Positions 1 through 64,000 of a DNA stretch of 64,000 nt are shown piece by piece (position 1 is the stretch's first letter; each line of letters begins with the position of its first letter). This DNA comes from Puniceicoccaceae bacterium (GTDB taxonomy: Bacteria; Verrucomicrobiota; Verrucomicrobiia; Opitutales; Coraliomargaritaceae), in assembly GCA_902587165.1 (NCBI GenBank), contig CACIKF010000001.1, positions 310,001 through 374,000 on the forward strand, read 5' to 3'. The translations under genes were made by a program, and so were the position numbers. The notes under the pieces were generated by a model. The model ran no database searches, was not told the origin of the DNA, and was given only the letters and a program-made list of their open reading frames with translations.

Positions 1-33
1 AATTTCAGGTGATAATGTATTTTAATTAAAGGG

Positions 34-684
34 TTAAATCATCTTCTCGCTGGGCGGGCGAAGTGCGGCGATGCGTGCCATGATTCTGCGTGAGGCTTCT
101 AAGTATCTTTCGGGGTGTGTTTTGCCGGGGTCGATCTCGGTGGCGGCCATCGCTTCGCCGTAGGCGATGTGGATGTGTCCGCCGATTTTTGGGGCTTTGT
201 CCGTGCGACCAAAGACTTCGTGGGTGCCAAAGAGGCGGGTGGGGATGACGGTAGCTTTTGATTTGCAGGCGATCATTCCCGCACCTGGCTTGGGCTCCAT
301 TAGTTGGCCTCCCAATGACCGTGTGCCCTCAGGGTAGATTGCGACAATACCTTTGCATTTGAGTGCTCGAAAGATGGCTTTGAGGGATTTAATGTCAGCA
401 TTTTCCCGGGCTACAGGGATAGTGCCGATCTCGCGCAGTGCTTTACCAAAGAGCCCTTTAAACAGTGTATCGCGGGCAAAGTAGTTGATCGGCCTGTGGA
501 TACAGGCCCCGATGGCGGGTGGGTCGTAGAAGCTAACGTGGTTGGCGGCGAAGATGACGGGGCCACAGTTAGGCACATTTTGAAGGCCGCTCTGGGTATA
601 ATCGTAAAACGTGGTGAAATACCACGCCGCGAGTGTGCGTACGAGTTCGTAAAGTTGTGGGTTCGGAATGGAGCTGTCTGACAT
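34..684 (-). CDS. plsC: 1-acyl-sn-glycerol-3-phosphate acyltransferase (PlsC family)
   Basis: Transfers an acyl chain to lysophosphatidic acid in phospholipid synthesis at the inner membrane. The 216-residue protein shows the NHVSFYDP box (the H-x4-D catalytic motif) and the PEGTRS substrate-binding box, in the usual order and spacing. The frame stays open upstream, but the ATG at 684 (MSDSSIPNP) is chosen because the added upstream residues would lie inside the end of cmk and have no family character. It is the last gene of a tyrA-aroA-cmk-plsC run, 28 bases after the cmk stop. The cmk-plsC pairing is seen in many bacteria. The family call is firm; the exact acyl acceptor is inferred. Confidence 0.88.
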   Translation of the reverse strand: MSDSSIPNPQLYELVRTLAAWYFTTFYDYTQSGLQNVPNCGPVIFAANHVSFYDPPAIGACIHRPINYFARDTLFKGLFGKALREIGTIPVARENADIKSLKAIFRALKCKGIVAIYPEGTRSLGGQLMEPKPGAGMIACKSKATVIPTRLFGTHEVFGRTDKAPKIGGHIHIAYGEAMAATEIDPGKTHPERYLEASRRIMARIAALRPPSEKMI

Positions 685-712
685 TAGACGATGACGGAGG
701 GCGAAAGCCTGG

Positions 713-1375
713 TTAAGATTCGATGTGATGGGTAATTTTTTCGATAACTTCTTCGAGCGTGTGGTGCGCGGTGTCAATTTGGGTGGCTCCCCTAGGGCAG
801 ACGAGGGGGGCTGCCTGACGTGTTCTATCCATTTCATCACGGGCAGCGATGGAGTCGGTTTGCCCTTCTTTAGCTCGGCGAGCGGCTCGTGTAGCCTCGT
901 CGGCGTCGAGGAAAAAACGGTAAGCGGCCTCCGGAAAGATAATAGACCCGATGTCGCGTCCTTCCATTACCAAGCCGGCGTAATTCTGATCACGAGCGAG
1001 ATCAGCGAGCGAGCGCTGATAGGCAAAAAGTTTTTGGCGCAGTTCGGGGATCGCAGCAAATTTTGAGACCTGTGCATTCACCTCGGGCGAGCGAAGGTCG
1101 GAGTCTACAGGCACCATGCCGTTAATGCCAAGTTTGGCGCTACGCCCATCGATTTGAGTGCTCAGCTCAAGCGTTTCTAGGACTTTTGAAATCGTCTCGC
1201 CTTGTTCGGCAGGTGTGCCAGATCCAAGAAGAGCACAGGTCAGAGTGCGGTAGTGCGAGCCGGTGTCGACGTGCATGAGCCCAAGGCGCTCGGCGAGTCC
1301 TTTAGAGGTGGATGATTTGCCCACGGCTGCGCCCCCATCCATGGTGATGATTATAAAACTATTGGAGCTAGGCAT
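713..1375 (-). CDS. cmk: Cytidylate kinase
   Basis: Phosphorylates CMP and dCMP using ATP in the cytoplasm. The 220-residue protein has the P-loop GGAAVGKSST near its start, the VDTGSHYR segment of the nucleotide-binding core (canonical DTGAMYR, so A-M is replaced by S-H), and the EGRDIGSIIFP motif typical of bacterial Cmk. The ATG at 1375 overlaps the aroA stop codon by 8 bases, which suggests translational coupling. Longer in-frame starts would run deep into aroA and are rejected. The aroA-cmk order is widely conserved among bacteria. Here plsC follows instead of the frequent rpsA. Confidence 0.93.
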   Translation of the reverse strand: MPSSNSFIIITMDGGAAVGKSSTSKGLAERLGLMHVDTGSHYRTLTCALLGSGTPAEQGETISKVLETLELSTQIDGRSAKLGINGMVPVDSDLRSPEVNAQVSKFAAIPELRQKLFAYQRSLADLARDQNYAGLVMEGRDIGSIIFPEAAYRFFLDADEATRAARRAKEGQTDSIAARDEMDRTRQAAPLVCPRGATQIDTAHHTLEEVIEKITHHIES

Positions 1376-2750
1376 GGCGGAGTGAGTCGAGGGCATCGAA
1401 AAAGCCAGGATAAGTTTTTGCGCAACAGTTAGGGTCTTTGATCGCAAGCCAGGGCTTGCCATCGCCGAGTAGATCGTAACTAGCGAGCACGGCAAAGCTC
1501 ATTGCGAAGCGGTGGTCCTCGTAGGTGTCGATACTGAGCAGCTGGTCGGCCTTGCGTGCCTGCATCGCGCGGGCGCGAAGCTCGTTGGGCTTGGGCTGAA
1601 TGGTGAGGGCATCTTCTTCCTCTTTGACTAGCTGGCCGAGCTTGGAGAGTTCGGCGGCCATGCCTGCGATACGGTCAGTCTCTTGGTGTCGGGTGTGGGC
1701 AATGCCTGTGATGCGGACGGAATCGCCTAGGAGTGGTGCGATTGCGGCGTAGGTGAGGAAAGTGTCAGAGATACTGTTAAAGTTAATTTCGCGGTGGCCG
1801 CGCTGGGGGATGTTCGTCTCGCTGCAGGTAGCCGTCCATTCGTCGCGGGAGGCATCGACTTGGAGGCCGTGTTGGGCAAGTACCTCGACGAAGTGGGCGT
1901 CGCTTTGGAGTGGATCGTCGCTCAAGTTTGGGATTCGCAGACTGCCCCCGTGGATGAGGGTGAGTGCCAAAAAGTAGCTGGCTGCAGAGATGTCTGGTTC
2001 AATCGCGTAGCTTCCCGAAGCGGGGGCGGAGTATGAGGCAAGAGGAAGGTCGTATTCGCCGGCTTCTGTTGCCACGATGGAAGCGGCACCGAAGGCTTCA
2101 CGCATTTTTAAAGTAATCGCGACGTAATGCGGGCGAACCTCGGGGCAGATTAACTTAATGGGGCCTCCTGCCTGTCTTGAGCCTTTTGCAGTGCATGGCG
2201 AGGCAAGTAGAAGCGCGGAGAGGATTTGACTACTTGCCTTTGCGTCCACAGTTGTTTTGCCGCCTTTGTAGCCCTTGGCATTGAGCGTGAAGGGAAAATG
2301 CGCGGGATCGCCATGAAATTTGAAATCGGCAGCATCGAGAGAGACGAGGGACTCGAGTAAGCCCGCAATTGGACGTTGGCGCATGGCTGCATCGCCATCC
2401 AAGTGGTAGACGCCTCCATCATTGAGTGCGAGAAAGGCGGTGAGGAAGCGTGCAGCGGTGCCTGCGTTACCGACGTCGATGCGTGCGTTATTACAAGGTA
2501 TACGACCGCCTTGGCCTTTGACTGTGATCCTCGCTGTCGCTTCGTCGGAGATGGTTTCGAAGCCCAGTTGTTCGAGTGCGGCTAGCATGATTCGAGTATC
2601 TCTACTAAAAAGGGCACCCTCGAGATGAGTCTCCCCATCTGCGAGTGCAGCGAGGATCAGGGCGCGGTTGGTGATACTCTTTGAGCCGGGAAGCGATAGC
2701 GTGTGGTCGAGGGCGCGGGGGAGTGGTTGAATCGGAAGTGGGGCGGGCAT
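1368..2750 (-). CDS. aroA: 3-phosphoshikimate 1-carboxyvinyltransferase (EPSP synthase)
   Basis: Joins shikimate 3-phosphate and phosphoenolpyruvate in the sixth step of the shikimate pathway. The 460-residue protein has LPGSKSITNRALILAAL at its start, GNAGTAARFLTAFL (the PEP-binding loop, with A for the M of GNAGTAMR), RHQETDRI and YEDHRFAMSFAVLA. These are all diagnostic of the enzyme, and the length is normal. The ATG at 2750 (MPAPLPIQPL) gives the standard N-terminus; an upstream extension of 95 residues overlaps tyrA and is not credible. It lies 40 bases after tyrA and overlaps cmk by 8 bases, so one transcript is likely. Confidence 0.95.
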   Translation of the reverse strand: MPAPLPIQPLPRALDHTLSLPGSKSITNRALILAALADGETHLEGALFSRDTRIMLAALEQLGFETISDEATARITVKGQGGRIPCNNARIDVGNAGTAARFLTAFLALNDGGVYHLDGDAAMRQRPIAGLLESLVSLDAADFKFHGDPAHFPFTLNAKGYKGGKTTVDAKASSQILSALLLASPCTAKGSRQAGGPIKLICPEVRPHYVAITLKMREAFGAASIVATEAGEYDLPLASYSAPASGSYAIEPDISAASYFLALTLIHGGSLRIPNLSDDPLQSDAHFVEVLAQHGLQVDASRDEWTATCSETNIPQRGHREINFNSISDTFLTYAAIAPLLGDSVRITGIAHTRHQETDRIAGMAAELSKLGQLVKEEEDALTIQPKPNELRARAMQARKADQLLSIDTYEDHRFAMSFAVLASYDLLGDGKPWLAIKDPNCCAKTYPGFFDALDSLRHA

Positions 2751-2790
2751 GCTTTTGAAACCTGAAATTTGGAAATACTGACAATTGGAA

Positions 2791-3624
2791 TTAGAGGCTG
2801 TCTCGAAATTGTTTGCCTCGCTCCAGGCGGGCGATGAGTTCGGGCGTATTCTTATCGAGCAGAGCGCCTTTAAGGGCTTGAAGTTCGTTTTCGAAGCCGT
2901 CGATTGCTCGGAGCACTTCCTCGTGGTTTTGTTCGAGAATTTGTTTCCAGAGCGTTGGGTCGCCTGCTGCGACTCGGGTGGTATCGCGAAGACCGCCTCC
3001 AGCCAAGCCCTTCCAGTTAGCATCCATCCTAGCAAGGTAAGCGCACAAGCTAGAGGCCAATAGGTGGGGCAGGTGGCTGATGTGCGCTACGATTTCGTCG
3101 TGCTTCTCGGGTGTAGTAGAGACGACTCGCATGCCAACGGCTTGCCAGAGTTGTTGAAGCTGGGCAATCTCAGCTTCGTTGTCACCATCTAACGGGGTGA
3201 TGAAGCAGGCGGCACCATCGAATAAGTTATGGCTAGCATGGGCCATACCCGTGCGCTCAGAGCCTGCCATTGGGTGGGAACCGATGAAGTTGACCTTAAG
3301 GCTTTGCGCTTCGCGACAAATTAGACCCTTAATGCTGCCGACGTCAGTGACTAGGGCTTCCGGTGATAGCGAAGGCGTGACTTGCTCGATGAGAGGGATA
3401 ATCGTTTCGACAGGCGTGCAGACTACGACAAGGTCGCTGGCCTCGCAGGCTGCGCTTGCTTGATCGAACACCGCATCACACCAATCCGCCTGCATTGCCT
3501 GCAAACGCGTCTCTGCGCGTCGCGACCAAGAATGTACCCTCTGGCAGAGCCCACGCTCCTTCATTGCTAGAGCGAGCGAAGCACCTAGGAGGCCGGGGCC
3601 GAGTATGGAAATTTGTTGAAACAT
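2791..3624 (-). CDS. tyrA: Prephenate/arogenate dehydrogenase
   Basis: Oxidative decarboxylation in tyrosine synthesis. The 277-residue protein opens with the Rossmann motif ILGPGLLGASLAL (GxGxxG) and carries GSHPMAGSERTG, the prephenate-binding signature of the TyrA family. It has the length of a stand-alone TyrA without a fused chorismate mutase or ACT domain, so feedback control by tyrosine through ACT is not expected. It is the first gene of the tyrA-aroA-cmk-plsC run and is divergent from the gene at 3756. Cofactor preference (NAD or NADP) was not determined. Confidence 0.92.
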   Translation of the reverse strand: MFQQISILGPGLLGASLALAMKERGLCQRVHSWSRRAETRLQAMQADWCDAVFDQASAACEASDLVVVCTPVETIIPLIEQVTPSLSPEALVTDVGSIKGLICREAQSLKVNFIGSHPMAGSERTGMAHASHNLFDGAACFITPLDGDNEAEIAQLQQLWQAVGMRVVSTTPEKHDEIVAHISHLPHLLASSLCAYLARMDANWKGLAGGGLRDTTRVAAGDPTLWKQILEQNHEEVLRAIDGFENELQALKGALLDKNTPELIARLERGKQFRDSL

Positions 3625-3700
3625 GAAAGAATGAGAAAATTTTATCCAGCAAGCGAGTCGCGATGAGTGCCCTTGTGAGTCTTTAGCCTTGCGACATTCA

Positions 3701-3730
3701 TTGCTGACTTTTATTTAAGGCAGGCTAATT
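3701..3730 (+). promoter_or_regulatory. Candidate sigma70-type promoter for the gene at 3756
   Basis: TTGCTG at 3701-3706 and TAATTA at 3725-3730 are 18 bases apart and lie 25 bases before the ATG at 3756, in the divergent gap with tyrA. The match is modest (4 of 6 in each box), so this is only a candidate. Confidence 0.28.
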
Positions 3731-3755
3731 ATGTAGTGCCAGTCTCAATTTACCC

Positions 3756-5510
3756 ATGGCAATTTTTAAGAAGTCTATCCGTAAACGCCTGCCCCACGAA
3801 ACAAGTGGCACTATAAAGTTCTTCAGAGGATTGCTCATCTCTGTAATCGCTTTGACGGTTCTAGGCGGGTTTTGGGTTTTGAGCCAGCTAGGACCTAAAG
3901 ATGTCGATTTCCGTGATTTCAACTATAATATGGAGGTGGTCGATTCGATTAAAGCAATTCAGCAAGAGAGCATCGAGCTAGAGGAGCAGTTTGAAGAAGT
4001 GCTCGTTCTGCGGGAGCCACGCCCTGAGGATATGAACTTGTTAAAAAAGGCCCTGGACAAACAGAAGGAATATCTGGCCGCGATCGTTGGGGTCGACTCC
4101 GAGGCATATGATCGTCAATTGAATCTTGAGGAGCGCTATCAGAACCTTGCAGCAGAGCGTTTACTCCTAGTTAGCTTGGATCTAGAGTCTAAGGCGGAGG
4201 CATTGGCTAGGAGCCGAGACTTTGCGAATGCTCGTGCCAAATACCGTGAGGCCCACGAACAGCAGAAGCAGATCAACGAAACTTTCCCCCTTAGCTCGGC
4301 CTACAACGTTGGGCGCGCGACTCGGCTGCAGCGGCAAGCCCGTTACTTTACTGCAGAACCTTTGCTTCAACGTAGCCTCGCCCTAGAGAATGAAGCAGAT
4401 CTTTTCATCGAAGCCAAGGAGTGGAAGGAAGCCGAAGAGCGCCTTAAGCAAGCGATGGACTTGCAAGACAAGTTGAATCGCGAGTATCGGGGCACTAATC
4501 AAGCCAGTGTGTCACGCCTTGAGGCCCTACGCGTCAAATTAGTTGGTATCCTTTCTGGCCAGAGCTATCTGGAGGTGCAACAAGTCGCAGAGCTTGCTGA
4601 TAAACGGCGCGCAGCCAACGAAAACCTCGAAGCAGCTGCCATTTACCAAGAGGCGGCGCGCCTTCAAGGTCAGCTTAATGAGAACTACAGCGACAGCCCG
4701 TATGCTTCGTCTGAGCGGGTTTATGAGTATCAGCGCAAGAGCCAGACTTCAGAGAGTTTCGAACTCGGCTTAGAGATCGAGCGCAACCACGAATTTATGC
4801 AACAGCTACTCTCCGAAAGGCGCACCTTTGAGGCCGCTGAAGTGATTGTTTTGCTACGTCGTGATATCCGACAGATGCAAGAGAGCTTTCCTCGCAGTTC
4901 GTTGAATGACGATGATCTGCAACTCAAAATCCGTTATTTAAACCTCGTACAAAGTGACCTCGGCTTCATCCAAGACCGAATTTACGGCGCCTTGCTGCCT
5001 ATCCCCGAGATCGAGGCTTGGCGCATGCTCCGCACAGAAGTGCCACAAGCGCTTTACTCCTTAATCATGGGCACGAATCCTAGCCGCAATCAGGGCGACC
5101 TTCGTCCAGTCGACTCAATCAGCTGGCTCGAGGCGAAGAATTTTTGCGAGCGTCTTTCTTGGATATTGGGGCAACCTGTGCGCTTGCCAACGGAGAATGA
5201 GTTTCGTCAAGCTCTAGGTCGCTTGCGCTACCTTGTTCTCGAGGAACACGTATGGAGCGTTTCAGATGCCGCCGGCGTGCCACAAGCTGTCGAGACAAAA
5301 GAGCCATTTGCTAGCGGCTTTTACGATCTACTCGGCAACATCAGCGAGTGGCTTGAGTCAATCGACCGTTTTGAGACTGAGGGCGCCTTGCATATTGGTG
5401 GACACGCGCAAGACCGTATCGAATCTATCTTCACTGTTCCTTTACGTGAAGCGCCGCGCGGCGAGCGTAATCGCCTGACGGGTTTTCGAATAGTCGTAAA
5501 AGTTAATTAA
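3756..5510 (+). CDS. Membrane-anchored coiled-coil/TPR-like protein with degenerate FGE-like C-terminal domain
   Basis: Function unknown. The 584-residue protein has a basic N-terminus, one hydrophobic segment at about residues 22-44, and a long Glu/Gln/Lys/Ala-rich helical region (about 60-410) that looks like coiled coil or irregular TPR hairpins. The C-terminal domain (about 427-581) has the landmarks of the formylglycine-generating-enzyme/SUMF1 fold: MGTNPSRN, PVDSISWLEAKNFCERL, RLPTENEFRQALG, GFYDLLGNISEW, IGG and a terminal GFRIVV. The segment after IGG has no cysteines where active FGE carries its copper-binding Cys pair, so catalysis on sulfatases is unlikely and a binding or structural role is inferred. 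The tiny gene at 5514 follows immediately. Confidence 0.75.
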   Translation: MAIFKKSIRKRLPHETSGTIKFFRGLLISVIALTVLGGFWVLSQLGPKDVDFRDFNYNMEVVDSIKAIQQESIELEEQFEEVLVLREPRPEDMNLLKKALDKQKEYLAAIVGVDSEAYDRQLNLEERYQNLAAERLLLVSLDLESKAEALARSRDFANARAKYREAHEQQKQINETFPLSSAYNVGRATRLQRQARYFTAEPLLQRSLALENEADLFIEAKEWKEAEERLKQAMDLQDKLNREYRGTNQASVSRLEALRVKLVGILSGQSYLEVQQVAELADKRRAANENLEAAAIYQEAARLQGQLNENYSDSPYASSERVYEYQRKSQTSESFELGLEIERNHEFMQQLLSERRTFEAAEVIVLLRRDIRQMQESFPRSSLNDDDLQLKIRYLNLVQSDLGFIQDRIYGALLPIPEIEAWRMLRTEVPQALYSLIMGTNPSRNQGDLRPVDSISWLEAKNFCERLSWILGQPVRLPTENEFRQALGRLRYLVLEEHVWSVSDAAGVPQAVETKEPFASGFYDLLGNISEWLESIDRFETEGALHIGGHAQDRIESIFTVPLREAPRGERNRLTGFRIVVKVN

Positions 5511-5513
5511 AGG

Positions 5514-5714
5514 GTGAGCAAGGCAACAACTTACGATTGCCTCTATTTGGGAAATTCCTATATGTATTGCATGGATTCGCCTGAACAGTCGCCCGGAGCC
5601 AAAGAACATTCGCACGGAGCGAGACGTGCTGTGCGCATTATTTATCTAGCGATGGCGATTTTTATTCTGCTACCTGTTCTCTTAGTCTGGCTCACTGGAT
5701 CCATCAGCTTCTAG
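5514..5714 (+). CDS. Small single-pass membrane protein
   Basis: Not recognised. A 66-codon frame begins at a GTG four bases after the previous stop. A start at the ATG at 5571 (MDSPEQSPG) would give 47 residues and reads more naturally. The C-terminal half has one strong hydrophobic segment (RIIYLAMAIFILLPVLLVWL) preceded by HGARRAVR, which suggests a cytoplasmic N-terminus. No Shine-Dalgarno sequence supports either start. Its proximity to the upstream membrane protein suggests cotranscription. It could be non-coding. Confidence 0.45.
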   Translation: MSKATTYDCLYLGNSYMYCMDSPEQSPGAKEHSHGARRAVRIIYLAMAIFILLPVLLVWLTGSISF

Positions 5715-5916
5715 CTGTATTATTTCGATATCTTGTCCAGTCCCAAGGACTAGCGAGGCTTGTAAGGCATAGAGGCGGAGTCACAAAATTGTTATCCCTT
5801 GACGGTCTAAGTTTTTGTTTGGGGTTTCCTTAATGTTAAACTAATATGGTGACACTCGGGGTAAATCTCTTCGGGACAAATTAAAAAATATTACTCTATA
5901 AATAATTATTTTCATT

Positions 5917-6264
5917 ATGAATATAAAAATTAAAAAAGGATTCACTCTCGTAGAAATTATGATCGTGGTTGTTATCATCGGACTTCTCGCATCAATGGCG
6001 ATTCCAGCCTTCCAAAAGGTTCGCGAAACGTCACTTGAGAAAGCGATTCGTAACAACCTTCGCCAACTCGCTTCGGGTGCTGACCAGTATTTCATTGAAA
6101 ACGGTGTGACCACAGTGCTGCTAAGTGATATCGTCGGTGAGGATGCCTATGTGGAGTCTCTCGATGCAGTCGCTGGTGAAACATATCCTGCCACAATTAC
6201 CCAAGGAACTGATATTGCAGTCACTGGAAGCCCACTCACTCCGCAGCCTTCGATTGATTTCTAG
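5917..6264 (+). CDS. Type II secretion/type IV pilus-like pseudopilin
   Basis: A 115-residue protein with a textbook type IV prepilin leader: short basic NIKIKKG followed by FTLVEIMIVVVIIGLLASMAIP, with Glu at +5 after the cleavage glycine. The globular part is short (about 70 residues), typical of GspG/GspH-like minor or Verrucomicrobia-type pseudopilins. No prepilin peptidase, assembly ATPase or secretin gene is nearby, so it must use a machine encoded elsewhere. It is preceded by 200 bases without a gene and converges with the histidine kinase at 6431. Confidence 0.85.
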   Translation: MNIKIKKGFTLVEIMIVVVIIGLLASMAIPAFQKVRETSLEKAIRNNLRQLASGADQYFIENGVTTVLLSDIVGEDAYVESLDAVAGETYPATITQGTDIAVTGSPLTPQPSIDF

Positions 6265-6430
6265 TCTAAATTCGCCTACAGTTAAATATTTGCCTGATAT
6301 AAAATTACAAACCACCTAGTTAACCGAGCGGCCATTTATGTCTTTGAATTGAGGGCCACGCTCCACGTATCGGGTTCACTGTCGTCAGGCAATCCTCGTG
6401 CGAAGCTCCTACAGGGTATGCTTTATATTT

Positions 6431-8125
6431 TCACTGCGAGAGCGGTAGCCAAAAGTGAAAGCTAGTACCTTTGGTCGAGGAATGCGCCAATTCGATGTCT
6501 CCGCGGTGGCCGCGAAGGATGCGTTTACTGATGGATAGGCCTAAGCCTGTGCCATCGGGGCGATCAGTGAGAAAAGATTCGAAGATGTCTGACTGAATCG
6601 ATTTGGGTATGCCCTTGCCATTATCGGTAATTGTCAGATGCGCTGCAGTCTCGTCCGTCGAAGTCTCAAGTCGGATACGACCGCCCTCAGGCATGGCTTG
6701 CGTGGCATTGAGCACGAGGTTGAGCATCACTTGGAGAATTTGTCCCTTATTTACATCGACATATATACTGCCCTCCTTTGGTTCAAACTGCAGTTCGATC
6801 TTTTGTTGGTGGAGCTTAAGGCGCATAAGTTTGAGTGTGTCATCAACCAAGGCATTGAGGTCTTGTCGCGTATGCATGCCCTCGCGGGTGCGACCAAAGC
6901 TCAGCACCCGCTCGACGATTTCCTCTAACTGGTTCAACTTCTCGCCGATAACTTGGATATCCGTATGGCGCGGATCCTCATTGGCGAACTCTAGGTTGAG
7001 CGAATCGAAGAGGAGTTTAATTACGGTCAATGGATTGCGAATCTCATGGGCGATCTCCGCCGCGATCATTCCTAGAGTGGTCAGTTTTTCATTGCGCCGC
7101 AGAGACTCTTCGCTCGCGAAGATTCGTGAGTAGAGGCGTGCGTTCTGAATGGCCAGTGCTCCAATTTCAGCCAAGGTCTGGAAGACTTTACGCTCTTCGT
7201 TATTAAAACGGTGAGACTGCTTGGTATAGGCTATGATAACGCCAATGACTTGGTCTCCAAAAATGATCGGCGATGCAAGCATGGAGACAAAGCCCTGCTT
7301 TTGTAAAATAAGCAGAAAATCATTTTCCTCAGTAAAATTTAAATCCGTGACCTCGACCTGTTTCCTCCGATAGATGACCGAGCCAAGCGCACTCTGACTG
7401 AGGGAAATCGTGACGGGGTCTTTAATTGTTTCTTTCTCAACGATCAAGCTATGCAGGTGCAGCTTTTCGCCCTCAGTCCCGAGCTCAAAAAATGCGCTAC
7501 CATCCGCGTCCATTAGATGCCTGCCTTGCCGAGCGAGTGTTTCCATTAGCATGTCACTGTCGATTTCGCCAGCCAGCCGCTGACTCATCACCACGAGTGA
7601 TTCAAGCTGATTAGCCTTTGTCCGCAATTGCATGATTAGCCAAAGTCTAGAGATTACACGGGTGGCTTCATTGGTTAGCAGGGTGAGGATTTTAAGCGAT
7701 GATTCCCCGTAGGCATCAAGCTCTTCGCTGTCGACGTTAACTACCCCGATGACCATGCCGTGATCTTCCATCGGTACGGCCATCTCGGACCGTATATTTG
7801 GTCGCACAGAGATGTAACGGGGTTCATTCCTCACATCATTAACAATCAGCGCTCGCCCGTGCATCGCTGTCCAGCCTGTGATGCCTTGTCCGAGCGAGAG
7901 CTTTAGGTCTTGGCAGTCATCGGCTAGTCCAAAGGAGGCTTCAAGTTCTAGGACTTTGTTGTCGGGATTGATCAACGAAATGGAGGCGCTGCTAGGCTGT
8001 AATACTCGGACGATTTCGTCGAGAATCAGCTGTAAGGCTTCCTCCGGCACATCGGTATCGGATACGAGGCTACTGATCCGATAAAGCGAATCGATTGCCG
8101 TCTGCTCGGTAAGGCTAGAGTTCAT
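6431..8125 (-). CDS. Soluble sensor histidine kinase with two GAF domains
   Basis: A 564-residue signalling kinase with no transmembrane segments or signal peptide. It has GAF domain 1 at about 15-160, GAF domain 2 at about 185-330, then a HisKA H-box AEIAHEIRNPL with the phospho-accepting His at about 360. The ATPase domain has an N-box (NLVLNATQAM, Asn about 473), a G1 box (DNGKGIP) and a G2 box (DGTGLGLSI). The cytosolic layout and catalytic core resemble NtrB-like kinases. It starts 47 bases after glnD ends on the same strand, so it is probably cotranscribed. No response regulator gene is in the window. The GAF ligand is unknown. Confidence 0.9.
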   Translation of the reverse strand: MNSSLTEQTAIDSLYRISSLVSDTDVPEEALQLILDEIVRVLQPSSASISLINPDNKVLELEASFGLADDCQDLKLSLGQGITGWTAMHGRALIVNDVRNEPRYISVRPNIRSEMAVPMEDHGMVIGVVNVDSEELDAYGESSLKILTLLTNEATRVISRLWLIMQLRTKANQLESLVVMSQRLAGEIDSDMLMETLARQGRHLMDADGSAFFELGTEGEKLHLHSLIVEKETIKDPVTISLSQSALGSVIYRRKQVEVTDLNFTEENDFLLILQKQGFVSMLASPIIFGDQVIGVIIAYTKQSHRFNNEERKVFQTLAEIGALAIQNARLYSRIFASEESLRRNEKLTTLGMIAAEIAHEIRNPLTVIKLLFDSLNLEFANEDPRHTDIQVIGEKLNQLEEIVERVLSFGRTREGMHTRQDLNALVDDTLKLMRLKLHQQKIELQFEPKEGSIYVDVNKGQILQVMLNLVLNATQAMPEGGRIRLETSTDETAAHLTITDNGKGIPKSIQSDIFESFLTDRPDGTGLGLSISKRILRGHRGDIELAHSSTKGTSFHFWLPLSQ

Positions 8126-8172
8126 TTACGCCTCAGTTTCGGAGATTTCGAACCTCAGGTCGAACCTCGATT

Positions 8173-10962
8173 TTACTCCTTTACAATCTTATCGAGCTCT
8201 TCGCGAAGCTCTATCAGAGCTGAGGTGTGCGTGTCTTCTTCGCTCTTTTCATTTTTTATGTAAAAAGTATCCATTGCTACGCCCCGCTCGGTCGCTATGC
8301 GGGCGAAGCCAATATCGAAACCCATTTTAGTAATCAGTCGTGAGATCCTGTATAGCAGTCCGATGCGGTCACTGGCTTGTACTTCGATAATTGTTTGTTT
8401 GAGGGAGAGCTCGTGGTACACATCGACACTCGGCGGGAATGGGGCGGGAAGCATATCCTTGTCGTTTCTTTGATCTGCAATTTTGGCTTCGCGCTCATCA
8501 ATTGCGGGCATGAGCTCCTTCTCCTGTATCAAAGCCTCGTCGAGGCGCTTTTCGAAGACCTTGCGTGCCTTTTCGTCACTCACGGTGCCTCCACTTGGAT
8601 CGATGATGTAGAAAGTATCGATTGAGATGTGGTCTTTACGAGTGATTGCCTTTGTACTGACGATGTTCACACCCGCGAGGGTGAGCGCCCCTGCTAGCTT
8701 GTAGAAGAGTCCCGCGCGATCCCATGTGACGACGTTCACTACCGTCATGCCGAGATCGATATCGTCATGCCAGTTTATGATCGGCGCGAGCGTGCCCATC
8801 GAGTAGGCAGTTTGAATCTGGGTCAACAGCTTGTTGACCATGCGAAGATGCAGTTCGATGTCTTCCTGGTCGGTGTTTATAAAATAACGCTCAGGAAGTA
8901 GACTGAAGTGTGCCTCGACTTCTTCTTTCGAGATGTCTCCGATCTTCTTTTCGAGTATTTCTTGGTGCAGCATGCTGATTAAGTCTTTTCGTTTTTGTTC
9001 GATTATTTCGTCGTCTTGAAACTGCTCTAGCGTACGAAGATAGAGTGTGCGGTGTAAGGTATCTTTGTGGTTGTTCCAGAGTGTAGGTGCAGTTCCGCGC
9101 GCATCGCAGTAGGTATGAACGTAGAGAAGTCTGAGTCTTTGCGGGTCTTCAACAAATTTGGCGAAGGAGGCCGCAGTTTTGGGATCATCTAAATCAAAAC
9201 GTTGCCAGAATCGTGCCATTTTCAAATGGTTGCGAATAATAAACAAAATTTGTTCCTGTTGCTCGCGCCCGATATTGAATCGATTAAGTATGGGCTGCGC
9301 AATGCGCACACCGTTTACATCGTGGCTTTTAACCCCCTCCGCCTTACCTATGTCGTGAAGCAATAAGATCAAATAGAGCAATAAAGGTGCATCATTTTTC
9401 TGCAGTTCCTTTTCGTAGCGACCGTATTCGTCGTCGTGCTTACTAAAAACTCGGTCGAGGTGACGGATCGTTCGCAGCACGTGTGCATCGGCTGTATAGC
9501 GATGGTAATACTCGTGCTGCACCATACAGGTTAGCGCACCAAACTCGGGCAAATAGCGCCCAAGCACGCCCATTTCGTGCATCTGTATCAGAACCGGGTA
9601 GACCTCACCTGGGCTACGGAGTATAGAGCAGAAGCTCTTGGCCGCTGAGGCACTGTTGATGATCGAGTGGTCGATCAGCGGGATCGAACGCGTGATTAAG
9701 AAGCGCAGATCCGAGTCCAGTTTGGCGCCGAACTGTTGAGCGAGTCGGAAGATGCGGATCAGGCGGACTGGCTCTTCTTGAAAAACGTTCGGATTGTTGG
9801 ATGAGAGTATTTTTTTGTGAAGTTGGAAGCCTTCCACCTTCTTGACTGGCAGATTTTGGCGCGCGCGCAATGCCTCACGAAAGCTGATGCGGTCTTTGCT
9901 GCCAGTCGATCCTTCCAAAGCCATCCGTTCTTTCAGCATTTCACTACTTTGGTAAATTGTACGGGCCGCGGTGTAGTAGTCCTTCATGAAGGATTCGACG
10001 CGCTCGAAGATATCCTCTTGCGGGTAGTTTAAATATTCGGCGATGGCGGGTTGCTGATCTAGGTCGAGTTTATCGGTCGGTCGACGATTTTGCATGTGCA
10101 GCTCCGTCCGGGTGCGCAGGAGGAAGTCGTAGGCGTCTATCAAGGCCTCGCGCTCGTCATTGCGCAGTAGTTTCGCTTTGACTAAGTCGCGAAAGGATCG
10201 AAAGCCGTATTTAATATGCGCCATCCAGAGGATATTCTGGTAGTCGCGCAAGCCGCCGACGCCATTTTTAATATCCGGTTCCTGCAGGTAAAGGGTGTTG
10301 CCTGATTTAGCATGCCGAAGTAGTTCGCTTTCGAGGCGCTGTTGGATGTAAACTTTCGAGTTTTCTGATTTAACGAATTCCTCGAAGCGGCTACGCATTC
10401 TCTTGTAGAGAGGCTCGGAGCCACAAATCGCGCGCGATTCCAAAATAGCGTTCTTTGACTGTACCTCTTTACGGCATTCGTCGATCACCTCCTTGGTATT
10501 GCGCGAGGCATGGCCCACTTTTAGCCCTAGATCCCAAAGAGGGTAGAGGATTTCTTCAGCCACAATCTCTTGAAATTTTTCGAAGGCTTTTCCACCTGCC
10601 TTTATTGGGTAAAGGAACATTAGATCGATATCGCTATGCGGGTTCAGCTCCCGCCTCCCGTAGCCACCTGTCGCCAGAATGGCCATTTTGCAGGGCAAGG
10701 TTCCTTGTTCGGTCGTGTAAAGATCGAGTGCAGCTAGAAAGAGGTTTTCGATCACCACATCTATCATCGCGGCGCGTGCTTGGCATACCTCCAGCCCCGA
10801 GTCGCCTTTGCGGTGCATGCGCTCTATCATGACATTTTCCAATTCCACGTAGCGCTTGTAGGCGGGGAGCTGCTTGCTGCGAGAAACGCCTGGATCGAAA
10901 ATCAACCGCTTCTGGGCGTGTTGGTGAAGGCGACGAAAGAGCGAGTTATCTTGAATGGGCAT
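8173..10962 (-). CDS. glnD: [Protein-PII] uridylyltransferase / uridylyl-removing enzyme
   Basis: Senses glutamine and controls PII by adding or removing UMP. The 929-residue protein has the full GlnD order. The nucleotidyltransferase motif GGYGRRELNPHSDIDL lies at about 99-114 with both catalytic Asp residues present, followed by the GlnD/PII-UTase linker domain. Next comes an HD domain with the YYHRYTADAHVLR histidine and LLLHDIGKAEG, and then two C-terminal ACT repeats (about 730-800 and 850-925). The length matches proteobacterial GlnD. It is divergent from the SlyD-type gene at 11136, and a GAF histidine kinase follows. No glnB or amtB is in the window. Confidence 0.95.
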   Translation of the reverse strand: MPIQDNSLFRRLHQHAQKRLIFDPGVSRSKQLPAYKRYVELENVMIERMHRKGDSGLEVCQARAAMIDVVIENLFLAALDLYTTEQGTLPCKMAILATGGYGRRELNPHSDIDLMFLYPIKAGGKAFEKFQEIVAEEILYPLWDLGLKVGHASRNTKEVIDECRKEVQSKNAILESRAICGSEPLYKRMRSRFEEFVKSENSKVYIQQRLESELLRHAKSGNTLYLQEPDIKNGVGGLRDYQNILWMAHIKYGFRSFRDLVKAKLLRNDEREALIDAYDFLLRTRTELHMQNRRPTDKLDLDQQPAIAEYLNYPQEDIFERVESFMKDYYTAARTIYQSSEMLKERMALEGSTGSKDRISFREALRARQNLPVKKVEGFQLHKKILSSNNPNVFQEEPVRLIRIFRLAQQFGAKLDSDLRFLITRSIPLIDHSIINSASAAKSFCSILRSPGEVYPVLIQMHEMGVLGRYLPEFGALTCMVQHEYYHRYTADAHVLRTIRHLDRVFSKHDDEYGRYEKELQKNDAPLLLYLILLLHDIGKAEGVKSHDVNGVRIAQPILNRFNIGREQQEQILFIIRNHLKMARFWQRFDLDDPKTAASFAKFVEDPQRLRLLYVHTYCDARGTAPTLWNNHKDTLHRTLYLRTLEQFQDDEIIEQKRKDLISMLHQEILEKKIGDISKEEVEAHFSLLPERYFINTDQEDIELHLRMVNKLLTQIQTAYSMGTLAPIINWHDDIDLGMTVVNVVTWDRAGLFYKLAGALTLAGVNIVSTKAITRKDHISIDTFYIIDPSGGTVSDEKARKVFEKRLDEALIQEKELMPAIDEREAKIADQRNDKDMLPAPFPPSVDVYHELSLKQTIIEVQASDRIGLLYRISRLITKMGFDIGFARIATERGVAMDTFYIKNEKSEEDTHTSALIELREELDKIVKE

Positions 10963-11135
10963 GTGCCGTGAAAGTGCTTGAGTCGCTCAAAGAACCTCAT
11001 TTTTGCGCTTCGCGTCAAGTGAGTTCGCTAGCTTGTTAGAGCCGCGGTAAATAAATTGCTTTCGCTTTTGACCCCGTATCTCTTTCTGTTACCGCTAAGC
11101 GCTCTCATAAGTAAAAAATCTAAATATTATACATT

Positions 11136-11717
11136 ATGCAAATCGCAGACGGAACAGTCGTCGCAATGGACTACGAGCTCAAAGACGACGAAGGAACATT
11201 ACTCGACCAATCCCAACCTGGTCAGCCGCTGACCTATTTACATGGGCACAAAAATATCATCCCTGGCTTAGAAGCTTCTCTTGTCGGAAAAGCTGCAGGC
11301 GAAACTGTGGAAGTCCGTGTAGCTCCTGAGGATGGCTATGGCGTGACCAATCCTTCGCTCGAACAAGTGGTGCCTCGCGACCGTTTTCAAGGCGTGGAAT
11401 CGCTTGAAGTGGGCATGCAATTTCAAGCGAACACAGAGCAAGGACCCGTCTCTGTTCGTGTGGTCAAAGTTGATGATGATGACGTCACCGTCGATGGTAA
11501 CCACCCACTCGCGGGTAAGCACCTCAACTTTAACGTCACCGTGCAGGAAGTTCGTACGGCGACCGAAGAGGAGATTGCCCATGGCCACACTCATCTGGGT
11601 GGTGGTTGCTGCGGAGGGGGAAGTGAAGGTGGTGAATGTTGCAACTCCGAAGAAAAAGCCGAAGGCGAATGTAGGAGCAGCGGCGGGGAAAGCTCAGGTT
11701 GTGGCTGCTCACACTAG
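11136..11717 (+). CDS. slyD: SlyD-type FKBP peptidyl-prolyl cis-trans isomerase
   Basis: Prolyl isomerase and chaperone with a metal-binding tail. The 193-residue protein has the FKBP start (VVAMDYELKDDEGTLLDQS), the LTYLHGHKNIIPGLE segment and an inserted-flap domain (about 70-125), as in SlyD. It then has a His/Cys/Gly-rich tail from about residue 145 (HGHTHLGGGCCGGG through GCGCSH) with nine cysteines, fitting nickel or zinc binding. The ATG at 11136 is preceded by an A/T-rich stretch without a clear Shine-Dalgarno. The gene stands alone between glnD and the ABC operon. SlyD links to nickel delivery are known in other bacteria; no nickel enzyme genes are visible here. Confidence 0.88.
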   Translation: MQIADGTVVAMDYELKDDEGTLLDQSQPGQPLTYLHGHKNIIPGLEASLVGKAAGETVEVRVAPEDGYGVTNPSLEQVVPRDRFQGVESLEVGMQFQANTEQGPVSVRVVKVDDDDVTVDGNHPLAGKHLNFNVTVQEVRTATEEEIAHGHTHLGGGCCGGGSEGGECCNSEEKAEGECRSSGGESSGCGCSH

Positions 11718-11846
11718 GCGCTGACATTTTTATTGAGAGTATTTTTGGACGTCTCCTTAGCGTCTCGATCATGGCTACGAGCTAATGGTGTAAAAGGACT
11801 GCAAAGGAGCATAGCCCCTATTGTTTTGTTACACGCCTCAATTAAA

Positions 11847-11884
11847 CCCCTTTTATTAATATTTAAAAAAAGGGGGAACTTTTT
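11847..11884 (+). terminator. Candidate intrinsic terminator downstream of slyD
   Basis: CCCCTTTT at 11847-11854 pairs perfectly with AAAAGGGG at 11868-11875 across a 13-base A/T loop, and a short T-run follows at 11880-11884. It lies 130 bases after the slyD stop. The stem is half A-T, so it may act weakly, or in both directions. Confidence 0.5.
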
Positions 11885-11971
11885 GAAAAAAGAGACAGTC
11901 TGTTAGTTTCGGAAAAATGGAGTCAGAATCTGTTTCGTTTAGTCGTTTCATTCTTTGGCGAGAATGCGTTC

Positions 11972-11999
11972 TTGTTAAAAGACACGCTTCATATATATG
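11972..11999 (+). promoter_or_regulatory. Candidate promoter of the Gld-like ABC operon
   Basis: TTGTTA (11972-11977) and TATATG (11994-11999) have a 16-base spacer and lie about 100 bases before the ATG of the ABC ATPase gene. Each box matches 4 of 6 consensus bases. Confidence 0.33.
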
Positions 12000-12097
12000 T
12001 GCCCGGATGTTTCCGACTCCAACCACCCCAGCAGGGTTTGCCGGTGCCTTTGGACAATCCTGTTTAAACTAACATAACTTAATGGCGATAAGGTAAG

Positions 12098-13018
12098 ATG
12101 ATTAAGGTAAATTCCCTATTTAGAAATTATGGTGATTTCAAGGCGGTCGATGATGTGTCGTTTGAAATCAACAAGGGCGAAGTCGTCGGATTACTCGGGC
12201 ACAATGGTGCGGGTAAAACGACGATCATGAAAATGATGACTGGCTATTTGGAGCCGACGTCTGGATCGATTGAGGTGGATCAGCTACAAATTGATACGGA
12301 TACGCGAGCGATTCAGGCTCGTATTGGCTATTTGCCGGAAAATTGTCCGGTTTGGCCTGAGATGACGGTGATAGATTATCTCAAATATCAAGCCCACTTG
12401 CATGGTGTTGAGGATGTTAGAATTCAGCCGGCAGTGGTTGATGCGGTCCGTCGCACTTCCCTTAAGGAAAAGGCGACATCGTCAATCCAAACGCTGTCTC
12501 GTGGTTACCGCCAACGGGTCGGTGTCGCGCAAGCCATTCTTCATAGTCCGGATATTATTATTCTGGACGAGCCTACTAATGGACTTGACCCGACGCAAAT
12601 TTTACAAATGCGCGAGCTCATCCGTGAATTAGCAAAGACCGCTACAGTCATTCTTTCGACCCACATTTTGCAAGAAGTGCAGGCAGTGTGTGAGCGTGTT
12701 TTGATTATGCGAGATGGTAAGCTCGTGGTCGATTCATTAATAGCAGATTTGCAATCTGGACGTCAACTGCGCTTGGCAATTGATAGTGGGGAGGCCAGCG
12801 ATTATCTCGCTTGTGTCGCGGGTGTTTCTAAAGTTGAGAAGCTGGAGTCCGCCGATGGCAAGTCTTCTTACTTGCTTGATTGTGCAGAGGTAGTTGCGCC
12901 GGAAGTCGCCGCGGCCATCGCCAGTGCAGGGGATAAACTTTATAGTTTGTCGCCGGAGGTGCGTAACCTCGAAATAGTCTTCGCTGAAGTAAACGCCGCA
13001 CAATCTACAGCCGCATAA
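12098..13018 (+). CDS. gldA: ABC transporter ATP-binding protein (GldA-like)
   Basis: ATPase subunit of an ABC-2 type exporter. The 306-residue protein has Walker A GHNGAGKTT at about 34-42, a signature LSRGYRQRVGVAQAI (a GYRQR variant seen in GldA/CcmA-like ATPases), Walker B IIILDEPTNGLDP and the switch histidine in ILSTHILQEV. A roughly 80-residue C-terminal domain follows. AAGGTAAG lies directly before the ATG. The permease gene starts 12 bases downstream. GldA is known from Flavobacterium gliding; in Verrucomicrobia the same gene trio is common without proven gliding, so the gliding role is uncertain. Confidence 0.85.
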   Translation: MIKVNSLFRNYGDFKAVDDVSFEINKGEVVGLLGHNGAGKTTIMKMMTGYLEPTSGSIEVDQLQIDTDTRAIQARIGYLPENCPVWPEMTVIDYLKYQAHLHGVEDVRIQPAVVDAVRRTSLKEKATSSIQTLSRGYRQRVGVAQAILHSPDIIILDEPTNGLDPTQILQMRELIRELAKTATVILSTHILQEVQAVCERVLIMRDGKLVVDSLIADLQSGRQLRLAIDSGEASDYLACVAGVSKVEKLESADGKSSYLLDCAEVVAPEVAAAIASAGDKLYSLSPEVRNLEIVFAEVNAAQSTAA

Positions 13019-13030
13019 GGAGGGTTTATT

Positions 13031-15928
13031 ATGAAGCATCTTAGTAAGATTTTTTGTAAGGAGTTTAATGCTTATTTTGCCTCGCCTGCAGCTTGGCTTT
13101 TTATGGGAGCATTTTTGGCGGTGACTCTGTTTGTGTTCTTTTGGGCGGAGGCATTTTTTGCCAGAAACATTGCGGACATGAAACCGTTCTTCAGCTGGGT
13201 TCCAGTCCTGTTAATTTTTTTGGTCGGCGCACTTAGTATGCGCACCTGGTCGGAAGAGCGTCGTTCGGGTACAATTGAAAACCTGCTGACCAGCCCAGTT
13301 GGTGCCTTTCAGATTGTAATGGGTAAGTTTCTCGCAAACCTGGCGCTGGTTGCCTTGGGGCTCGCGTTGACGCTTCCATTGGCCTTTTCTGTTTCTATCA
13401 TGGGGTCTCTAGATTGGGGGCCGGTGATTGGCGGTTATATTGCTAGTTTGTTCTTAGCGGCGGCTTATGTGTCAATAGGTCTCTACATGAGTGGCCGTAC
13501 GGATAATCCTATTGTTGCTCTCATTCTTACGGTGGCTTGCGCAGGAGCGTTTTACTTGATCGGATCGAATATGTTGACGACGTTGTTTAGTCACAAAGTC
13601 GCCGGGATACTTGAGTTGATTGGCAGCGGGTCACGCTTTGATTCGATTACTCGTGGCGTGTTGGATGTTCGCGACATTTATTACTACTTATCGATTGTTG
13701 GCGTTTTTATGACGTTGAACATTCTCAGCTTAGAGCGATTGCGATGGGCGGGAAATCCGAGTAAAAGCCATCATCGCCAGTGGCTTCTTTTCACTTCGCT
13801 GACAATTGCCAATTTTTTAGCAGCTAACGTCTGGTTGAACTCAGTGCGTGTCGTACGTATCGACCTTACTGAGGGCAAGTCCTACTCTCTTTCCTCGGCA
13901 ACGAAGGATTACATTACTCAGGCGACCGAACCATTGTTGATTCGTGGTTACTTCTCGCAAAAGAGCCATCCGCTCCTTGAGCCATTGGTGCCGCAAATTA
14001 AAGATTTACTAGAAGAGTATCAAGTTGCAGGTGGTTCCAAACTGCGGGTTGAATTTGTCGATCCTCATAGCGATGATGAAGTCGAAGCTGAAGCAGCCGA
14101 TAAGTATGGCATTCGGCCGGTGCCGTTTCGTATGGCGAGTCGGTATGAAGCCGGCGTTGTGAATTCATATTTCGATCTCGTGGTCGCTTATGGTGACGAA
14201 TACGAGGTGCTATCCTTTAATGATCTGATTGAGGTCAAATCGAGTGGTCGCGGAGATCCGGAGGTGTTGCTCAATAATCCCGAATATGCGATCACCTCAG
14301 CCTTGCGTAAAGTCATCGGCAACTTCCGTGCAGGTGGGGATGTTTACAGTGACTTGTCAGCCGCGGTTAGTTTCAAAGCGTATGTTTCGCCTACCAACAA
14401 ATTACCGCAAGCTTTTGCCGATTTCCGAGGTGTTTTGGAAAGCACGTTAAAGAGCATGACTGAGGAATCTACAGGCAAGTTAAATTTCGAATTTGCCGAT
14501 CCTGAAGCAGGAGGCGGCCGACTCGCACAACAGCTTAATGAGCAATACGGCTTTGTGCCGCAGATTGCAGGGCTTTTCGACACGCAACCTTTTTGGTTCT
14601 ACATGGTTTTAGAAGGTAACAATGAATCCGTGCAAATCAGCCTGCCGGAAGAGCTCTCTGGTAGTGGTATGAAGAATAACATTGAGGCCGCGCTCAAGCG
14701 CATGGCTCCTGGTTATTTGAAGACAGTTGCCTTCGTCGCCCCTGAGCGTCCGCAGCAGCAAAATCCTTACATGCCGCCACCATCGGGTAAGACTTATAAC
14801 GACTTGCGAGCTGTTTTTGAAGAGAATGTGCGCGTGATTGATGCGGATCTCTCTGAAGGCAGCGTTCCAGCTGACACGGACATGTTGCTGTTGCTCGCAC
14901 CCGAGAATTTGTCTGAAAAAGCAATTTTTGCTGTCGATCAATTCCTCATGCAGGGTGGTTCTGTCGTCGTCTCAACCGCGCCGTTTAACGCGGACTTTAG
15001 CAATAGCCGCTTGGCTGCTGCGCCTTACAATTCAGGCCTCAATGATTGGCTCATGAGCATGGGCTTCACCATTAAAAACGAAATGGTTCTAGATCCACAA
15101 AATGCATCTTTACCGATTCCTGTTCCGCGTCGAGTGGGACCAGTGTCCGTTAATGAGATCGTGATGATGCCGTACCCACATTTCCCCGACATTCGTCGAG
15201 AGGGTTTAAATGCGGAGCACCCTGTAACCGCGGGACTGAACCAACTTACTTTCAATTGGGCTTCTCCCATTATTTTGGATGCTGTTAAGCATGCCGAGCG
15301 AGAAGTGGTCCAGCTTGTCAAATCATCTGCTAATAGCTGGGCTTCGGAGGATGTTAATGTAATGCCTGATTACCAAACGTATCCACGAAATGGATTCGTT
15401 ACTGGTGTCGATCGCAATGAGTATACTCTGGCAGCAAGCAGTAAAGGGCGCTTCGAATCTTATTTCAAAGATAAGGAATCACCCTTGCTTCCAGAGAATT
15501 CTGGAGGCGAGGAGGAAGTTAGTGAAAAGACTGGCGATGCATCCGCGGGTGAAGAAAGCACTGTTTACGGTTCTGTGATTCAAAGCTCATCGGATTCCGC
15601 CCAGTTAATCGTGATCGGAAGTAATAACTTTGCCGAAGACATGGTCCTCTCTATCGCATCTCAGGGCATGGGCTCCGAGTATGCTGCACCAGTCGAGTTT
15701 TTGCAGAATCTCGTCGACTGGTCGCTCGATGACTCGGGTTTACTTAGCATACGTAGCCGAGCGCAACTTGCTCGCACATTAGAACCTATGAAAGATTCGC
15801 AACGTCGTTCCTGGGAGTATGGTAACTACGCCGCCGCACTCGCAGGGCTGATAATTGTTTGGATGATCCGAATGATCCTAAAGCGTCGCAAACGTGCACA
15901 ATATGAACAAATTTTAGCGGAGATTTAA
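13031..15928 (+). CDS. ABC-2 permease fused to GldG-like auxiliary domain
   Basis: A 965-residue fusion. Residues 1-240 form an ABC-2 permease (GldF-like) with about six hydrophobic segments and the conserved MRTWSEERRSGTIENLLTSP loop. After a transmembrane segment at about 255-275 comes a long extracytoplasmic GldG/ABC_transp_aux-like region (about 280-930, starting VVRIDLTEGKSYSLS), and then a final membrane helix near 935-953 followed by KRRKRAQYEQ. In Flavobacterium GldF and GldG are separate proteins; here they are one chain. A strong Shine-Dalgarno (AAGGAGGG at 13017-13024) sets the ATG. The DUF4340 gene follows four bases after the stop. Confidence 0.85.
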   Translation: MKHLSKIFCKEFNAYFASPAAWLFMGAFLAVTLFVFFWAEAFFARNIADMKPFFSWVPVLLIFLVGALSMRTWSEERRSGTIENLLTSPVGAFQIVMGKFLANLALVALGLALTLPLAFSVSIMGSLDWGPVIGGYIASLFLAAAYVSIGLYMSGRTDNPIVALILTVACAGAFYLIGSNMLTTLFSHKVAGILELIGSGSRFDSITRGVLDVRDIYYYLSIVGVFMTLNILSLERLRWAGNPSKSHHRQWLLFTSLTIANFLAANVWLNSVRVVRIDLTEGKSYSLSSATKDYITQATEPLLIRGYFSQKSHPLLEPLVPQIKDLLEEYQVAGGSKLRVEFVDPHSDDEVEAEAADKYGIRPVPFRMASRYEAGVVNSYFDLVVAYGDEYEVLSFNDLIEVKSSGRGDPEVLLNNPEYAITSALRKVIGNFRAGGDVYSDLSAAVSFKAYVSPTNKLPQAFADFRGVLESTLKSMTEESTGKLNFEFADPEAGGGRLAQQLNEQYGFVPQIAGLFDTQPFWFYMVLEGNNESVQISLPEELSGSGMKNNIEAALKRMAPGYLKTVAFVAPERPQQQNPYMPPPSGKTYNDLRAVFEENVRVIDADLSEGSVPADTDMLLLLAPENLSEKAIFAVDQFLMQGGSVVVSTAPFNADFSNSRLAAAPYNSGLNDWLMSMGFTIKNEMVLDPQNASLPIPVPRRVGPVSVNEIVMMPYPHFPDIRREGLNAEHPVTAGLNQLTFNWASPIILDAVKHAEREVVQLVKSSANSWASEDVNVMPDYQTYPRNGFVTGVDRNEYTLAASSKGRFESYFKDKESPLLPENSGGEEEVSEKTGDASAGEESTVYGSVIQSSSDSAQLIVIGSNNFAEDMVLSIASQGMGSEYAAPVEFLQNLVDWSLDDSGLLSIRSRAQLARTLEPMKDSQRRSWEYGNYAAALAGLIIVWMIRMILKRRKRAQYEQILAEI

Positions 15929-15932
15929 TAAG

Positions 15933-16964
15933 ATGAAAAAGAATTATCTACTAAGTGTACTCTTGGTGCTTCAAGTATTGGTTGCCTATTTCGTTATTTC
16001 AGGTGGTGATGAACTCCAAGGCCACGCGGGTATCCAAAAACTACTCGAGTTCAACCGTGAGCTAATTGATGGAATTCGAATTGAGGACAACAATGGGAAT
16101 CTTGTTGAACTCAAAAGCGAAGGCGATGCATGGCTCACGGCAGAAGACTTTCCCGTTGATGTCGATCGTATAGATCGTCTTTTGGAACGCTTGGATGGAC
16201 TTGAACACGGCCTTGCTGTTGCCAGTTCGCCGAGTTCGGTCAAACGTTTTGAAGTGAGTGGGGATCGCTTTCAGCGCCATCTTAAGCTACTTAGCGACGG
16301 TAAGCCCGTCGCTGAATTCTATCTCGGCACGGGTGCTGGCGCACGTCGTAATCATGTGCGCCTTGCCGATCAGGACAAGATATATGCCGTAACGATTGGC
16401 AGTTACGATTTGCCGGCTGAAATTGCTGATTGGCAGGATAAGGATTTGCTCCAAATCGAAGTGAGTGAGATTCAGTCAATAGACCTCGAAGGCCTGACGA
16501 TTCGCCGCATGGAGCAGAGTGAAAATGAAGATGATAGCCAAGACACGAAGTCGGACATGGACTCTACCGAATGGTTCGCCGATGGTTTGGCAGAGGACGA
16601 GACCTTCAAGGCCGACGAGTTTGAGACACAGCTTCGCAACCTCGCAACGCTTCGTTTTGACCGTGCTTTCATGGGCTCGCTTGAAGAGCAGGTGATTAAA
16701 GCAAAAATCGTTGTTAGTTATGGCGATCAAGACCGCACTTATAAGTTCGCTGAAACTATGGAGGGCGACAACTACTGGCTCAAAGTTACTGGCTTCGAAG
16801 AGTTGTTTGAAGTTTCTCAATACAATGGCAACCGCATCATTGATAACTTAACAGGTGATAAGCTAATTGAAAAGCCCGAGCCTGATGAAGATCCAGAAGA
16901 GGTTGTTGGAAATAATTTGGATGCCGTAGCTGATCCGCCAGAGACTTCCTCATTAGAAGAATAA
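15933..16964 (+). CDS. DUF4340 domain-containing membrane-anchored protein
   Basis: A 343-residue protein with an N-terminal membrane anchor or uncleaved signal (about 4-24). Repeated beta-rich modules follow, such as GDAWLTAEDFPVDVDRIDRLLERLDGL and YLGTGAGARRNHVRL, which are characteristic of DUF4340. The C-terminus is acidic (Glu/Asp/Pro). DUF4340 proteins regularly follow GldF/GldG-like permeases, and here the gap is only four bases, so it is taken to be the third component of the exporter, acting outside the cytoplasmic membrane. Its biochemical role is unknown. A terminator follows at 16992. Confidence 0.8.
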   Translation: MKKNYLLSVLLVLQVLVAYFVISGGDELQGHAGIQKLLEFNRELIDGIRIEDNNGNLVELKSEGDAWLTAEDFPVDVDRIDRLLERLDGLEHGLAVASSPSSVKRFEVSGDRFQRHLKLLSDGKPVAEFYLGTGAGARRNHVRLADQDKIYAVTIGSYDLPAEIADWQDKDLLQIEVSEIQSIDLEGLTIRRMEQSENEDDSQDTKSDMDSTEWFADGLAEDETFKADEFETQLRNLATLRFDRAFMGSLEEQVIKAKIVVSYGDQDRTYKFAETMEGDNYWLKVTGFEELFEVSQYNGNRIIDNLTGDKLIEKPEPDEDPEEVVGNNLDAVADPPETSSLEE

Positions 16965-16991
16965 ATCGGGTCAATAGAACATTCTCATGTT

Positions 16992-17025
16992 AAAAGCGCA
17001 CATCAGTTGCATGCGCGCTTTTTTG
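16992..17025 (+). terminator. Intrinsic terminator of the ABC operon
   Basis: AAAAGCGCACAT and ATGCGCGCTTTT form a 12-base stem with one A-C mismatch, closed by a short loop and ending in a run of six T. It starts 28 bases after the DUF4340 stop. Because the left arm begins with A-residues, it could also work for the opposite strand. Confidence 0.8.
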
Positions 17026-17101
17026 TAAGCTCCACTTCGGTGTATCGCATCAAACAAAAGCTGTAAATTTTGCTAACAGAGCTCAGGTTAAATTCTTGCG
17101 C

Positions 17102-18049
17102 TTAAAATCGGTCTGTAACTAGCAATGTAGCAGGTTCTTCAGCCCTCAGGCTGGCTCCTGTCACGTATGCTTGCAAATAGTTGTTACCCTTTGTTAGCCC
17201 TAGGCCGCTAGTCAAATCGGTGAGCGCGCCACTCAAAATATGGATTAGGCGTGCACTTTCTCCAGCTGGCAGCTCCAGCGCTTCGTCGCCAGGTTTCAGT
17301 TCGAATCTGCGAATGCGAAACTCTTTACAGTCGGCCAACGTCTGTGCCCCAGGCACTATCTTGAGTGGCCTGGGTTCGAAGTCTTCAAAGTCGATCGATT
17401 GGAGTGATTCTTCGAGGTGTAATTGTCGCGGGGCACCGTCTAGCCCGACGCGTCCCCAGTCGTAGACCCGATAAGTGGTGTCTGAGTTTTGCTGGATCTC
17501 TAAAACTAAATTGCCCGCGTCGATCGCGTGCATACGGCCGCTCTCAACGAGGATCGAATCGCCTGGTTTTACGGGGAAACGATGCACGCAGGCGCCCACT
17601 TTATTGTCTTCAAGCGCTTGGGTGAATTGCTCACGCGTGACGCCTTGCTTCAGCCCTACGATCAGAGAGGCATCTTCGTCACAGTCAGCGATGTACCAAT
17701 TCTCGGTTTTTGGTTCGCCCCCCAGTGTGGGTGCGATTGCTGCAGGCGGATGCACTTGGAGCGATAAGCGATCTTGGCAATCAAGCCATTTGATTAGTAT
17801 AGGAAATGGCTGCGAACCCTCGCGCCCCGGCCCGAGGATGTCCGCTGCGCCACCTTCCAATAGCTCGCGAATGGTCTTTCCTTTGTGAGTGCCTTCGGCG
17901 ACGATTGACTGCTCACCCTCTCGGTCGACCAGTTCCCAGCTCTCGCCGATCACTTTCCCCTCTGGGAGCTTGCGCCCCAATTTAAGTTCGAGACCACGAC
18001 CGCCCCAAACGCGCTCCATGTAGAGTGGGGTGAAGGACATTAATTCCAT
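17102..18049 (-). CDS. manA: Mannose-6-phosphate isomerase, class I
   Basis: Interconverts mannose 6-phosphate and fructose 6-phosphate. The 315-residue protein is of the shorter Bacillus-type class. It has VWGGRGLELKLG at the start, zinc-site residues in LSLQVHP, in the KTENWYI segment (Glu) and in ESGRMHAI (His), and the QQNSDTTYRVYDWGR substrate segment. Translation may begin at the first ATG (18049) or at the ATG three codons later. It is divergent from ftsK with an 89-base gap. It may feed GDP-mannose synthesis or mannose use; neighbours do not tell which. Confidence 0.9.
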   Translation of the reverse strand: MELMSFTPLYMERVWGGRGLELKLGRKLPEGKVIGESWELVDREGEQSIVAEGTHKGKTIRELLEGGAADILGPGREGSQPFPILIKWLDCQDRLSLQVHPPAAIAPTLGGEPKTENWYIADCDEDASLIVGLKQGVTREQFTQALEDNKVGACVHRFPVKPGDSILVESGRMHAIDAGNLVLEIQQNSDTTYRVYDWGRVGLDGAPRQLHLEESLQSIDFEDFEPRPLKIVPGAQTLADCKEFRIRRFELKPGDEALELPAGESARLIHILSGALTDLTSGLGLTKGNNYLQAYVTGASLRAEEPATLLVTDRF

Positions 18050-18138
18050 GAAAGTTTTATTGTTGGATTTCTAGGGGGATGCGATACTCAATCGAACCTT
18101 GTTTTTCATGTATTCGCGCTTAATTTCATTCCAACTAT

Positions 18139-20673
18139 ATGGCACGTAAAGCAAAGAAGAAAGTCGCAAAAAACAAAGTATTCTCCCAAGAGCCGAGAAA
18201 GGCGCAGTCGCGGCCAGTCTGGGCTTTGCTTCTCTTTACAATCGCAGCCCTTGTCGCTGTTTCGGTTTTTGATTATAATTCGGGTCAATACAATATTACC
18301 CCTCCCTCTGACATCAACGCGGTCGGGAAAGTGGGTAGCGGTATCGGTTTCTATGGGTTTCACTATTTCGGAATCGCTGTATTTTTAATCCCACTATTTC
18401 TATTTTGGTTTGGCATTCGACTACTCATCCAGCAGGAGCGTGGTAAGCGCGTCTTGGCTGCGATCGCCTCACCTATCGCGATTCTCTTTGCGGCAGGACT
18501 TATCGAATGGATCGACCCCTCTGCTAGCGGAGTGGGCAGCATTTTCGAAGATCAAATTTCAAATTATTTAGGAGGCGTCCTTGGTGAGTTCCTGTATCAA
18601 AAAGTACTTTTCCCGCCGCTTGGTCATTTTGGCTCCTTTATCATCATGCTGATGGGCTTCACCATCGGCTCGATCCTCGTTTTTACCGATAACCTCGGGC
18701 GTTTCATAGAATACCTACAAAATACTTACCGCAACTTCCTTGCCAACCGCTCTGAGTCTAAGGAAGCCCGCAAAGTCCGCAAAGCCGAGAAAGCCGCAGC
18801 AAAGCGCCTCGCTAAAGAGGAGGCCGCGCTCGCTAGAGCCGAGGCCAAGGCAAACAAAGCCGAGAAGTCCGCTCAAAAAGCAGAGGAGTATACAGAGGAT
18901 GCAGAGGAGGACGAAACTCTCGAAGATGACCGCAAACCTTCACTACTTAGAGGCGCACCTACGCCCTTGCCCGCAACCAATGATAGCGTGGCAAGCAAGA
19001 CTCCGCCTAAAAAGAAGCTCATCCCCAAGCCTCCAGCTCCAGAGCCCGAGCCGAAGAAACCCGCTCTAGACCCCGCCACCATTAAGATTATCTCTGGTGA
19101 AAAGACAGAAAAGTCCGTAGCTAATATTCCTGAACGACGAGGCGACTATATCTTCCCGCCGCGCGGACTTTTATCTGAAGCACCCGACAGCATCAATGCC
19201 GCCCCCGAAGACCATGCGGGCACGATGAACGCGCTCGTGCGCACGCTCGAAGAGTTCGGGGTTAAAGTTATTCCTGGCGAGATTCACACTGGCCCGGTCA
19301 TCACACGCTACGAAGTCACTCCTGCGGCGGGAGTCCGGGTGGAAAAGATCGTCAATCTTGATAAGAATATCGCTCTTGGTCTCAAAGCGATGTCCGTGCG
19401 GATTCTTGCACCTGTTCCTGGGAAGGGAACCGTTGGTATTGAGGTGCCCAACAAGATCGCGCAAGCGGTCTGTATGCGTGACATCATTGAGTCTAAAGCG
19501 TGGGATGATGCTGGCGCCGAGATCCCCGTCGTCTTAGGGCAAGATGTGACAGGTAAGCCTATGGTCATGGATTTGACCAAGATGCCTCACGTGCTCATTG
19601 CCGGCTCCACCGGTTCGGGTAAGACCGTTTGTATCAATGCCGTTATTGCCTCGCTCCTTTACCACTCCGGCCCTGAGGACCTTCGCTTCATTATGGTCGA
19701 CCCCAAGGTAGTGGAAATGCAGATGTATAATTCACTGCCGCATATGCTCATCCCCGTGGTGACCGAGGCCAAGAAAGTGCCTGCTGCCCTCAAATGGCTG
19801 ATCGCTGAGATGGAACATCGCTACCAGATTTTCGCCAAGACAAACGTGCGCAACATTGCAGGCTTTAATGCCAAACTCTTAAAAGATAAAGCAGAGCAGG
19901 CTAAGGCCGAAGCTATGGAGTCAGACATGAGCCCCGAAGAGCGAAACGCTCTACAGCAGGTGGAAGTCCCCCGTGATGATGATGCCTTTGAGATACCTCG
20001 TAAAAAGCTGCCTTATATCGTTTGTATCATCGACGAATTGGCAGATCTAATGATGGTCGCACCTGCAGATATTGAGACCTGCATCGCGCGTATTGCTCAG
20101 CTCGCACGCGCCGCCGGCATCCACCTTATTCTGGCCACCCAGCGCCCATCTGTGAACGTCATCACTGGCGTTATCAAGGCGAACTTGCCCAGCCGTATTT
20201 CCTTCAAAGTAGCTTCCAAGATCGACAGCCGCACGATTCTCGATGGCGGTGGTGCCGAAGCGCTGATCGGTAAGGGCGATATGCTATTCATCCCTCCCGG
20301 CACTTCGAATCTAGTGCGCGCCCAAGGCGCCTTCGTCTCGGACGACGAGATCGAAGCCATTGTCGAATTCCTTAAAGACAATAACGACCCGCCAGAGATC
20401 GCTCAAGAGGTGCAGAAGCAAATTGATGCCGGCAGTGACGATGGAGTCGCGGGCGACGACGGTGGCCCTACTGACGGGGACGAACTTTTGCCTGGGGCGA
20501 TCGACGTTCTCCGCAGTACAAAGCGCGCCTCTACCTCGATGCTTCAGCGCCGTTTACGTATCGGTTACAACCGTGCGGCTCGCCTCATGGAAGAGCTCGA
20601 AGAACGTGGCATTGTAGGGCCCGAAAACGGCTCCAGTCCTCGTGAGATCATGGTCGATCTCGACGAGATGTAG
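18139..20673 (+). CDS. ftsK: DNA translocase FtsK/SpoIIIE
   Basis: Pumps chromosome ends through the division septum and activates dimer resolution. The 844-residue protein has an N-terminal membrane domain with four hydrophobic segments (about 25-200) and a Lys/Ala/Glu-rich then Pro-rich linker (about 205-320). The alpha/beta domains follow (VIPGEIHTGPVITRYEV), then the RecA-type motor with Walker A AGSTGSGKTV at about 490 and LPYIVCIIDELADLMMV as Walker B. The C-terminal winged-helix gamma domain (TSMLQRRLRIGYNRAARLME) recognises orientation sequences. Complete and of normal length. No Shine-Dalgarno is evident before the ATG. Confidence 0.96.
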   Translation: MARKAKKKVAKNKVFSQEPRKAQSRPVWALLLFTIAALVAVSVFDYNSGQYNITPPSDINAVGKVGSGIGFYGFHYFGIAVFLIPLFLFWFGIRLLIQQERGKRVLAAIASPIAILFAAGLIEWIDPSASGVGSIFEDQISNYLGGVLGEFLYQKVLFPPLGHFGSFIIMLMGFTIGSILVFTDNLGRFIEYLQNTYRNFLANRSESKEARKVRKAEKAAAKRLAKEEAALARAEAKANKAEKSAQKAEEYTEDAEEDETLEDDRKPSLLRGAPTPLPATNDSVASKTPPKKKLIPKPPAPEPEPKKPALDPATIKIISGEKTEKSVANIPERRGDYIFPPRGLLSEAPDSINAAPEDHAGTMNALVRTLEEFGVKVIPGEIHTGPVITRYEVTPAAGVRVEKIVNLDKNIALGLKAMSVRILAPVPGKGTVGIEVPNKIAQAVCMRDIIESKAWDDAGAEIPVVLGQDVTGKPMVMDLTKMPHVLIAGSTGSGKTVCINAVIASLLYHSGPEDLRFIMVDPKVVEMQMYNSLPHMLIPVVTEAKKVPAALKWLIAEMEHRYQIFAKTNVRNIAGFNAKLLKDKAEQAKAEAMESDMSPEERNALQQVEVPRDDDAFEIPRKKLPYIVCIIDELADLMMVAPADIETCIARIAQLARAAGIHLILATQRPSVNVITGVIKANLPSRISFKVASKIDSRTILDGGGAEALIGKGDMLFIPPGTSNLVRAQGAFVSDDEIEAIVEFLKDNNDPPEIAQEVQKQIDAGSDDGVAGDDGGPTDGDELLPGAIDVLRSTKRASTSMLQRRLRIGYNRAARLMEELEERGIVGPENGSSPREIMVDLDEM

Positions 20674-20816
20674 CGAGCATTAAAAAGTGCACGGAGTGAT
20701 CGGCGAGCCCTCAGCAAAGGTCTCGAAACTCTTCGCATGTTGTAACAATTGTGTGACGAAAGGCTCTCTTTGCTTGGCTTATCGCAAAATACAGACAAAA
20801 CCCATCAACACCTAAC

Positions 20817-21962
20817 ATGGCAGAATTTTTTATGATTATCGCCTTTGCGATGGCAGCTTATGCTATCGTGGCTAACGACTCGATACAGAGCCTCGGGACT
20901 TTTCTCGCGTCGAATGCCAAACGCCCATGGTGGGTTCTCTGGATTTGGATTTCCGGGATTATGGTCGTGACTGTTTCTTGGGGGTGGTTTGCCAACGGAG
21001 GGGATCCGGCTTTCGGTCGCCTGTCCGCTGCGGGTAAAAATATACCACACCCTCATGATATCGGGGGCATGATCACTTGGCTCTTTTTACTGCCGCCACT
21101 ATGCCTCGTCATATTGACCCGTATGGGCATCCCCGTTAGCACATCTCTACTCGTCCTCACAGGGTTCAAAGGCCTCGTTGCCGCACAACAGGGTAAAACT
21201 CCAGGTGCCGCGGTCGATCTCTTTAAATCCATGATGGAGAAGTCGCTCGTTGGCTATGCCATCGCATTTCTGCTAGGACTCATCTTGTTTTTTGTGGTCA
21301 TCTACCTAATAGAGAGAAAGGTCAAGGCTGACCAGGAAGACGCCAGCAGTGCCAAGGCTTTGCACCCCAAGTGGTTAGTCTTTCAGTGGCTTTCGACTGG
21401 GTTTCTATGGTCGATGTGGCTGGTTCAGGACCTCGCAAATATTTTTGTATATCTACCCCGCGAGCTTTCCTGGTGGGGCTTGGCACTCTCGCTCGGAGGC
21501 ATGGCCTTACTGCAAGGTTACCTATTTAAAGAAAAGGGCGGAAAGATTCAGCGTGTTGTTACAAGTAAGACCAATACGCTAGATGTTCGCTCCGCCACCT
21601 TTATCGATCTACTCTATGGATTAGTACTGCTCTTTTTTAAGGTCGATTATATTCCCAAGCTGTTTACAGCGATGGGGATGGACGTCCCTTGGCCGGAGAA
21701 AATGCCCATGAGCACAACCTGGGTTTTCCTCGGTCTGCTGGCCGGACGGGAAGTCGGCATCGCGCTTCGGCTTCGCCACCGCAGCAAGAAGAAAGTGTCT
21801 AAGCTCATCTTCAAAGATGCCGGTAAAGCCTTCTTCGGTTCGGCCATCGCGGTCGTCTTGGCACTCTTCCTGCCACTCCTCATAAAGCCAGTCAACGAGG
21901 CGATTCACGAGAAACCGGCGCAAGCAGAAGCGACACAAGCCACCGCTCCTCAAGCACCCTAG
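20817..21962 (+). CDS. Multipass membrane protein, divergent PiT-family-like transporter
   Basis: A 381-residue polytopic protein with about eight hydrophobic segments. The first helix carries VANDSIQSLGTFLASN, close to the GxNDxANxxGT signature of inorganic phosphate transporters (PiT). GIPVSTSLLVLTG at about 104-116 matches the PiT PVSTT motif, and a second half-repeat at about 202-216 has VQDLANIFVYLPREL. The ND and DxAN landmarks in two halves support a distant PiT relation, but the glycine before ND is replaced and the rest is not typical. The tail after about 355 is Ala/Gln/Thr/Pro-rich. The substrate is not certain. It stands alone, 143 bases after ftsK. Confidence 0.6.
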   Translation: MAEFFMIIAFAMAAYAIVANDSIQSLGTFLASNAKRPWWVLWIWISGIMVVTVSWGWFANGGDPAFGRLSAAGKNIPHPHDIGGMITWLFLLPPLCLVILTRMGIPVSTSLLVLTGFKGLVAAQQGKTPGAAVDLFKSMMEKSLVGYAIAFLLGLILFFVVIYLIERKVKADQEDASSAKALHPKWLVFQWLSTGFLWSMWLVQDLANIFVYLPRELSWWGLALSLGGMALLQGYLFKEKGGKIQRVVTSKTNTLDVRSATFIDLLYGLVLLFFKVDYIPKLFTAMGMDVPWPEKMPMSTTWVFLGLLAGREVGIALRLRHRSKKKVSKLIFKDAGKAFFGSAIAVVLALFLPLLIKPVNEAIHEKPAQAEATQATAPQAP

Positions 21963-22550
21963 TCTAAAAACCGAGCTTACGCTGCGTAAGGGTCGCTGTA
22001 AATTGGACGTAAAAACTCAAATGTGTCATTATTGTTACACGCCCGATCGAAGAAATTAGGGCACTTACAAATCAGCCTGAATATATCGCGAATACATATT
22101 TGACATATGATAACCCTGATCGGAGTTTTCGAGTCTTATTGACTGTATATCATATCAGCGAAGTCCTGTAAGGGGTCTCTTTTGCCGACTCATACGATGT
22201 TTACGATAAGGCTTACACATCTCTGGATTTGACGGCATCGAAAACGATCTAAGAGAATTTAAAAGTAAGCTTTTCGTTTAAGAACATAACAGATTCATAA
22301 AGAGGTATTAACTACGATGTCGAGGGCGACGAGGTAGGCCGAGCGCTTAGCTCTCATTGCGTAGTTTTCTTTTTCCAGCCTGAAGTGCCATGTGCGCCCT
22401 AGGCTTTTTGTCGCAAAGTTTCGTTTTGGTTGCATTTATGTTACTTAAATGTAACAAAAGTTACAGTCCTGTGATATTCATAAAAGAGGCGAAATTTGCT
22501 GTTGAGCATCTGGGGAGCATAATCAAAAGCGATGAATCTAGTGTTTTCTT
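21963..22550. other. A/T-rich gene-free stretch upstream of the receptor locus
   Basis: 588 bases in which no frame on either strand has protein-like composition. A frame at 22390-22653 is rejected. The stretch contains TTGACA-like and TTGACT-like hexamers near 22110-22145 without good -10 partners, and an inverted repeat at 22439-22465. It probably carries the promoter and control sites of the receptor locus. Confidence 0.5.
22439..22465 (+). promoter_or_regulatory. Operator-like inverted repeat upstream of the receptor locus
   Basis: TGTTAC and GTAACA form a perfect 6-base inverted repeat around TTAAAT (22439-22456). A third half-site, GTTACA, follows at 22460-22465. The site lies about 90 bases before the first gene of the receptor locus. 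It would suit a dimeric regulator, but none is encoded nearby. Confidence 0.3.
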
Positions 22551-23219
22551 ATGCTCTTCAAATCTACTCAACTATGTCCACTATTCGTGGCATTCTTTAT
22601 CGTCTCTACCCTGTGGGGAGTCGAATCGAGTATGCATACGCCGCGTTCGGTAGCATCAGGTGCTAATAATTTTGAACTTAGGGGTATGCTATCCTTTGAT
22701 GGGGAGTATTCATTATCCCTTCACGATTGCCAGAGGCATTCATCTGCTTGGGTTGCTGTCGGAGGCTATGCTTTTGGGGGGTATTTACAGTCGTTCGACC
22801 CAGAATCGCTAACAGCAGTTTTTTCATTTGATGGGTCTGAGCATAAAATTCAGATGCGGCACGAAGATGCCGCAATTCTGTATGCTAAGGTTGAAGATTT
22901 GCCAGCGCTTGCACTCAAGCATTGGCGTGAAAAAGCAGAAGCAAAACATGAGTCTGCTGCACTTGTCTTGTCACGTTATCAGTCGTTTCAGAGAGCCGTT
23001 TTAAGGCGGCGAACCACTGGATCTGGTGTCGCTTCGAGCGGTCAAAGTTCTTCTAGTTCCTCAGGCGGGAAAGACGCAGTATCGGATGCCTCAGAAACCC
23101 GTATCGCGAGAGCGAATCAAGAATCAGAGAGACCACTGCGAGTGAACACCTTACCGCTGGTAAACTCTTCTCTGACCTTAACAGAGAAAACTGAAAGGAA
23201 GCGCTTTGGGACCTTTTAG
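22551..23219 (+). CDS. Secreted protein of unknown function
   Basis: Not recognised. The 222-residue protein has a signal peptide (about 1-25). A beta-rich domain at about 42-105 follows (NFELRGMLSFDGEYSLSLHD, SAWVAVGGYAFGGYLQSFD, LTAVFSFDG), with a W-x3-G-x-x-F-x-G-Y pattern seen in small secreted proteins of PVC bacteria. A helical stretch at about 113-150 and a long Ser/Arg-rich low-complexity tail complete the chain. Its end overlaps the next gene by 14 bases. The two precede a TonB-dependent receptor on the same strand, so a role at the cell envelope in the same process is inferred. Confidence 0.65.
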   Translation: MLFKSTQLCPLFVAFFIVSTLWGVESSMHTPRSVASGANNFELRGMLSFDGEYSLSLHDCQRHSSAWVAVGGYAFGGYLQSFDPESLTAVFSFDGSEHKIQMRHEDAAILYAKVEDLPALALKHWREKAEAKHESAALVLSRYQSFQRAVLRRRTTGSGVASSGQSSSSSSGGKDAVSDASETRIARANQESERPLRVNTLPLVNSSLTLTEKTERKRFGTF

Positions 23220-24018
23220 ACCAAAAATCCGGAAGGCTTCATTGAGCGTTTACACAGTATTCGCAGTATTTTTCCTAGCTACACTTTCAAGTGTGCAAAC
23301 AGCCTATGGTGGATCGAACCTAGAGGAGGCGTCTGAACTCTGGCCACAAAAAGTCGCAACCAGAACGCCGTTGATAGGCAAGCTTCATGGCAATACCTTA
23401 GGACGCGGCTCCGAGGGTGTATTTCTACGAATTGAATCTGGCGAAGTTATGGTCGATTTTGGACATAACGGCATATTCAAACTGCCCGTTAAGGACACCG
23501 ATTTTTTGGACAGAGTGCGGCAAGCTATTGGCGTACGCACGTTTGAGTCGCAAGGACTCTTTACCTTTCGATATGCCAGCTCATTTTTTTGGCCGGAGAC
23601 ATCAACGAGCTGTCGAATTCCAGAGCTAGAATCTTTCGATTTCTTCGTCGTCATTTATTTCGATTATGATGAAGCTTCAGAGGAGATGCATTTGGTCAAA
23701 GAACTCTCAAAGGAGTTTAGCACTTTGATGGCTGATGACCTTAAAACCTCACTCATCCTAATGCCTGTTCGCGGAATTAGTAACGCGGTTGATATGAGGC
23801 TGTACTACTTGGATGGATTTCATGCGCCGACGATTAGCCCATACATGAAGAAGGGTACCGTTCACACTCTTCAGCACGATTTTGAGAACAAGGGAGACCT
23901 AGTGGTCATCGATAAGAACGGCCATATCCTCACGCAGAACTTCCTATCCAAATTAAAAACTCCGGAGGCGAGTTATGAGCTAATACACGATTCTGTGGCA
24001 CAGCGCCGAACGGGGTAA
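23206..24018 (+). CDS. Secreted protein with possible thioredoxin-like fold, unknown function
   Basis: The 270-residue protein begins at a TTG (23206) within the end of the preceding gene. GAAAGGAAG lies just upstream as a likely ribosome site, so coupling is probable. The signal segment is at about 14-35. Residues 145-245 (FDFFVVIYFDYDEASEEMHLVKEL, SLILMPVRGISNAVDMR, GDLVVIDKNGHILT) follow the pattern of a thioredoxin-like domain: strand, helix, strand, and a DKNGHI turn. The CxxC redox pair is absent, and only one cysteine (about residue 132) remains. The receptor gene begins 14 bases after its stop. Function is unknown; the fold call is an inference from pattern only. Confidence 0.6.
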   Translation: MGPFRPKIRKASLSVYTVFAVFFLATLSSVQTAYGGSNLEEASELWPQKVATRTPLIGKLHGNTLGRGSEGVFLRIESGEVMVDFGHNGIFKLPVKDTDFLDRVRQAIGVRTFESQGLFTFRYASSFFWPETSTSCRIPELESFDFFVVIYFDYDEASEEMHLVKELSKEFSTLMADDLKTSLILMPVRGISNAVDMRLYYLDGFHAPTISPYMKKGTVHTLQHDFENKGDLVVIDKNGHILTQNFLSKLKTPEASYELIHDSVAQRRTG

Positions 24019-24032
24019 CACGATTTTCTACC

Positions 24033-27000
24033 ATGCAAGACAAAACGACACGCATTCTTAGAAGCCGCTACTGGCCACTATTAGCAATCTCACTAAGCGC
24101 GCCTTTTCTGAGTATTAAAGCTAAAGATACGGTCAAAGGCGGCGGTTTTAGTTTCACCTTGCCGGAAGAGGCGCCTAAAGCAGAAGAGCCCTTAGATGGC
24201 TTAAGCTATGGTGAACTTCCCGATCAGGCACCTGCGATGGAGGATGCTACCGAAGGCCAAGAAGCGGTGCCAGGCGTAGTTGCTGAGACCACGGATACAG
24301 TGGCTGAGAGCGAAACGGCAGAGCCCACAAGAGCCTTCGACCCTGAGACTACAGGTTCTGTGATCGGGCAAATATTAGATAAAAACAATGGATTGTTTGT
24401 AGAGGGTGTTTATGTCGTTCTTGAACCGGAACCAGCCGAGAGCACTGAAGTGTTAGAGGAGGGTGAAACGCAGACTTTTTTTGGACGAACAGATGAAAAA
24501 GGGGCATACCTTATAGAAGGAGTTGACCCTGGTGTATACACGATGTCTTTGGTTAAGCGTGGTTACTACGAGGCGACTGTCGAGGGAGTGACTATAGAGG
24601 TTCAAGCGCTTGGCCGTTTTGATTTGGGCCTTGTGCCAAGAGACGAAATGTCGGACGACGTTTATGAGCTCAATGACTTCGTGGTGACTGCGGATGATGT
24701 CCTCGCTGGTCGAGCCGAGCTTATCGAAATTCGTGCGGCTTCAGTGGGGCAAGTCGATTTCCTGTCGAGTGAGGATTTCGCGAAGTTTGGTGGTTCGAAT
24801 ATCGCTGATTTAGTGAGCCGACTAGCGGGTGTTAATGTGGTTGAAGGTCAGTTTGCGGTGGTTCGTGGTCTTGGGGATCGTTACAACAGTACCCTTCTAA
24901 ATGACCTCCCTGTGCCTAGCCCAGATCCAATACGCCAGGGTGTGCAGCTAGACCTTTTTCCGACTTCCATTATTGAGAGTGTCGTTGCGGATAAGGCCTT
25001 CTTGCCAGGATTACCATCCAACTCATCTGGTGCAGCGTTTAACCTGATAACTCGCTCATACCCTGAGGATTTCACTGCGTGGCTTGAAACTGGTTTCAGC
25101 GTTAACGAAAACGCGAAAGAGACTCTTTTGGTGAACCCAAATGCTGAGCCCGCTCTAGGTTCACCAGGAGGTAGCCACTTTGATGTGAGGTCAATACTGG
25201 GGACCCGAGATGATAGCCTGAGGGATAGCTCCAAGGCGGCCTCTTCCACGAATGTGGGAAGTGATTTTTTTGATTTTGGAGGACAGAGTTTCAAATTTGG
25301 CTTAGGCGATTCCCATGAAGACCCATTCGGAGGAATCGTATCTAGAATCGGTTACGTAGGGTCTATCAGTTATAGTAGCAGTTCCGAAACAGCAATTGGT
25401 TCGCAGCGCGACCAATACGCCCTAGTAAATACCAGATCGCGTATCATTCGCTTACCAGGGCGTCCTCCAATCATTGTGCCGGGAACATCCGGTACACTTC
25501 TCACAGGAGATCTACCTGTAAGCGGGCTTGAGTATGATCTTGTTAACGGTAAGGTTAAAGAAACAACAGGCTTCCTTTTTGGGACTGGAGTTGAGCTAGA
25601 TGATGATGGCGATCATAAACTGAATTTCACTTTTTTGCGTTCTCAGTCGATTATTTCTGAGGCAGTCCGCCGTGATAACGGAGTGCTTCCAGATGGAATC
25701 AGCGGGCAGTCGAACGATAGAGGTTTCGGCTCTACTGGCAACAATCAGCTTAACTTGGCGGCTGATATTGTTGGGCGAGGAGGCTTTGACGCGTTCAGTC
25801 AAGGGCAGGATATTTTGACACTAGAGACCCGTACTCTAAACGCGCGTCAGGTGTCCGGAGAACATAAGTTTACAGTTTTGGGCAAAGACGCTGAGTTCTC
25901 TTGGGGTTTGACGGAATCTGATGCAAGTTCTGAAATCGGCAATCCCAGCGGAAATGGATTTGTCGCCGGACAGTCGACACTGCTCTACATGCAGAATGTT
26001 TCTGGTGAAACTCTATTGGCAGGACCTTCCGGACAATTGACAGAAGCGGATTTGACGGAAGATATCGAGCCAGGCGCGATTCTATTTGGGGGTTCTACCG
26101 CGACCGCAGAAGGCTATGCTGAGGACGTAATCCGGAATACAGCGCGCTCCATTGACGACGAAATGTTGGGCAAGCGAATCGATGGTTCGGTAGATCTCTT
26201 CGATTTTGTAACCGCCAAGGGTGGTTTCTTTATGTCAGAAACGACACGAGTTGCTCAGCAGACCGACGAACTACTCGTTCTGCCTTCCGGTGATATCGTC
26301 AGTAATTCTGATGGTCTTAATGCCTTCGCAGTAGAAGCCAATGACGTTGCAAACGTAATTCCACTCATTTCGTCTGCCGACGTGGCGCGAGATATCGAAG
26401 ACTACTACTTTCAGTTCGATGTCGACCCTATCGAGAATCTTGAGGTTAGCCTAGGTGCACGGCAATCTTCAGTTAACTTGACTGCATCTGGCAGTGGGCA
26501 GCTATTCCCTGCAATTGGCCTTTTTGGCGCGCCTAGCTTTTTGGATTCTGGAATCGCGGGTAATCAGGACATTACTAATGGTGAGCTAATCGGTTATACC
26601 GAACCTGGTGAAGGTAACATCGATGAAGAATATCTTCTGCCTGCTGTTTCAATCAAATATTCTTTTTGGGATAATTGGACCTTCCGTGCTTCCTACGGTA
26701 AGACCATCGCACTCCCATCATCAAGAGAGTTATCGCCTATCTTTACTTTGGACACCTTTTCGGGTGATCGCGTCTTCGGAAATCCTAATTTGGAAGTCTC
26801 CGAGGTTAAAAACGCTAGCTTCCGCTTGGAGCGCACCTTCAGTGATGGTGTTACCAGTGTAGCGGTCAGTTTTTTCGATAAGAAGATTGAGAATCCTATC
26901 GAACAGATCGGGTTAGTCGATGTGTCAACGGGCACTCCAGTTCAGTCTTTCTTTAACAATGAGAATGAAGCCAGCGTCCAAGGCTTCGAGATTGAAGGTA

Positions 27001-27557
27001 GGCTCGGGCTCGGCTTGGCAGCTACCAAGTTTGATGATTGGTTCAATGTCGAAATTGGATTTCTCGATTACTTTTCGATCGGCGGCAATATTGCTCTCAT
27101 TGATGCGAGTGTGGGATTCCCAGGGCCCGTCGCCACAACCTATTTTAACGAGAACAATAACTCTGGACCTTACACAAATGCTAACGGCGTGACGGAAATA
27201 CCCGAAGATCGCCGACTGTTCGACCAGCCTGAGTATACTGTCAATGCAGACGTTACATTCGAGCATCCGGACTGGGGAACGCGCGTTACGCTTTCACTCT
27301 ATGAGCAGAGCGATGTGCTGACCAGTGTAGGCAGTGGGTCAAACTTAACAGCGGACCAATATACGCTACCTTATGAGCAGTTTGACCTCACATTTGCTCA
27401 AGAGTTTGGAGACGGGTGGGAGTTTGAATTTCAGGTCGAGAACATAACAGACACAGAGCGCGGAATAGAATATGATTCGGAGCAGGTTGACGCTCCACCG
27501 CGCATCAGTTACAAACAAGGCCGCACCTACAGTGTCGCACTAAAATATATTTTTTAA
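24033..27557 (+). CDS. TonB-dependent outer-membrane receptor with carboxypeptidase-regulatory-like N-terminal domain
   Basis: A 1174-residue active-transport porin. A signal-like hydrophobic stretch lies at about 15-30, followed by an acidic Glu/Pro/Ala-rich segment (about 40-108). A carboxypeptidase-D-regulatory-like beta domain comes next (about 108-205: GSVIGQILDKNNG, GRTDEKGAYLIEGVDPGVYT). The plug is at about 225-335 (SNIADLVSRLAGVNVVEGQ, VVRGLGDRYNSTLLNDLPVPS, SNSSGAAFNLITRSYPED). A large beta-barrel closes the protein, ending in the aromatic signature YSVALKYIF. The substrate cannot be told from sequence. It is followed after 98 bases by a beta-helix secreted protein, a pairing also known in Bacteroidota. 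The TonB motor operon lies 5 kb downstream on the other strand. Confidence 0.92.
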   Translation: MQDKTTRILRSRYWPLLAISLSAPFLSIKAKDTVKGGGFSFTLPEEAPKAEEPLDGLSYGELPDQAPAMEDATEGQEAVPGVVAETTDTVAESETAEPTRAFDPETTGSVIGQILDKNNGLFVEGVYVVLEPEPAESTEVLEEGETQTFFGRTDEKGAYLIEGVDPGVYTMSLVKRGYYEATVEGVTIEVQALGRFDLGLVPRDEMSDDVYELNDFVVTADDVLAGRAELIEIRAASVGQVDFLSSEDFAKFGGSNIADLVSRLAGVNVVEGQFAVVRGLGDRYNSTLLNDLPVPSPDPIRQGVQLDLFPTSIIESVVADKAFLPGLPSNSSGAAFNLITRSYPEDFTAWLETGFSVNENAKETLLVNPNAEPALGSPGGSHFDVRSILGTRDDSLRDSSKAASSTNVGSDFFDFGGQSFKFGLGDSHEDPFGGIVSRIGYVGSISYSSSSETAIGSQRDQYALVNTRSRIIRLPGRPPIIVPGTSGTLLTGDLPVSGLEYDLVNGKVKETTGFLFGTGVELDDDGDHKLNFTFLRSQSIISEAVRRDNGVLPDGISGQSNDRGFGSTGNNQLNLAADIVGRGGFDAFSQGQDILTLETRTLNARQVSGEHKFTVLGKDAEFSWGLTESDASSEIGNPSGNGFVAGQSTLLYMQNVSGETLLAGPSGQLTEADLTEDIEPGAILFGGSTATAEGYAEDVIRNTARSIDDEMLGKRIDGSVDLFDFVTAKGGFFMSETTRVAQQTDELLVLPSGDIVSNSDGLNAFAVEANDVANVIPLISSADVARDIEDYYFQFDVDPIENLEVSLGARQSSVNLTASGSGQLFPAIGLFGAPSFLDSGIAGNQDITNGELIGYTEPGEGNIDEEYLLPAVSIKYSFWDNWTFRASYGKTIALPSSRELSPIFTLDTFSGDRVFGNPNLEVSEVKNASFRLERTFSDGVTSVAVSFFDKKIENPIEQIGLVDVSTGTPVQSFFNNENEASVQGFEIEGRLGLGLAATKFDDWFNVEIGFLDYFSIGGNIALIDASVGFPGPVATTYFNENNNSGPYTNANGVTEIPEDRRLFDQPEYTVNADVTFEHPDWGTRVTLSLYEQSDVLTSVGSGSNLTADQYTLPYEQFDLTFAQEFGDGWEFEFQVENITDTERGIEYDSEQVDAPPRISYKQGRTYSVALKYIF

Positions 27558-27655
27558 TGTCACGTAATTGAAACATTAAGGCGTTCTAATTGTCACCTTG
27601 AGGCTCTACTATGACCTAGCCTTTAGGGCTAAACTTAACTCAAATCATAATATCC

Positions 27656-29713
27656 ATGAAAAAATCATTACTACTCGCCTCTGGACTAGCAGCTGCCTCA
27701 GCTTCTTTTGCTCAGGTATCACTGACTAATTCGTTAGCACAAATCGAAGGTTCCAACACAGGCATCCTTAACATAACCCAAGATCTTGATCTCGGCTCGC
27801 TTTCCGGCAATGTGTTTATTCTCGAAACTACCACGATCGTTAATCCTGGCGTGACACTCACTATTCCAGCAGGATCTATCATACGTAGTCAACCTGCTAC
27901 TGGCTTTTCGTTTGTTCAAGATACAGACTCTAGTGGTAATCTTCAGTATTATGAGACAGATGCAGCTGGCGCTAGAGTTGAAGATGCTGATGGTGATGAT
28001 GTCGTAACTACATCTGCTGCGACAAATGGCACGGACAACGATCCAAAGGGTTCGCAAGTAGCAAGCAATATTCCAGGTACTCTTCTCGTAAGTCGCGGTG
28101 GTGCGATTGACGCTGTTGGTACCGCAACTAGCCCGATTATCTTCACAACTGCAGCCAATACTGATCGTGACCGTTACGCAAGTGGTGACACTTTCCTAGA
28201 TGCGGATCCCGTCGGCAGTCCACTTACTCCTCTCAGTGTTATAACTGGAGATGATCCAGACACCACTGCGGTCGAAACTAGCTACACAGAAGCTAATGTT
28301 GGTCTATGGGGTGCGGTGACTCTTCTTGGTTACGCACCAACTAATCGCGGCACGAGTGACACGGGTGTAGCAGGCGAAGCATACATCGAAGGCTTCGGAA
28401 TGACCACTGAACAAGTTACCTATGGAGGTAGTCTTCCAAATGACAGCTCGGGCAAAATTAAGTATGTCTCGATCCGTCACTCAGGAAAAACAATCGTTGA
28501 AGGTGACGAGCAACAAGGCCTTACCTTAGGTGGAGTTGGTGCAGGCACATTGATTGAGAACATCGACATCTACTGCTCCGCGGACGATGGCATCGAAATC
28601 TTCGGTGGCACTGCGAGCCTTCGCAATGTCATGATCAGCTACGTTAACGATGATGGCTTTGACCTCGACCAAGGCTGGACAGGTAACGCCCAGTTTCTAT
28701 TCATCCTAGCGAGCAACATCACTGACCCAACTGGTCTTGTTACATTCGATGAGTGTGGCGAGTGGGATGGCCAAGATGGCGTCGACGAAGAAACATCAGA
28801 TATAACTACTGCTATCGCAACTCTGGACACTGCGCTCGCTAGCGGCACTGCAGCTGAGCAGACTGCCGCACTTGCCGCTCTGAATGCTCTCACTGAGTCC
28901 GACGACCTGACCGCGACCGGTCAGCCATTCATGGCTCCAACCATTTACAACATGACTGTATTTGCAGATGGTGCTTCTGGCTCCTTGGAAATTGATGCAG
29001 CTTTCGGTGGTGCTATCTATAACTCCATCTTGACTGGACTCTCTGCCTCAAGCTTCGACATTGAAGACGAAACTTCAGCTAATCCAATCTCCAATGGCTT
29101 CCCATCCGCTAGCCCGGCTGCACGTCTTCTTGCTGGCTCCTTGAACATCAACGGTGTCACTTTCATCGGTAACACCGCTGTAGCTCAAGTCGGCACAGCT
29201 CAAGTCGGCACAGCTCAAGTCGGTGAACCAGGTGACGAAGATTATGCTGAAGCATCCTCTGATTATGTTGCCGCATCCTCTGATTATGCTGCCGCAATTC
29301 CCGCAGTCACTTCTGCTACGGTCAAAGAGACTACTTTTGCTCAAGGTGTTATTGAAAACGATACTAGTATAGCGCTCAATTCGACTACGAATGAGTTCCT
29401 TAATGGTAACCCATTTGCCTTCGGAGTATTTGCTCCGATTAATGCAAGTGCTACCTCATTAGCCGAACTTGTATACAATGACCAGACTGTAGCGAATGGT
29501 GTGAACCCTGTGCCGTTTAATGCTGGCGCGAGTAGTACTCCAGATGCAGGTAACTTGACAAACACTGTTCCAGTTGCAGGCGCATTCTTCGAAGAAGCAG
29601 CCTACCGCGGAGCTTTTGCGCCTGTTTCTACAGCGCCTCTCTTCACCACAGGTTGGACCGCTCTAAACGTTCGCGGCATCCTGGTTGATACCGCTTCAGG
29701 CAGCCTCCAGTAG
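27656..29713 (+). CDS. Secreted right-handed beta-helix-like protein, receptor partner
   Basis: A 685-residue exported protein with a clear signal peptide (about 1-20, ending SFAQ). It belongs by pattern to a family often annotated only as T9SS-sorted or hypothetical: VNPGVTLTIPAGSIIRSQ, then TLLVSRGGAIDAVGTATSPIIFT, LWGAVTLLGYAP, EQQGLTLGGVGAGTLIENI, SADDGIEIFGGTASLRNV and DDGFDLDQGWTGNAQFLF. These are successive turns of a parallel beta helix. Near residue 510-545 it holds short tandem repeats encoded by 15-base and 21-base DNA repeats. It follows a TonB-dependent receptor, so it may bind or present the receptor's ligand. No catalytic residues are recognised. Confidence 0.75.
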   Translation: MKKSLLLASGLAAASASFAQVSLTNSLAQIEGSNTGILNITQDLDLGSLSGNVFILETTTIVNPGVTLTIPAGSIIRSQPATGFSFVQDTDSSGNLQYYETDAAGARVEDADGDDVVTTSAATNGTDNDPKGSQVASNIPGTLLVSRGGAIDAVGTATSPIIFTTAANTDRDRYASGDTFLDADPVGSPLTPLSVITGDDPDTTAVETSYTEANVGLWGAVTLLGYAPTNRGTSDTGVAGEAYIEGFGMTTEQVTYGGSLPNDSSGKIKYVSIRHSGKTIVEGDEQQGLTLGGVGAGTLIENIDIYCSADDGIEIFGGTASLRNVMISYVNDDGFDLDQGWTGNAQFLFILASNITDPTGLVTFDECGEWDGQDGVDEETSDITTAIATLDTALASGTAAEQTAALAALNALTESDDLTATGQPFMAPTIYNMTVFADGASGSLEIDAAFGGAIYNSILTGLSASSFDIEDETSANPISNGFPSASPAARLLAGSLNINGVTFIGNTAVAQVGTAQVGTAQVGEPGDEDYAEASSDYVAASSDYAAAIPAVTSATVKETTFAQGVIENDTSIALNSTTNEFLNGNPFAFGVFAPINASATSLAELVYNDQTVANGVNPVPFNAGASSTPDAGNLTNTVPVAGAFFEEAAYRGAFAPVSTAPLFTTGWTALNVRGILVDTASGSLQ
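29183..29224 (+). repeat. 15-bp tandem repeat inside the beta-helix gene
   Basis: The unit GCTCAAGTCGGCACA occurs twice without change (29183-29197, 29198-29212) and a third time in part (29213-29224). It encodes AQVGT repeats and keeps the frame, so copy-number change would lengthen or shorten the protein without breaking it. Confidence 0.9.
29252..29293 (+). repeat. 21-bp tandem repeat inside the beta-helix gene
   Basis: Two copies of a 21-base unit beginning GCATCCTCTGATTATG (29252-29272 and 29273-29293) differ at one base. A diverged half copy (GAAGATTATGCTGAA) precedes them. The unit encodes ASSDY[VA]A. It is in frame and lies 27 bases after the 15-bp array. Confidence 0.88.
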
Positions 29714-29731
29714 TAAAACAATTGAACGCTC

Positions 29732-29763
29732 GGCCGGGAGCAATTTTCTTATTGCTCCCGGCC
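29732..29763 (+). terminator. Perfect 12-bp hairpin between beta-helix and PEP-CTERM genes
   Basis: GGCCGGGAGCAA (29732-29743) pairs exactly with TTGCTCCCGGCC (29752-29763) over an 8-base loop. It lies 18 bases after the beta-helix stop. No strong T-run follows, so it may be a leaky terminator or a 3'-end stabiliser that lets the upstream and downstream genes be expressed at different levels. Confidence 0.65.
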
Positions 29764-29790
29764 CACCTTTAATCTATAACTCAATTCATT

Positions 29791-30519
29791 ATGAAAAAGA
29801 TACTATTAATACCATCACTCATCGTAGTCAGCGGTGCAGTGTCATACGGTCAATCACTACTGGCTGGATTTGATTTCACTAATGTTTCTGGCACTACTGC
29901 GTCAGCTACATTTAGTGATCTCGCTGCTGCGGATACTGCCGCTCAAGCAGGTCCTTTCGGTAGCTTTTCGACTACCTTGGCATCACCAAATTCGGTGGAG
30001 TATAGCACTAACCTAACCGCTAATAAAACGATTACGTTTGATGACAATCGAAATGTACTAAATAACACCCTCGGTGACGGCAGCTCATTTTCGTTTGCTA
30101 GCACTGGTGGTTTCATCGGCACAAGCGCAAATGGAACTTCGTTTACATTTGAAGTCGATACAGGTGGGGCTAATTATGAGAACTTCATCTTCTCCTTTGC
30201 AGGTTCCGGCTTGAATGGGACAGACACAGGTTCGATCGCCTTTGAGTTCAGCACAGATGGCACAAGCTTTACATCTATCAGCACGGAATCTCTTTCCGGT
30301 GCTGCTTCAGCAGGTGGTTCTGCTTATACACTAGCCACCCAAGAAGTATCTGCGAGTAACGTGTTCTACCGAGGAACCTTTAGCGGCTTGGATGCCAATG
30401 AAGCCTTGGTCTTGGACAATGTGCAAATCGGTGCTACTGCTGTTCCTGAGCCAAGCACTTTCGCCGCTATTTTCGGTTTTGCTGCGCTAGCATTTGTTGT
30501 AGCACGTCGTCGTAAATAG
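29791..30519 (+). CDS. PEP-CTERM sorting-domain protein
   Basis: A 242-residue secreted protein with a signal peptide (about 1-20, ending SYGQ). The body is Ser/Thr/Gly-rich and beta-structured (LLAGFDFTNVSGTTASATF, NYENFIFSFAGSGLNGTD). At the C-terminus lies a PEP-CTERM signal: VPEPSTFAA, a hydrophobic helix, then ARRRK. It is predicted to be exported by Sec and processed by an exosortase at the envelope. The body resembles the 'LAGFDF ... F..S.DG..F' adhesin-like proteins common in Verrucomicrobia, whose role is unknown. It follows the beta-helix gene with a hairpin in between and is closed by a strong terminator. No exosortase gene is in the window. Confidence 0.85.
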   Translation: MKKILLIPSLIVVSGAVSYGQSLLAGFDFTNVSGTTASATFSDLAAADTAAQAGPFGSFSTTLASPNSVEYSTNLTANKTITFDDNRNVLNNTLGDGSSFSFASTGGFIGTSANGTSFTFEVDTGGANYENFIFSFAGSGLNGTDTGSIAFEFSTDGTSFTSISTESLSGAASAGGSAYTLATQEVSASNVFYRGTFSGLDANEALVLDNVQIGATAVPEPSTFAAIFGFAALAFVVARRRK

Positions 30520-30542
30520 AACGGTTACATTTGCTTCTTCCC

Positions 30543-30577
30543 AGAAGGCTGAGTTTAATAGCTCAGCCTTCTTTTTT
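30543..30577 (+). terminator. Strong intrinsic terminator of the receptor locus
   Basis: AGAAGGCTGAG (30543-30553) and CTCAGCCTTCT (30562-30572) form a perfect 11-bp stem around an 8-base loop. The last stem T begins a run of six T (30572-30577). It starts 23 bases after the PEP-CTERM stop. Confidence 0.93.
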
Positions 30578-30735
30578 CGATACGCATTCAGGAGTGAACA
30601 GGCTGTTTCTAATAAAAGAGTTTATGTGTCTTAAGGGCGACAAAAGACTGTTAAGATGGATTTCGTGTGTACTCGATACGAAATCTTTGCACTACAGTAC
30701 TTGCGAAGTGATGGGACGCATCGGAGGCTTTCCAC

Positions 30736-31149
30736 GTGCGAAAAAACATTCCATTCATCAGAAAATTCTCGGATTGGCTCGACGGTTCACTAGCGGTATC
30801 GCCACCGAAATCAGTTCGAGCCTTCGTGTTCGGGGTAAACCGCCGAGAGCTTACTTTTTCGGTCGAACTGAACGGCACGAAGGAATTTCACCTTGCGGGC
30901 ACTGCTTGGACCTGGTCGGAGATCTGGGCCCCCGAGGCGGCAAAGCTGACTGTACCTTCAGAAGTTTGTCGTGATCAGGTTTCTGAGTGCACGAGGCAAG
31001 TGCGCATGGCTATCTGGCACTACTTGGACTACGGGACATTTGCCTACCGCCTAGCTAGTGTCGAAGGCATCGCGATCGAGGCCTTTGGGGCAAGGTATGA
31101 GTTGATCTGGACACCGGATCAATCAAAGCAGCAAGATTTGGTTGGTTAG
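30736..31149 (+). CDS. Conserved-looking hypothetical protein
   Basis: Not recognised. The 137-residue cytoplasmic protein begins at GTG 30736, supported by GGAGG at 30723-30727 with 8-base spacing. The sequence is well mixed and Trp-rich (TAWTWSEIWAPEAAKLTVP, MAIWHYLDYGTFAYRLA), with no signal peptide or membrane segment, and looks like a compact alpha/beta domain. A frame that overlaps it (30531-30974) lacks such support. A small Cys-containing protein follows after 24 bases, and the pair may be one unit. Upstream lies the terminator of the receptor locus. Confidence 0.55.
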   Translation: MRKNIPFIRKFSDWLDGSLAVSPPKSVRAFVFGVNRRELTFSVELNGTKEFHLAGTAWTWSEIWAPEAAKLTVPSEVCRDQVSECTRQVRMAIWHYLDYGTFAYRLASVEGIAIEAFGARYELIWTPDQSKQQDLVG

Positions 31150-31173
31150 AAAGGAAGCAGGTCAGTAGGAACC

Positions 31174-31410
31174 ATGACACAAGCTCGGAGTCGAAGCAAT
31201 AGTCCCGTCTGCGGGGAGAACCTCCGGGTTTCTCGTGCGTCCGTTCTTGTTGTTCACGACGAGGAAACTTATTGCTCCAAGGCTTGTTTCGAACATCAAC
31301 AGTATCTGTCCTTAAAGTCGCGGAGCACAGCTATCGCCCTTTCTCCTCCTGATGGTAGTAAGCGCTACCATAGCTCTGGGCTGATACGATCGAGTCGCAA
31401 TTATTTATGA
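31174..31410 (+). CDS. Small possible zinc-ribbon protein
   Basis: Function unknown. The 78-residue protein has SPVCGEN at about residues 11-17 and TYCSKACFEHQ at about 32-42. The spacing recalls TRASH/MYM-type or half zinc ribbons (CGxx...YCSxxC), but the usual second cysteine next to VCG is missing. The rest is basic and Ser-rich. It is 24 bases after the previous gene on the same strand and ends just before the convergent LolA-like gene. Confidence 0.4.
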   Translation: MTQARSRSNSPVCGENLRVSRASVLVVHDEETYCSKACFEHQQYLSLKSRSTAIALSPPDGSKRYHSSGLIRSSRNYL

Positions 31411-31431
31411 TACAATACCCGCGCGCAGTGC

Positions 31432-32208
31432 TTACAGTCTTGCGCTGGCAGTTGGCATTGCCGCAGAGAAATAATCCTCATAAATACCCACGCCGAACTT
31501 TATCGAGCTTGTGGTCATTACAGAACGACCTGTTTGCTCGTTTTCGATCACATGGACCATCGGTATGAATACTCCATGATCAGAATTGTAATCGTTGAGC
31601 TGAGTGATGGTGCGTCCATTCTCCGGATGGTCATTTTCATAATGCGTGACCAAGTAAGTTTCATCAGAAATATAGAACGTATACTTGTTGAGCGTGCCTA
31701 CAGGGCTAGCTTCAACCGCATAGTAGCGAGTGCCATCGATAGTTTTTGAATTCAATAGCTCAAGCTTAACGCCTTCGCGCCAGAACTTAATTAGACGCGG
31801 CATGACGCCTGCGTCGGCCAGTAGTTGGTCGGCAGCTTCGGGGGGGAGTTCTTCCTTTTGAATTTCTGGGGCACCCGCCAAGCGAGTAGCGGTCCAGGCG
31901 CTCTTGCCGTCATGGGCGCGGATTAGCTGAATCGCCTCATCCTCTTTACCGGGCACTGGTATGGTAACGGTAGCACGTATCTGATCGGGGCGTTTTTTTA
32001 TGATGACGACATCGACAGTTACACCGTCTCGCTCGACGGTTCCGTTGAGTTGTATGCTCTCGATTTGGCTCCAGTTAGTCAGTCCACCCATCGCTTCCAG
32101 GTGATTGCTAAGGATTTCATTCAATCTAGGGTCGCTTGCGGCTGCTGACGCGGAGTGCAGGGCGGAAAGTAAAAGCGAAAGTCCGATTAGCTGGCGAATA
32201 ACTGTCAC
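31432..32208 (-). CDS. LolA-like outer-membrane lipoprotein-sorting family protein
   Basis: A 258-residue exported protein starting at GTG (32208). The signal peptide (about 1-23) ends SASAA. The mature part begins with a helix (NEILSNHLEAMGGLTNWSQIESIQLNGTVERDG), followed by antiparallel strands ending in YFSAAMP. This is the unclosed-barrel pattern of the LolA/LolB-like superfamily, in the subgroup that opens with 'ILxxHLxAxGG'. It lies downstream of the TonB operon on the same strand, separated by 257 bases with its own A/T-rich upstream region. It may carry lipids or lipoproteins through the periplasm; this is inference. Confidence 0.65.
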   Translation of the reverse strand: MTVIRQLIGLSLLLSALHSASAAASDPRLNEILSNHLEAMGGLTNWSQIESIQLNGTVERDGVTVDVVIIKKRPDQIRATVTIPVPGKEDEAIQLIRAHDGKSAWTATRLAGAPEIQKEELPPEAADQLLADAGVMPRLIKFWREGVKLELLNSKTIDGTRYYAVEASPVGTLNKYTFYISDETYLVTHYENDHPENGRTITQLNDYNSDHGVFIPMVHVIENEQTGRSVMTTSSIKFGVGIYEDYFSAAMPTASARL

Positions 32209-32465
32209 ACACTAAATATACCCTAAAAATTAAAATATAGATATGAACGTATCGGTTACGTTGGTGAAAATTCGGTGTCGAGTGACAGATGCGTGAATCA
32301 AGTATTACAGATGCGAGGCAATTGTGTGACATTCTTTTATCGCCAATTCACTCCTCGAGTGAGTGTGTGCTTTCTTCCGAGCATTTTTGAAGCAGCAATC
32401 TTTATACAGACCAAAAAGCTAGAGTTTGATATTTTTATCGAACAGACACATTGAAGCTTCCAGAG

Positions 32466-33821
32466 CTAGCTCTGGCTACGGGCCGCTCTTTCTACGCGGT
32501 CGGTGTAGTCTTCTAAATTCGCATCTGACTCAATCTGTAGGGCGCGGCGTAGTAGGGGTAATGCTTTTTTATACTCGCCATTTCGGACGCGTGCTTGAGC
32601 GTGTGCGACAAGGGCTTCGCGCTCGAAGGCTTCAATCTTCTCAGCTTGCTCGTAGCGGTTGATGGCTTTGGCCATGTCATCTTGATCGGCAAAAAAGTTA
32701 GCTAGCTCGATAATGGCCTCTCCATTGAGTGAGTCACGCTCGACGATCTTGGTCAGCAGCTCCACTGCGGAATCGTCTTCGCCTTCGGCGCGAGCGACTT
32801 TGGCCTCAATTGTGAGTAGTTTCAGATCCGTATCTTCGTCCATTGTATCACCCAGTTTCTCGCGGATACTGGCGATCATTAGTTTGGACTGATCGAAGCT
32901 GCCGGTGCGGGCGAGGAGCTGTGCTGCGCGGACGAGAGGCTTACTGTCCCCAGCGCTAGCCATCTCGGTAGCAGCTTGGTAGGCATCGAGCGCGAGGTCG
33001 GGTAAGGCGTTGTTCATGTAAATATCACCAAGGAGTGTCAACGTGCTCAGCTTGGCTGCGCCCATGCGCCGGACAACTTCTAGGTTTTTGGCTGCGGCGA
33101 TCGATTCGTCTTGGCCCAGATATGCGTTGCTCTGAAGTAGCCAGTAGTCGGTGTTGTTGGGCTCCTCCATAAGGAGTGTGTCGAAGAGTGCGATCGCATC
33201 GGAATAACGTTCAGTTTCAAGAAGGCAACGCGCGAGGCCAACCTTCCAGTCGGTAGTGTCCGGCTGCATAAGGATCGCTTGGCGATAGGCGGCTTCGGCT
33301 GGGTAGTATTTTTGCTGAGTTAAGTAGCCGTATCCAAGAAGTCCATACGAACGACCGTCAACTTCGCCGAGTTCCATGGCTTTGGAAATGGTCTTAATTG
33401 CTTTATCAAAGTCTCCCTTTTGCACCTGAACGAGTCCAAGGTTCTTATAAGCGCGACGGAAGTCTGGGTGCTTCACCACTGCGTTTGAGTAGAATTGCTC
33501 TGCTTTAGCCAAATTGCCTTCTTGAAAGTACAGATTGGCCAAGATGAAGTCGAAGGCAGCACTGCTACTATCAGTTATTTGGGGCTCGAGCTGTTGGATA
33601 GCCGCCACTGGGCTCGCTTTAAGTAGATCGATTAAGCCGCGTAGCGCTTCTTTCTCTCCTTCAGAGATCGGCGGTTCGGCACCAGCAAGGAAACCGTAGC
33701 TACCGAGAAACTCTTTTTGGAATGTGGGGTCGCTCCAGAGTTGGCTATCAATTTTTGATTGAGCGATGGATGTGCTCGCAGTGAGACCAAGGGTGATGAG
33801 AAGTGCGATGAGCTTGTTCAT
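32466..33821 (-). CDS. Periplasmic TPR protein of the TonB operon
   Basis: A 451-residue exported protein with a signal peptide (about 1-20, ending SIAQ) and about ten tetratricopeptide repeats from residue 75 to the end ([59 protein letters not shown] and so on). It is the last gene of the DUF3450-TtpC-ExbB-ExbD-TonB-TPR run, 29 bases after tonB. In Vibrio-type TonB2 systems a TPR protein also ends the operon, where it is thought to assist the TonB complex. That context supports a structural or regulatory role in energy transfer. Confidence 0.85.
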
Positions 33822-33850
33822 GTGTGTTATGTATAAAAGATATTACTGGA

Positions 33851-34513
33851 TTATTTGATTGTATAGGGTAGGCGGACTCTAGTGCGCGTCTTGACGGGTC
33901 GACCATTCTGCTCGCCTGGAATAAACCTCCATTTGCGAATCGCCTCGATGGTAGGGCGTTCGAATATTGGGTCGCTTGATGCTGTAATCTTCACTGAGCT
34001 AACTTTGCCATTTTGGTCGATTATGAATTCAGCAGTAGCAAAGCCTTCTTGCCCGCGTCGGCGAGCTGCAGCTGGATATTGAGGCGCTCCTTGGCGTCTC
34101 GGCTCAGGTTTTACTTCAAGGTCATTGATATCAAAAATTTCCAAGCCACCGAGGTCGCTGCTGCCTAGGTCAAAAGTTGGCAATGCAAAGTCGCCCGCCA
34201 TGGAGCCACCTGTGCCAGGGTTGAGTGCCATGTCGAGTTGCTCCAAGGAAATGGGGGGCGGCGGTGTATTGAGCTCCGGAGGGGGCTCTTCCTCTTCAGG
34301 TGGAGGTGGCTCGGGCGGATCTTCGGGTGGAGGAGGTGGGGGCGGCGGCGCGACGTTGATCGTTTCGATTTGCTCTGGGGTTTTATCGAAGTCGTTAAAG
34401 ATTTGAGTCAACGGGATCGCCAAGAAGAGGAGTCCGCTGATAATAATGCCGATGACAGAGCCGGTGACTTTTGTGCGGCCTCTATATTTTGGCGTATTAT
34501 ACGGCTTGGACAT
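33851..34513 (-). CDS. tonB: Energy transducer TonB
   Basis: Couples the proton-driven ExbB/ExbD motor to outer-membrane receptors. The 220-residue protein has an N-terminal membrane anchor (about 17-38) and a long Pro/Glu spacer (about 50-90, runs of P and E). The C-terminal TonB domain has the motifs [30 protein letters not shown] and [17 protein letters not shown]. It sits between the TPR gene and exbD with short gaps. It is the natural partner of the receptor at 24033, although a genome of this kind probably has several receptors. Confidence 0.94.
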
Positions 34514-34535
34514 TTTTGGCGAGATGCGGAAGCAG

Positions 34536-34934
<399 letters not shown>

Positions 34935-34965
34935 GTTAAAATGACTAATTAGTAATGATTGATGA

Positions 34966-35550
34966 CTAATCGAATTGAAGCTTTGTCAGGCTGAGTGATT
35001 CGATCCTAGCGAGTGCGGCTTCGATCGAGTGGATACGATTGCGGATGACTAGCACGAGGAAGATGCCGGGCAGCGCGATGACCAGACCGGTCTGGGTGGT
35101 GATGAGCGCCTCGGAGATCCCAGAGGCCACCACATCGACGGTATCACCGCCGCCTTGACGGGCGATGCCTGAGAAAGTAGCGAGCATGCCGATGACGGTG
35201 CCTAGCAAGCCCATTAGTGGTGCGGCTGCTACCAGTGTATTGAGAAAGATCACTCTGCGCTCCACGTTGTGCAGGATGGACTGGCGCACTTCTTCGAAGC
35301 GGTTGCGGACATGCTTGGATGCGCTTACGTTTTCCTGTGTGTAGCGGATGATTTCGCCAGCGCGGCCCTTGGCGCTTTCAGGGCTATAGACCCATTGAAG
35401 CCATTCGGTATCACGACCCAACTGAATATTACCCTTGCTAAGAAAGATAACTAACTCAATGCCGTTGGTATAAATCAAGAGCGCTAATAGGGCCAGCGGA
35501 TACATGACCCATCCGCCGCTATCTAAAATACTGATGATTTCTTCTACCAT
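34966..35550 (-). CDS. exbB: MotA/TolQ/ExbB proton channel protein
   Basis: A 194-residue protein with three membrane segments. The conserved TolQ/ExbB signature is [24 protein letters not shown], followed by a third helix ([22 protein letters not shown]). Short ExbB without extra domains. It follows the longer ExbB-like gene by 18 bases on the minus strand and precedes exbD, so it is the second of two ExbB-type proteins in the operon. Confidence 0.93.
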
Positions 35551-35568
35551 TGTCTGCTTTCGCGAGGA

Positions 35569-36975
35569 TTAAACGCCATCCTTATTACGGGCACCGACCA
35601 CGCCGTTGATAAAGCCGACAGCGATTTGCTCGAGGTCGCCGAGTTTTTGGCGAGCCATACGCGAGAGGAGTCCGTGGATGATGAGCGACGGGATCGCTAC
35701 GATCAGACCAAGCTCGGTGGTGACCAGTGCCTGAGAGATACCCGAGGCAAGGTTGCTGGCGTCACCTGTGCCAAAGACGGTGATCAGCTTAAAGGTATTG
35801 ATCATGCCGGTGACGGTTCCGAGTAGTCCAAGGAGTGGTGCGGCGGCGGCGGTGAGTGCCATGAAAGGTAGGAAGCGCTCCAACTTGGGACGAACGGCAA
35901 GGATCTTTTCGTATAGAATTTCTTCGAGCGTGCCGCGCTTCTCGTCGATATTCTCGATGCCCTTGCTTAGGATGTCGCCACCTGCGCCACTGATATCGCT
36001 CGCGACGGAGAGAGCCTTGGCCTTATCGCCTGCCTCGATCTGCTGCAGCACTTTCTGAACCTCTTCTGCGGATGGCGTCTTGAAGCCAACAACCTCATTC
36101 AATTTGAAGACTGCTAGTAGCATACAAAGTAAGCCGAGGCCGATAATGACATATCCGACGACGCCACCTTGAGCGATATGCTCAGCGACCGTGTCCTTAC
36201 TTTCTTCAATCTTAAGAGCCTTTCCGAGGGTCGGATCGATGGGGATGCTACCTTCGCCCTGACTAATGAACTCGCGGATGCCAGCAGAGTAGTCCTCGCC
36301 GGGAATCGCGATGGCGGCCTCGGCTGCATTGAGCTTGGTGAAAGTGATACCGGCTAAGTCAGATTCACCAGAGGCAAAGTAAACAGTTGGGCCGAAGGCG
36401 GCGTAGGTGCCTTCTTCAATATCACCGTTCGGGGCGAGAGCTTTGCCCTTAAAAGTGTAACCGCCAGCAAGTTGCTCAAGTCGGTCCAGAGCAACTCCAA
36501 TGACATCGATCTGTTTACTAAAACGTTCTGCTTGAGTCAGGTTAGGGTCATCGATTGCGAGGCGGGCTTCTTCGGCGGCCTCGGAGTAGAGTTGCACCTC
36601 GCTGTAGTCGATACGTGTTTCGAAGGAGCGGACAAATTCGTCCAATAGACCAGCTGCATATTCGTTTTGTGCGTCGATCGCTTTAACTTGTTCGCGCAGG
36701 CGATTCAGCCCTAGGTCGCTGTTGTCTCGCAGACGGCGCAGGCGATTGAGCTCATCCGACTTCTGGCGCACATCGTCTTCCAGCGCGGAGACTTCTCGAA
36801 TCAGAGGAATCTTCTCCGCGGCTATTGTGCCCCGTGTTTCGGAGAGCTCTGTCAGTGCGGATTTGAGATCGCGTTCGGCTTGTTCGCTTGCCGAGTTTAA
36901 AGTCTGTGCTTGGGCGAATGTCGCGAGTCCGAGCAGTGCGGCAGTGCCGAGTAGGGTTTTAATTGTGCGTTGCAT
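35569..36975 (-). CDS. Long MotA/TolQ/ExbB protein with periplasmic coiled-coil (TtpC-like)
   Basis: A 468-residue protein. It has a signal peptide (about 1-23, ending TFAQAQ), then a Glu/Leu/Arg-rich helical region (about 28-130) and a further extracytoplasmic part up to about 265. The C-terminal half is an ExbB/TolQ module ([55 protein letters not shown]). This layout matches TtpC of Vibrio TonB2 systems, where the extra ExbB-like protein is needed for TonB2-dependent iron uptake. It lies between the DUF3450 gene and exbB, as in those systems. Confidence 0.9.
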
Positions 36976-37000
36976 GATCAGTGAAGGCTTAGGCGCTCAG

Positions 37001-37762
37001 TTATTTAATATATGCGGGGACGTTAACGAAGCTGATGTCTTCGGAGCCTTCGTAGACGTCGATGAGTTGTTTGATTTCTGCACCGGCAGCGTCCACGCGG
37101 GGCCACTCCCAGCCGTCAGGGCCAGGAACGCCGATGCCAGCGTATTGGCCGGAAGCATCCACATAGTAGGCCATTGCGAGGCCCCAGTAGAGGGTGCGAA
37201 CTTCGACGGTCTTGCCACCCTCGATCTTACGGGACTCGTTGGTCTGTGTGATGGTGGTGTTAAACTTGTCGGCTTGGCTGAGAATACCGACGATGTTTTG
37301 CACACGCTCACCTAATGAAAGGTCTGTGTCGGTCGGGTCTTCCGGCAGGCGGCGGATCAGTGGCTTGATTTTTTCGATCAGGGGCTCCGGTAGCTTCTTG
37401 AGCGCACGCTTCAATTGGCTTTCAAGCGCGCCGATGTTGGCTTCAACCACGGCAGAAGCGGCGGTTAACTTTTCCTTCTCGTCGGCAAGTGTGCTACGCT
37501 CTTCGTCGGCTGCGGTGGCTGAGGACTCTAGATCCGTGAGCGCTTCACTGAGCCGATGGAGCTCGCTGCTGAGCAGCTGCACTGTGTCGCCGAGAATGGA
37601 CTCCTCGACCTTCCAACTGGCTTTTTCCTCCGAGATGATCTGGCGGGTTTCCACCCACTGGTCTAATACCTCACGGGTTTCTACGACTTGATTTTGGGCG
37701 TTTAGGCCAACAATAATTAGCGAGCAGCCGATTGTTAGGAGTGAACAAAGTTGTTTTTTCAT
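37001..37762 (-). CDS. DUF3450 family protein, first gene of the TonB operon
   Basis: A 253-residue exported protein with a signal peptide (about 1-22). A long coiled-coil follows (about 25-135, SWKVEESILGDTVQLLSSEL through SQLKRALKKLP). The C-terminal part, SLGERVQNIVGILSQADKFN and VEVRTLYWGLAMAYYVDASG, is diagnostic of DUF3450. DUF3450 proteins open TtpC/ExbB/ExbD/TonB/TPR operons in gammaproteobacteria and here too. They are presumed periplasmic partners of TtpC, with unknown mechanism. The operon promoter should lie in 37763-37900. Confidence 0.85.
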   Translation of the reverse strand: MKKQLCSLLTIGCSLIIVGLNAQNQVVETREVLDQWVETRQIISEEKASWKVEESILGDTVQLLSSELHRLSEALTDLESSATAADEERSTLADEKEKLTAASAVVEANIGALESQLKRALKKLPEPLIEKIKPLIRRLPEDPTDTDLSLGERVQNIVGILSQADKFNTTITQTNESRKIEGGKTVEVRTLYWGLAMAYYVDASGQYAGIGVPGPDGWEWPRVDAAGAEIKQLIDVYEGSEDISFVNVPAYIK

Positions 37763-37869
37763 ATTTAACTATCACAGATATCAGAAAGCTTTTTCAAGTA
37801 AAAGTGTCTGATTGTTAAGCTTGCGTTTCAGCAATGCGACTCAAATGTGACGGGTATAGCGAAATTAGT

Positions 37870-38058
37870 CGGTACTCTTGGCGACGTTGGCTTGGGTGCA
37901 TCAAGTTACTACGTGGAGGGCATGGCTCCCGCCAGCAAAGAAAAAACCTAAGGAGTGGTGCAGAAAGCCGCAATTCAACTGTCCGAGCTTCCAGTCGCGA
38001 AGTAGCTGGCGTCAACTTTTACGAAAGCCTCCGGTCTCTAGGGATCGGAGGCTTTTTT
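37870..38058 (+). ncRNA. Candidate structured small RNA ending at an orphan terminator
   Basis: This gap sits between two minus-strand genes, yet a strong terminator points in the plus direction at 38024-38058. Upstream of it are possible RNA pairings. CGCCAGC (37930-37936) pairs exactly with GCTGGCG (38005-38011), GGAG...CTCC forms a small hairpin around 37916-37930, and GTTGGC near 37887 can pair with GTCAAC near 38011. No convincing plus-strand protein frame explains the terminator. The 5' end is a guess and no promoter is clear. It matches no RNA family that I recognise. Confidence 0.35.
38024..38058 (+). terminator. Plus-strand intrinsic terminator
   Basis: AAAGCCTCCG (38024-38033) and CGGAGGCTTT (38046-38055) form a 10-bp stem over a 12-base loop, ending in six T (38053-38058). 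It overlaps the stop codon of the minus-strand polymerase gene. Read on the minus strand it has no T-run after the stem, so it is oriented for a plus-strand transcript. Confidence 0.75.
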
Positions 38059-39306
38059 GTCTACGTTTTGGTCGCGCTCCAGTTCTAGCTCAGGAATGTG
38101 ATTGAAGGCGATGCGCATCGGGGCTGCGTCGCGACTGCGCTGAGCTTCCATCGCGTCCGCATAGTAGATTGTGCGCCCTCCGAAGCGTTTATTGACTGCA
38201 TCCATGGCGTGTTGGAGCTTCATCCGGCGTGGCTGATTATCCTCTAAAAAGAGCGAGGGCGTGTGCACAGCGATGTGCTCCAGCCGGGAAAGTGTAATAC
38301 TGACCTTCGTCGGTTCGGGGGCATCCCTTGGGTGTTCCGCCCAAATCTGGTTCAGTAATTTGCCTAGCACCACGCTGTCCTGCGTCGGGAAGCAATGTGT
38401 CTCTGCCCCCCACCGTAGCTCGAAGCCGAATTTGACTCCGACTGAGAGATGCCCGGTGAAATAATCCATCGCCCGCAACCGCAGGCAGGCCTTTTGCAAC
38501 ATGCGGTGGAGTGTGGCGTGCCCGCCGTGGAAGGTTCGCAAGCGTGGGGGCAAGACATGCGAGTGCCCGATGCTGCGACGCGTGGTCTCCACCGCTGGCA
38601 CCTCGACGCCGCGTAGCGCATACCACATTCGGTCACCTTCAATCCCGCCCCAGATTCGATGAAGCTTACGCCGGCTCGCCGTGCAAAGCGCTTCCATATC
38701 CATGATCCGCGCAGTATACAGCCGCTGTTCGATACGCTGCCCGATCCCTGTGATGTCACTCAACTTGAAGTGGTAGAGCTTCTCTGGGATTTCTTCAAAG
38801 TCCATCGTGGTCAGCCCATTTGGCTTTTCCAACTTACTCGCTAGCTTGGCGAGAAAGCGGTTCGGCGCGAGCCCGATGGAGGCGCGAATGTGCTCACCGA
38901 TTCCAGCTGCCAGAGCCGCCTTGACCTCCATTGCTTTAGCGCGCGCCACCTCCAGCGGTTGCCAGTGCTGCGGCAAGCGACCATACATTTCATCGATCGA
39001 AAGCACTGCCTCCACATAGATGATCTCGTGGATCAGCTTCTTTATCCGCTCATGTACGCGGACATAGTTTGAGTGCCCCGCCTCGACGAAGACGATCCCG
39101 GGGCAGAGGCAGCGCGCCTCACGGACCCCGGTCCCAGTTTTAACGCCGTAGGCTTTCGCCTCATAACTCGCCGCAATACAGCAGGTGGTTTCCACTCCAA
39201 GAGAGGGCACGATGCCCACAGGCCGACCCCTCAGCTCAGGTCGGAACTGTTGCTCGACCGAGGCATAGAAGCTGTCGAAATCTATAAATAAGTAGCGGAG
39301 GGACAT
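38038..39306 (-). CDS. Y-family DNA polymerase (DinB/UmuC superfamily, SIDEM-type)
   Basis: A 422-residue translesion-type polymerase. It starts with LFIDFDSFYASVEQ (metal-binding Asp 9 and steric-gate region) and has CCIAASYEAKAYGVKTGTGVREA and the catalytic acid pair in VLSIDEMYGR (Asp 105, Glu 106). ASIGLAPNRFLAKLASKLEKPNGL and a thumb helix-hairpin-helix (DITGIGQRIEQRL) follow. The SIDEM form, in place of SLDEAYLD, marks the branch often annotated as ImpB/MucB/SamB-like 'type VI ImpB' polymerases rather than Pol IV proper. No imuA, dnaE2 or umuD neighbours are present. The residues needed for catalysis are retained. Confidence 0.85.
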   Translation of the reverse strand: MSLRYLFIDFDSFYASVEQQFRPELRGRPVGIVPSLGVETTCCIAASYEAKAYGVKTGTGVREARCLCPGIVFVEAGHSNYVRVHERIKKLIHEIIYVEAVLSIDEMYGRLPQHWQPLEVARAKAMEVKAALAAGIGEHIRASIGLAPNRFLAKLASKLEKPNGLTTMDFEEIPEKLYHFKLSDITGIGQRIEQRLYTARIMDMEALCTASRRKLHRIWGGIEGDRMWYALRGVEVPAVETTRRSIGHSHVLPPRLRTFHGGHATLHRMLQKACLRLRAMDYFTGHLSVGVKFGFELRWGAETHCFPTQDSVVLGKLLNQIWAEHPRDAPEPTKVSITLSRLEHIAVHTPSLFLEDNQPRRMKLQHAMDAVNKRFGGRTIYYADAMEAQRSRDAAPMRIAFNHIPELELERDQNVDKKASDP

Positions 39307-39429
39307 TCCTCCAAAGGGTACTAGTGCTCAACCGAATGCAATAAAAAGGTATAATTATGTTCACTATTATTAAAATAGAGGTGAGCATCCTTGCCATTGG
39401 CAGGTCGCCGCGTATACCGCTGAACGCTT

Positions 39430-40638
39430 ATGCAACTGAGTCTCCAAAACCGCCGCTACATGATGGGTGTAGTGATGTGCCTAATATTTATGCCGCCGGG
39501 CATGTGGGTGACCTCTTTGCCGAATATATTAGAGACGCATGATGCGAGCTGGCTACTGCCCTACGCGACAGCTCTGCCCCCCTTTGGAATGCTTGTCTCT
39601 GCCTTGATCTTCGGGGCACTCTCCGATCGAAAAATGCATGCCGAGAGACTGCTCGGGATATTAGGAATTTCTGGTGCGTTTTTTCTGTGGTTCGGGTTTT
39701 CCTCGCTTAAATGGGGCTGGCATCCGGGGTGGTATTTGGTTTTCCAGGGTGTCAATGCCGTTATCTCTGGGCCAATTTTTGCTCTGATTACTAAGGTCAA
39801 GCTGACCAATTTACCGAATGCATCAAAGAGCTTTCCGATCTATTCGATGTTCGGAACCATTGGCTGGATGCTGGGAGGTCTGCTTACAAGTCAACTAGGC
39901 CTCGACTGGTCCGCTGATGCGGGGCTGTTAGCTGCTTACATTCGTTTTATTATGGGGGCGCTGTGTTTTCTTTTGCCGGCCACGCCACCCACGGACTTTG
40001 AGAGTAGGGGCTGGCGCGCGCGCTTGGGCTTGAACGCATTTGGGCTGCTCAAGATTCGAGAGCTGCGCGTCTTTTACATCGCATCGATGCTCTTTGCCAT
40101 TCCCTGCGTGGCCTTCTTTATGATCGTGCCGATCATGTTGGTTACCTTCGGGAGCGAGCACCCGACTGCGCAAATGACCATTGGGCAGATGCTGGAAATT
40201 TTTGCGATGCTGTCTCTGAGTTTGTTAGGCAGCCGTTTTCGTGTCCGTTGGTTTATTGTGGTCGGACTTATTCTTGGGATATTGCGCTTTGGCCTCTTCG
40301 CACTCGCTGGCAAGCTTGGCATGCTATCGGTGATTTGGGTCGGCATCGCGCTGCATGGACCGGTCTATACCTATCTTTATGTAACGGGGCGGATGTTTCT
40401 CGATAAGCGCGTGCCCGATACCATGCGTGGCCAGGCGCAGGCGCTGTTCCAACTTTTAATCGGCAGTGTTGCGGGGATCGTGGGTGCGTTTTCCTGCGGG
40501 TGGCTCTATCAGGGGACCGTCAGTGGCGGGGCTGAAGATTGGACCTTGTTCTGGTTGGCCCCAGCCGTGTTCTCGGTCGTCCCTCTGGTCTACTTCTTAG
40601 TCGGCGTAGTCGGTAAACCGGCGGCTGCAAAGATTTAA
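39430..40638 (+). CDS. MFS transporter, nucleoside:H+ symporter-like
   Basis: A 402-residue protein with about twelve hydrophobic segments. The layout resembles the nucleoside:H+ symporter (NupG/XapB) family: a short N-terminus, PPGMWVTSLPNIL after helix 1, IFGALSDRKMHAERLLG between helices 2 and 3, FGTIGWMLGG in helix 5, and DKRVPDTMRGQAQALFQLL before helix 11. Transport of a nucleoside or similar small molecule is inferred from the family only. It converges with mutS; the two stop codons overlap by four bases. Confidence 0.75.
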   Translation: MQLSLQNRRYMMGVVMCLIFMPPGMWVTSLPNILETHDASWLLPYATALPPFGMLVSALIFGALSDRKMHAERLLGILGISGAFFLWFGFSSLKWGWHPGWYLVFQGVNAVISGPIFALITKVKLTNLPNASKSFPIYSMFGTIGWMLGGLLTSQLGLDWSADAGLLAAYIRFIMGALCFLLPATPPTDFESRGWRARLGLNAFGLLKIRELRVFYIASMLFAIPCVAFFMIVPIMLVTFGSEHPTAQMTIGQMLEIFAMLSLSLLGSRFRVRWFIVVGLILGILRFGLFALAGKLGMLSVIWVGIALHGPVYTYLYVTGRMFLDKRVPDTMRGQAQALFQLLIGSVAGIVGAFSCGWLYQGTVSGGAEDWTLFWLAPAVFSVVPLVYFLVGVVGKPAAAKI

Positions 40639-43208
40639 AACAAATCCAGCTGATCGTCTTCTTCACTGGTATCGTCGCCGCCGCTTTCTTTCTTCATGCG
40701 CTTGCGCAGAAGATTGTGCGATGAGTCGTCGGCTTCGAGGCGTTCGAGGATGGTTTTCGCGCGGTCGATTACCGTGCTGGGCAGCCCTGCAAGTCGGGCG
40801 ACTTGAATACCATAAGATCGGTTGGCCGCACCCTTAATCACTTGGCGAACGAAGACGATTTCGTCGTTCCACTCCTTTACTGCGACCGAGTAGTTCTCTA
40901 ATCGAGCAAGGGTTTTAGCGAGCTGCGTGAGCTCATGGTAGTGTGTCGCGAAAAGCGTGCGGGCGCCAGCAGCATCGGTAGGATGCAAGTGTTCAATCAC
41001 CGCCCATGCGATAGAGAGGCCATCGTAAGTGCTGGTGCCTCGGCCGATCTCGTCGAGGATGACGAGGCTGCGCTCGGTCGCGTTGTTGAGAATGTTAGCC
41101 GTCTCGTTCATCTCGACCATGAAGGTGGAGTTGCCTCGAGCCAGTTCATCGCTCGCACCAACGCGGGAGAAAATACGGTCGACCACTCCTAGTTGGCAGG
41201 CACGGGCGGGCACCCACGAGCCAGATTGTGCCATTAGGACGATCAGGGCGACTTGCCGGATGTAGGTCGATTTACCAGCCATATTGGGGCCAGTGATGAG
41301 GGCGATCTGCGGGGCGTCTTCTGTTTTACCGGAGCTGGATAATCGGCAGTCGTTGGGCACGAAGGCGTGAGTACCGGCGAGGCCAAGGCGCTGCTCGCGC
41401 ATCATTTGCTCGACTACTGGGTGTCGGCCTTGATCAATAAGGCAGATATTGGTGTGATCGAGCTGCGGCTTGCAGTAATCCCATTCCCGGGCGAGGGCGC
41501 TCCAGCCGATGAAGACGTCGATTTCGGCCAGCGCGGCCGCAGTTTCTTTGAGTGCATCGGCGTATTCGAGGATGGCTTCGATTAAATCGTTGAAGAGCAG
41601 CTCCTCGCGCGCGAGGGCTTTTTCTTCGGCGTGGAGGATTTCACGTTCGCGCTCTTTGAGTAGGTCGGTGGTGTAGCGCTCGGCGTTCTTCATCGTCTGC
41701 TTCCGCACGTATTCTTCTGGGACATGGGCGATGTTACTCTTAGTCACTTCAATGAAGTAACCGAAGGCTCCGTTATAGCGAATCTTTAAGTTTTTGATGC
41801 CGGTGCGGGCTTGTTCGCTTAGCTCAAACTCGGCTAGCCACTTTTGGCTGTCGCGGGTTAGGCTACGTGTGTGGTCGAGCGCTTCGTCAAAGCCTTCGCG
41901 GATAGTGCCGCCGTCGGCGATGTTGCTAGGTAATTCTTCGGCGAGGCTACGATCGAGAGTCGCGGAGATCGAATCGAAATTATGGATGCGTTCGGCGATG
42001 GCGGCAACGGGCGATTCGGGAAACTCGAGAAGAGTCGCAGCTATGGCGGGGAGCGCCAAGAGGGTGTCACGCACGCCGCCGAGCTCGCGGGGGTTGCGCA
42101 TCCGGTTTTGTAGGCGGCTGAGGATACGCTCGATGTCGCGCACGCCTTTGAGCAGGTTGTGCATCTCGCTTGCAAGACCGGGGGCGGTTACGAATTCGCC
42201 TACACAGTTTTGGCGACGTTTAATTTCATCGAGGTCAAGCTCGGGCGCGCAAAGCCAGCGCTCTAGTAAGCGTGCGCCAGGGGCGGTCACAGTGCCATCC
42301 ATTGCGGCCATTAGTGAGCCTTGGCGGGTGTTGGCGGCGGACTTGAAAATCTCTAAATTACGGATTGTAGCTGGGTCGAGCAGGAGAGTGCGCTCACTAC
42401 TGTATTCTTTGATCTTTCGTAGATTCTCGGGCTTGGCGCAAAGGGTCTCGGTGGCGTAGTGAATGAGTGCGCCGGCCGCACCGAGGGCGGGGTGGTTTTG
42501 ATCAATGCCAAAGCCTTCAAGGTTCATCACCCCGAGCGCTTCCATCACGGATTGTGCGCCACCCGCTTCGTCGAAATGGTAATCGGGAATGGGGCTGATC
42601 GCTCGACCATCACCGATGTGGGTGTAAAGCTCACGAAAGCGCTGATCGGTGTGGGGGAGGCTCCACTGCTCAGCAGCGTTTTCGGGCACAATAATCTCGC
42701 GTGGGTCAAGGCTTTCGAAGGCGGCGAAAAGGTTTTCTGGCTTCACCTCTGAGGCGAGGAAAAACTCGCCCGTGCTTAGGTCGAGCCAGGCGGCGTTGAG
42801 CGCTTTTTTACCGAGAGAGAGTGAGAGCAAGAAGTGGTTGCGCTGGGCGTCGATCTGAGTGTCCGCTATTCGCGTGCCAGGGGTTATGATGCGTGTGAGT
42901 GCGCGTTTAACCAACTTACCAGGTTGCGGCGTTTCGACCTGATCGCAGATGGCGATTTTGATGCCTTGATCGAGGAGCTTTTGAATGTAGCCGTCGGCGG
43001 CGTGAAAGGGGATGCCCGCCATGGGCATGCCGTGACGGTGGGTGAGAGTGATGCCGAGTAATTTTGCGCCCCATTCGGCGTCTTGTTTAAAGATCTCGTA
43101 GAAGTCTCCGAGCCGAAACATGAGCAGCGTATCGTCTGCAAGCTTGGCACGGATCTCGTGCCATTGCTGCATCATGGGTGTGAGTTTCTTTGATTTCTCG
43201 GAGGACAT
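40635..43208 (-). CDS. mutS: DNA mismatch repair protein MutS
   Basis: An 857-residue mismatch sensor. The N-terminal mismatch-recognition domain has MFRLGDFYEIFKQDAEWGAKLL, including the Phe-x-Glu wedge. Connector, lever and clamp domains follow. The ATPase has Walker A ITGPNMAGKSTYIRQVALI, a signature region ARGNSTFMVEMNETANIL, Walker B LVILDEIGRGTSTYDGLSIA and ATHYHELTQLA. It ends in an acidic tail SEEDDQLDLF that may hold a beta-clamp-binding QxDLF-like motif (QLDLF). Complete, normal length. Confidence 0.97.
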   Translation of the reverse strand: MSSEKSKKLTPMMQQWHEIRAKLADDTLLMFRLGDFYEIFKQDAEWGAKLLGITLTHRHGMPMAGIPFHAADGYIQKLLDQGIKIAICDQVETPQPGKLVKRALTRIITPGTRIADTQIDAQRNHFLLSLSLGKKALNAAWLDLSTGEFFLASEVKPENLFAAFESLDPREIIVPENAAEQWSLPHTDQRFRELYTHIGDGRAISPIPDYHFDEAGGAQSVMEALGVMNLEGFGIDQNHPALGAAGALIHYATETLCAKPENLRKIKEYSSERTLLLDPATIRNLEIFKSAANTRQGSLMAAMDGTVTAPGARLLERWLCAPELDLDEIKRRQNCVGEFVTAPGLASEMHNLLKGVRDIERILSRLQNRMRNPRELGGVRDTLLALPAIAATLLEFPESPVAAIAERIHNFDSISATLDRSLAEELPSNIADGGTIREGFDEALDHTRSLTRDSQKWLAEFELSEQARTGIKNLKIRYNGAFGYFIEVTKSNIAHVPEEYVRKQTMKNAERYTTDLLKEREREILHAEEKALAREELLFNDLIEAILEYADALKETAAALAEIDVFIGWSALAREWDYCKPQLDHTNICLIDQGRHPVVEQMMREQRLGLAGTHAFVPNDCRLSSSGKTEDAPQIALITGPNMAGKSTYIRQVALIVLMAQSGSWVPARACQLGVVDRIFSRVGASDELARGNSTFMVEMNETANILNNATERSLVILDEIGRGTSTYDGLSIAWAVIEHLHPTDAAGARTLFATHYHELTQLAKTLARLENYSVAVKEWNDEIVFVRQVIKGAANRSYGIQVARLAGLPSTVIDRAKTILERLEADDSSHNLLRKRMKKESGGDDTSEEDDQLDLF

Positions 43209-43316
43209 TAATGTCCTGATACAAGTGATTCAGTGCCACAGATCAACCCTGATGCACACAGAATTCTAAACATGAGGTTGAATCTGAGTCAGGATACCTC
43301 CATCTCTTGTTTTGCC

Positions 43317-44096
43317 ATGGCAGTTCCTTTACATTCTTTACGTTTTGAAAACTCTGCTGCGCCGGCGCTGGTCATCCTGCACGGCTTACTCGGCTCTTCG
43401 CGAAACTGGTCGACAATAGGAAAAGCGCTACAAGATCGCTTTGATGTGCATGCGCTTGATTTGAGGAATCATGGTAGTTCGCCACATGCAGGCGCCATGC
43501 GGTGGGCAGAGATGAGTGCGGATGTGCAGGCGTATTTTGATCGGCACAAGATCGAATCGATGATCCTGATGGGGCACAGCCTTGGCGGCAAGGTGGCCAT
43601 GCGCTACGCCTGTGAAAATCCCGCGGTGGTCAAAAAACTTATTATCGTCGACATTGCGGCTAAGCTCTATCCACCACATCACGATAATGAGTTTCGCGCG
43701 ATGAAGCGTATTCCGACCGCCGAGCTGACTAGTCGAAAAGAGGCTGAAGAGTTGCTCGAACCTATGGTGCCAGACAGGGCGATGCGCCAGTTTTTACTCA
43801 CCAACCTCGTGCATGCCGAAGCTTCGGGAGGCTTTAAGTGGCAGGTCAATTTAGAGACGCTCCATGCCAGCTTACCGCACCTACGGCAAAACTCGCTTCT
43901 CGAGACCGACCGCTACGACCAAGCTGTGCTCCTTGTGCGTGGGGCTAACTCAGACTTTGTCGACGATAGTGACGCTGAGAAAATGCGATGCTGGTTCTCT
44001 CATTTGCGCGAACAGATCGTTCCAAGTGCAGGGCACAATGTGCATGTAGAAAACCGCAAGGGCTTCCTAGAGGTTCTCGACGCATACTTGCAGTAA
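43317..44096 (+). CDS. Alpha/beta hydrolase (YbfF-like esterase)
   Basis: A 259-residue soluble hydrolase. It has LVILHGLLGSSRNW (oxyanion loop HGLLGS), LDLRNHGSSPHAG, the nucleophile elbow MGHSLGGKVAM (Ser), an acid in the ANSDFVDDSD segment, and the catalytic His in SAGHNVHVENRKGFLEVL. This set is typical of the YbfF/ABHD11-type esterases. The ATG at 43317 (MAVPLHSLRF) is preferred over an in-frame ATG 28 codons earlier because the family starts here. It is divergent from mutS and lies 52 bases before the polyprenyl synthase gene. The natural substrate is unknown. Confidence 0.82.
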   Translation: MAVPLHSLRFENSAAPALVILHGLLGSSRNWSTIGKALQDRFDVHALDLRNHGSSPHAGAMRWAEMSADVQAYFDRHKIESMILMGHSLGGKVAMRYACENPAVVKKLIIVDIAAKLYPPHHDNEFRAMKRIPTAELTSRKEAEELLEPMVPDRAMRQFLLTNLVHAEASGGFKWQVNLETLHASLPHLRQNSLLETDRYDQAVLLVRGANSDFVDDSDAEKMRCWFSHLREQIVPSAGHNVHVENRKGFLEVLDAYLQ

Positions 44097-44148
44097 TTCG
44101 ACGGTTAAACTTTGCAAGTGCGCACCTAATGGCTTTCATAAGCGCTAC

Positions 44149-45174
44149 ATGACGATCTGTTCCCAGTCCGAAGCTGACAAGGTGGCCGCTGCTGGTTTTG
44201 CCGAGGTGTATACGCCAGTGAAATCCTACCTCGATGAGCTCGACGCGTTCTTGCAATTGCAAGTGTCCAAACTGGAGCCAGAGATCCAGGAGCATGTGCG
44301 CTACGTATTTGGTCACAGTGGCAAACGCCTGCGTGCCATGCTCGTCGCCTACAGCGGCCGGGATGGTCCTGCAAAAAATCGCTCCAATGCCCTCGTCCGC
44401 CTAGGTTCTGTGATCGAACTCGTCCATCTTGCTACGCTTGTGCACGACGACATACTCGACGAGGCCGATACGCGCCATCGCCAAGAAACAGCGGCCAAAA
44501 AGTTTGGCCCAGCCGCTGCCGTGCTGATCGGCGATGTGCTTTTTTCTCACGCGCTTGAGCTAGCCGCTGAATTTGATACCAATGAGGTTTGTCGATCTGT
44601 CGCACAAGCGACTGCGCGAGTCTGCGCCGGTGAGATCGCGCAGACCTATCAACGCGGCCAGGTAAACTATAGTCGCGATTTTTACTTTCGCGTGATCCAA
44701 CTTAAAACCGCGGAACTTTTCGAAGTGGCTTGTCGCCTTGGTGCGACAATCGCTGGGCACCCAGTCGAGTTTAGCGAAGCCGCGGGGCTCTTTGGCCGCC
44801 ATCTTGGTATCGCCTACCAGATATTCGATGACCTTGTCGATCTTTACGCCGACGAGTCAATGATCGGCAAGACACTTGGGACCGACCTCGCCAAGGGTAA
44901 ATTTACCCTTCCGCTGCTGCTTTTGTTGGAAAAGCTCCCTGCCGAAGAACGCGATTCTTTAATTACTCGTTTTAAAGAAGGCGACAAAACCGTGGCTGCC
45001 GATTTTACTACGCGGCTTCAGGACTTTCCCATCTTTGACGAAGTAGTGGCCGTATTTGAGGCGGAGCTAAGCAAGGCGACCAGTGCGGTTGCGCCTTTTG
45101 TCGATCTACCTCCGGTATCCGCCATGCAAAAGATTGCAGATTTAGTACGTGCTCAGCTTGGGCGAATTAGTTAA
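44149..45174 (+). CDS. ispB: Polyprenyl diphosphate synthase (IspB-type)
   Basis: Chain-elongating trans-prenyltransferase, likely making the C40-C45 side chain of a respiratory quinone. The 341-residue protein has the first Asp-rich motif VHDDILDEADTRH (residues 99-110), the FGHSGKRLRAML start signature, GDVLFSHAL and the second Asp-rich motif FDDLVDLY (Asp 227, 228) followed by IGKTLGTDLAKGKFTLPLL. Long-chain specificity is inferred from the length and the IspB-like motifs. The esterase gene precedes it by 52 bases. Confidence 0.88.
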   Translation: MTICSQSEADKVAAAGFAEVYTPVKSYLDELDAFLQLQVSKLEPEIQEHVRYVFGHSGKRLRAMLVAYSGRDGPAKNRSNALVRLGSVIELVHLATLVHDDILDEADTRHRQETAAKKFGPAAAVLIGDVLFSHALELAAEFDTNEVCRSVAQATARVCAGEIAQTYQRGQVNYSRDFYFRVIQLKTAELFEVACRLGATIAGHPVEFSEAAGLFGRHLGIAYQIFDDLVDLYADESMIGKTLGTDLAKGKFTLPLLLLLEKLPAEERDSLITRFKEGDKTVAADFTTRLQDFPIFDEVVAVFEAELSKATSAVAPFVDLPPVSAMQKIADLVRAQLGRIS

Positions 45175-45372
45175 TCTGACGACCGTGCTTGTTGGGCTCC
45201 CTCAGGCTGGAGCTGCATGTTTTTGGGCTATACCTTTAAAACCTCCGCCGATTTCCATTGCCAGCGAAGGCCGCTACGAATACCGTATCAATGGTACATT
45301 TATCCTCGCATGCGTCATTGACGAACCCTCAATCGGGTGTTCTCCGTTTGCCGAGTCAATTTCTTACAGTTT

Positions 45373-46686
45373 ATGGACATTGCAATTGTCACAGGCGCCG
45401 AGACACCTCTCGGGCTCAGCCTTATCCAACGCTTGGTTCGCCAAGGCTATCGGGTTCATGGGATAGGAAATAACTTTTCCAAAGTTACCTTTGCCGACCC
45501 TCAGTTTTTCGCTCACCCTGTGGACCTGACCGACTTGCCTAGCGTCACTGAGACGCTGGAGAAAATCCTCGAAAAAGAGAGTTCGCTCGATCTTTTGATT
45601 CACGCGATTGATGTCACCCCTGGTGCGGCCTTCGAGAAACTGCCCGTCGGCAATCTCGAAGCCATCCTAAAGATCGGGCTGCTCGGGCCCGTTATGTTGA
45701 CACGTCTCTCCTTGCCCAATCTTCTGCGTTTCCGCGGGCAGTTGATTAACGTCATCCCTGCCAACAAGAGTGGCGCTCCAGCAAGTGCGGTTAATGCTTT
45801 GCTAGAAGGCGGCTTACGCGAGATGAACCGCGCGCTTTTCGACAGCGCCCGCGACGCTGGCCTGCGCGTGACGAATCTGATCCTTCGTCAAAATCCTGAG
45901 CCCGATGCGCTTTCTGTCCAGAGCAGCGAACAGACCCATATCGACCTCGAAGACGTGGCGCGCGTAGTCGAACATTTGCTTGATCCTAGCTTTGCCAACG
46001 TGCCCTCCGAGGTGGTGCTACATCCACGCAGCAGTGCCTACTCTGACCGTGTTCTACCAGAGGTGACCGTGCCCTTAGATCCTTACGCCGAAGTCGTGCT
46101 GCCGCCGACTGCCTACTGTCCGCCCGAGCAGTCAAAAATCCCGACTCAAGAAAAGGCGACAGTTGACCGCACGATTCCGTATACTGACGACGAGATGGAG
46201 GATAAGATTGCCGCTGCCATCGAGGATTTTGAGTCCAATCCACAGATTCATGAGCGTAAGCAGAAGAAGTCCTTACAACAGAACAAGCAGGAGGGCTCTG
46301 AGCCCAGTGGAAAAAATAAGCGCCGTCGAGGCCGACGCCGTGGCGGGCGAAGTCGAAATCGAGACAGAAAGTCGGATCAAGCAGATGACGCACCATCTCA
46401 GGTAAGTCAGAACGGGGACTCCAAGTCAGAGCAGAGCATCCCTAAGTCTGGAGGGAAGGGCTCGAAGCCCAAGCGGAAAGCCAATTCTAAAAAAGAGCCG
46501 ACGAAAAAGGCTACTAAGAAGCTTACGAAGAAAACAGCGACCAAGCCTTCGGCGAGATCTTCTTCTAAAAAAACCGCGAAGAAGGTCGCTGCAAAAAAGG
46601 TGGTAAAAAAGTCGGCCAAGAAAACAGCTGCCAAGAAAACGGCTGCCAAAAAAGCTACGAAAAAGAAAGCAGTGAAGGCGAAATAA
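45373..46686 (+). CDS. SDR-like protein with degenerate active site and histone-H1-like basic tail
   Basis: A 437-residue two-part protein. Residues 1-230 form a Rossmann domain of short-chain dehydrogenase type (AIVTGAETPLGLSLIQRL at the start, DLTDLPSVTETLEKIL, AIDVTPGAAFEKL). Where SDRs have YxxxK, it has ASAVN aligned with Y-x-x-x-K, so both catalytic residues seem lost. An Arg/Gly patch follows (KRRRGRRRGGRSRNRDR, about 316-332). A Lys/Ala tail then runs to the C-terminus (KKTAKK and AAKKT repeats, about 365-437), like histone H1 or AlgP. The ATG at 45373 is preferred over one 12 codons earlier. Nucleic-acid binding by the tail is inferred; function is unknown. Confidence 0.75.
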   Translation: MDIAIVTGAETPLGLSLIQRLVRQGYRVHGIGNNFSKVTFADPQFFAHPVDLTDLPSVTETLEKILEKESSLDLLIHAIDVTPGAAFEKLPVGNLEAILKIGLLGPVMLTRLSLPNLLRFRGQLINVIPANKSGAPASAVNALLEGGLREMNRALFDSARDAGLRVTNLILRQNPEPDALSVQSSEQTHIDLEDVARVVEHLLDPSFANVPSEVVLHPRSSAYSDRVLPEVTVPLDPYAEVVLPPTAYCPPEQSKIPTQEKATVDRTIPYTDDEMEDKIAAAIEDFESNPQIHERKQKKSLQQNKQEGSEPSGKNKRRRGRRRGGRSRNRDRKSDQADDAPSQVSQNGDSKSEQSIPKSGGKGSKPKRKANSKKEPTKKATKKLTKKTATKPSARSSSKKTAKKVAAKKVVKKSAKKTAAKKTAAKKATKKKAVKAK

Positions 46687-46714
46687 TTAGAGTGGCATGT
46701 GTGCTTTCCGCGCC

Positions 46715-47236
46715 TTACTGGGTCAGCACCTCATCGATCGCCTTTATGGCCTTGCAAAGGCGCAGGGGCTGATCTCCGCTGAGCTGGAAATAGGGCAGCT
46801 TGAATTTATCCAAGCTCTTCTTAAACATTGAGTGGAGCTCTTTGCGTGCGCTTGGGCTGTCGCGCTGACCGGGATCATCTTGCCATTCGATGCCATCAGG
46901 GGAGCAGAGTAGGTAGAGCGTATAGTTGCGCTTCAGAAAGGCCTCGTTGACCCAATCAAAAGTGGTTTCAAAGTAGTGTTTGGCGTAGATGATTGAAGAT
47001 AATAAATTGGTGTCGTGGATGACAAAACGTTTCGACTTTGCCCAGCCAGCATCTTCGGCGGCGATCTGTCCGCAGAAGATTTCTTCGAGGTCTGCTTGGA
47101 TTAATTCACGATCGAGTTGGTCAACATAGCCACGCACGAACTCAGTCGTCCAGGGCTCTCCATAGTGGCACGAGAGTGCCTGCGCGAGAGTGCTTTTGCC
47201 CGTGCACTCGGCACCCGTTAAAACGATGCGTTTCAT
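46715..47236 (-). CDS. NadR-type nicotinamide riboside kinase (AAA ATPase)
   Basis: A 173-residue kinase matching the C-terminal domain of NadR. It has Walker A LTGAECTGKSTLAQAL at about 6-21, TEFVRGYVDQL, FVIHDTNLLSSIIYAKHYF, and YLLCSPDGIEWQDDPGQRD near the lid. The adenylyltransferase and helix-turn-helix parts of E. coli NadR are absent, so it should phosphorylate nicotinamide riboside to NMN only. It is 8 bases after pnuC on the same strand, which strongly supports this role. Confidence 0.88.
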   Translation of the reverse strand: MKRIVLTGAECTGKSTLAQALSCHYGEPWTTEFVRGYVDQLDRELIQADLEEIFCGQIAAEDAGWAKSKRFVIHDTNLLSSIIYAKHYFETTFDWVNEAFLKRNYTLYLLCSPDGIEWQDDPGQRDSPSARKELHSMFKKSLDKFKLPYFQLSGDQPLRLCKAIKAIDEVLTQ

Positions 47237-47244
47237 GGCTTAAA

Positions 47245-47841
47245 TTAGGCTGTCTTTTTAATAATCGTCTTCCATTCGGTCCATCCTTTGATGGCCAGAA
47301 AGATGAATGTGATAAATAGAATTACGCTTGGCCAGATAAGGTCGTTAACGAAAAAGCATAGGTAGACTATGTCAGCGAGTATCCAAAAAATCCAGTTTTC
47401 AATATACTTGTGGCTTAGCATCCATTGCGCGGATAGCGCGCATGTGGTCGCGAAGGCGTCATAGTAGGGAAGACGCGCTTCTCCCGTTGATTCCAGTAAA
47501 TATCCTAGCCCCAAGGTGCCCACGCAGATAAATGCCGCTACGATCCAGCGATGCGCCGGTGCGAGATGCGAGATGCGGATCTCGCCACCGCCCTTCTTTG
47601 ATGACGTGGACCACCTAAACCAGCCGTGAGCAGCTACAAAAACGAAAATAACATTCATACCTCCAAAGGCGTAGTAGTTGCCGCGAAAGCTTATATAAAC
47701 GTAGGCGGCATAGCATAAAATGAAGAACGGCCAGGCCAAGACCCTCTCCTTAATACTTAAGTAGACGCCGACAATGCCTGTGATCATAGCGAACCAGTCT
47801 ATGGGACTGATTGCACTGAGCTGTGTTAATAAATGGTCCAT
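47245..47841 (-). CDS. pnuC: Nicotinamide riboside transporter PnuC
   Basis: A 198-residue protein with about seven membrane segments. It has the PnuC signature IDWFAMITGIVGVYLSIKER, YAAYVYISFRGNYYAFGGMN, HGWFRW, the ALSAQWMLSHKYIENWIFW region and a basic C-terminal end. It facilitates uptake of nicotinamide riboside, which the downstream kinase traps by phosphorylation. It lies 9 bases after the Dabb gene in a four-gene minus-strand run. Confidence 0.92.
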   Translation of the reverse strand: MDHLLTQLSAISPIDWFAMITGIVGVYLSIKERVLAWPFFILCYAAYVYISFRGNYYAFGGMNVIFVFVAAHGWFRWSTSSKKGGGEIRISHLAPAHRWIVAAFICVGTLGLGYLLESTGEARLPYYDAFATTCALSAQWMLSHKYIENWIFWILADIVYLCFFVNDLIWPSVILFITFIFLAIKGWTEWKTIIKKTA

Positions 47842-47850
47842 GTGAACGCC

Positions 47851-48150
47851 TTAATCAGCGTCGTAGACTTTGACTTTTAGCCAATGCTCCTTGTGGGCCG
47901 CGATAAAGTTCTGGTGTTTTTCGTGCGCTTGGTAGGCGTCGTGTGCGGGCACGTCTTTCAAGATAACGGTCAGACAAAAGTCGTAGCTGCTGTCGCAAAC
48001 GGGGCGCTCGGCTACGGAGGCAGGTCTACCGATGAAGACCGAATCAGCGTGCTCGATTTCTTTGAGGCTTTCAAGCCCCACGCGGAACTTAGCTCTCTGC
48101 GCGCCGTCGAGGTCTTTGCGTAGCCAGAAGAATACAGTGTGAACCAGCAT
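47851..48150 (-). CDS. Dabb (stress-responsive alpha/beta barrel) family protein
   Basis: A 99-residue ferredoxin-like dimeric barrel protein. It has MLVHTVFFWLRKDLDGAQR at the start, FRVGLESLKEIEHADSVFIGRPA, YDFCLTVILKDVPAHDAYQAHEKHQNF and KVKVYDAD at the end, all typical of the Dabb family. Family members are poorly understood. It is enclosed between thrH (24-base gap) and pnuC (9-base gap), so it is probably cotranscribed with NAD salvage genes, but a direct link is not shown. Confidence 0.85.
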   Translation of the reverse strand: MLVHTVFFWLRKDLDGAQRAKFRVGLESLKEIEHADSVFIGRPASVAERPVCDSSYDFCLTVILKDVPAHDAYQAHEKHQNFIAAHKEHWLKVKVYDAD

Positions 48151-48174
48151 GGCTTGTCGTCGTTTTGGGGTGAG

Positions 48175-48774
48175 TTACAGGATGCCTTCGATGATTTGGC
48201 GAAGCTCAGCATGGGTGCGGGCAACGGGTAGCTCAGGGCGTTCAATAGTGAGTCGCTCGGGTGGGCAATAGAGTGCTCGGTTGTCAGCTACATCGATCAT
48301 TGAGAGGTCGTTGTAAGAATCGCCCGCCGCAAAGGTATCAAATTTGAGCGCCTTGAAGGCTTCGACCGCCTTGCGCTTGTGGTCTTTGAGACGGAGAGCG
48401 TAGTCGGCGATGCGACCCGACTCATCGATTACTAGATCGTGGCAAAAGAGAGTGGGGTGCCCGAGCTTGGCCATGAGGGGCCCTACAAATTGGCGGAAAG
48501 TGTCGGAAAGGATCACTAGGCGCGTCTGCGAGGTGACCCATTCGACGAATTCCGCGGCACCTGGCATCGGATCAAGCGTGCCGATGACTTCCTCGATATC
48601 GGTTAGCTTGAAGCCCTCTCTATCGAGAATGTCCAAGCGGTAACGCATCAGCACGTCGTAGTCTGGTTCATCGCGAGTGGTGCGCCCCAGCGCCTCGATT
48701 CCGGTCTTTTCCGCAAAAGCGATCCAGATTTCGGGAATCAATACTCCCTCTAAGTCGAGACAAACGATATTCAT
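48175..48774 (-). CDS. thrH: ThrH-type phosphoserine phosphatase / homoserine phosphotransferase
   Basis: A 199-residue haloacid-dehalogenase-superfamily phosphatase. Motif I is CLDLEGVLIPEIW, where the second acid of DxD is Glu as in ThrH. Motif II is LVILSDTF, there is a lysine in LRLKDHKRKAV, and motif III is FAAGDSYNDLSMI. ThrH of Pseudomonas dephosphorylates phosphoserine and can pass phosphate to homoserine. It heads the thrH-dabb-pnuC-kinase run and is divergent from secA. Confidence 0.9.
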   Translation of the reverse strand: MNIVCLDLEGVLIPEIWIAFAEKTGIEALGRTTRDEPDYDVLMRYRLDILDREGFKLTDIEEVIGTLDPMPGAAEFVEWVTSQTRLVILSDTFRQFVGPLMAKLGHPTLFCHDLVIDESGRIADYALRLKDHKRKAVEAFKALKFDTFAAGDSYNDLSMIDVADNRALYCPPERLTIERPELPVARTHAELRQIIEGIL

Positions 48775-48849
48775 GCCTTAACCCCGTCAGAAAGCTCTCC
48801 AGAGTCAACCCCTTATGATTGTAGTACACACTTGCCACTCATTGGCTCG

Positions 48850-48878
48850 TTGACCATTTTCTCCAACTTTCGTATTCT
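48850..48878 (+). promoter_or_regulatory. Promoter of secA
   Basis: TTGACC (48850-48855, 5 of 6) and TATTCT (48873-48878, 4 of 6) are separated by exactly 17 bases. This predicts a start near 48885 and a leader of about 57 bases before the secA ATG. Confidence 0.55.
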
Positions 48879-48941
48879 GGGTGTCCTCTTTGAATCCGCA
48901 ATGCACGCAAATCTCATTTCCCAACGCAGTTAATAGGTCTA

Positions 48942-51900
48942 ATGATCTCCTCCATACTAAAAAAATTCTCCGGCCGTCACTATGGTAAATACCTAAAAAA
49001 GTGCCAGCCCATCATCGAGAGCATAAACGCCATCGAGCTCGAGTATCAGTCGCTCTCCGATGCGCAGCTTCGCGCGAAGACGACTGAGTTCATGAAGCGC
49101 AATCAGGAGGGTGGCGAGAGTCTCGACGATCTTTTGCCCGAAGCCTTCGCTGCAGTAAAGAGTGCTGCCCGCAGGATGTGTGGCCAGTCCTACGATGTTT
49201 GCGACCACCAACTGCCTTGGGAAATGGTCCATTACGACGTTCAATTTATCGGTGGCATTACGCTCCACGAAAAACGTATCGCGGAAATGGCAACCGGTGA
49301 GGGCAAGACCCTTGTCTCGACATGCCCACTATACCTCAACGCATTGACAGGCCGCAATTGCCAGCTCGTCACGGTGAATGACTACCTTGCCCGCCGTGAC
49401 TCCGAGTGGATGGGCCACCTCTTCCGTTTCCTCGGGCTGACTGTGGGTTGTATCCAAAACTCGATGGACCCGCAGTCGCGCCGTGAGATGTATGCCTGCA
49501 ACATCACCTACGGCACCGCCTCTGAGTTTGGCTTCGACTACCTGCGCGATAACGGGATGACTAGTCGCAAGGAAGACCAGGTTCAGCGCGACCATTACTT
49601 CTGTATCATTGACGAAGTCGACTCCATCCTCGTCGACGAAGCGCGCACGCCGCTCATTATTTCGGGTCCGATGCAGGATGACAACCCGCTGCCCTTTAAC
49701 GAAGTAAAACCTTCCATCCGGAATCTATTTTCTAAGCAGCAAGCCTTTTGTAACAAGCTCGTCGCGGAGGCTAAAAAAGTTTTGGAAGACGAGAGTTCTA
49801 GCGAAGAGGACAAACATGCCGCCGTAGCCAGTCTCTACCAAGTAAAACTCGGCATGCCGAAGAATAAGCAGTTCCACCGCCTGAACGAGGTACCTGCCTT
49901 CCGCCGCGAGGTCGATAAGTTCGACCTTGAGATGAATAGCGACTTTAACAAAGAGCAGCGCTATGCGCTCAAAGAAGAGCTCTACTATGTGATCGACGAA
50001 AAGCAGCAACAGGCCGATCTCACTGAGAGGGGTCGCACCCTTATGAGCCCCGATGATCCAGACGCCTTCATGCTGCCCGATCTGCCTACCCAGTTTATCG
50101 AGATCGATAAGCAGGAAAATCTCTCCGCTGAGGCGAAACAAAATGCCAAGTTAGAGGCCGAAACTTTTTTCCAGGCCACGAGCGAACGTATTCACTGTAT
50201 CAGTCAGTTGCTCCGCGCCTACAGCCTCTACGAGCGTGATAAGGAATACGTTGTGCAAGCTGGTAAGGTCAACATCGTCGACCCAAATACTGGTCGCGTC
50301 ATGCCCGGGCGACGCTGGTCAGACGGCCTCCACCAAGCGGTTGAAGCCAAGGAGAATTGCACCATCGAAAAAGAGACTAAGACTTATGCCACGGTTACGA
50401 TTCAGAACTATTTTCGGATGTATGATAAGTTGGCCGGTATGACGGGGACGGCAGAGACGGAAGCCTCCGAGTTCAACGAAATTTACGGCCTCAGCGTCAT
50501 GGTTATTCCGACGAATAAACCTAATGTACGTGTTGATCTGAATGACGTTGTGTTCAAGACACGTCGGGAAAAATTCAACGCTGTGATTGAGACGATTCAA
50601 GAGGCTAACAAAGAAGGTCAGCCCGTCCTCGTGGGGACTGCCTCGGTCGAAGCTTCCGAGTTGCTCTCTCGTATGCTCAAACGTAACAAAATTGTGCACA
50701 GTGTTTTGAACGCAAAGTTTCACGCGCAAGAGGCCGAGATCGTGGCCAAAGCTGGTCAGAAAGGTGCGGTCACCATCGCTACCAACATGGCTGGACGCGG
50801 CACTGATATTAAGCTCGGTCAAGGCGTTGCCGAACTGGGAGGCCTCTTCGTGATCGGTACTGAGCGACACGAGTCCCGACGAATTGACCGTCAGCTTCGT
50901 GGGCGTTGCGCCCGCCAGGGTGACCCTGGCCTCTCTAAGTGCTTCGTCTCGCTAGAAGACGACCTCATGCGTCTCTTCGCCGATGCAGGCCCCATTTCTC
51001 GTTTTCTCGAAAAATCCATGGTCGAGGGCGAAGAGCTCGAGCACCCTGCGCTCAATTGGTCGATTGAAAATGCGCAGAAGAAGGTCGAGCAGCAGAATTT
51101 CTCCATGCGTAAACGGCTCCTCCAGTTCGACGATGTACTCAATACGCAGCGCGAGGTTATCTACGGACTACGTAATGATGCAATCCATTCAGAAACGCCT
51201 CGTGAAATCGTGTTCGAGATGATAGAGGAAGAGCTCGAAGAGCGCCTCAACGAACTAGATGAGGCCAAGGCCAGCGACACCGAAGGGATGGATCGCTTTC
51301 TTGGCTGGCTTAATGCTTACTTTCCGATTTCGCTCAAGTCCGAGGAGATTGAAGCCCTCGACGCGCTAGCGCAGCACGAATTTATTCTCGCTAAGATCAA
51401 CGAAGCTTATGATCAACGCGAAGAGTTTGAAGAGCAAGAAGCCCTTATCGGCCTCGAACGCTATCTCATCATTCGCTCTCTTGATCGCCGTTGGCAGGAT
51501 CACCTGACCGAAATGGAAGAGCTGCGCCGAAGCGTGAATCTTCGCAGCTATGGGCAGAAGGATCCGCTTAACGAATACAAGAGCGAAGCTTATGTCTTCT
51601 TCCAAGAATTGATGACAAATGTGCGCACAGAGATTTGTAATTCAGTGTTCCGTAGCGCGACGAGCCAAGAAGCCTTTAGCAACATGCTCGCTCGTATGTC
51701 TAAAGTCGCTCAAGTAGCAGGGCCGGGCACTGGCATGGGGCAAGATGCTAGCGCACTGACTGCTGCCGCTGGCCAGCCTCAAGCTGGCGCAGCCCCTGGA
51801 AAGCCAGTCGAACTTCCAAAGGTAGAACCGATACGTCGTGAACTGCCCAAGGTTGGTCGCAATGATATTGTGACTATTCGTAAGGGCCCTGAAGAGAAGA

Positions 51901-51965
51901 CTCTCAAGTTTAAAAAAGCCGAAGCCATGATCCAAAACGATGGTTGGGATCTCGTGCAAAAGTAG
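48942..51965 (+). CDS. secA: Preprotein translocase ATPase SecA
   Basis: Drives Sec-dependent export. The 1007-residue protein has Walker [11 protein letters not shown], Walker B in [22 protein letters not shown], and [12 protein letters not shown]-type motifs in NBD2 ([40 protein letters not shown]). Scaffold and wing domains are complete ([33 protein letters not shown]). An insertion of about 100-150 residues with several Lys/Glu-rich helices splits the usual SGP...Y region (about 250-370), as in other PVC/Bacteroidota SecA. The C-terminus ends [20 protein letters not shown] and has no Cys-rich zinc motif. No Shine-Dalgarno is obvious. Confidence 0.96.
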
Positions 51966-52033
51966 TATGAAGCAAGGGCATCTTGCCAGCGCTTAATGCC
52001 TTCTTTGGAGCGCTTCGCCTAAAATTGCTTACA

Positions 52034-52345
52034 TTAACTTTTGTTCCTGTAGCTGCCAGGTTGCTTGCTCTTGGCTCGTCGCTTTAAAAAGAGCGGCAAG
52101 ATCTTCTGCTCGATAAAGTCAAAGGCGGCGTGTAGTCCATCTGTTTCATAGACGCCGCCGATTTCGGCTTCCATTGAAGTGGGCTCACCGAGGGAGGCGA
52201 GGAATTGGTTTGAGGTTATCTGGATGAAGACCTCGGCGCGCTCCTTCGTAGAGATGTCTGTTTGCTTTAATATCCACTCGCGCGCGAAAAGAGCTAAGAC
52301 AGCATCGCCGATCCAAGCTTTTGTCCGTTTGTCCTCTTCTGTCAT
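52034..52345 (-). CDS. Mini-RNase III-like single-domain protein
   Basis: A 103-residue protein with KAWIGDAVLALFAREWIL at residues 9-26, which matches the RNase III signature helix (LGDAVL) and is closest in size to Mini-III (MrnC-like) proteins. A variable helix and TDGLHAAFDFIEQKILPLF follow, where the second catalytic helix (EA-x-x-G) would lie. The glutamate expected there appears to be His 72, so catalytic activity is doubtful. There is no dsRNA-binding domain and the tail is Lys/Arg-rich. It lies between secA (convergent) and clpP (same strand, 101-base gap). Confidence 0.6.
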   Translation of the reverse strand: MTEEDKRTKAWIGDAVLALFAREWILKQTDISTKERAEVFIQITSNQFLASLGEPTSMEAEIGGVYETDGLHAAFDFIEQKILPLFLKRRAKSKQPGSYRNKS

Positions 52346-52446
52346 TTAAAATGGCTATTGGCGCGCGGGCCGCTCTCGTAGCTTAGTGATAGATGCCAAC
52401 CGACTCAAATTGGCTTCACTATTTTGCGAAGCAATAAACGGAGCGG

Positions 52447-53025
52447 TTAAATTTTTTCGACAATACCGTCAGCTAGGCCGTATTTGATGGCTTCGTCTGC
52501 AGTCATGTAAAAGTCGCGGTCGGTGTCCTTTTGGATCTTTTCGAGCGGCTGTCCAGAGGACTCGGCGAGGATGGCGTTTAGCTCGTCGCGGAGGCGCTCC
52601 ATCTCTTGGGCCTGGATGTGTATGTCGACGGCGACGGCGACCATCTGGCCAGAAATGAGTGGTTGGTGGATGAGCACCCGAGAGTGCGGGTAGAGGAAGC
52701 GCTTACCTTTATCTGCACCGCAGAGGAGAATCGAGCCCATGCTGGCAGCCATACCCGTGACGACGACTTTGATAGGCGAGCTAATCAACTTCATTGTATC
52801 ATACACGGCCATACCTGCAGTGATGGAACCGCCAGGGGTGTTGATGTAAAAAGTGATCTCCTTACCGGGCGCATCCATTTCTAGATAAAGGAGCTTCTCC
52901 GTGACATCGCGTGCCGATTTGTCGGACACTTCGCCCCAAAGAAAGACTTTACGCTCTTTGAGGAAGGTCTCTTGGATTTTGATGGATTTCTCTTCTTTGT
53001 CTTTCGACTTATCTTTATCGGCCAT
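52447..53025 (-). CDS. clpP: ATP-dependent Clp protease proteolytic subunit
   Basis: A 192-residue serine protease subunit. The catalytic Ser is in VTGMAASMGSILL, His in PHSRVLIHQP and Asp in KDTDRDFYM. The N-terminus is unusually charged (about 1-20, Lys/Asp/Glu) and replaces the normal short propeptide and axial loop. No clpX or tig gene is adjacent, so it may be an additional ClpP paralogue rather than the housekeeping one. An ATPase partner must be encoded elsewhere. Confidence 0.92.
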   Translation of the reverse strand: MADKDKSKDKEEKSIKIQETFLKERKVFLWGEVSDKSARDVTEKLLYLEMDAPGKEITFYINTPGGSITAGMAVYDTMKLISSPIKVVVTGMAASMGSILLCGADKGKRFLYPHSRVLIHQPLISGQMVAVAVDIHIQAQEMERLRDELNAILAESSGQPLEKIQKDTDRDFYMTADEAIKYGLADGIVEKI

Positions 53026-53103
53026 AGGGAATTTGTGTTTAAATAAAACTAAAGTATTAGGAGAGCACAGCTAGCGCAGGTTTCAAGCAGGGACTGAAAT
53101 GAA

Positions 53104-53547
53104 TTAACCTTCAATCTTGGTGACGCGACGCTCGTGTCGACCGCCTTCGAAGTCTGCGTCTAGCCAGATACCGATGATCTTTAAGGCTAAGGCTTCAGGG
53201 ACGGGGCGGGCGCCTATGGAGATGCAGTTGGCCTTGTTATGAGTCTTAGTCGCATTCGCTGACCACTCATCCCAGCAGAGACCGCAGCGAACGCCCTTAA
53301 CCTTGTTGGCTACCATGGCTTCGCCGTTGCCAGAGCCACCGAGCACGATCCCGCAGTCAGCTTGGCCAGATGCAATTGCTTCGGCGGCGGGGCGGATGAA
53401 ATCTGGGTAGTCGCAGGATTCGTCGGAGTCACAACCAAAGTCGATGACAGTGTGTCCGCGTTGTTTCAAGAAAGCGATGATCGGTGCCTTGAGTGGAAAG
53501 CCCGCATGGTCGGTGCCGATGGAAATAGTGAGGGGGTTAGCTGACAT
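53104..53547 (-). CDS. rpiB: Ribose 5-phosphate isomerase B
   Basis: Interconverts ribose 5-phosphate and ribulose 5-phosphate. The 147-residue protein starts at ATG 53547 (MSANPLTISIGTDHAGFPLK); an upstream in-frame ATG is not supported by the family. It has DFGCDS, DYPDF and the active-site loop CGIVLGGSGNGEAMVANKVKG. The loop carries GGSGNGE with Glu 76 and no cysteine at the position used by E. coli RpiB, so it belongs to the actinobacterial (Mycobacterium-like) type that uses Glu as base. It precedes no other pentose gene; an MFS gene lies 71 bases upstream on the same strand. Confidence 0.9.
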   Translation of the reverse strand: MSANPLTISIGTDHAGFPLKAPIIAFLKQRGHTVIDFGCDSDESCDYPDFIRPAAEAIASGQADCGIVLGGSGNGEAMVANKVKGVRCGLCWDEWSANATKTHNKANCISIGARPVPEALALKIIGIWLDADFEGGRHERRVTKIEG

Positions 53548-53618
53548 TGTGTGGAAGATAAAGCGGTAGATTTTGCCCAGAGCAATACGTAATCTTTTAA
53601 TTTGAGGCAACAGAGAGT

Positions 53619-54827
53619 TTATCCCTCGGCCGTCTCGCGCAAGCGCTTATGCCCGCGTATGAGTTCGAACAGCATGATTGATGCGACAATTAGAATCATC
53701 CCAATGGTAGCAACGCAAGCAGGGTTAGAGCGACTGAGAATGGCATAGCCAATGAAGGGCGCTAGCGAGCCACGCAGACCAGTCAGCGCCATGTGAATAC
53801 TCATGTAGGAGGATGCCTTTTCTTCAGGCGCTATTTTGGTGACCCAGAGGCTCCAAAAGATTTTACCGCCTCCGAACGCAAGGCCTTGGAGAGCCATTGC
53901 AAAAGCGAGAACATAGACATTGGTCGTAAAAAAGAAGAACCCGATACTGGCGAGAAAGAACAGGTTGAGCAGGTTGCGCGTGGTTACAAAGTGGAGACGG
54001 TCGAAGAAGCGTCCCCACATACGGGTGCTGAGCACTCGAGCCATAGCGGGTATTACTAGCATAAGGATGGCGATCGTAGTATTGCTAGCGTTTACACCAA
54101 ACTTTGGATTAGCTAAATACTCTATCCGGACGGGTAGAGCGATGAGGTTGCCCATTCCGAGGAGCATCCAGCAGCTAAGGATGAAGCCGAAGAAGCGATC
54201 TTTCCAAATCAGGCTGCAGCTTTGCCAAGGGTTTCCTATATTATTACGAGAAAGGGGGCTGCTGGGAATTCTGGCGCAGGCCACTGCCGAGATACCGCAG
54301 GCGACGACCATTATACCGAAGATCCAGTGATAGGCTTCTATCTTAAGGTCAAGTAAGCGACCCCCCGCGAGGGCGAAGCCAATTGAAAAGAGGGCGGTCA
54401 AAATAAATGGCCAGCTCATGCGGCTACCTCGCTCCGCGCGGGTGTAGTTCTCTGTGTAGATTTGGAGCATTAGGGGTCCTTGCTGTACGGCAGAGACCTG
54501 ACTTAAGACGGCGAAAAGCGTGAAAAAGAGGAGCGATTCAGCGATGCTTGCGCCAAACAACAACAAAGTCGCCGCTGCCAAGACAAAGGCACAACTGAAG
54601 CTCGGGCGGGCGCGGAAGCTGGCAGCTAGATAAAGCGTAATCGGCGTGATGAGGAAGCCCATGGGGGCGGCTCCCGCGATGAAGGCCTTGTGCGTTTCGC
54701 TCGCTTCGAAGTAGCGGATGGCAATGACGAGCGCGAAGGTCGCCCAGCCTGCTTCTAGAATACCCGCAAGCGGTGCACGCAGCAGGTCGTTGCGATAGGT
54801 CGCAGTCGCTTCTTTTGCCGTGGTCAT
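53619..54827 (-). CDS. Major facilitator superfamily transporter
   Basis: A 402-residue protein with about twelve membrane segments. It includes LLRAPLAGILEAGWATFALVIAIRYF in helix 1, YTENYTRAERGSRMSW between helices 4 and 5 (an MFS-A-like loop), and MWGRFFDRLHFVTTRNLLN between helices 8 and 9. The pattern resembles sugar- or drug-type MFS proteins, but the substrate cannot be given. It is followed by rpiB on the same strand after 71 bases, which may hint at a sugar. There is a 150-base gap to nadA without a visible feature. Confidence 0.75.
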   Translation of the reverse strand: MTTAKEATATYRNDLLRAPLAGILEAGWATFALVIAIRYFEASETHKAFIAGAAPMGFLITPITLYLAASFRARPSFSCAFVLAAATLLLFGASIAESLLFFTLFAVLSQVSAVQQGPLMLQIYTENYTRAERGSRMSWPFILTALFSIGFALAGGRLLDLKIEAYHWIFGIMVVACGISAVACARIPSSPLSRNNIGNPWQSCSLIWKDRFFGFILSCWMLLGMGNLIALPVRIEYLANPKFGVNASNTTIAILMLVIPAMARVLSTRMWGRFFDRLHFVTTRNLLNLFFLASIGFFFFTTNVYVLAFAMALQGLAFGGGKIFWSLWVTKIAPEEKASSYMSIHMALTGLRGSLAPFIGYAILSRSNPACVATIGMILIVASIMLFELIRGHKRLRETAEG

Positions 54828-54978
54828 GCCATGAAATAAGACTGCATTTGTCCTACACCCAAGTCTGTATGCTTGAAAACGGTGCAGTTGTTAAAACAAC
54901 CGATTTTGATTCCAGATGTTTTAAGGTAGAGTGCGCTCATGGTCGAATTCGCCAGCCATGTCTCAGTCCTTTGTAAAA

Positions 54979-55965
54979 CTACTTGCTCCACTCCAGCATG
55001 CGCTTGATCGGCGCATAGGCTTTAAGGCGGATGTCTTTGGGCATCTCAATCTGCGGCGACATGTCGCGAAGGCAGTCGCGTAGCTTTTCGATAGTATTCA
55101 TCTTCATGTAGCGGCATTCGTTGCAAGCGCAGGTATCCGTTGGACCAGCGATGAAAGTCTTGTTTGGGATTTCGCGCTGGAGGCGATGAATCATGCCAGT
55201 CTCTGTCACGACGATGATTTTATCGGCTTCACAATCACGGCAGAACCCGATCATCTTTTCGGTGCTGCAGACCTCGTCTGCATTATCACGAACAGTTTCA
55301 GTGCACTCTGGATGGGCGACGACGAGGGCGTCGGGAAACTCTAACTTCAGACGTTCGATGGCTTGCTGAGTAAAGAGGACATGGGCATAACACGAGCCTG
55401 GCCAGAGTTGCATGGCGCGACCGGTCTGCTTACTTACCCATTGACCGAGGTTTTGATCGGGCACGAAGAGGATGTCGCGATCAGCAGGCACTTTGCCGAC
55501 AATTTTCATGGCGTTCCCGCTCGTGCAAATTACATCAGAGAGTGCTTTGACTGCAGCCGAGCAATTGATGTAGGCAACGACGTAAACATTGGGATGGGCC
55601 TCTTTGTAGGCTGCTAGTTTTTCGGCAGGGCAGGAGTCTGAAAGCGAACAGCCTGCGTCTATCTCGGGGAGGAGTACTGGCTTGTTCGGATTGACGATTG
55701 CAGCGGTTTCCGCCATAAAATGGACGCCGCAGAAAACGATGCAATCGGTGTCGGCTTGCTCTGCCTTGTAGGCGAGTCCGAGTGAGTCGCCCACATAGTC
55801 GGCCACTCGCTGGATCGCATCAATCTGGTAGTTGTGCGCGAGGATCAGTGCCTTACGTTCCTTCTTAAGAGTAAGCACCTCTTCTTGGATCGCAGTGAGT
55901 GGTGCTTCATCGCCCTGCTTTGGGGCGAAGACCATTGGTTCGTAGTTGAGAGTCGCGGTAGCCAT
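54979..55965 (-). CDS. nadA: Quinolinate synthase
   Basis: Condenses iminoaspartate with dihydroxyacetone phosphate in de novo NAD synthesis and contains a [4Fe-4S] cluster. The 328-residue protein has LILAHNYQIDAIQRVADYVG at the start, FCGVHFMAETA, AEKLAAYKEAHP, VVAYINCSAAVKALSD, VICTSGNAMKIV, AHPECTETVRDNAD and DTCACNECRYMKMNT. Cysteines in the last, CTSGN and FCGV segments fit the cluster ligands. The ATG at 55965 (MATATLNYEP) is chosen; a start 26 codons upstream runs into the duplicated nadA/dps intergenic region. It was originally divergent from dps. Confidence 0.94.
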   Translation of the reverse strand: MATATLNYEPMVFAPKQGDEAPLTAIQEEVLTLKKERKALILAHNYQIDAIQRVADYVGDSLGLAYKAEQADTDCIVFCGVHFMAETAAIVNPNKPVLLPEIDAGCSLSDSCPAEKLAAYKEAHPNVYVVAYINCSAAVKALSDVICTSGNAMKIVGKVPADRDILFVPDQNLGQWVSKQTGRAMQLWPGSCYAHVLFTQQAIERLKLEFPDALVVAHPECTETVRDNADEVCSTEKMIGFCRDCEADKIIVVTETGMIHRLQREIPNKTFIAGPTDTCACNECRYMKMNTIEKLRDCLRDMSPQIEMPKDIRLKAYAPIKRMLEWSK

Positions 55966-56101
55966 GGCTTTAAGATTAGATGATCGAAAGTCGAGCGCAT
56001 CTGCGACGAAGTCAAGCAGGCGAATTCGATACAAGGTTTGCATCTGGTTTGATCTTACTTACAAAACATATAACAAAATGAAAGATATTGAGCCATCTGA
56101 A
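55957..56101 (+). repeat. Direct repeat, left copy: nadA/dps intergenic region
   Basis: Starting in nadA codon 3 (GGTAGCCAT on the plus strand), this copy matches the right copy at 61641. About 82 of 91 bases are identical (55957-56047). A looser stretch follows, then a matching coding start (ATGAAA...GAGCCATCT at 56078). It includes the whole original intergenic region between nadA and dps. It marks the left border of the glycosidase-sulfatase cassette. Confidence 0.9.
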
Positions 56102-56176
56102 AAATATACTTACCGCCCACTATGTGGCGAAAAATCTATCAATATCGTCGAATTGTCTAATGATCCATTTGGTTAA
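56078..56176 (+). pseudogene. Truncated dps 5' remnant
   Basis: The ATG at 56078 begins MKDIEPSE, parallel to MKNFEPSN of the intact dps at 61764. After codon 8 similarity stops and 24 unrelated codons run to TAA. It lacks every functional part of Dps and appears to be the broken end left when the cassette was placed between this start and the rest of dps. It might still be translated into a 32-residue peptide. Confidence 0.75.
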
Positions 56177-56200
56177 TTGTATTATCCTTTCCAAATCAAG

Positions 56201-58624
56201 ATGAGGGGGATAAAATCGTTTGCTGTATGCTTCGCGACTTCTGCGTGCTGTGTCTTTATTGCGGGGCATGTTTCGGCCCGTGAACTAGTGGACGGTAATT
56301 TTGCTTGGAAATTCCACCGAGCCGACGGGGATCCAGCGGTTTTCTCCGCCACTTCGTTTGATGACCGTGAATGGCGCGTATTGGATCTGCCTCATGACTA
56401 CCAGATCGAGCAGCCATGGGCTGAGCCGACGGATGAACAAAAGCGGAGGGAGAAAAAACAGCAGCCGTTCGTTGCCCGCGGTTTTAAGGAACTGGGTATC
56501 GGATGGTATCGCAAAGACCTGAAGATCGATCCTGACTGGAAAGGGAAGCGTGTACTGCTGGATATCGGCGGCATCATGTATGTTGGTGATGTCTGGCTGA
56601 ACGGAAACAAGGTCGGCAGCAATGAATACGGCTATTTGGGTGGCGAGTATGACCTGACGGAACATCTAGACTGGGGTGGCAGGAACGTTGTTGCCATCCG
56701 CGCCGACAACACCCTGCATTCACGCTGGTACACGGGCGGCGGGTTGTATCGTAAAGTACACCTTGTTGTGAAAGAGCCTGTGTCCATTGCGCGTCATGGG
56801 GTATTTGTCTCAACGCCCGAAATTACTGGCAGGCAAGCGTCGGTTAAAGTAAAGGTTGAGCTGGATAATCTGTCGGGAAAAAACCGGCAGGTAACACTTG
56901 CTATACGCCTTCTGTCCCCTGCCGGAAAGCTGGTTGCCAAAGGTAAGGCCGGTATGCAGGTGAAGGGCATTAGCGCCACTTCAACCGTGATGCTTAATGT
57001 CAGCTATCCACAGCTTTGGTCAACGGAAAGGCCGAACCTTTATACCGCCGAAGTAACTGTTAAAGACGCTGGTAATGTACTAGATAGAATATCTGAGCGC
57101 TTCGGAATCCGCACCGTAGAGTGGAAGCCCGAACAGGGTATGGTGCTCAATGGCAAAAGGATCAAGTTCCATGGGGTGAATGTGCACCATTCCTTTGGTG
57201 CCCTGGGGGCAGCCAACTATGAAGCGGCCATTGAAAAACGGTTTAAGGTCCTCAAAGAGATGGGTGTTAACGGGATCCGCCTGGCACATAACCCGTATGC
57301 CGAATCCTTCTATGAATTGGCAGACCAACATGGGATGTTGCTTGTGGATGAGTTGTTTGATAAATGGGAGGGGCAGGGTAGTAACTATCGCGTCGATTTC
57401 TTCGATACGATTATCCCGTGGGCCAGTGAGGAGTGGATTAAGCAGTCCCGCAACCATCCCTCAGTTATACTATACAGCCTAGGTAATGAGATCTGGACCC
57501 ATCAGATTAAAAATAGGGGAAAACTAAAGGGGTGGGGCGTGCCCATCTATAATCTGCTAAAAGAAGAATGTCTTAAATACGATGATACGCGCAAATTCAC
57601 GGTAGGACTGTATCCTGCCCGCGAAAGCGGGATGGGCAAGCAGGATGAGGGCTATGAAAAAAGCAAGCCGGCGGAACTGGCCTTTGTATCGGATATCATG
57701 AGTCAGAATTATCTATATGAATGGTTTTCCTCCGACCGAAAAACGTATCCGGATTGGCTCTTTTTCCAGAGCGAAGCAACCACTGTTGGGATGGGTAAAA
57801 ACTATTTTGGAATGCCGGAAGAAGCCATCGGCTTGGCCTATTGGGGGGCCATCATGTATGTTGGGGAGAGTTTCGGCTGGCCGCAAAAAGGCTGGGTGAA
57901 TTCGGTGATCGACCTTTCCCTGGAAAAGCGCCCGCAGTTTCACTATATCCGCAGTTATTATAGTGATGAACCCATGGTGCATATTGGTATTTACGAGGAA
58001 GAGGTAAAACTGGTGCTTTGGAACGATGTTGAGTTGGGCATGGCTCAGATGAATGAAAATTGGAACCGCCCTTTGAACAGTCGTGTTAAAATGGATGTCT
58101 GGACTAATGCCGAGGAGGTGGAATTGTTTCTAAACGGCCGTTCTTTAGGGACAAAAGCAAACCTTTTGGATGATCCCGGCCAACGAAATAAAACAACGTG
58201 GCAGGTGGACTATGAGCCGGGTGTGTTGAAGGCCGTTGCACGCACAAAGGGTAAGCTTGTTGCTGAACATGTGATTAAGACGGTCGGAGAAGCTGTGGCA
58301 TTGAAACTGGAAGCTGATAATCCGGATTGGACGGCCGACGGTTTTGATCTGCAACACATCCGTATCAGTGCCGTGGATGACCAAGCACACATCGTCTTTG
58401 ACGCAAAAGAGTTGGTGAAGTTTAGCGTAGAAGGTCCGGCAAGATTAATCGGCGTAGATAACGGCGATTTGATGACGGATGAACTGCACGTTGCCAAAGG
58501 GCGCAGTCTTCACCGGGGAACGGCTCTGGCTATTCTCAGGGCTGGTCGTGAACCGGGCAGGGTAACTTTTACCGCGGATGCGGAAGGCTTTGAGCCGGTA
58601 GCACTTACTTTGGAGGTAAAATAA
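56201..58624 (+). CDS. Secreted glycoside hydrolase family 2 (beta-galactosidase-like)
   Basis: An 807-residue exported enzyme with a signal peptide (about 1-27). A GH2 sugar-binding jelly roll is at about 28-195 (WRVLDLPHDYQIEQPW, LLDIGGIMYVGDVWLNGNKVG), a GH2 Ig-like domain at about 195-302 and a TIM barrel at about 304-585. The acid/base Glu is in YSLGNEIW (about 430), and the likely nucleophile Glu is in FQSEATTVGM (about 525). The C-terminal part contains a DUF4982-like Ig domain. An in-frame TTG 8 codons earlier is not preferred. It overlaps the next sulfatase by one base. With two sulfatases it probably acts on a sulfated glycan; galactose specificity is inferred. Confidence 0.88.
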   Translation: MRGIKSFAVCFATSACCVFIAGHVSARELVDGNFAWKFHRADGDPAVFSATSFDDREWRVLDLPHDYQIEQPWAEPTDEQKRREKKQQPFVARGFKELGIGWYRKDLKIDPDWKGKRVLLDIGGIMYVGDVWLNGNKVGSNEYGYLGGEYDLTEHLDWGGRNVVAIRADNTLHSRWYTGGGLYRKVHLVVKEPVSIARHGVFVSTPEITGRQASVKVKVELDNLSGKNRQVTLAIRLLSPAGKLVAKGKAGMQVKGISATSTVMLNVSYPQLWSTERPNLYTAEVTVKDAGNVLDRISERFGIRTVEWKPEQGMVLNGKRIKFHGVNVHHSFGALGAANYEAAIEKRFKVLKEMGVNGIRLAHNPYAESFYELADQHGMLLVDELFDKWEGQGSNYRVDFFDTIIPWASEEWIKQSRNHPSVILYSLGNEIWTHQIKNRGKLKGWGVPIYNLLKEECLKYDDTRKFTVGLYPARESGMGKQDEGYEKSKPAELAFVSDIMSQNYLYEWFSSDRKTYPDWLFFQSEATTVGMGKNYFGMPEEAIGLAYWGAIMYVGESFGWPQKGWVNSVIDLSLEKRPQFHYIRSYYSDEPMVHIGIYEEEVKLVLWNDVELGMAQMNENWNRPLNSRVKMDVWTNAEEVELFLNGRSLGTKANLLDDPGQRNKTTWQVDYEPGVLKAVARTKGKLVAEHVIKTVGEAVALKLEADNPDWTADGFDLQHIRISAVDDQAHIVFDAKELVKFSVEGPARLIGVDNGDLMTDELHVAKGRSLHRGTALAILRAGREPGRVTFTADAEGFEPVALTLEVK

Positions 58625-60219
58625 TGATTCAAAAAAGCGTATTCCTATGCAGCGCATTATTGATTGTTGGGGTAGCGATTGCCCGAAGCGAGAAACCCAA
58701 CATCGTATTAATCATGTGCGATGACATGGGGTATTCCGATCTGGGGTGCTATGGCGGCGAGATCAATACCCCCAACATTGATGCCCTGGCCAGAGGCGGG
58801 ATCAGGTTCAGTCATTTCAAAAATACGGGACGCTGCTGCCCAAGCCGGGCTTCGCTTTTGACTGGCCGCCATCAGCATGCCGTGGGCTTGGGGTGGATGA
58901 CTGCGGTTGACGAACACCGGCCCGGGTATCGCGGGCAGATTGCCAAGGAGATCCCAACCCTTGCAGAAATAATGAAAGAGAACGGTTATACAACTTACAT
59001 GGCTGGGAAATGGCATCTTACCGTTGATGGGGCATGGAAACCCAAGGATAGTACTCCCAATGGCAGTTATCCGACCCAGAGGGGCTTTGACGAATATTAT
59101 GGAAGCCTTTCCGGAGCCGGCAATTTTTATAGCCCCAAAGCCGTATATAGTAACGAAGAGAGGGTGACTAAATTTTCAAAGGGTTACTATTATACCGATG
59201 CAATTAATGAGCATAGTGTTGAATTTATCCTGAATCATGAGGGGGCGAACCCGTTCTTCCTGTATGTGGCACATTACGCGCCACACCGCCCTTTACAGGC
59301 TCCTGAAGAGAGGATTGAAGCGTGCAAGGAACGATACCGGGTTGGTTACGATGTGCTGCGGCAAGAGCGTTATAAACGTTTGAAAGAGATGGGGTTGGTA
59401 GGGTCAAAATCTGAACTCCCTATTCATCGTAAGGAGTATAAAAAGCAGGCACGACCTTCCTGGGATTCGCTTGATTCGGCAATGAAGGAAAAATGGATCG
59501 AAGAGATGGCGACCTATGCCGCAATGATTGAGATCATGGATGACGGCATTGGGGACGTGGTGGAAGCAGTGAAGAAGAAAGGCGAGTTTGATAATACTCT
59601 TTTTGTCTTTTTGAGCGATAATGGTGCTACTAGCGAAGGCGGCCTGATTTCACAACTTGCGGCCGACCTAAGCAATACACCGTATCGTTCGTATAAAGCA
59701 AAAACGTTTATGGGCGGCATCAGCTCCCCTCTAATTATCCAGTATCCGAAAACTACCGGGCATGTAGCCGGAGAGCTAAGGGCGGACTACACGCACATTG
59801 TCGATATTTTACCTACGTGCCTGGATCTGGCTGGAATAAAATATCCCTCAACATTTAATGAGCTTGGGATTGCTCCCTCGGATGGCATAAGCGTGGTTCC
59901 GGCCTTGAGAAATGTGGCACTGCCCAAACGCGATTTTTTCTTTGAACACCAAACCTCGTGCGCCGTTATTTCAGGAGCTTGGAAACTGGTGCGGTTCAGC
60001 AGTGGCTGGTCTTGGGAATTGATCAACCTGAATGTAGATCCATTTGAGTTGAACGATGTCTCAAAGGCGCATCCCGAAAAAGTCGCGGAGTTGGAGGAGA
60101 AGTGGAATGCATGGGGAGAAAAGAACCAGGTCTTTCCTTTGAACCCCAAAGGCCTTTCTTGGAATAAGCGCGTTGAAAAATATACCGAGCTTTATTCTAT
60201 TCAGAACGGCCGAGATTAG
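58624..60219 (+). CDS. Secreted sulfatase (arylsulfatase family S1, CCPSR type)
   Basis: A 531-residue exported sulfatase with a signal peptide (about 1-22). It has metal-binding IVLIMCDDMGYSDLGCYGG and the formylglycine site GRCCPSRASLLTGRH (Cys 71 followed by Cys-Pro-Ser-Arg). MAGKWHLT, HYAPHRPLQAP and FLSDNGATSEGG complete the active-site set, and the C-terminus has RFSSGWSWELINLNVDPFELND. Cys 71 must be converted by a maturase, and no active one is seen in the window. The stop of the GH2 gene overlaps its ATG (TAATG), so the two are coupled. The sulfated substrate is unknown. Confidence 0.93.
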   Translation: MIQKSVFLCSALLIVGVAIARSEKPNIVLIMCDDMGYSDLGCYGGEINTPNIDALARGGIRFSHFKNTGRCCPSRASLLTGRHQHAVGLGWMTAVDEHRPGYRGQIAKEIPTLAEIMKENGYTTYMAGKWHLTVDGAWKPKDSTPNGSYPTQRGFDEYYGSLSGAGNFYSPKAVYSNEERVTKFSKGYYYTDAINEHSVEFILNHEGANPFFLYVAHYAPHRPLQAPEERIEACKERYRVGYDVLRQERYKRLKEMGLVGSKSELPIHRKEYKKQARPSWDSLDSAMKEKWIEEMATYAAMIEIMDDGIGDVVEAVKKKGEFDNTLFVFLSDNGATSEGGLISQLAADLSNTPYRSYKAKTFMGGISSPLIIQYPKTTGHVAGELRADYTHIVDILPTCLDLAGIKYPSTFNELGIAPSDGISVVPALRNVALPKRDFFFEHQTSCAVISGAWKLVRFSSGWSWELINLNVDPFELNDVSKAHPEKVAELEEKWNAWGEKNQVFPLNPKGLSWNKRVEKYTELYSIQNGRD

Positions 60220-60260
60220 ATCAATGGAAAAGCGCGAATCAATAGATTTAAGGTAGGGGT

Positions 60261-61658
60261 ATGAACTGGATAAAAACAGGCGGTCTATTGTTGGTAATGC
60301 TGGTAGGCATGAACGTGGTGGGTGCCGTAAATGAAAAGCCGAATGTGGTGTTCTTCTTGGTTGATGATTTCGGCTGGGGCGCATTGTCGAGCATGGGGAG
60401 TGACTTTCACGAAACTCCAAACATTGATAAACTCGCTAAAAGCGGAATGGCATTTAGTAATGGATATGCCGCTTGTACCGTGTGCTCACCAAGCCGTGCC
60501 GCCATCCTCACCGGATGCTATCCCGGACGGATAAGGCTTACAGATTGGATCGCGGGCCATAAACGACCCAATGCGAAGCTGAAGGTTCCCGATTGGAACA
60601 TGAAAATAGACCATGAGCGCATCCTCTTGCCAGAGGCACTCAAAGAAGCGGGGTATGCAACGAGCTTTATCGGCAAATGGCATCTTATGCCGACGAGGCA
60701 GAAAGAATTGATGAAGGATCATTTTCCTGACTCGCATGGCTTTGACCAGAATATCGGGGGCTGTGAATGGGGACAGCCAAAGGGGCGGGGACTGTTTTTT
60801 CATCCCTTTGATATGCCTAATGTCACCAGTAAAGAGGGCGATTACCTGACGGATCGTTTGACCGATTATGCAGTCGAATTTATCGATCAACAGCAGAATA
60901 ATCCGTTCTTCCTCTATTTCTCATACTATACCGTTCATTGGCCCATTATGGGCAAACCAGAGCTGGTGGCAAAGTACAAGGCAAAGTTGAAATCTGGAAA
61001 ATATAATCAGAACAACCCGGAATATGCAGCCATGGTCCAAAGCCTGGATGAAAGTGTGGGGCGCGTTCTCGATAAGTTGGAAGAGAGGGGCTTGGCTGAT
61101 AAAACGATTGTTATATTCACGGGTGATAATGGTGCAACGGGCAGTAAATATTGTGGGGGACTGAGGGGATCGAAAGCGTATTCCCACGAAGGGGGCGTCC
61201 GTGAACCATTTTTCATAAAAGGGCCAGGAATTCAACCGGGCACATCCGATGTGCCTGTCATCGGTACAGATTTTTACCCAACAATACTAGATTTGATTGC
61301 TGCTCCACTTAAGCCCGAACAACACAAAGATGGTGTTAGTTTGAAGCCATTGCTCCTACAGACGGGTGATATTGAAGAACGCTCACTGTTTTGGCACTAT
61401 CCACATTACCATAAAACGAACCCATACGGGGCAATCCGAAATGGAGATTATAAGCTGATAGAATTTTTTGAAGACGGGAAACTGGAACTCTATAACCTAA
61501 AAGATGACCCAGTCGAAGAATCGAACCTGGCCGATAGTATGCCGGGAAAAGCGGCGGGGTTGTTGAAAGAATTAGATCAATGGCGTGTAAGTGTTGCTGC
61601 GCAGTTACCGACGCCCAATCCGGAACATGACCCTGAACATGGTAGCCATGGCTTTTAG
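60261..61658 (+). CDS. Secreted sulfatase (family S1, CSPSR type), C-terminus ends in the repeat
   Basis: A 465-residue exported sulfatase with a signal peptide (about 1-23). It has VVFFLVDDFGWGALSSMG, the formylglycine site CTVCSPSRAAILTG (Cys 75), RIRLTDWI, FIGKWHLM, YYTVHWPIMG and FTGDNGATGSKYCGGLRGSK with EGGVREPFFIKGPG. The C-terminal PTPNPEHDPEHGSHGF follows the usual PTPNPxYDP tail of this family for about ten residues. The last five (GSHGF) and the stop are encoded by the repeat at 61641, so the native tail appears to have been cut. The core is complete. The gap to the previous sulfatase is 41 bases; AGGTAGGGGT precedes the ATG. Confidence 0.93.
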   Translation: MNWIKTGGLLLVMLVGMNVVGAVNEKPNVVFFLVDDFGWGALSSMGSDFHETPNIDKLAKSGMAFSNGYAACTVCSPSRAAILTGCYPGRIRLTDWIAGHKRPNAKLKVPDWNMKIDHERILLPEALKEAGYATSFIGKWHLMPTRQKELMKDHFPDSHGFDQNIGGCEWGQPKGRGLFFHPFDMPNVTSKEGDYLTDRLTDYAVEFIDQQQNNPFFLYFSYYTVHWPIMGKPELVAKYKAKLKSGKYNQNNPEYAAMVQSLDESVGRVLDKLEERGLADKTIVIFTGDNGATGSKYCGGLRGSKAYSHEGGVREPFFIKGPGIQPGTSDVPVIGTDFYPTILDLIAAPLKPEQHKDGVSLKPLLLQTGDIEERSLFWHYPHYHKTNPYGAIRNGDYKLIEFFEDGKLELYNLKDDPVEESNLADSMPGKAAGLLKELDQWRVSVAAQLPTPNPEHDPEHGSHGF

Positions 61659-61787
61659 ATTAGATGATCATAAGTCGAGCGCATCTGCGACGAAGTCAAG
61701 TAGGTGAATGGGAGACAAAGTTTGCATCTGGCGCTATCTTACCTACTGTTACACATAATTAATATGAAAAACTTTGAGCCATCTAAT
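61641..61787 (+). repeat. Direct repeat, right copy: nadA/dps intergenic region
   Basis: Begins GGTAGCCATGGCTTTTAG at 61641 inside the end of the second sulfatase and runs to the start of intact dps. Positions 61641-61731 match 55957-56047 with about nine mismatches. The ATG at 61764 and GAGCCATCT are shared with the remnant at 56078. It marks the right border of the cassette and carries the presumed dps promoter. Confidence 0.9.
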
Positions 61788-62219
61788 GAAGTAATTAAAG
61801 CGCTTCGGCAGGTAGTGGCCAATTCATACGCGGTGCTTGGGCAGACGCAAATCTGTCATTGGAATGTGCGCGGGTCGTCCTTTTTCTCGCTTCACAACGC
61901 TTTCGAGGCGCAATATACAGAGCTCTTCCCCGCGATCGACGAAATAGCGGAGCGTATCCGTGCACTCGGAGCCTTTGCTCCCGGGGGCCTCGGTAATCTC
62001 GCTAAGATGGCGGGGATGAAAGAAATTCGTGAAGACGCCAGTGCTCAAGATATGGTCAAACACCTCTCTGCCGCCAACAATGCCCTTGTTGCCGACCTGG
62101 TTGCCGCGCGAGACGCCGCGGGTGTTGCAGGCGACGATCAGACAGAAGATCTCATGATTGCTCGAATCCAAGTTCACGAAAAGACAATCTGGATGCTAGA
62201 CAGTTTTCTCGACTCTTAG
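61764..62219 (+). CDS. dps: Dps, DNA-binding ferritin-like protein
   Basis: Stores iron and protects DNA in starvation and oxidative stress. The 151-residue protein has the Dps ferroxidase segment QICHWNVRGSSFFSLHNAFEAQYTEL (split over the intersubunit site: His, His, Glu) and IDEIAERIRALGAF, then a C-terminal helix ending IWMLDSFLDS. The ATG at 61764 is chosen by match with the remnant at 56078; an in-frame GTG 20 codons earlier lies within the repeat. The next gene begins three bases after its stop, so the two are cotranscribed. Confidence 0.92.
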   Translation: MKNFEPSNEVIKALRQVVANSYAVLGQTQICHWNVRGSSFFSLHNAFEAQYTELFPAIDEIAERIRALGAFAPGGLGNLAKMAGMKEIREDASAQDMVKHLSAANNALVADLVAARDAAGVAGDDQTEDLMIARIQVHEKTIWMLDSFLDS

Positions 62220-62222
62220 GCG

Positions 62223-63662
62223 ATGGAAACTGTCGCTGAGCTTCGCAAACCACTAGTTGCCGTCGCAGGCGCTAGTGGGTTTGTCGGGTCTCATTTGCGC
62301 AATTATCTCAAAGGTGATTATCGGTTTCGTGCGCTCACACGCAGTACTTCCGTGGCCGAACAAAGCCCCGACGCGAGCAGCACGGAGTGGCGTGAGTGTG
62401 ATCTTTATTCACTCCCAAAAGTCACCAAAGCATTGCTTGGCTGTGATTGCGGCATTTATCTTGTGCATTCAATGGCACCGTCTTCTCGACTTGTGCAGGG
62501 CAGCTTTGAAGATACCGACTTATTACTCGCGGATAATTTTATCCGCGCTGCCGAGGCTGCAGGGCTCAAACACGTCGTCTACTTGAGCGGGCTTATGCCA
62601 AACACGAGGGAGTCTCTGTCGCCGCATCTACGAAGCCGACTTGAAGTGGAAAACGTCCTGCGTTCTCGCTCGATCAAAGTGACTGTATTGCGTGCGGGCT
62701 TGATTTTTGGTCCGGGGGGGTCCTCGTTTTCGTTACTGATCAACTTGGTTCGCCGACTCCCTGTCATGTTACTGCCGGCTTGGGGGCGCTCAAAGACCCA
62801 ATCAATAGATATCGAGAATGTCTGCCAAGCTTTCATGCTTTGCTTGCAAGAGACTGAATTGGCTGGGGAGACTTACGATCTAGGCGGACACTGCGCCATG
62901 ACCTATCGCGAGATGATCAGTCAAACCGCCGACCTACTTGGCAAGCGCGCTCGCTTCTTTAATTTTCCTTATAATTGCTTTGGACTCTCTAAGCACTGGG
63001 TCTCCGTGTTCGGGGGTGTGCCACCTACTCTTGCGGGGCCATTGCTAGAAAGTCTGCAACATGACCTCGTAGCCCAGTCTAGCGTCCTGAGCGCAAGGCT
63101 GAAAAATAAATTGGTTAATTTTGAGGCCTCTTTTCGCAAAAGCGTAGATGGCGAAGGAATACCAAAACCAAACCCACGCAGTGCGACCCAAGCCTCGGAT
63201 CGTAAGTTTATTAAACAAGCCCGCCGAGTGCGTTCGGTGCAGCGCATGCCCTTGCCTGCAAATTGGAGCGCACAAAAGATAGCCACGGAATATGGCGAAT
63301 TCCTCAGCCGCCGTTTACGCGGACTGATCGACGCGACTAAGGATTCCGACGGCGTTGTGCGCTTAGCTACCCTTGGTGGGATCGTCCTTCTGGAACTCAC
63401 TCCTTCACCCTACTCGCAGGGGAGTGAGCGACGATGCGCCTTTTACATATCAGGGGGTAGGCTCTCTCGCGATGTCGACCCGCCTGGGCGATTAGAGTTC
63501 CGCTTGTTTCCCGAGCAGGCTTGTTTGATCGCCTCTATCCACGGTTTCGCACCGACTCTCCCATGGTGGATCTACGCGAATACGCAGGCGCGCATCCATT
63601 TAGCAGTAATGCGTGTTTTTGGCAGACATCTAGAGCAGAAGTCGGAACAAAGTAAGCTCTAA
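62223..63662 (+). CDS. NAD(P)-binding epimerase-like protein with C-terminal extension
   Basis: A 479-residue protein. The N-terminal atypical SDR/NmrA-like Rossmann domain has VAVAGASGFVGSHLRNYL and LVHSMAP, VVYLSGL and VLRAGLIFGPGG (about 10-290). This resembles the YbjT/complex-I-NDUFA9-like group. The last 150 residues (about 330-470: MPLPANWSAQKIATEYGEFLSRRLRG, FYISGGRLSRDVDPPGRLEFRLFP, PWWIYANTQARIHLAVMRVFGRHL) form a second domain that occurs in DUF2867-like or related proteins; the match is not sure. It lies three bases after dps. Substrate unknown. Confidence 0.75.
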   Translation: METVAELRKPLVAVAGASGFVGSHLRNYLKGDYRFRALTRSTSVAEQSPDASSTEWRECDLYSLPKVTKALLGCDCGIYLVHSMAPSSRLVQGSFEDTDLLLADNFIRAAEAAGLKHVVYLSGLMPNTRESLSPHLRSRLEVENVLRSRSIKVTVLRAGLIFGPGGSSFSLLINLVRRLPVMLLPAWGRSKTQSIDIENVCQAFMLCLQETELAGETYDLGGHCAMTYREMISQTADLLGKRARFFNFPYNCFGLSKHWVSVFGGVPPTLAGPLLESLQHDLVAQSSVLSARLKNKLVNFEASFRKSVDGEGIPKPNPRSATQASDRKFIKQARRVRSVQRMPLPANWSAQKIATEYGEFLSRRLRGLIDATKDSDGVVRLATLGGIVLLELTPSPYSQGSERRCAFYISGGRLSRDVDPPGRLEFRLFPEQACLIASIHGFAPTLPWWIYANTQARIHLAVMRVFGRHLEQKSEQSKL

Positions 63663-63666
63663 TCTA

Positions 63667-63697
63667 GGGGACGAAAGCCTTAGCTTTCGGCTACCCC
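63667..63697. terminator. Bidirectional hairpin between convergent genes
   Basis: CGAAAGC (63672-63678) and GCTTTCG (63683-63689) form a perfect stem with a 4-base loop, and GGGG/CCCC at 63667-63670 and 63694-63697 extend it. There is no T-run. It lies between the epimerase-like gene and the Pal gene, which converge. Confidence 0.55.
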
Positions 63698-63711
63698 AAC
63701 ATTCAATTAGC

Positions 63712-64000
63712 TTACTTCTTTAGTATAATAAGATCTGCACGGCGATCTTTCAAAGACATCTCTTTGGATGAGCCGCTGATTGCTTCAAGGCTACCCTTAG
63801 AGAGCTTTTCTATACGCTCAGGCGTGATGCCGAGCGTGTCAAGGTAGTCGCTGATGCTGTTTGCGCGGCGATCACCTAGCGCGAGGTTATACTCACTGGT
63901 GCCATACCAGTCGCAGTGACCTTCAACTAGAAGATGGTCTTCTGAGTTCTGTTCTAAATGCTCGGCAGCTTCCTGAAGCTTTAATCGCTCAGAGGCAGCG
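63712..64000 (-). CDS. pal: Pal/OmpA-family peptidoglycan-associated lipoprotein (3' end only)
   Basis: Partial; the 5' part lies beyond the window. The 95 readable codons of the minus strand end LIILKK-stop at 63712. They contain the OmpA/Pal peptidoglycan-binding motif: [45 protein letters not shown] and [10 protein letters not shown]. The Asp and Arg that contact diaminopimelate (D in HCDWYGT, R in GDRRAN) are present. Pal normally anchors the outer membrane to peptidoglycan with Tol proteins; lipoprotein status cannot be seen because the N-terminus is missing. Confidence 0.88.

Follow-up and report, generated by a model that had tools for sequence, protein, structure and literature searches.

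A conserved five-gene surface locus in a Puniceicoccaceae bacterium: the probable outer-surface half of a phosphate-starvation acquisition system

What would a bacterium capture at its surface with five exported-type proteins encoded side by side, none of them an enzyme? We have analysed a window of 64,000 nucleotides (positions 310,001 to 374,000 of contig CACIKF010000001.1) from a Puniceicoccaceae bacterium whose genome is 79% complete. The initial annotation had read five genes in it as a single surface capture and uptake unit. We consider it probable that they encode the outer-surface half of a system for acquiring phosphorus under phosphate starvation (Pho), with a convergent TonB2-type operon as its energiser.

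Layout, conservation and exchange of the five-gene unit

All five open reading frames lie on the + strand between 22551 and 30519, as first annotated, their export signals being judged by eye, and they end at a terminator that is the strongest in the region.

22551-23219, +, P222 (222 aa), first gene of the unit
23206-24018, +, P270 (270 aa), gene overlapping that of P222 by 14 bases
24033-27557, +, TonB-dependent receptor (1174 aa) with a carboxypeptidase-regulatory-like N-domain, from domain profiles
27656-29713, +, ElpS/FI-like exoprotein (685 aa), initially called a beta-helix protein; from family alignment and relatives' neighbourhoods
29791-30519, +, PEP-CTERM protein (242 aa), PF07589 at 24.6 bits against a cut-off of 20.7
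30543-30572, +, intrinsic terminator, stem of 13 pairs and then a T-run

The regulatory-like N-domain claimed for the receptor is borne out by the profiles (Plug and TonB_dep_Rec over their cut-offs, CarboxypepD_reg slightly below), as is the PEP-CTERM motif, and the host genome has two exosortases. No Pfam or NCBIfam family was found for the 222-, 270- and 685-aa proteins, and comparing every sequence in the three alignments (P222, P270, exoprotein) with Pfam brought up none either; sequence searches against solved structures (exoprotein, P270, receptor and three family profiles) gave nothing meaningful. None of these profiles bears out the beta-helix first assigned to the 685-aa protein. A domain profile search found neither SusD nor carbohydrate-active enzymes within 20.8-37.8 kb, in keeping with the view that this is not a standard polysaccharide locus.

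The locus is real and conserved, and the reading as one functional unit, an enzyme-free system for surface capture and uptake, is supported. The genes for P222, P270, receptor, exoprotein and PEP-CTERM protein are clustered together in relatives, so the separation of the two small genes and that for the PEP-CTERM protein from this receptor family, which the initial annotation had held would speak against it, is not what is found. The exoprotein has at least 576 relatives and does belong to a receptor-linked family, with a TonB-dependent receptor adjacent in 73 of the 80 named loci, across phyla.

A comparison with a near-identical relative is instructive: the flanks are 90-99% identical and all five genes at most 34%. 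Upstream of the unit there is a relic of what was lost.

22013-22343, +, pseudogene relic, 3' end of an ancestral TonB-dependent receptor, from similarity to the receptor of relative G006

At the amino acid level the relic is still about 72% identical to the G006 receptor (residues 987-1096), with 85% DNA identity at 22040-22343, and it carries three in-frame stops. Matching flanks, diverged genes and the remnant of an old receptor together indicate that the five genes jointly took the place of an older version, and from this joint replacement we infer that the five proteins depend on one another. Low GC3 was considered as a sign of recent transfer and rejected, the relative's different module being equally low. 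Gene order and orientation do differ between relatives (in L117, P222 is the end of the energiser operon), as might be expected if the five genes were chance neighbours under independent regulation. This is already contradicted by the exchange between near-identical flanks and by the co-occurrence, all eight non-self P270 matches lying near receptor and exoprotein genes, and we regard it as very improbable.

The convergent energiser operon

The limits originally drawn for the locus (22439-30577) were too narrow and missed an operon at 31432-37762, on the - strand and convergent to the five genes, that belongs with the unit.

37001-37762, -, DUF3450 protein in the TtpB position (PF11932, 3.6e-34)
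35569-36975, -, TtpC-like MotA/TolQ/ExbB protein with an N-terminal extension (PF01618, 3.3e-28, residues 334-449)
34966-35550, -, ExbB (PF01618, 6.5e-24)
34536-34934, -, ExbD (PF02472, 3e-26)
33851-34513, -, TonB (TonB_C, 2.9e-20)
32466-33821, -, TPR protein in the TtpD position (profile match; Vibrio vulnificus TonB2 order, PMC6957404)
31432-32208, -, LolA-like protein, last gene (PF17131, 27.4 bits, just under the cut-off of 30)

Six of these genes, from 37762 to 32466, stand in the order TtpB-TtpC-ExbB-ExbD-TonB-TtpD with the corresponding domains, that is, the order of the V. vulnificus TonB2 operon (ttpB-ttpC-exbB-exbD-tonB-ttpD), which likewise begins with DUF3450/TtpB and ends with TPR/TtpD (PMC6957404). 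In Vibrio this system is under Fur control and works for siderophores (PMC6957404), whereas here there is an additional LolA-like gene and a Pho-type receptor unit is adjacent. In another family the energiser and the five genes form a single collinear run, from DUF3450 to PEP-CTERM in L100 and as far as the examined stretch reaches in L102. The C-terminal domain of TonB (33851-34130) is also a replaced allele, with the C-part 34% and the N-part 98% identical to G006. Its co-adaptation with the receptor was considered and is not supported, since G017 pairs a window-type C-domain with a G006-type receptor; this independence of the two types counts against our preferred explanation.

Evidence on the substrate

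Two Pho-box-like repeats and the gene between them bear on the substrate.

20741-20757, +, Pho-box-like repeat TGTAACAATTGTGTGAC (TGTNAYN5TGTNAY), upstream of the gene for the 381-aa membrane protein
20817-21962, +, 381-aa membrane protein, in the slot of a phosphate-selective porin in relatives
22439-22455, +, Pho-box-like direct repeat TGTTACTTAAATGTAAC, 11-bp-spaced TGTNAY half-sites

The sequence at 22439, about 95 bases upstream of the first gene, had been annotated as a possible operator; the repeat is there, and is best read as a putative Pho-box-like site. That at 20741-20757 also occurs in the same-genus relative L117. The window holds two copies of TGTNAYN5TGTNAY against 0.19 expected, and two or more appeared in 1 of 100 shuffles. 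A TGTNA repeat with an 11-bp period lies upstream of 23 of 65 receptor/exoprotein pairs, compared with 35 of 673 other genes (p 1e-11), the enrichment having its maximum at period 11 and a lesser peak at 22. Two results count against phosphate regulation: the relaxed repeat is absent from 42 of the 65 pairs, and genome-wide the strict repeat shows little excess (7 matches, 4 for the reversed control). The other genome-wide matches that we inspected were mostly uninformative.

Gene neighbourhoods point the same way as the repeats. Porin_O_P occupies the slot of the 381-aa protein in four loci (L105, L107, L110, L114) and, of the 12 genomes of the same family that carry the module, 7 have this porin next to the receptor, with only one or two porin copies per genome; PstS lies beside the receptor in L120 (over the NCBIfam cut-off), L106, G028 and G001. 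Across phyla, a PhoB-like gene is found in 19 and a PhoR-like gene in 17 of 80 loci of the receptor/exoprotein pair, together with Pst, PHO4 (Pho4), Na/Pi and Ppk genes at some of them, and one Alteromonas locus (L194) contains PhoR, PhoB, PstS, exoprotein, receptor, DUF3450, MotA, ExbB, ExbD, TonB and TPR. Surface capture and uptake stand as annotated, and the substrate left unspecified there is very probably of the phosphorus class, on the basis of porin O/P, PstS, PhoBR and the Pho-box-like sites. Counting against phosphate, no clear Pho gene adjoins the locus in the host genome, where the 381-aa neighbour is only weakly PiT-like and which is 79% complete, and the locus contains no phosphatase or phosphodiesterase. 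A PiT/PHO4 identity for that neighbour was considered and is not supported (PF01384 E=0.034, 13.5 bits against a cut-off of 33.7; hhalign probability 0.2%).

TIGR01782-type receptors are frequently involved in carbohydrate uptake. This habit, and a locus lacking a phosphorus enzyme, would suit uptake of another substrate (a glycan, a siderophore or B12) by a unit whose relatives are merely near Pho genes. The studied Vibrio TonB2 operons serve iron (PMC6957404), and FI was modelled as polygalacturonase-like (PMC8115612). However, the unit has no CAZyme, SusD or Fur-linked gene, porin O/P, PstS and PhoBR are repeatedly adjacent in several phyla, and the 11-bp repeat is enriched, so that another substrate seems to us improbable.

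Relation to known exoproteins and the question of export

Phosphate starvation strongly induces both ElpS and FI, and the ElpS gene adjoins TonB-dependent receptor and type II secretion (T2SS) genes, ElpS release requiring the T2SS (PMC2996285, PMC8115612, PMC11208175). The locus resembles ElpS (CC_0170) and receptor CC_0171 of Caulobacter crescentus (PMC2996285) in its exoprotein-receptor pairing, in a probable tie to phosphate starvation and in the link to a GspC-type protein. It resembles Flavobacterium johnsoniae PUSIII/PUSIV (FI/FII/FIII, with the receptor Fjoh_3857) in having an exoprotein beside a receptor, which in F. johnsoniae is induced at low phosphate; there, FI-FIII are reported ElpS relatives and phoBR adjoins FII (PMC8115612). 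The likeness to CC_0170 and Fjoh_3856 rests on gene arrangement, on descriptions and on a Sphingomonas member: in Sphingomonas L166 and L180 exoprotein, receptor and T2SS genes are together, as published for ElpS, and the L180 member matches the window exoprotein at 2e-32. ElpS and FI are lipoproteins, whereas the N-terminus of the window exoprotein (MKKSLLLASGLAAASASFAQVSL) has a Sec signal, no cysteine and no lipobox, a difference that counts against our explanation; it therefore appears to belong with these proteins as a relative, and we do not term it ElpS. Where the ElpS locus has the T2SS operon, this one has a single paralog with an HR domain, the thioredoxin-fold P270, the PEP-CTERM protein and the TonB2-type operon. 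The Bacteroidota version uses lipoproteins, and the sections consulted mention neither an HR or PEP-CTERM protein nor a TonB2 operon dedicated to it (PMC8115612).

The two small proteins were first described as overlapping, secreted and unknown. The overlap stands, and both can now be assigned a predicted fold. P222 has an N-terminal hydrophobic segment, an HR domain (residues 36-105) and a helical, low-complexity tail, with a long helix at 119-157 modelled at moderate confidence. Its AlphaFold core (pLDDT about 95) is nearest to the GspC HR domain (Z 8.3), PilP (Z 7) and PulC, the top ten structural matches all being GspC, PilP or GspB (Z 5.6-8.3), so that the model gives P222 a GspC/PilP-type HR domain by a purely structural match, which, like its lack of a Pfam family, counts against our explanation; Pfam found no PDZ domain in it. 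P270 combines a small strand-rich N-terminal domain with a predicted thioredoxin/peroxiredoxin-like domain (pLDDT 80.5; Foldseek E 1e-4 to peroxiredoxins), and lacks CXXC, the window copy having just one cysteine.

In several genomes a paralog of P222 directly follows GspD inside the T2SS operon. P222 itself is encoded outside it, in the Pho-type locus, and for this reason we say that it would work like GspC, not that it is GspC. In Pseudomonas aeruginosa the orphan GspC/GspD subunits XphA/XqhA give rise to a hybrid T2SS. Like them, P222 is an additional protein of the GspC type whose gene lies apart from the main T2SS operon; unlike them, it comes with no second secretin, and its neighbours are its presumed cargo and an uptake receptor.

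We infer transport, export and regulation in the locus as follows. At low phosphate a PhoB-like regulator would bind the repeat at 22439 and switch on the five genes. The exoprotein would reach the cell surface and capture, or help to process, a phosphorus-containing compound, which the receptor would import, powered by the TtpB-to-TtpD complex, and an exosortase would anchor or release the PEP-CTERM protein. P222 may be a locus-dedicated GspC-type adaptor through which the genome's T2SS exports the exoprotein, perhaps also the PEP-CTERM protein, with P270 as its redox-dead partner; given paralogy and fold, we hold this adaptor role tentatively, at somewhat less than an even chance. For these two proteins, and for this part of the explanation only, there is a competing reading, that they act in the periplasm in the assembly or quality control of receptor, exoprotein or TonB complex, the HR and thioredoxin folds being reused scaffolds. 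Their genes lie between TtpD and the receptor in L100 and L102, P270 has no CXXC, several machines make use of HR/PilP-type domains, and both GspC and PilP appear in the Foldseek ranking; however, the closest P222 paralog is the one behind GspD, and ElpS-type cargo is T2SS-dependent in Caulobacter (PMC2996285). We put this close to an even chance. The further step taken as a whole, that phosphate starvation re-targets the resident T2SS through the adaptor to surface proteins encoded in the locus, and that receptor, cargo, adaptor and partner are a self-contained cassette able to displace a diverged one as a block between near-identical genomes, we consider rather unlikely.

The locus links the ElpS/FI exoproteins, unexplained and highly expressed, to their TonB-dependent receptors and to TonB2-type energisers, usually separate topics, in one super-locus conserved in Verrucomicrobia relatives and in Alteromonas. 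Hundreds of proteins make up the exoprotein family, and those tested lack a Pfam or NCBIfam family. The block exchange of all five genes is evidence from nature that they function together and, if P222 is a cargo-linked GspC, small mobile adaptors could re-specify type II secretion.

Gene content and conservation of the locus

The five open reading frames, their overlaps and their terminator matched the description in the initial annotation, but this description covered the five-gene unit without the convergent TonB2-type operon. The features are:

22551-23219, + strand, P222 (222 residues)
23206-24018, + strand, P270 (270 residues)
24033-27557, + strand, TonB-dependent receptor (TBDR)
27656-29713, + strand, ElpS/FI-like exoprotein (685 residues)
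29791-30519, + strand, PEP-CTERM protein
37762-31432, - strand, energiser operon: DUF3450, N-terminally extended MotA/TolQ/ExbB protein, ExbB, ExbD, TonB, TPR and LolA-like

The receptor has Plug, barrel and carboxypeptidase-regulatory-like domains and the last protein bears the PEP-CTERM motif; no curated family matched the 222-, 270- or 685-residue proteins. The energiser operon has the gene order of the Vibrio vulnificus TonB2 operon (ttpB-ttpC-exbB-exbD-tonB-ttpD), with one extra gene in the window (PMC6957404). Residues 507-548 of the exoprotein form a repetitive QVGTA/ASSDY insertion, not found in relatives. Contig C4 of the genome has a 2770-residue open frame, part of which is 64% identical to this insertion, which suggests that the repeat was exchanged within the genome. 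The tract that separates the five-gene unit from the LolA-like gene (30577-31430) had no match among the fetched loci; it contains a 137-residue ORF without family (30736-31149), and a short frame bearing cysteine lies near 31174.

Each protein was searched separately in about 84-91 relatives, and 20 regions, chosen for the exoprotein, were mapped. Receptor and exoprotein were together in 20/20 of these regions, as picked by exoprotein, a PEP-CTERM protein accompanied them in about 15, and P270 was present in 14 and P222 in 13, counts that include some members assigned by position, whose single-sequence similarity is too low and which were joined through the family alignment. The absence of co-occurrence that would count against the initial grouping of the small genes and the PEP-CTERM gene with this receptor family was therefore not found in the 20 mapped regions. 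In one relative (L100) all twelve genes, from DUF3450 to PEP-CTERM, run in one direction, as they do in L102 up to the limit of the stretch examined; in L117, from the same genus as the window, P222 is the last gene of the energiser operon, and P270 that of the receptor operon. A second receptor locus in G061, from another family (L101 1-11018; 2.26 Mb), carries, downstream of a TonB gene, a tandem pair of exoprotein genes and one PEP-CTERM gene.

Replacement of the five genes as a unit

Against G006, a genome of the same genus, amino acid identity was very high in the flanks (FtsK 98.9, the 381-residue membrane protein 97.4, ExbD 100, ExbB 99.5, MotA 98.7, DUF3450 98.8, LolA 90 and TPR 91%; TonB, treated below, 72%) and very low in the five-gene unit (P222 25, receptor 29, PEP-CTERM 32, exoprotein 34%; P270 was not found in this comparison). 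The DNA alignment breaks at 22343 and restarts at 31469. Just before the break, 22040-22343 matches, at 85% DNA identity, within the 3' end of the receptor gene in G006. The match keeps to one frame, which is interrupted by three stops, and is, judged by its sequence, the remnant of a lost receptor. The alignments show the five genes to have been replaced as a unit. The nearest counterparts of the window receptor and exoprotein are in G061, of another family (40 and 47%). The TonB C-terminal domain (33851-34130) is a different allele from that of G006 (N-part 98%, C-part 34%); two types of this domain occur among relatives with no relation to the type of receptor, and we have therefore counted it as a separate exchange.

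P222, P270 and the type II secretion system

The AlphaFold model of P222 (from 15 sequences) has a confident six-stranded core at residues 38-105 (pLDDT about 95) and poor tails. Its top Foldseek match was the GspC HR domain of the GspC-GspD complex, and the ten best VIA-align rows were all GspC, PilP or GspB (Z 8.3-5.6), followed by rows matching a long helix only. A profile search found at least one P222-type copy in each of ten genomes, an extra copy in several locus-bearing ones and, in at least six, a copy directly 3' of a secretin gene; in the window genome this copy ends a T2SS operon (T2SSG, T2SSK, a weak T2SSM, Secretin). Many members of each group carry an [N/S]PFLPPG motif, and the tree splits locus-borne from T2SS-linked copies (support 95/92, 96% of bootstrap trees), with long branches. 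These comparisons show P222, as read from the sequences, to be a paralog of the T2SS HR protein. The C-terminal half of P270 is predicted to adopt a thioredoxin/peroxiredoxin-like fold (E 1e-4); like that of P222, this fold is taken from a predicted model. P270 has one cysteine in its entire length, hence no CXXC chemistry. P222 may be a secretion adaptor, a tentative reading in which P270 would be its partner.

Promoter repeat, phosphate genes and ElpS

The E. coli Pho box is TGTCAT-N5-TGTCAC. The possible operator of the initial annotation at 22439 does contain a repeat, TGTTAC-N5-TGTAAC, which we reinterpret as Pho-box-like by its identical layout. A period-11 TGTNA repeat was found upstream of 23/65 receptor/exoprotein pairs versus 35/673 upstream regions of other genes in the same loci (Fisher p 1e-11); other periods gave 0-7 (7-10 and 12-21) and 10 (period 22). 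The window has two strict forms, at 20741 and 22439 (0.19 expected). Genome-wide, the strict form was in no clear excess (7 vs 4 in the control), so that single sites elsewhere are little proof. A further strict site (TGTNAC-N5-TGTNAC) precedes a gene for a 975-residue secreted protein (L238 2246-5173; G000 contig 3, near 182610), after which come genes for a TPR, an ExbB-like and further envelope proteins.

A phosphate-selective porin O/P lies directly upstream of the receptor in four same-family genomes (L105, L107, L110, L114) and, counting all copies, within about 10 kb of the module in 7/12 module-bearing genomes, at one or two copies per genome. PstS adjoins the locus in L120 (above the NCBIfam cut-off), L106, G028 and G001, and a Pst-type permease is found at L107. 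An exoprotein profile scan of named genomes gave at least 576 relatives, of which the best 80 loci, from Verrucomicrobia, Bacteroidota, Sphingomonas, Alteromonas and others, were examined. A same-cluster receptor was present in 73, a PhoB-like regulator in 19 and a PhoR-like kinase in 17, and clusters of Pst components, PHO4, Na/Pi cotransporter, porin O/P and polyphosphate kinase each occurred in 4-7 loci, all of them counts without a random-locus baseline. A single Alteromonas stretch (L194) holds PhoR, PhoB, PstS, exoprotein, receptor, DUF3450, MotA, ExbB, ExbD, TonB and TPR.

Caulobacter ElpS is made under phosphate starvation, adjoins TBDR and T2SS genes and is released in a T2SS-dependent manner (PMC2996285); the Caulobacter PhoB regulon includes the T2SS and several TBDRs (PMC11208175). 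In two Sphingomonas loci from the scan (L166, L180) the exoprotein gene is followed by TBDR and T2SS genes in turn (GspD in both loci, plus GspC in L166), as published for ElpS, and the L180 exoprotein matches that of the window at 2e-32. Because it has no lipobox, unlike ElpS, the window exoprotein is by its sequence a relative rather than an ElpS, likened through L180 and the gene arrangement and not through CC_0170 itself. The whole system is, we believe, quite probably one for acquisition under phosphate starvation, in which PhoB would control the locus, surface export would proceed via the T2SS and phosphorus would be the cargo of uptake.
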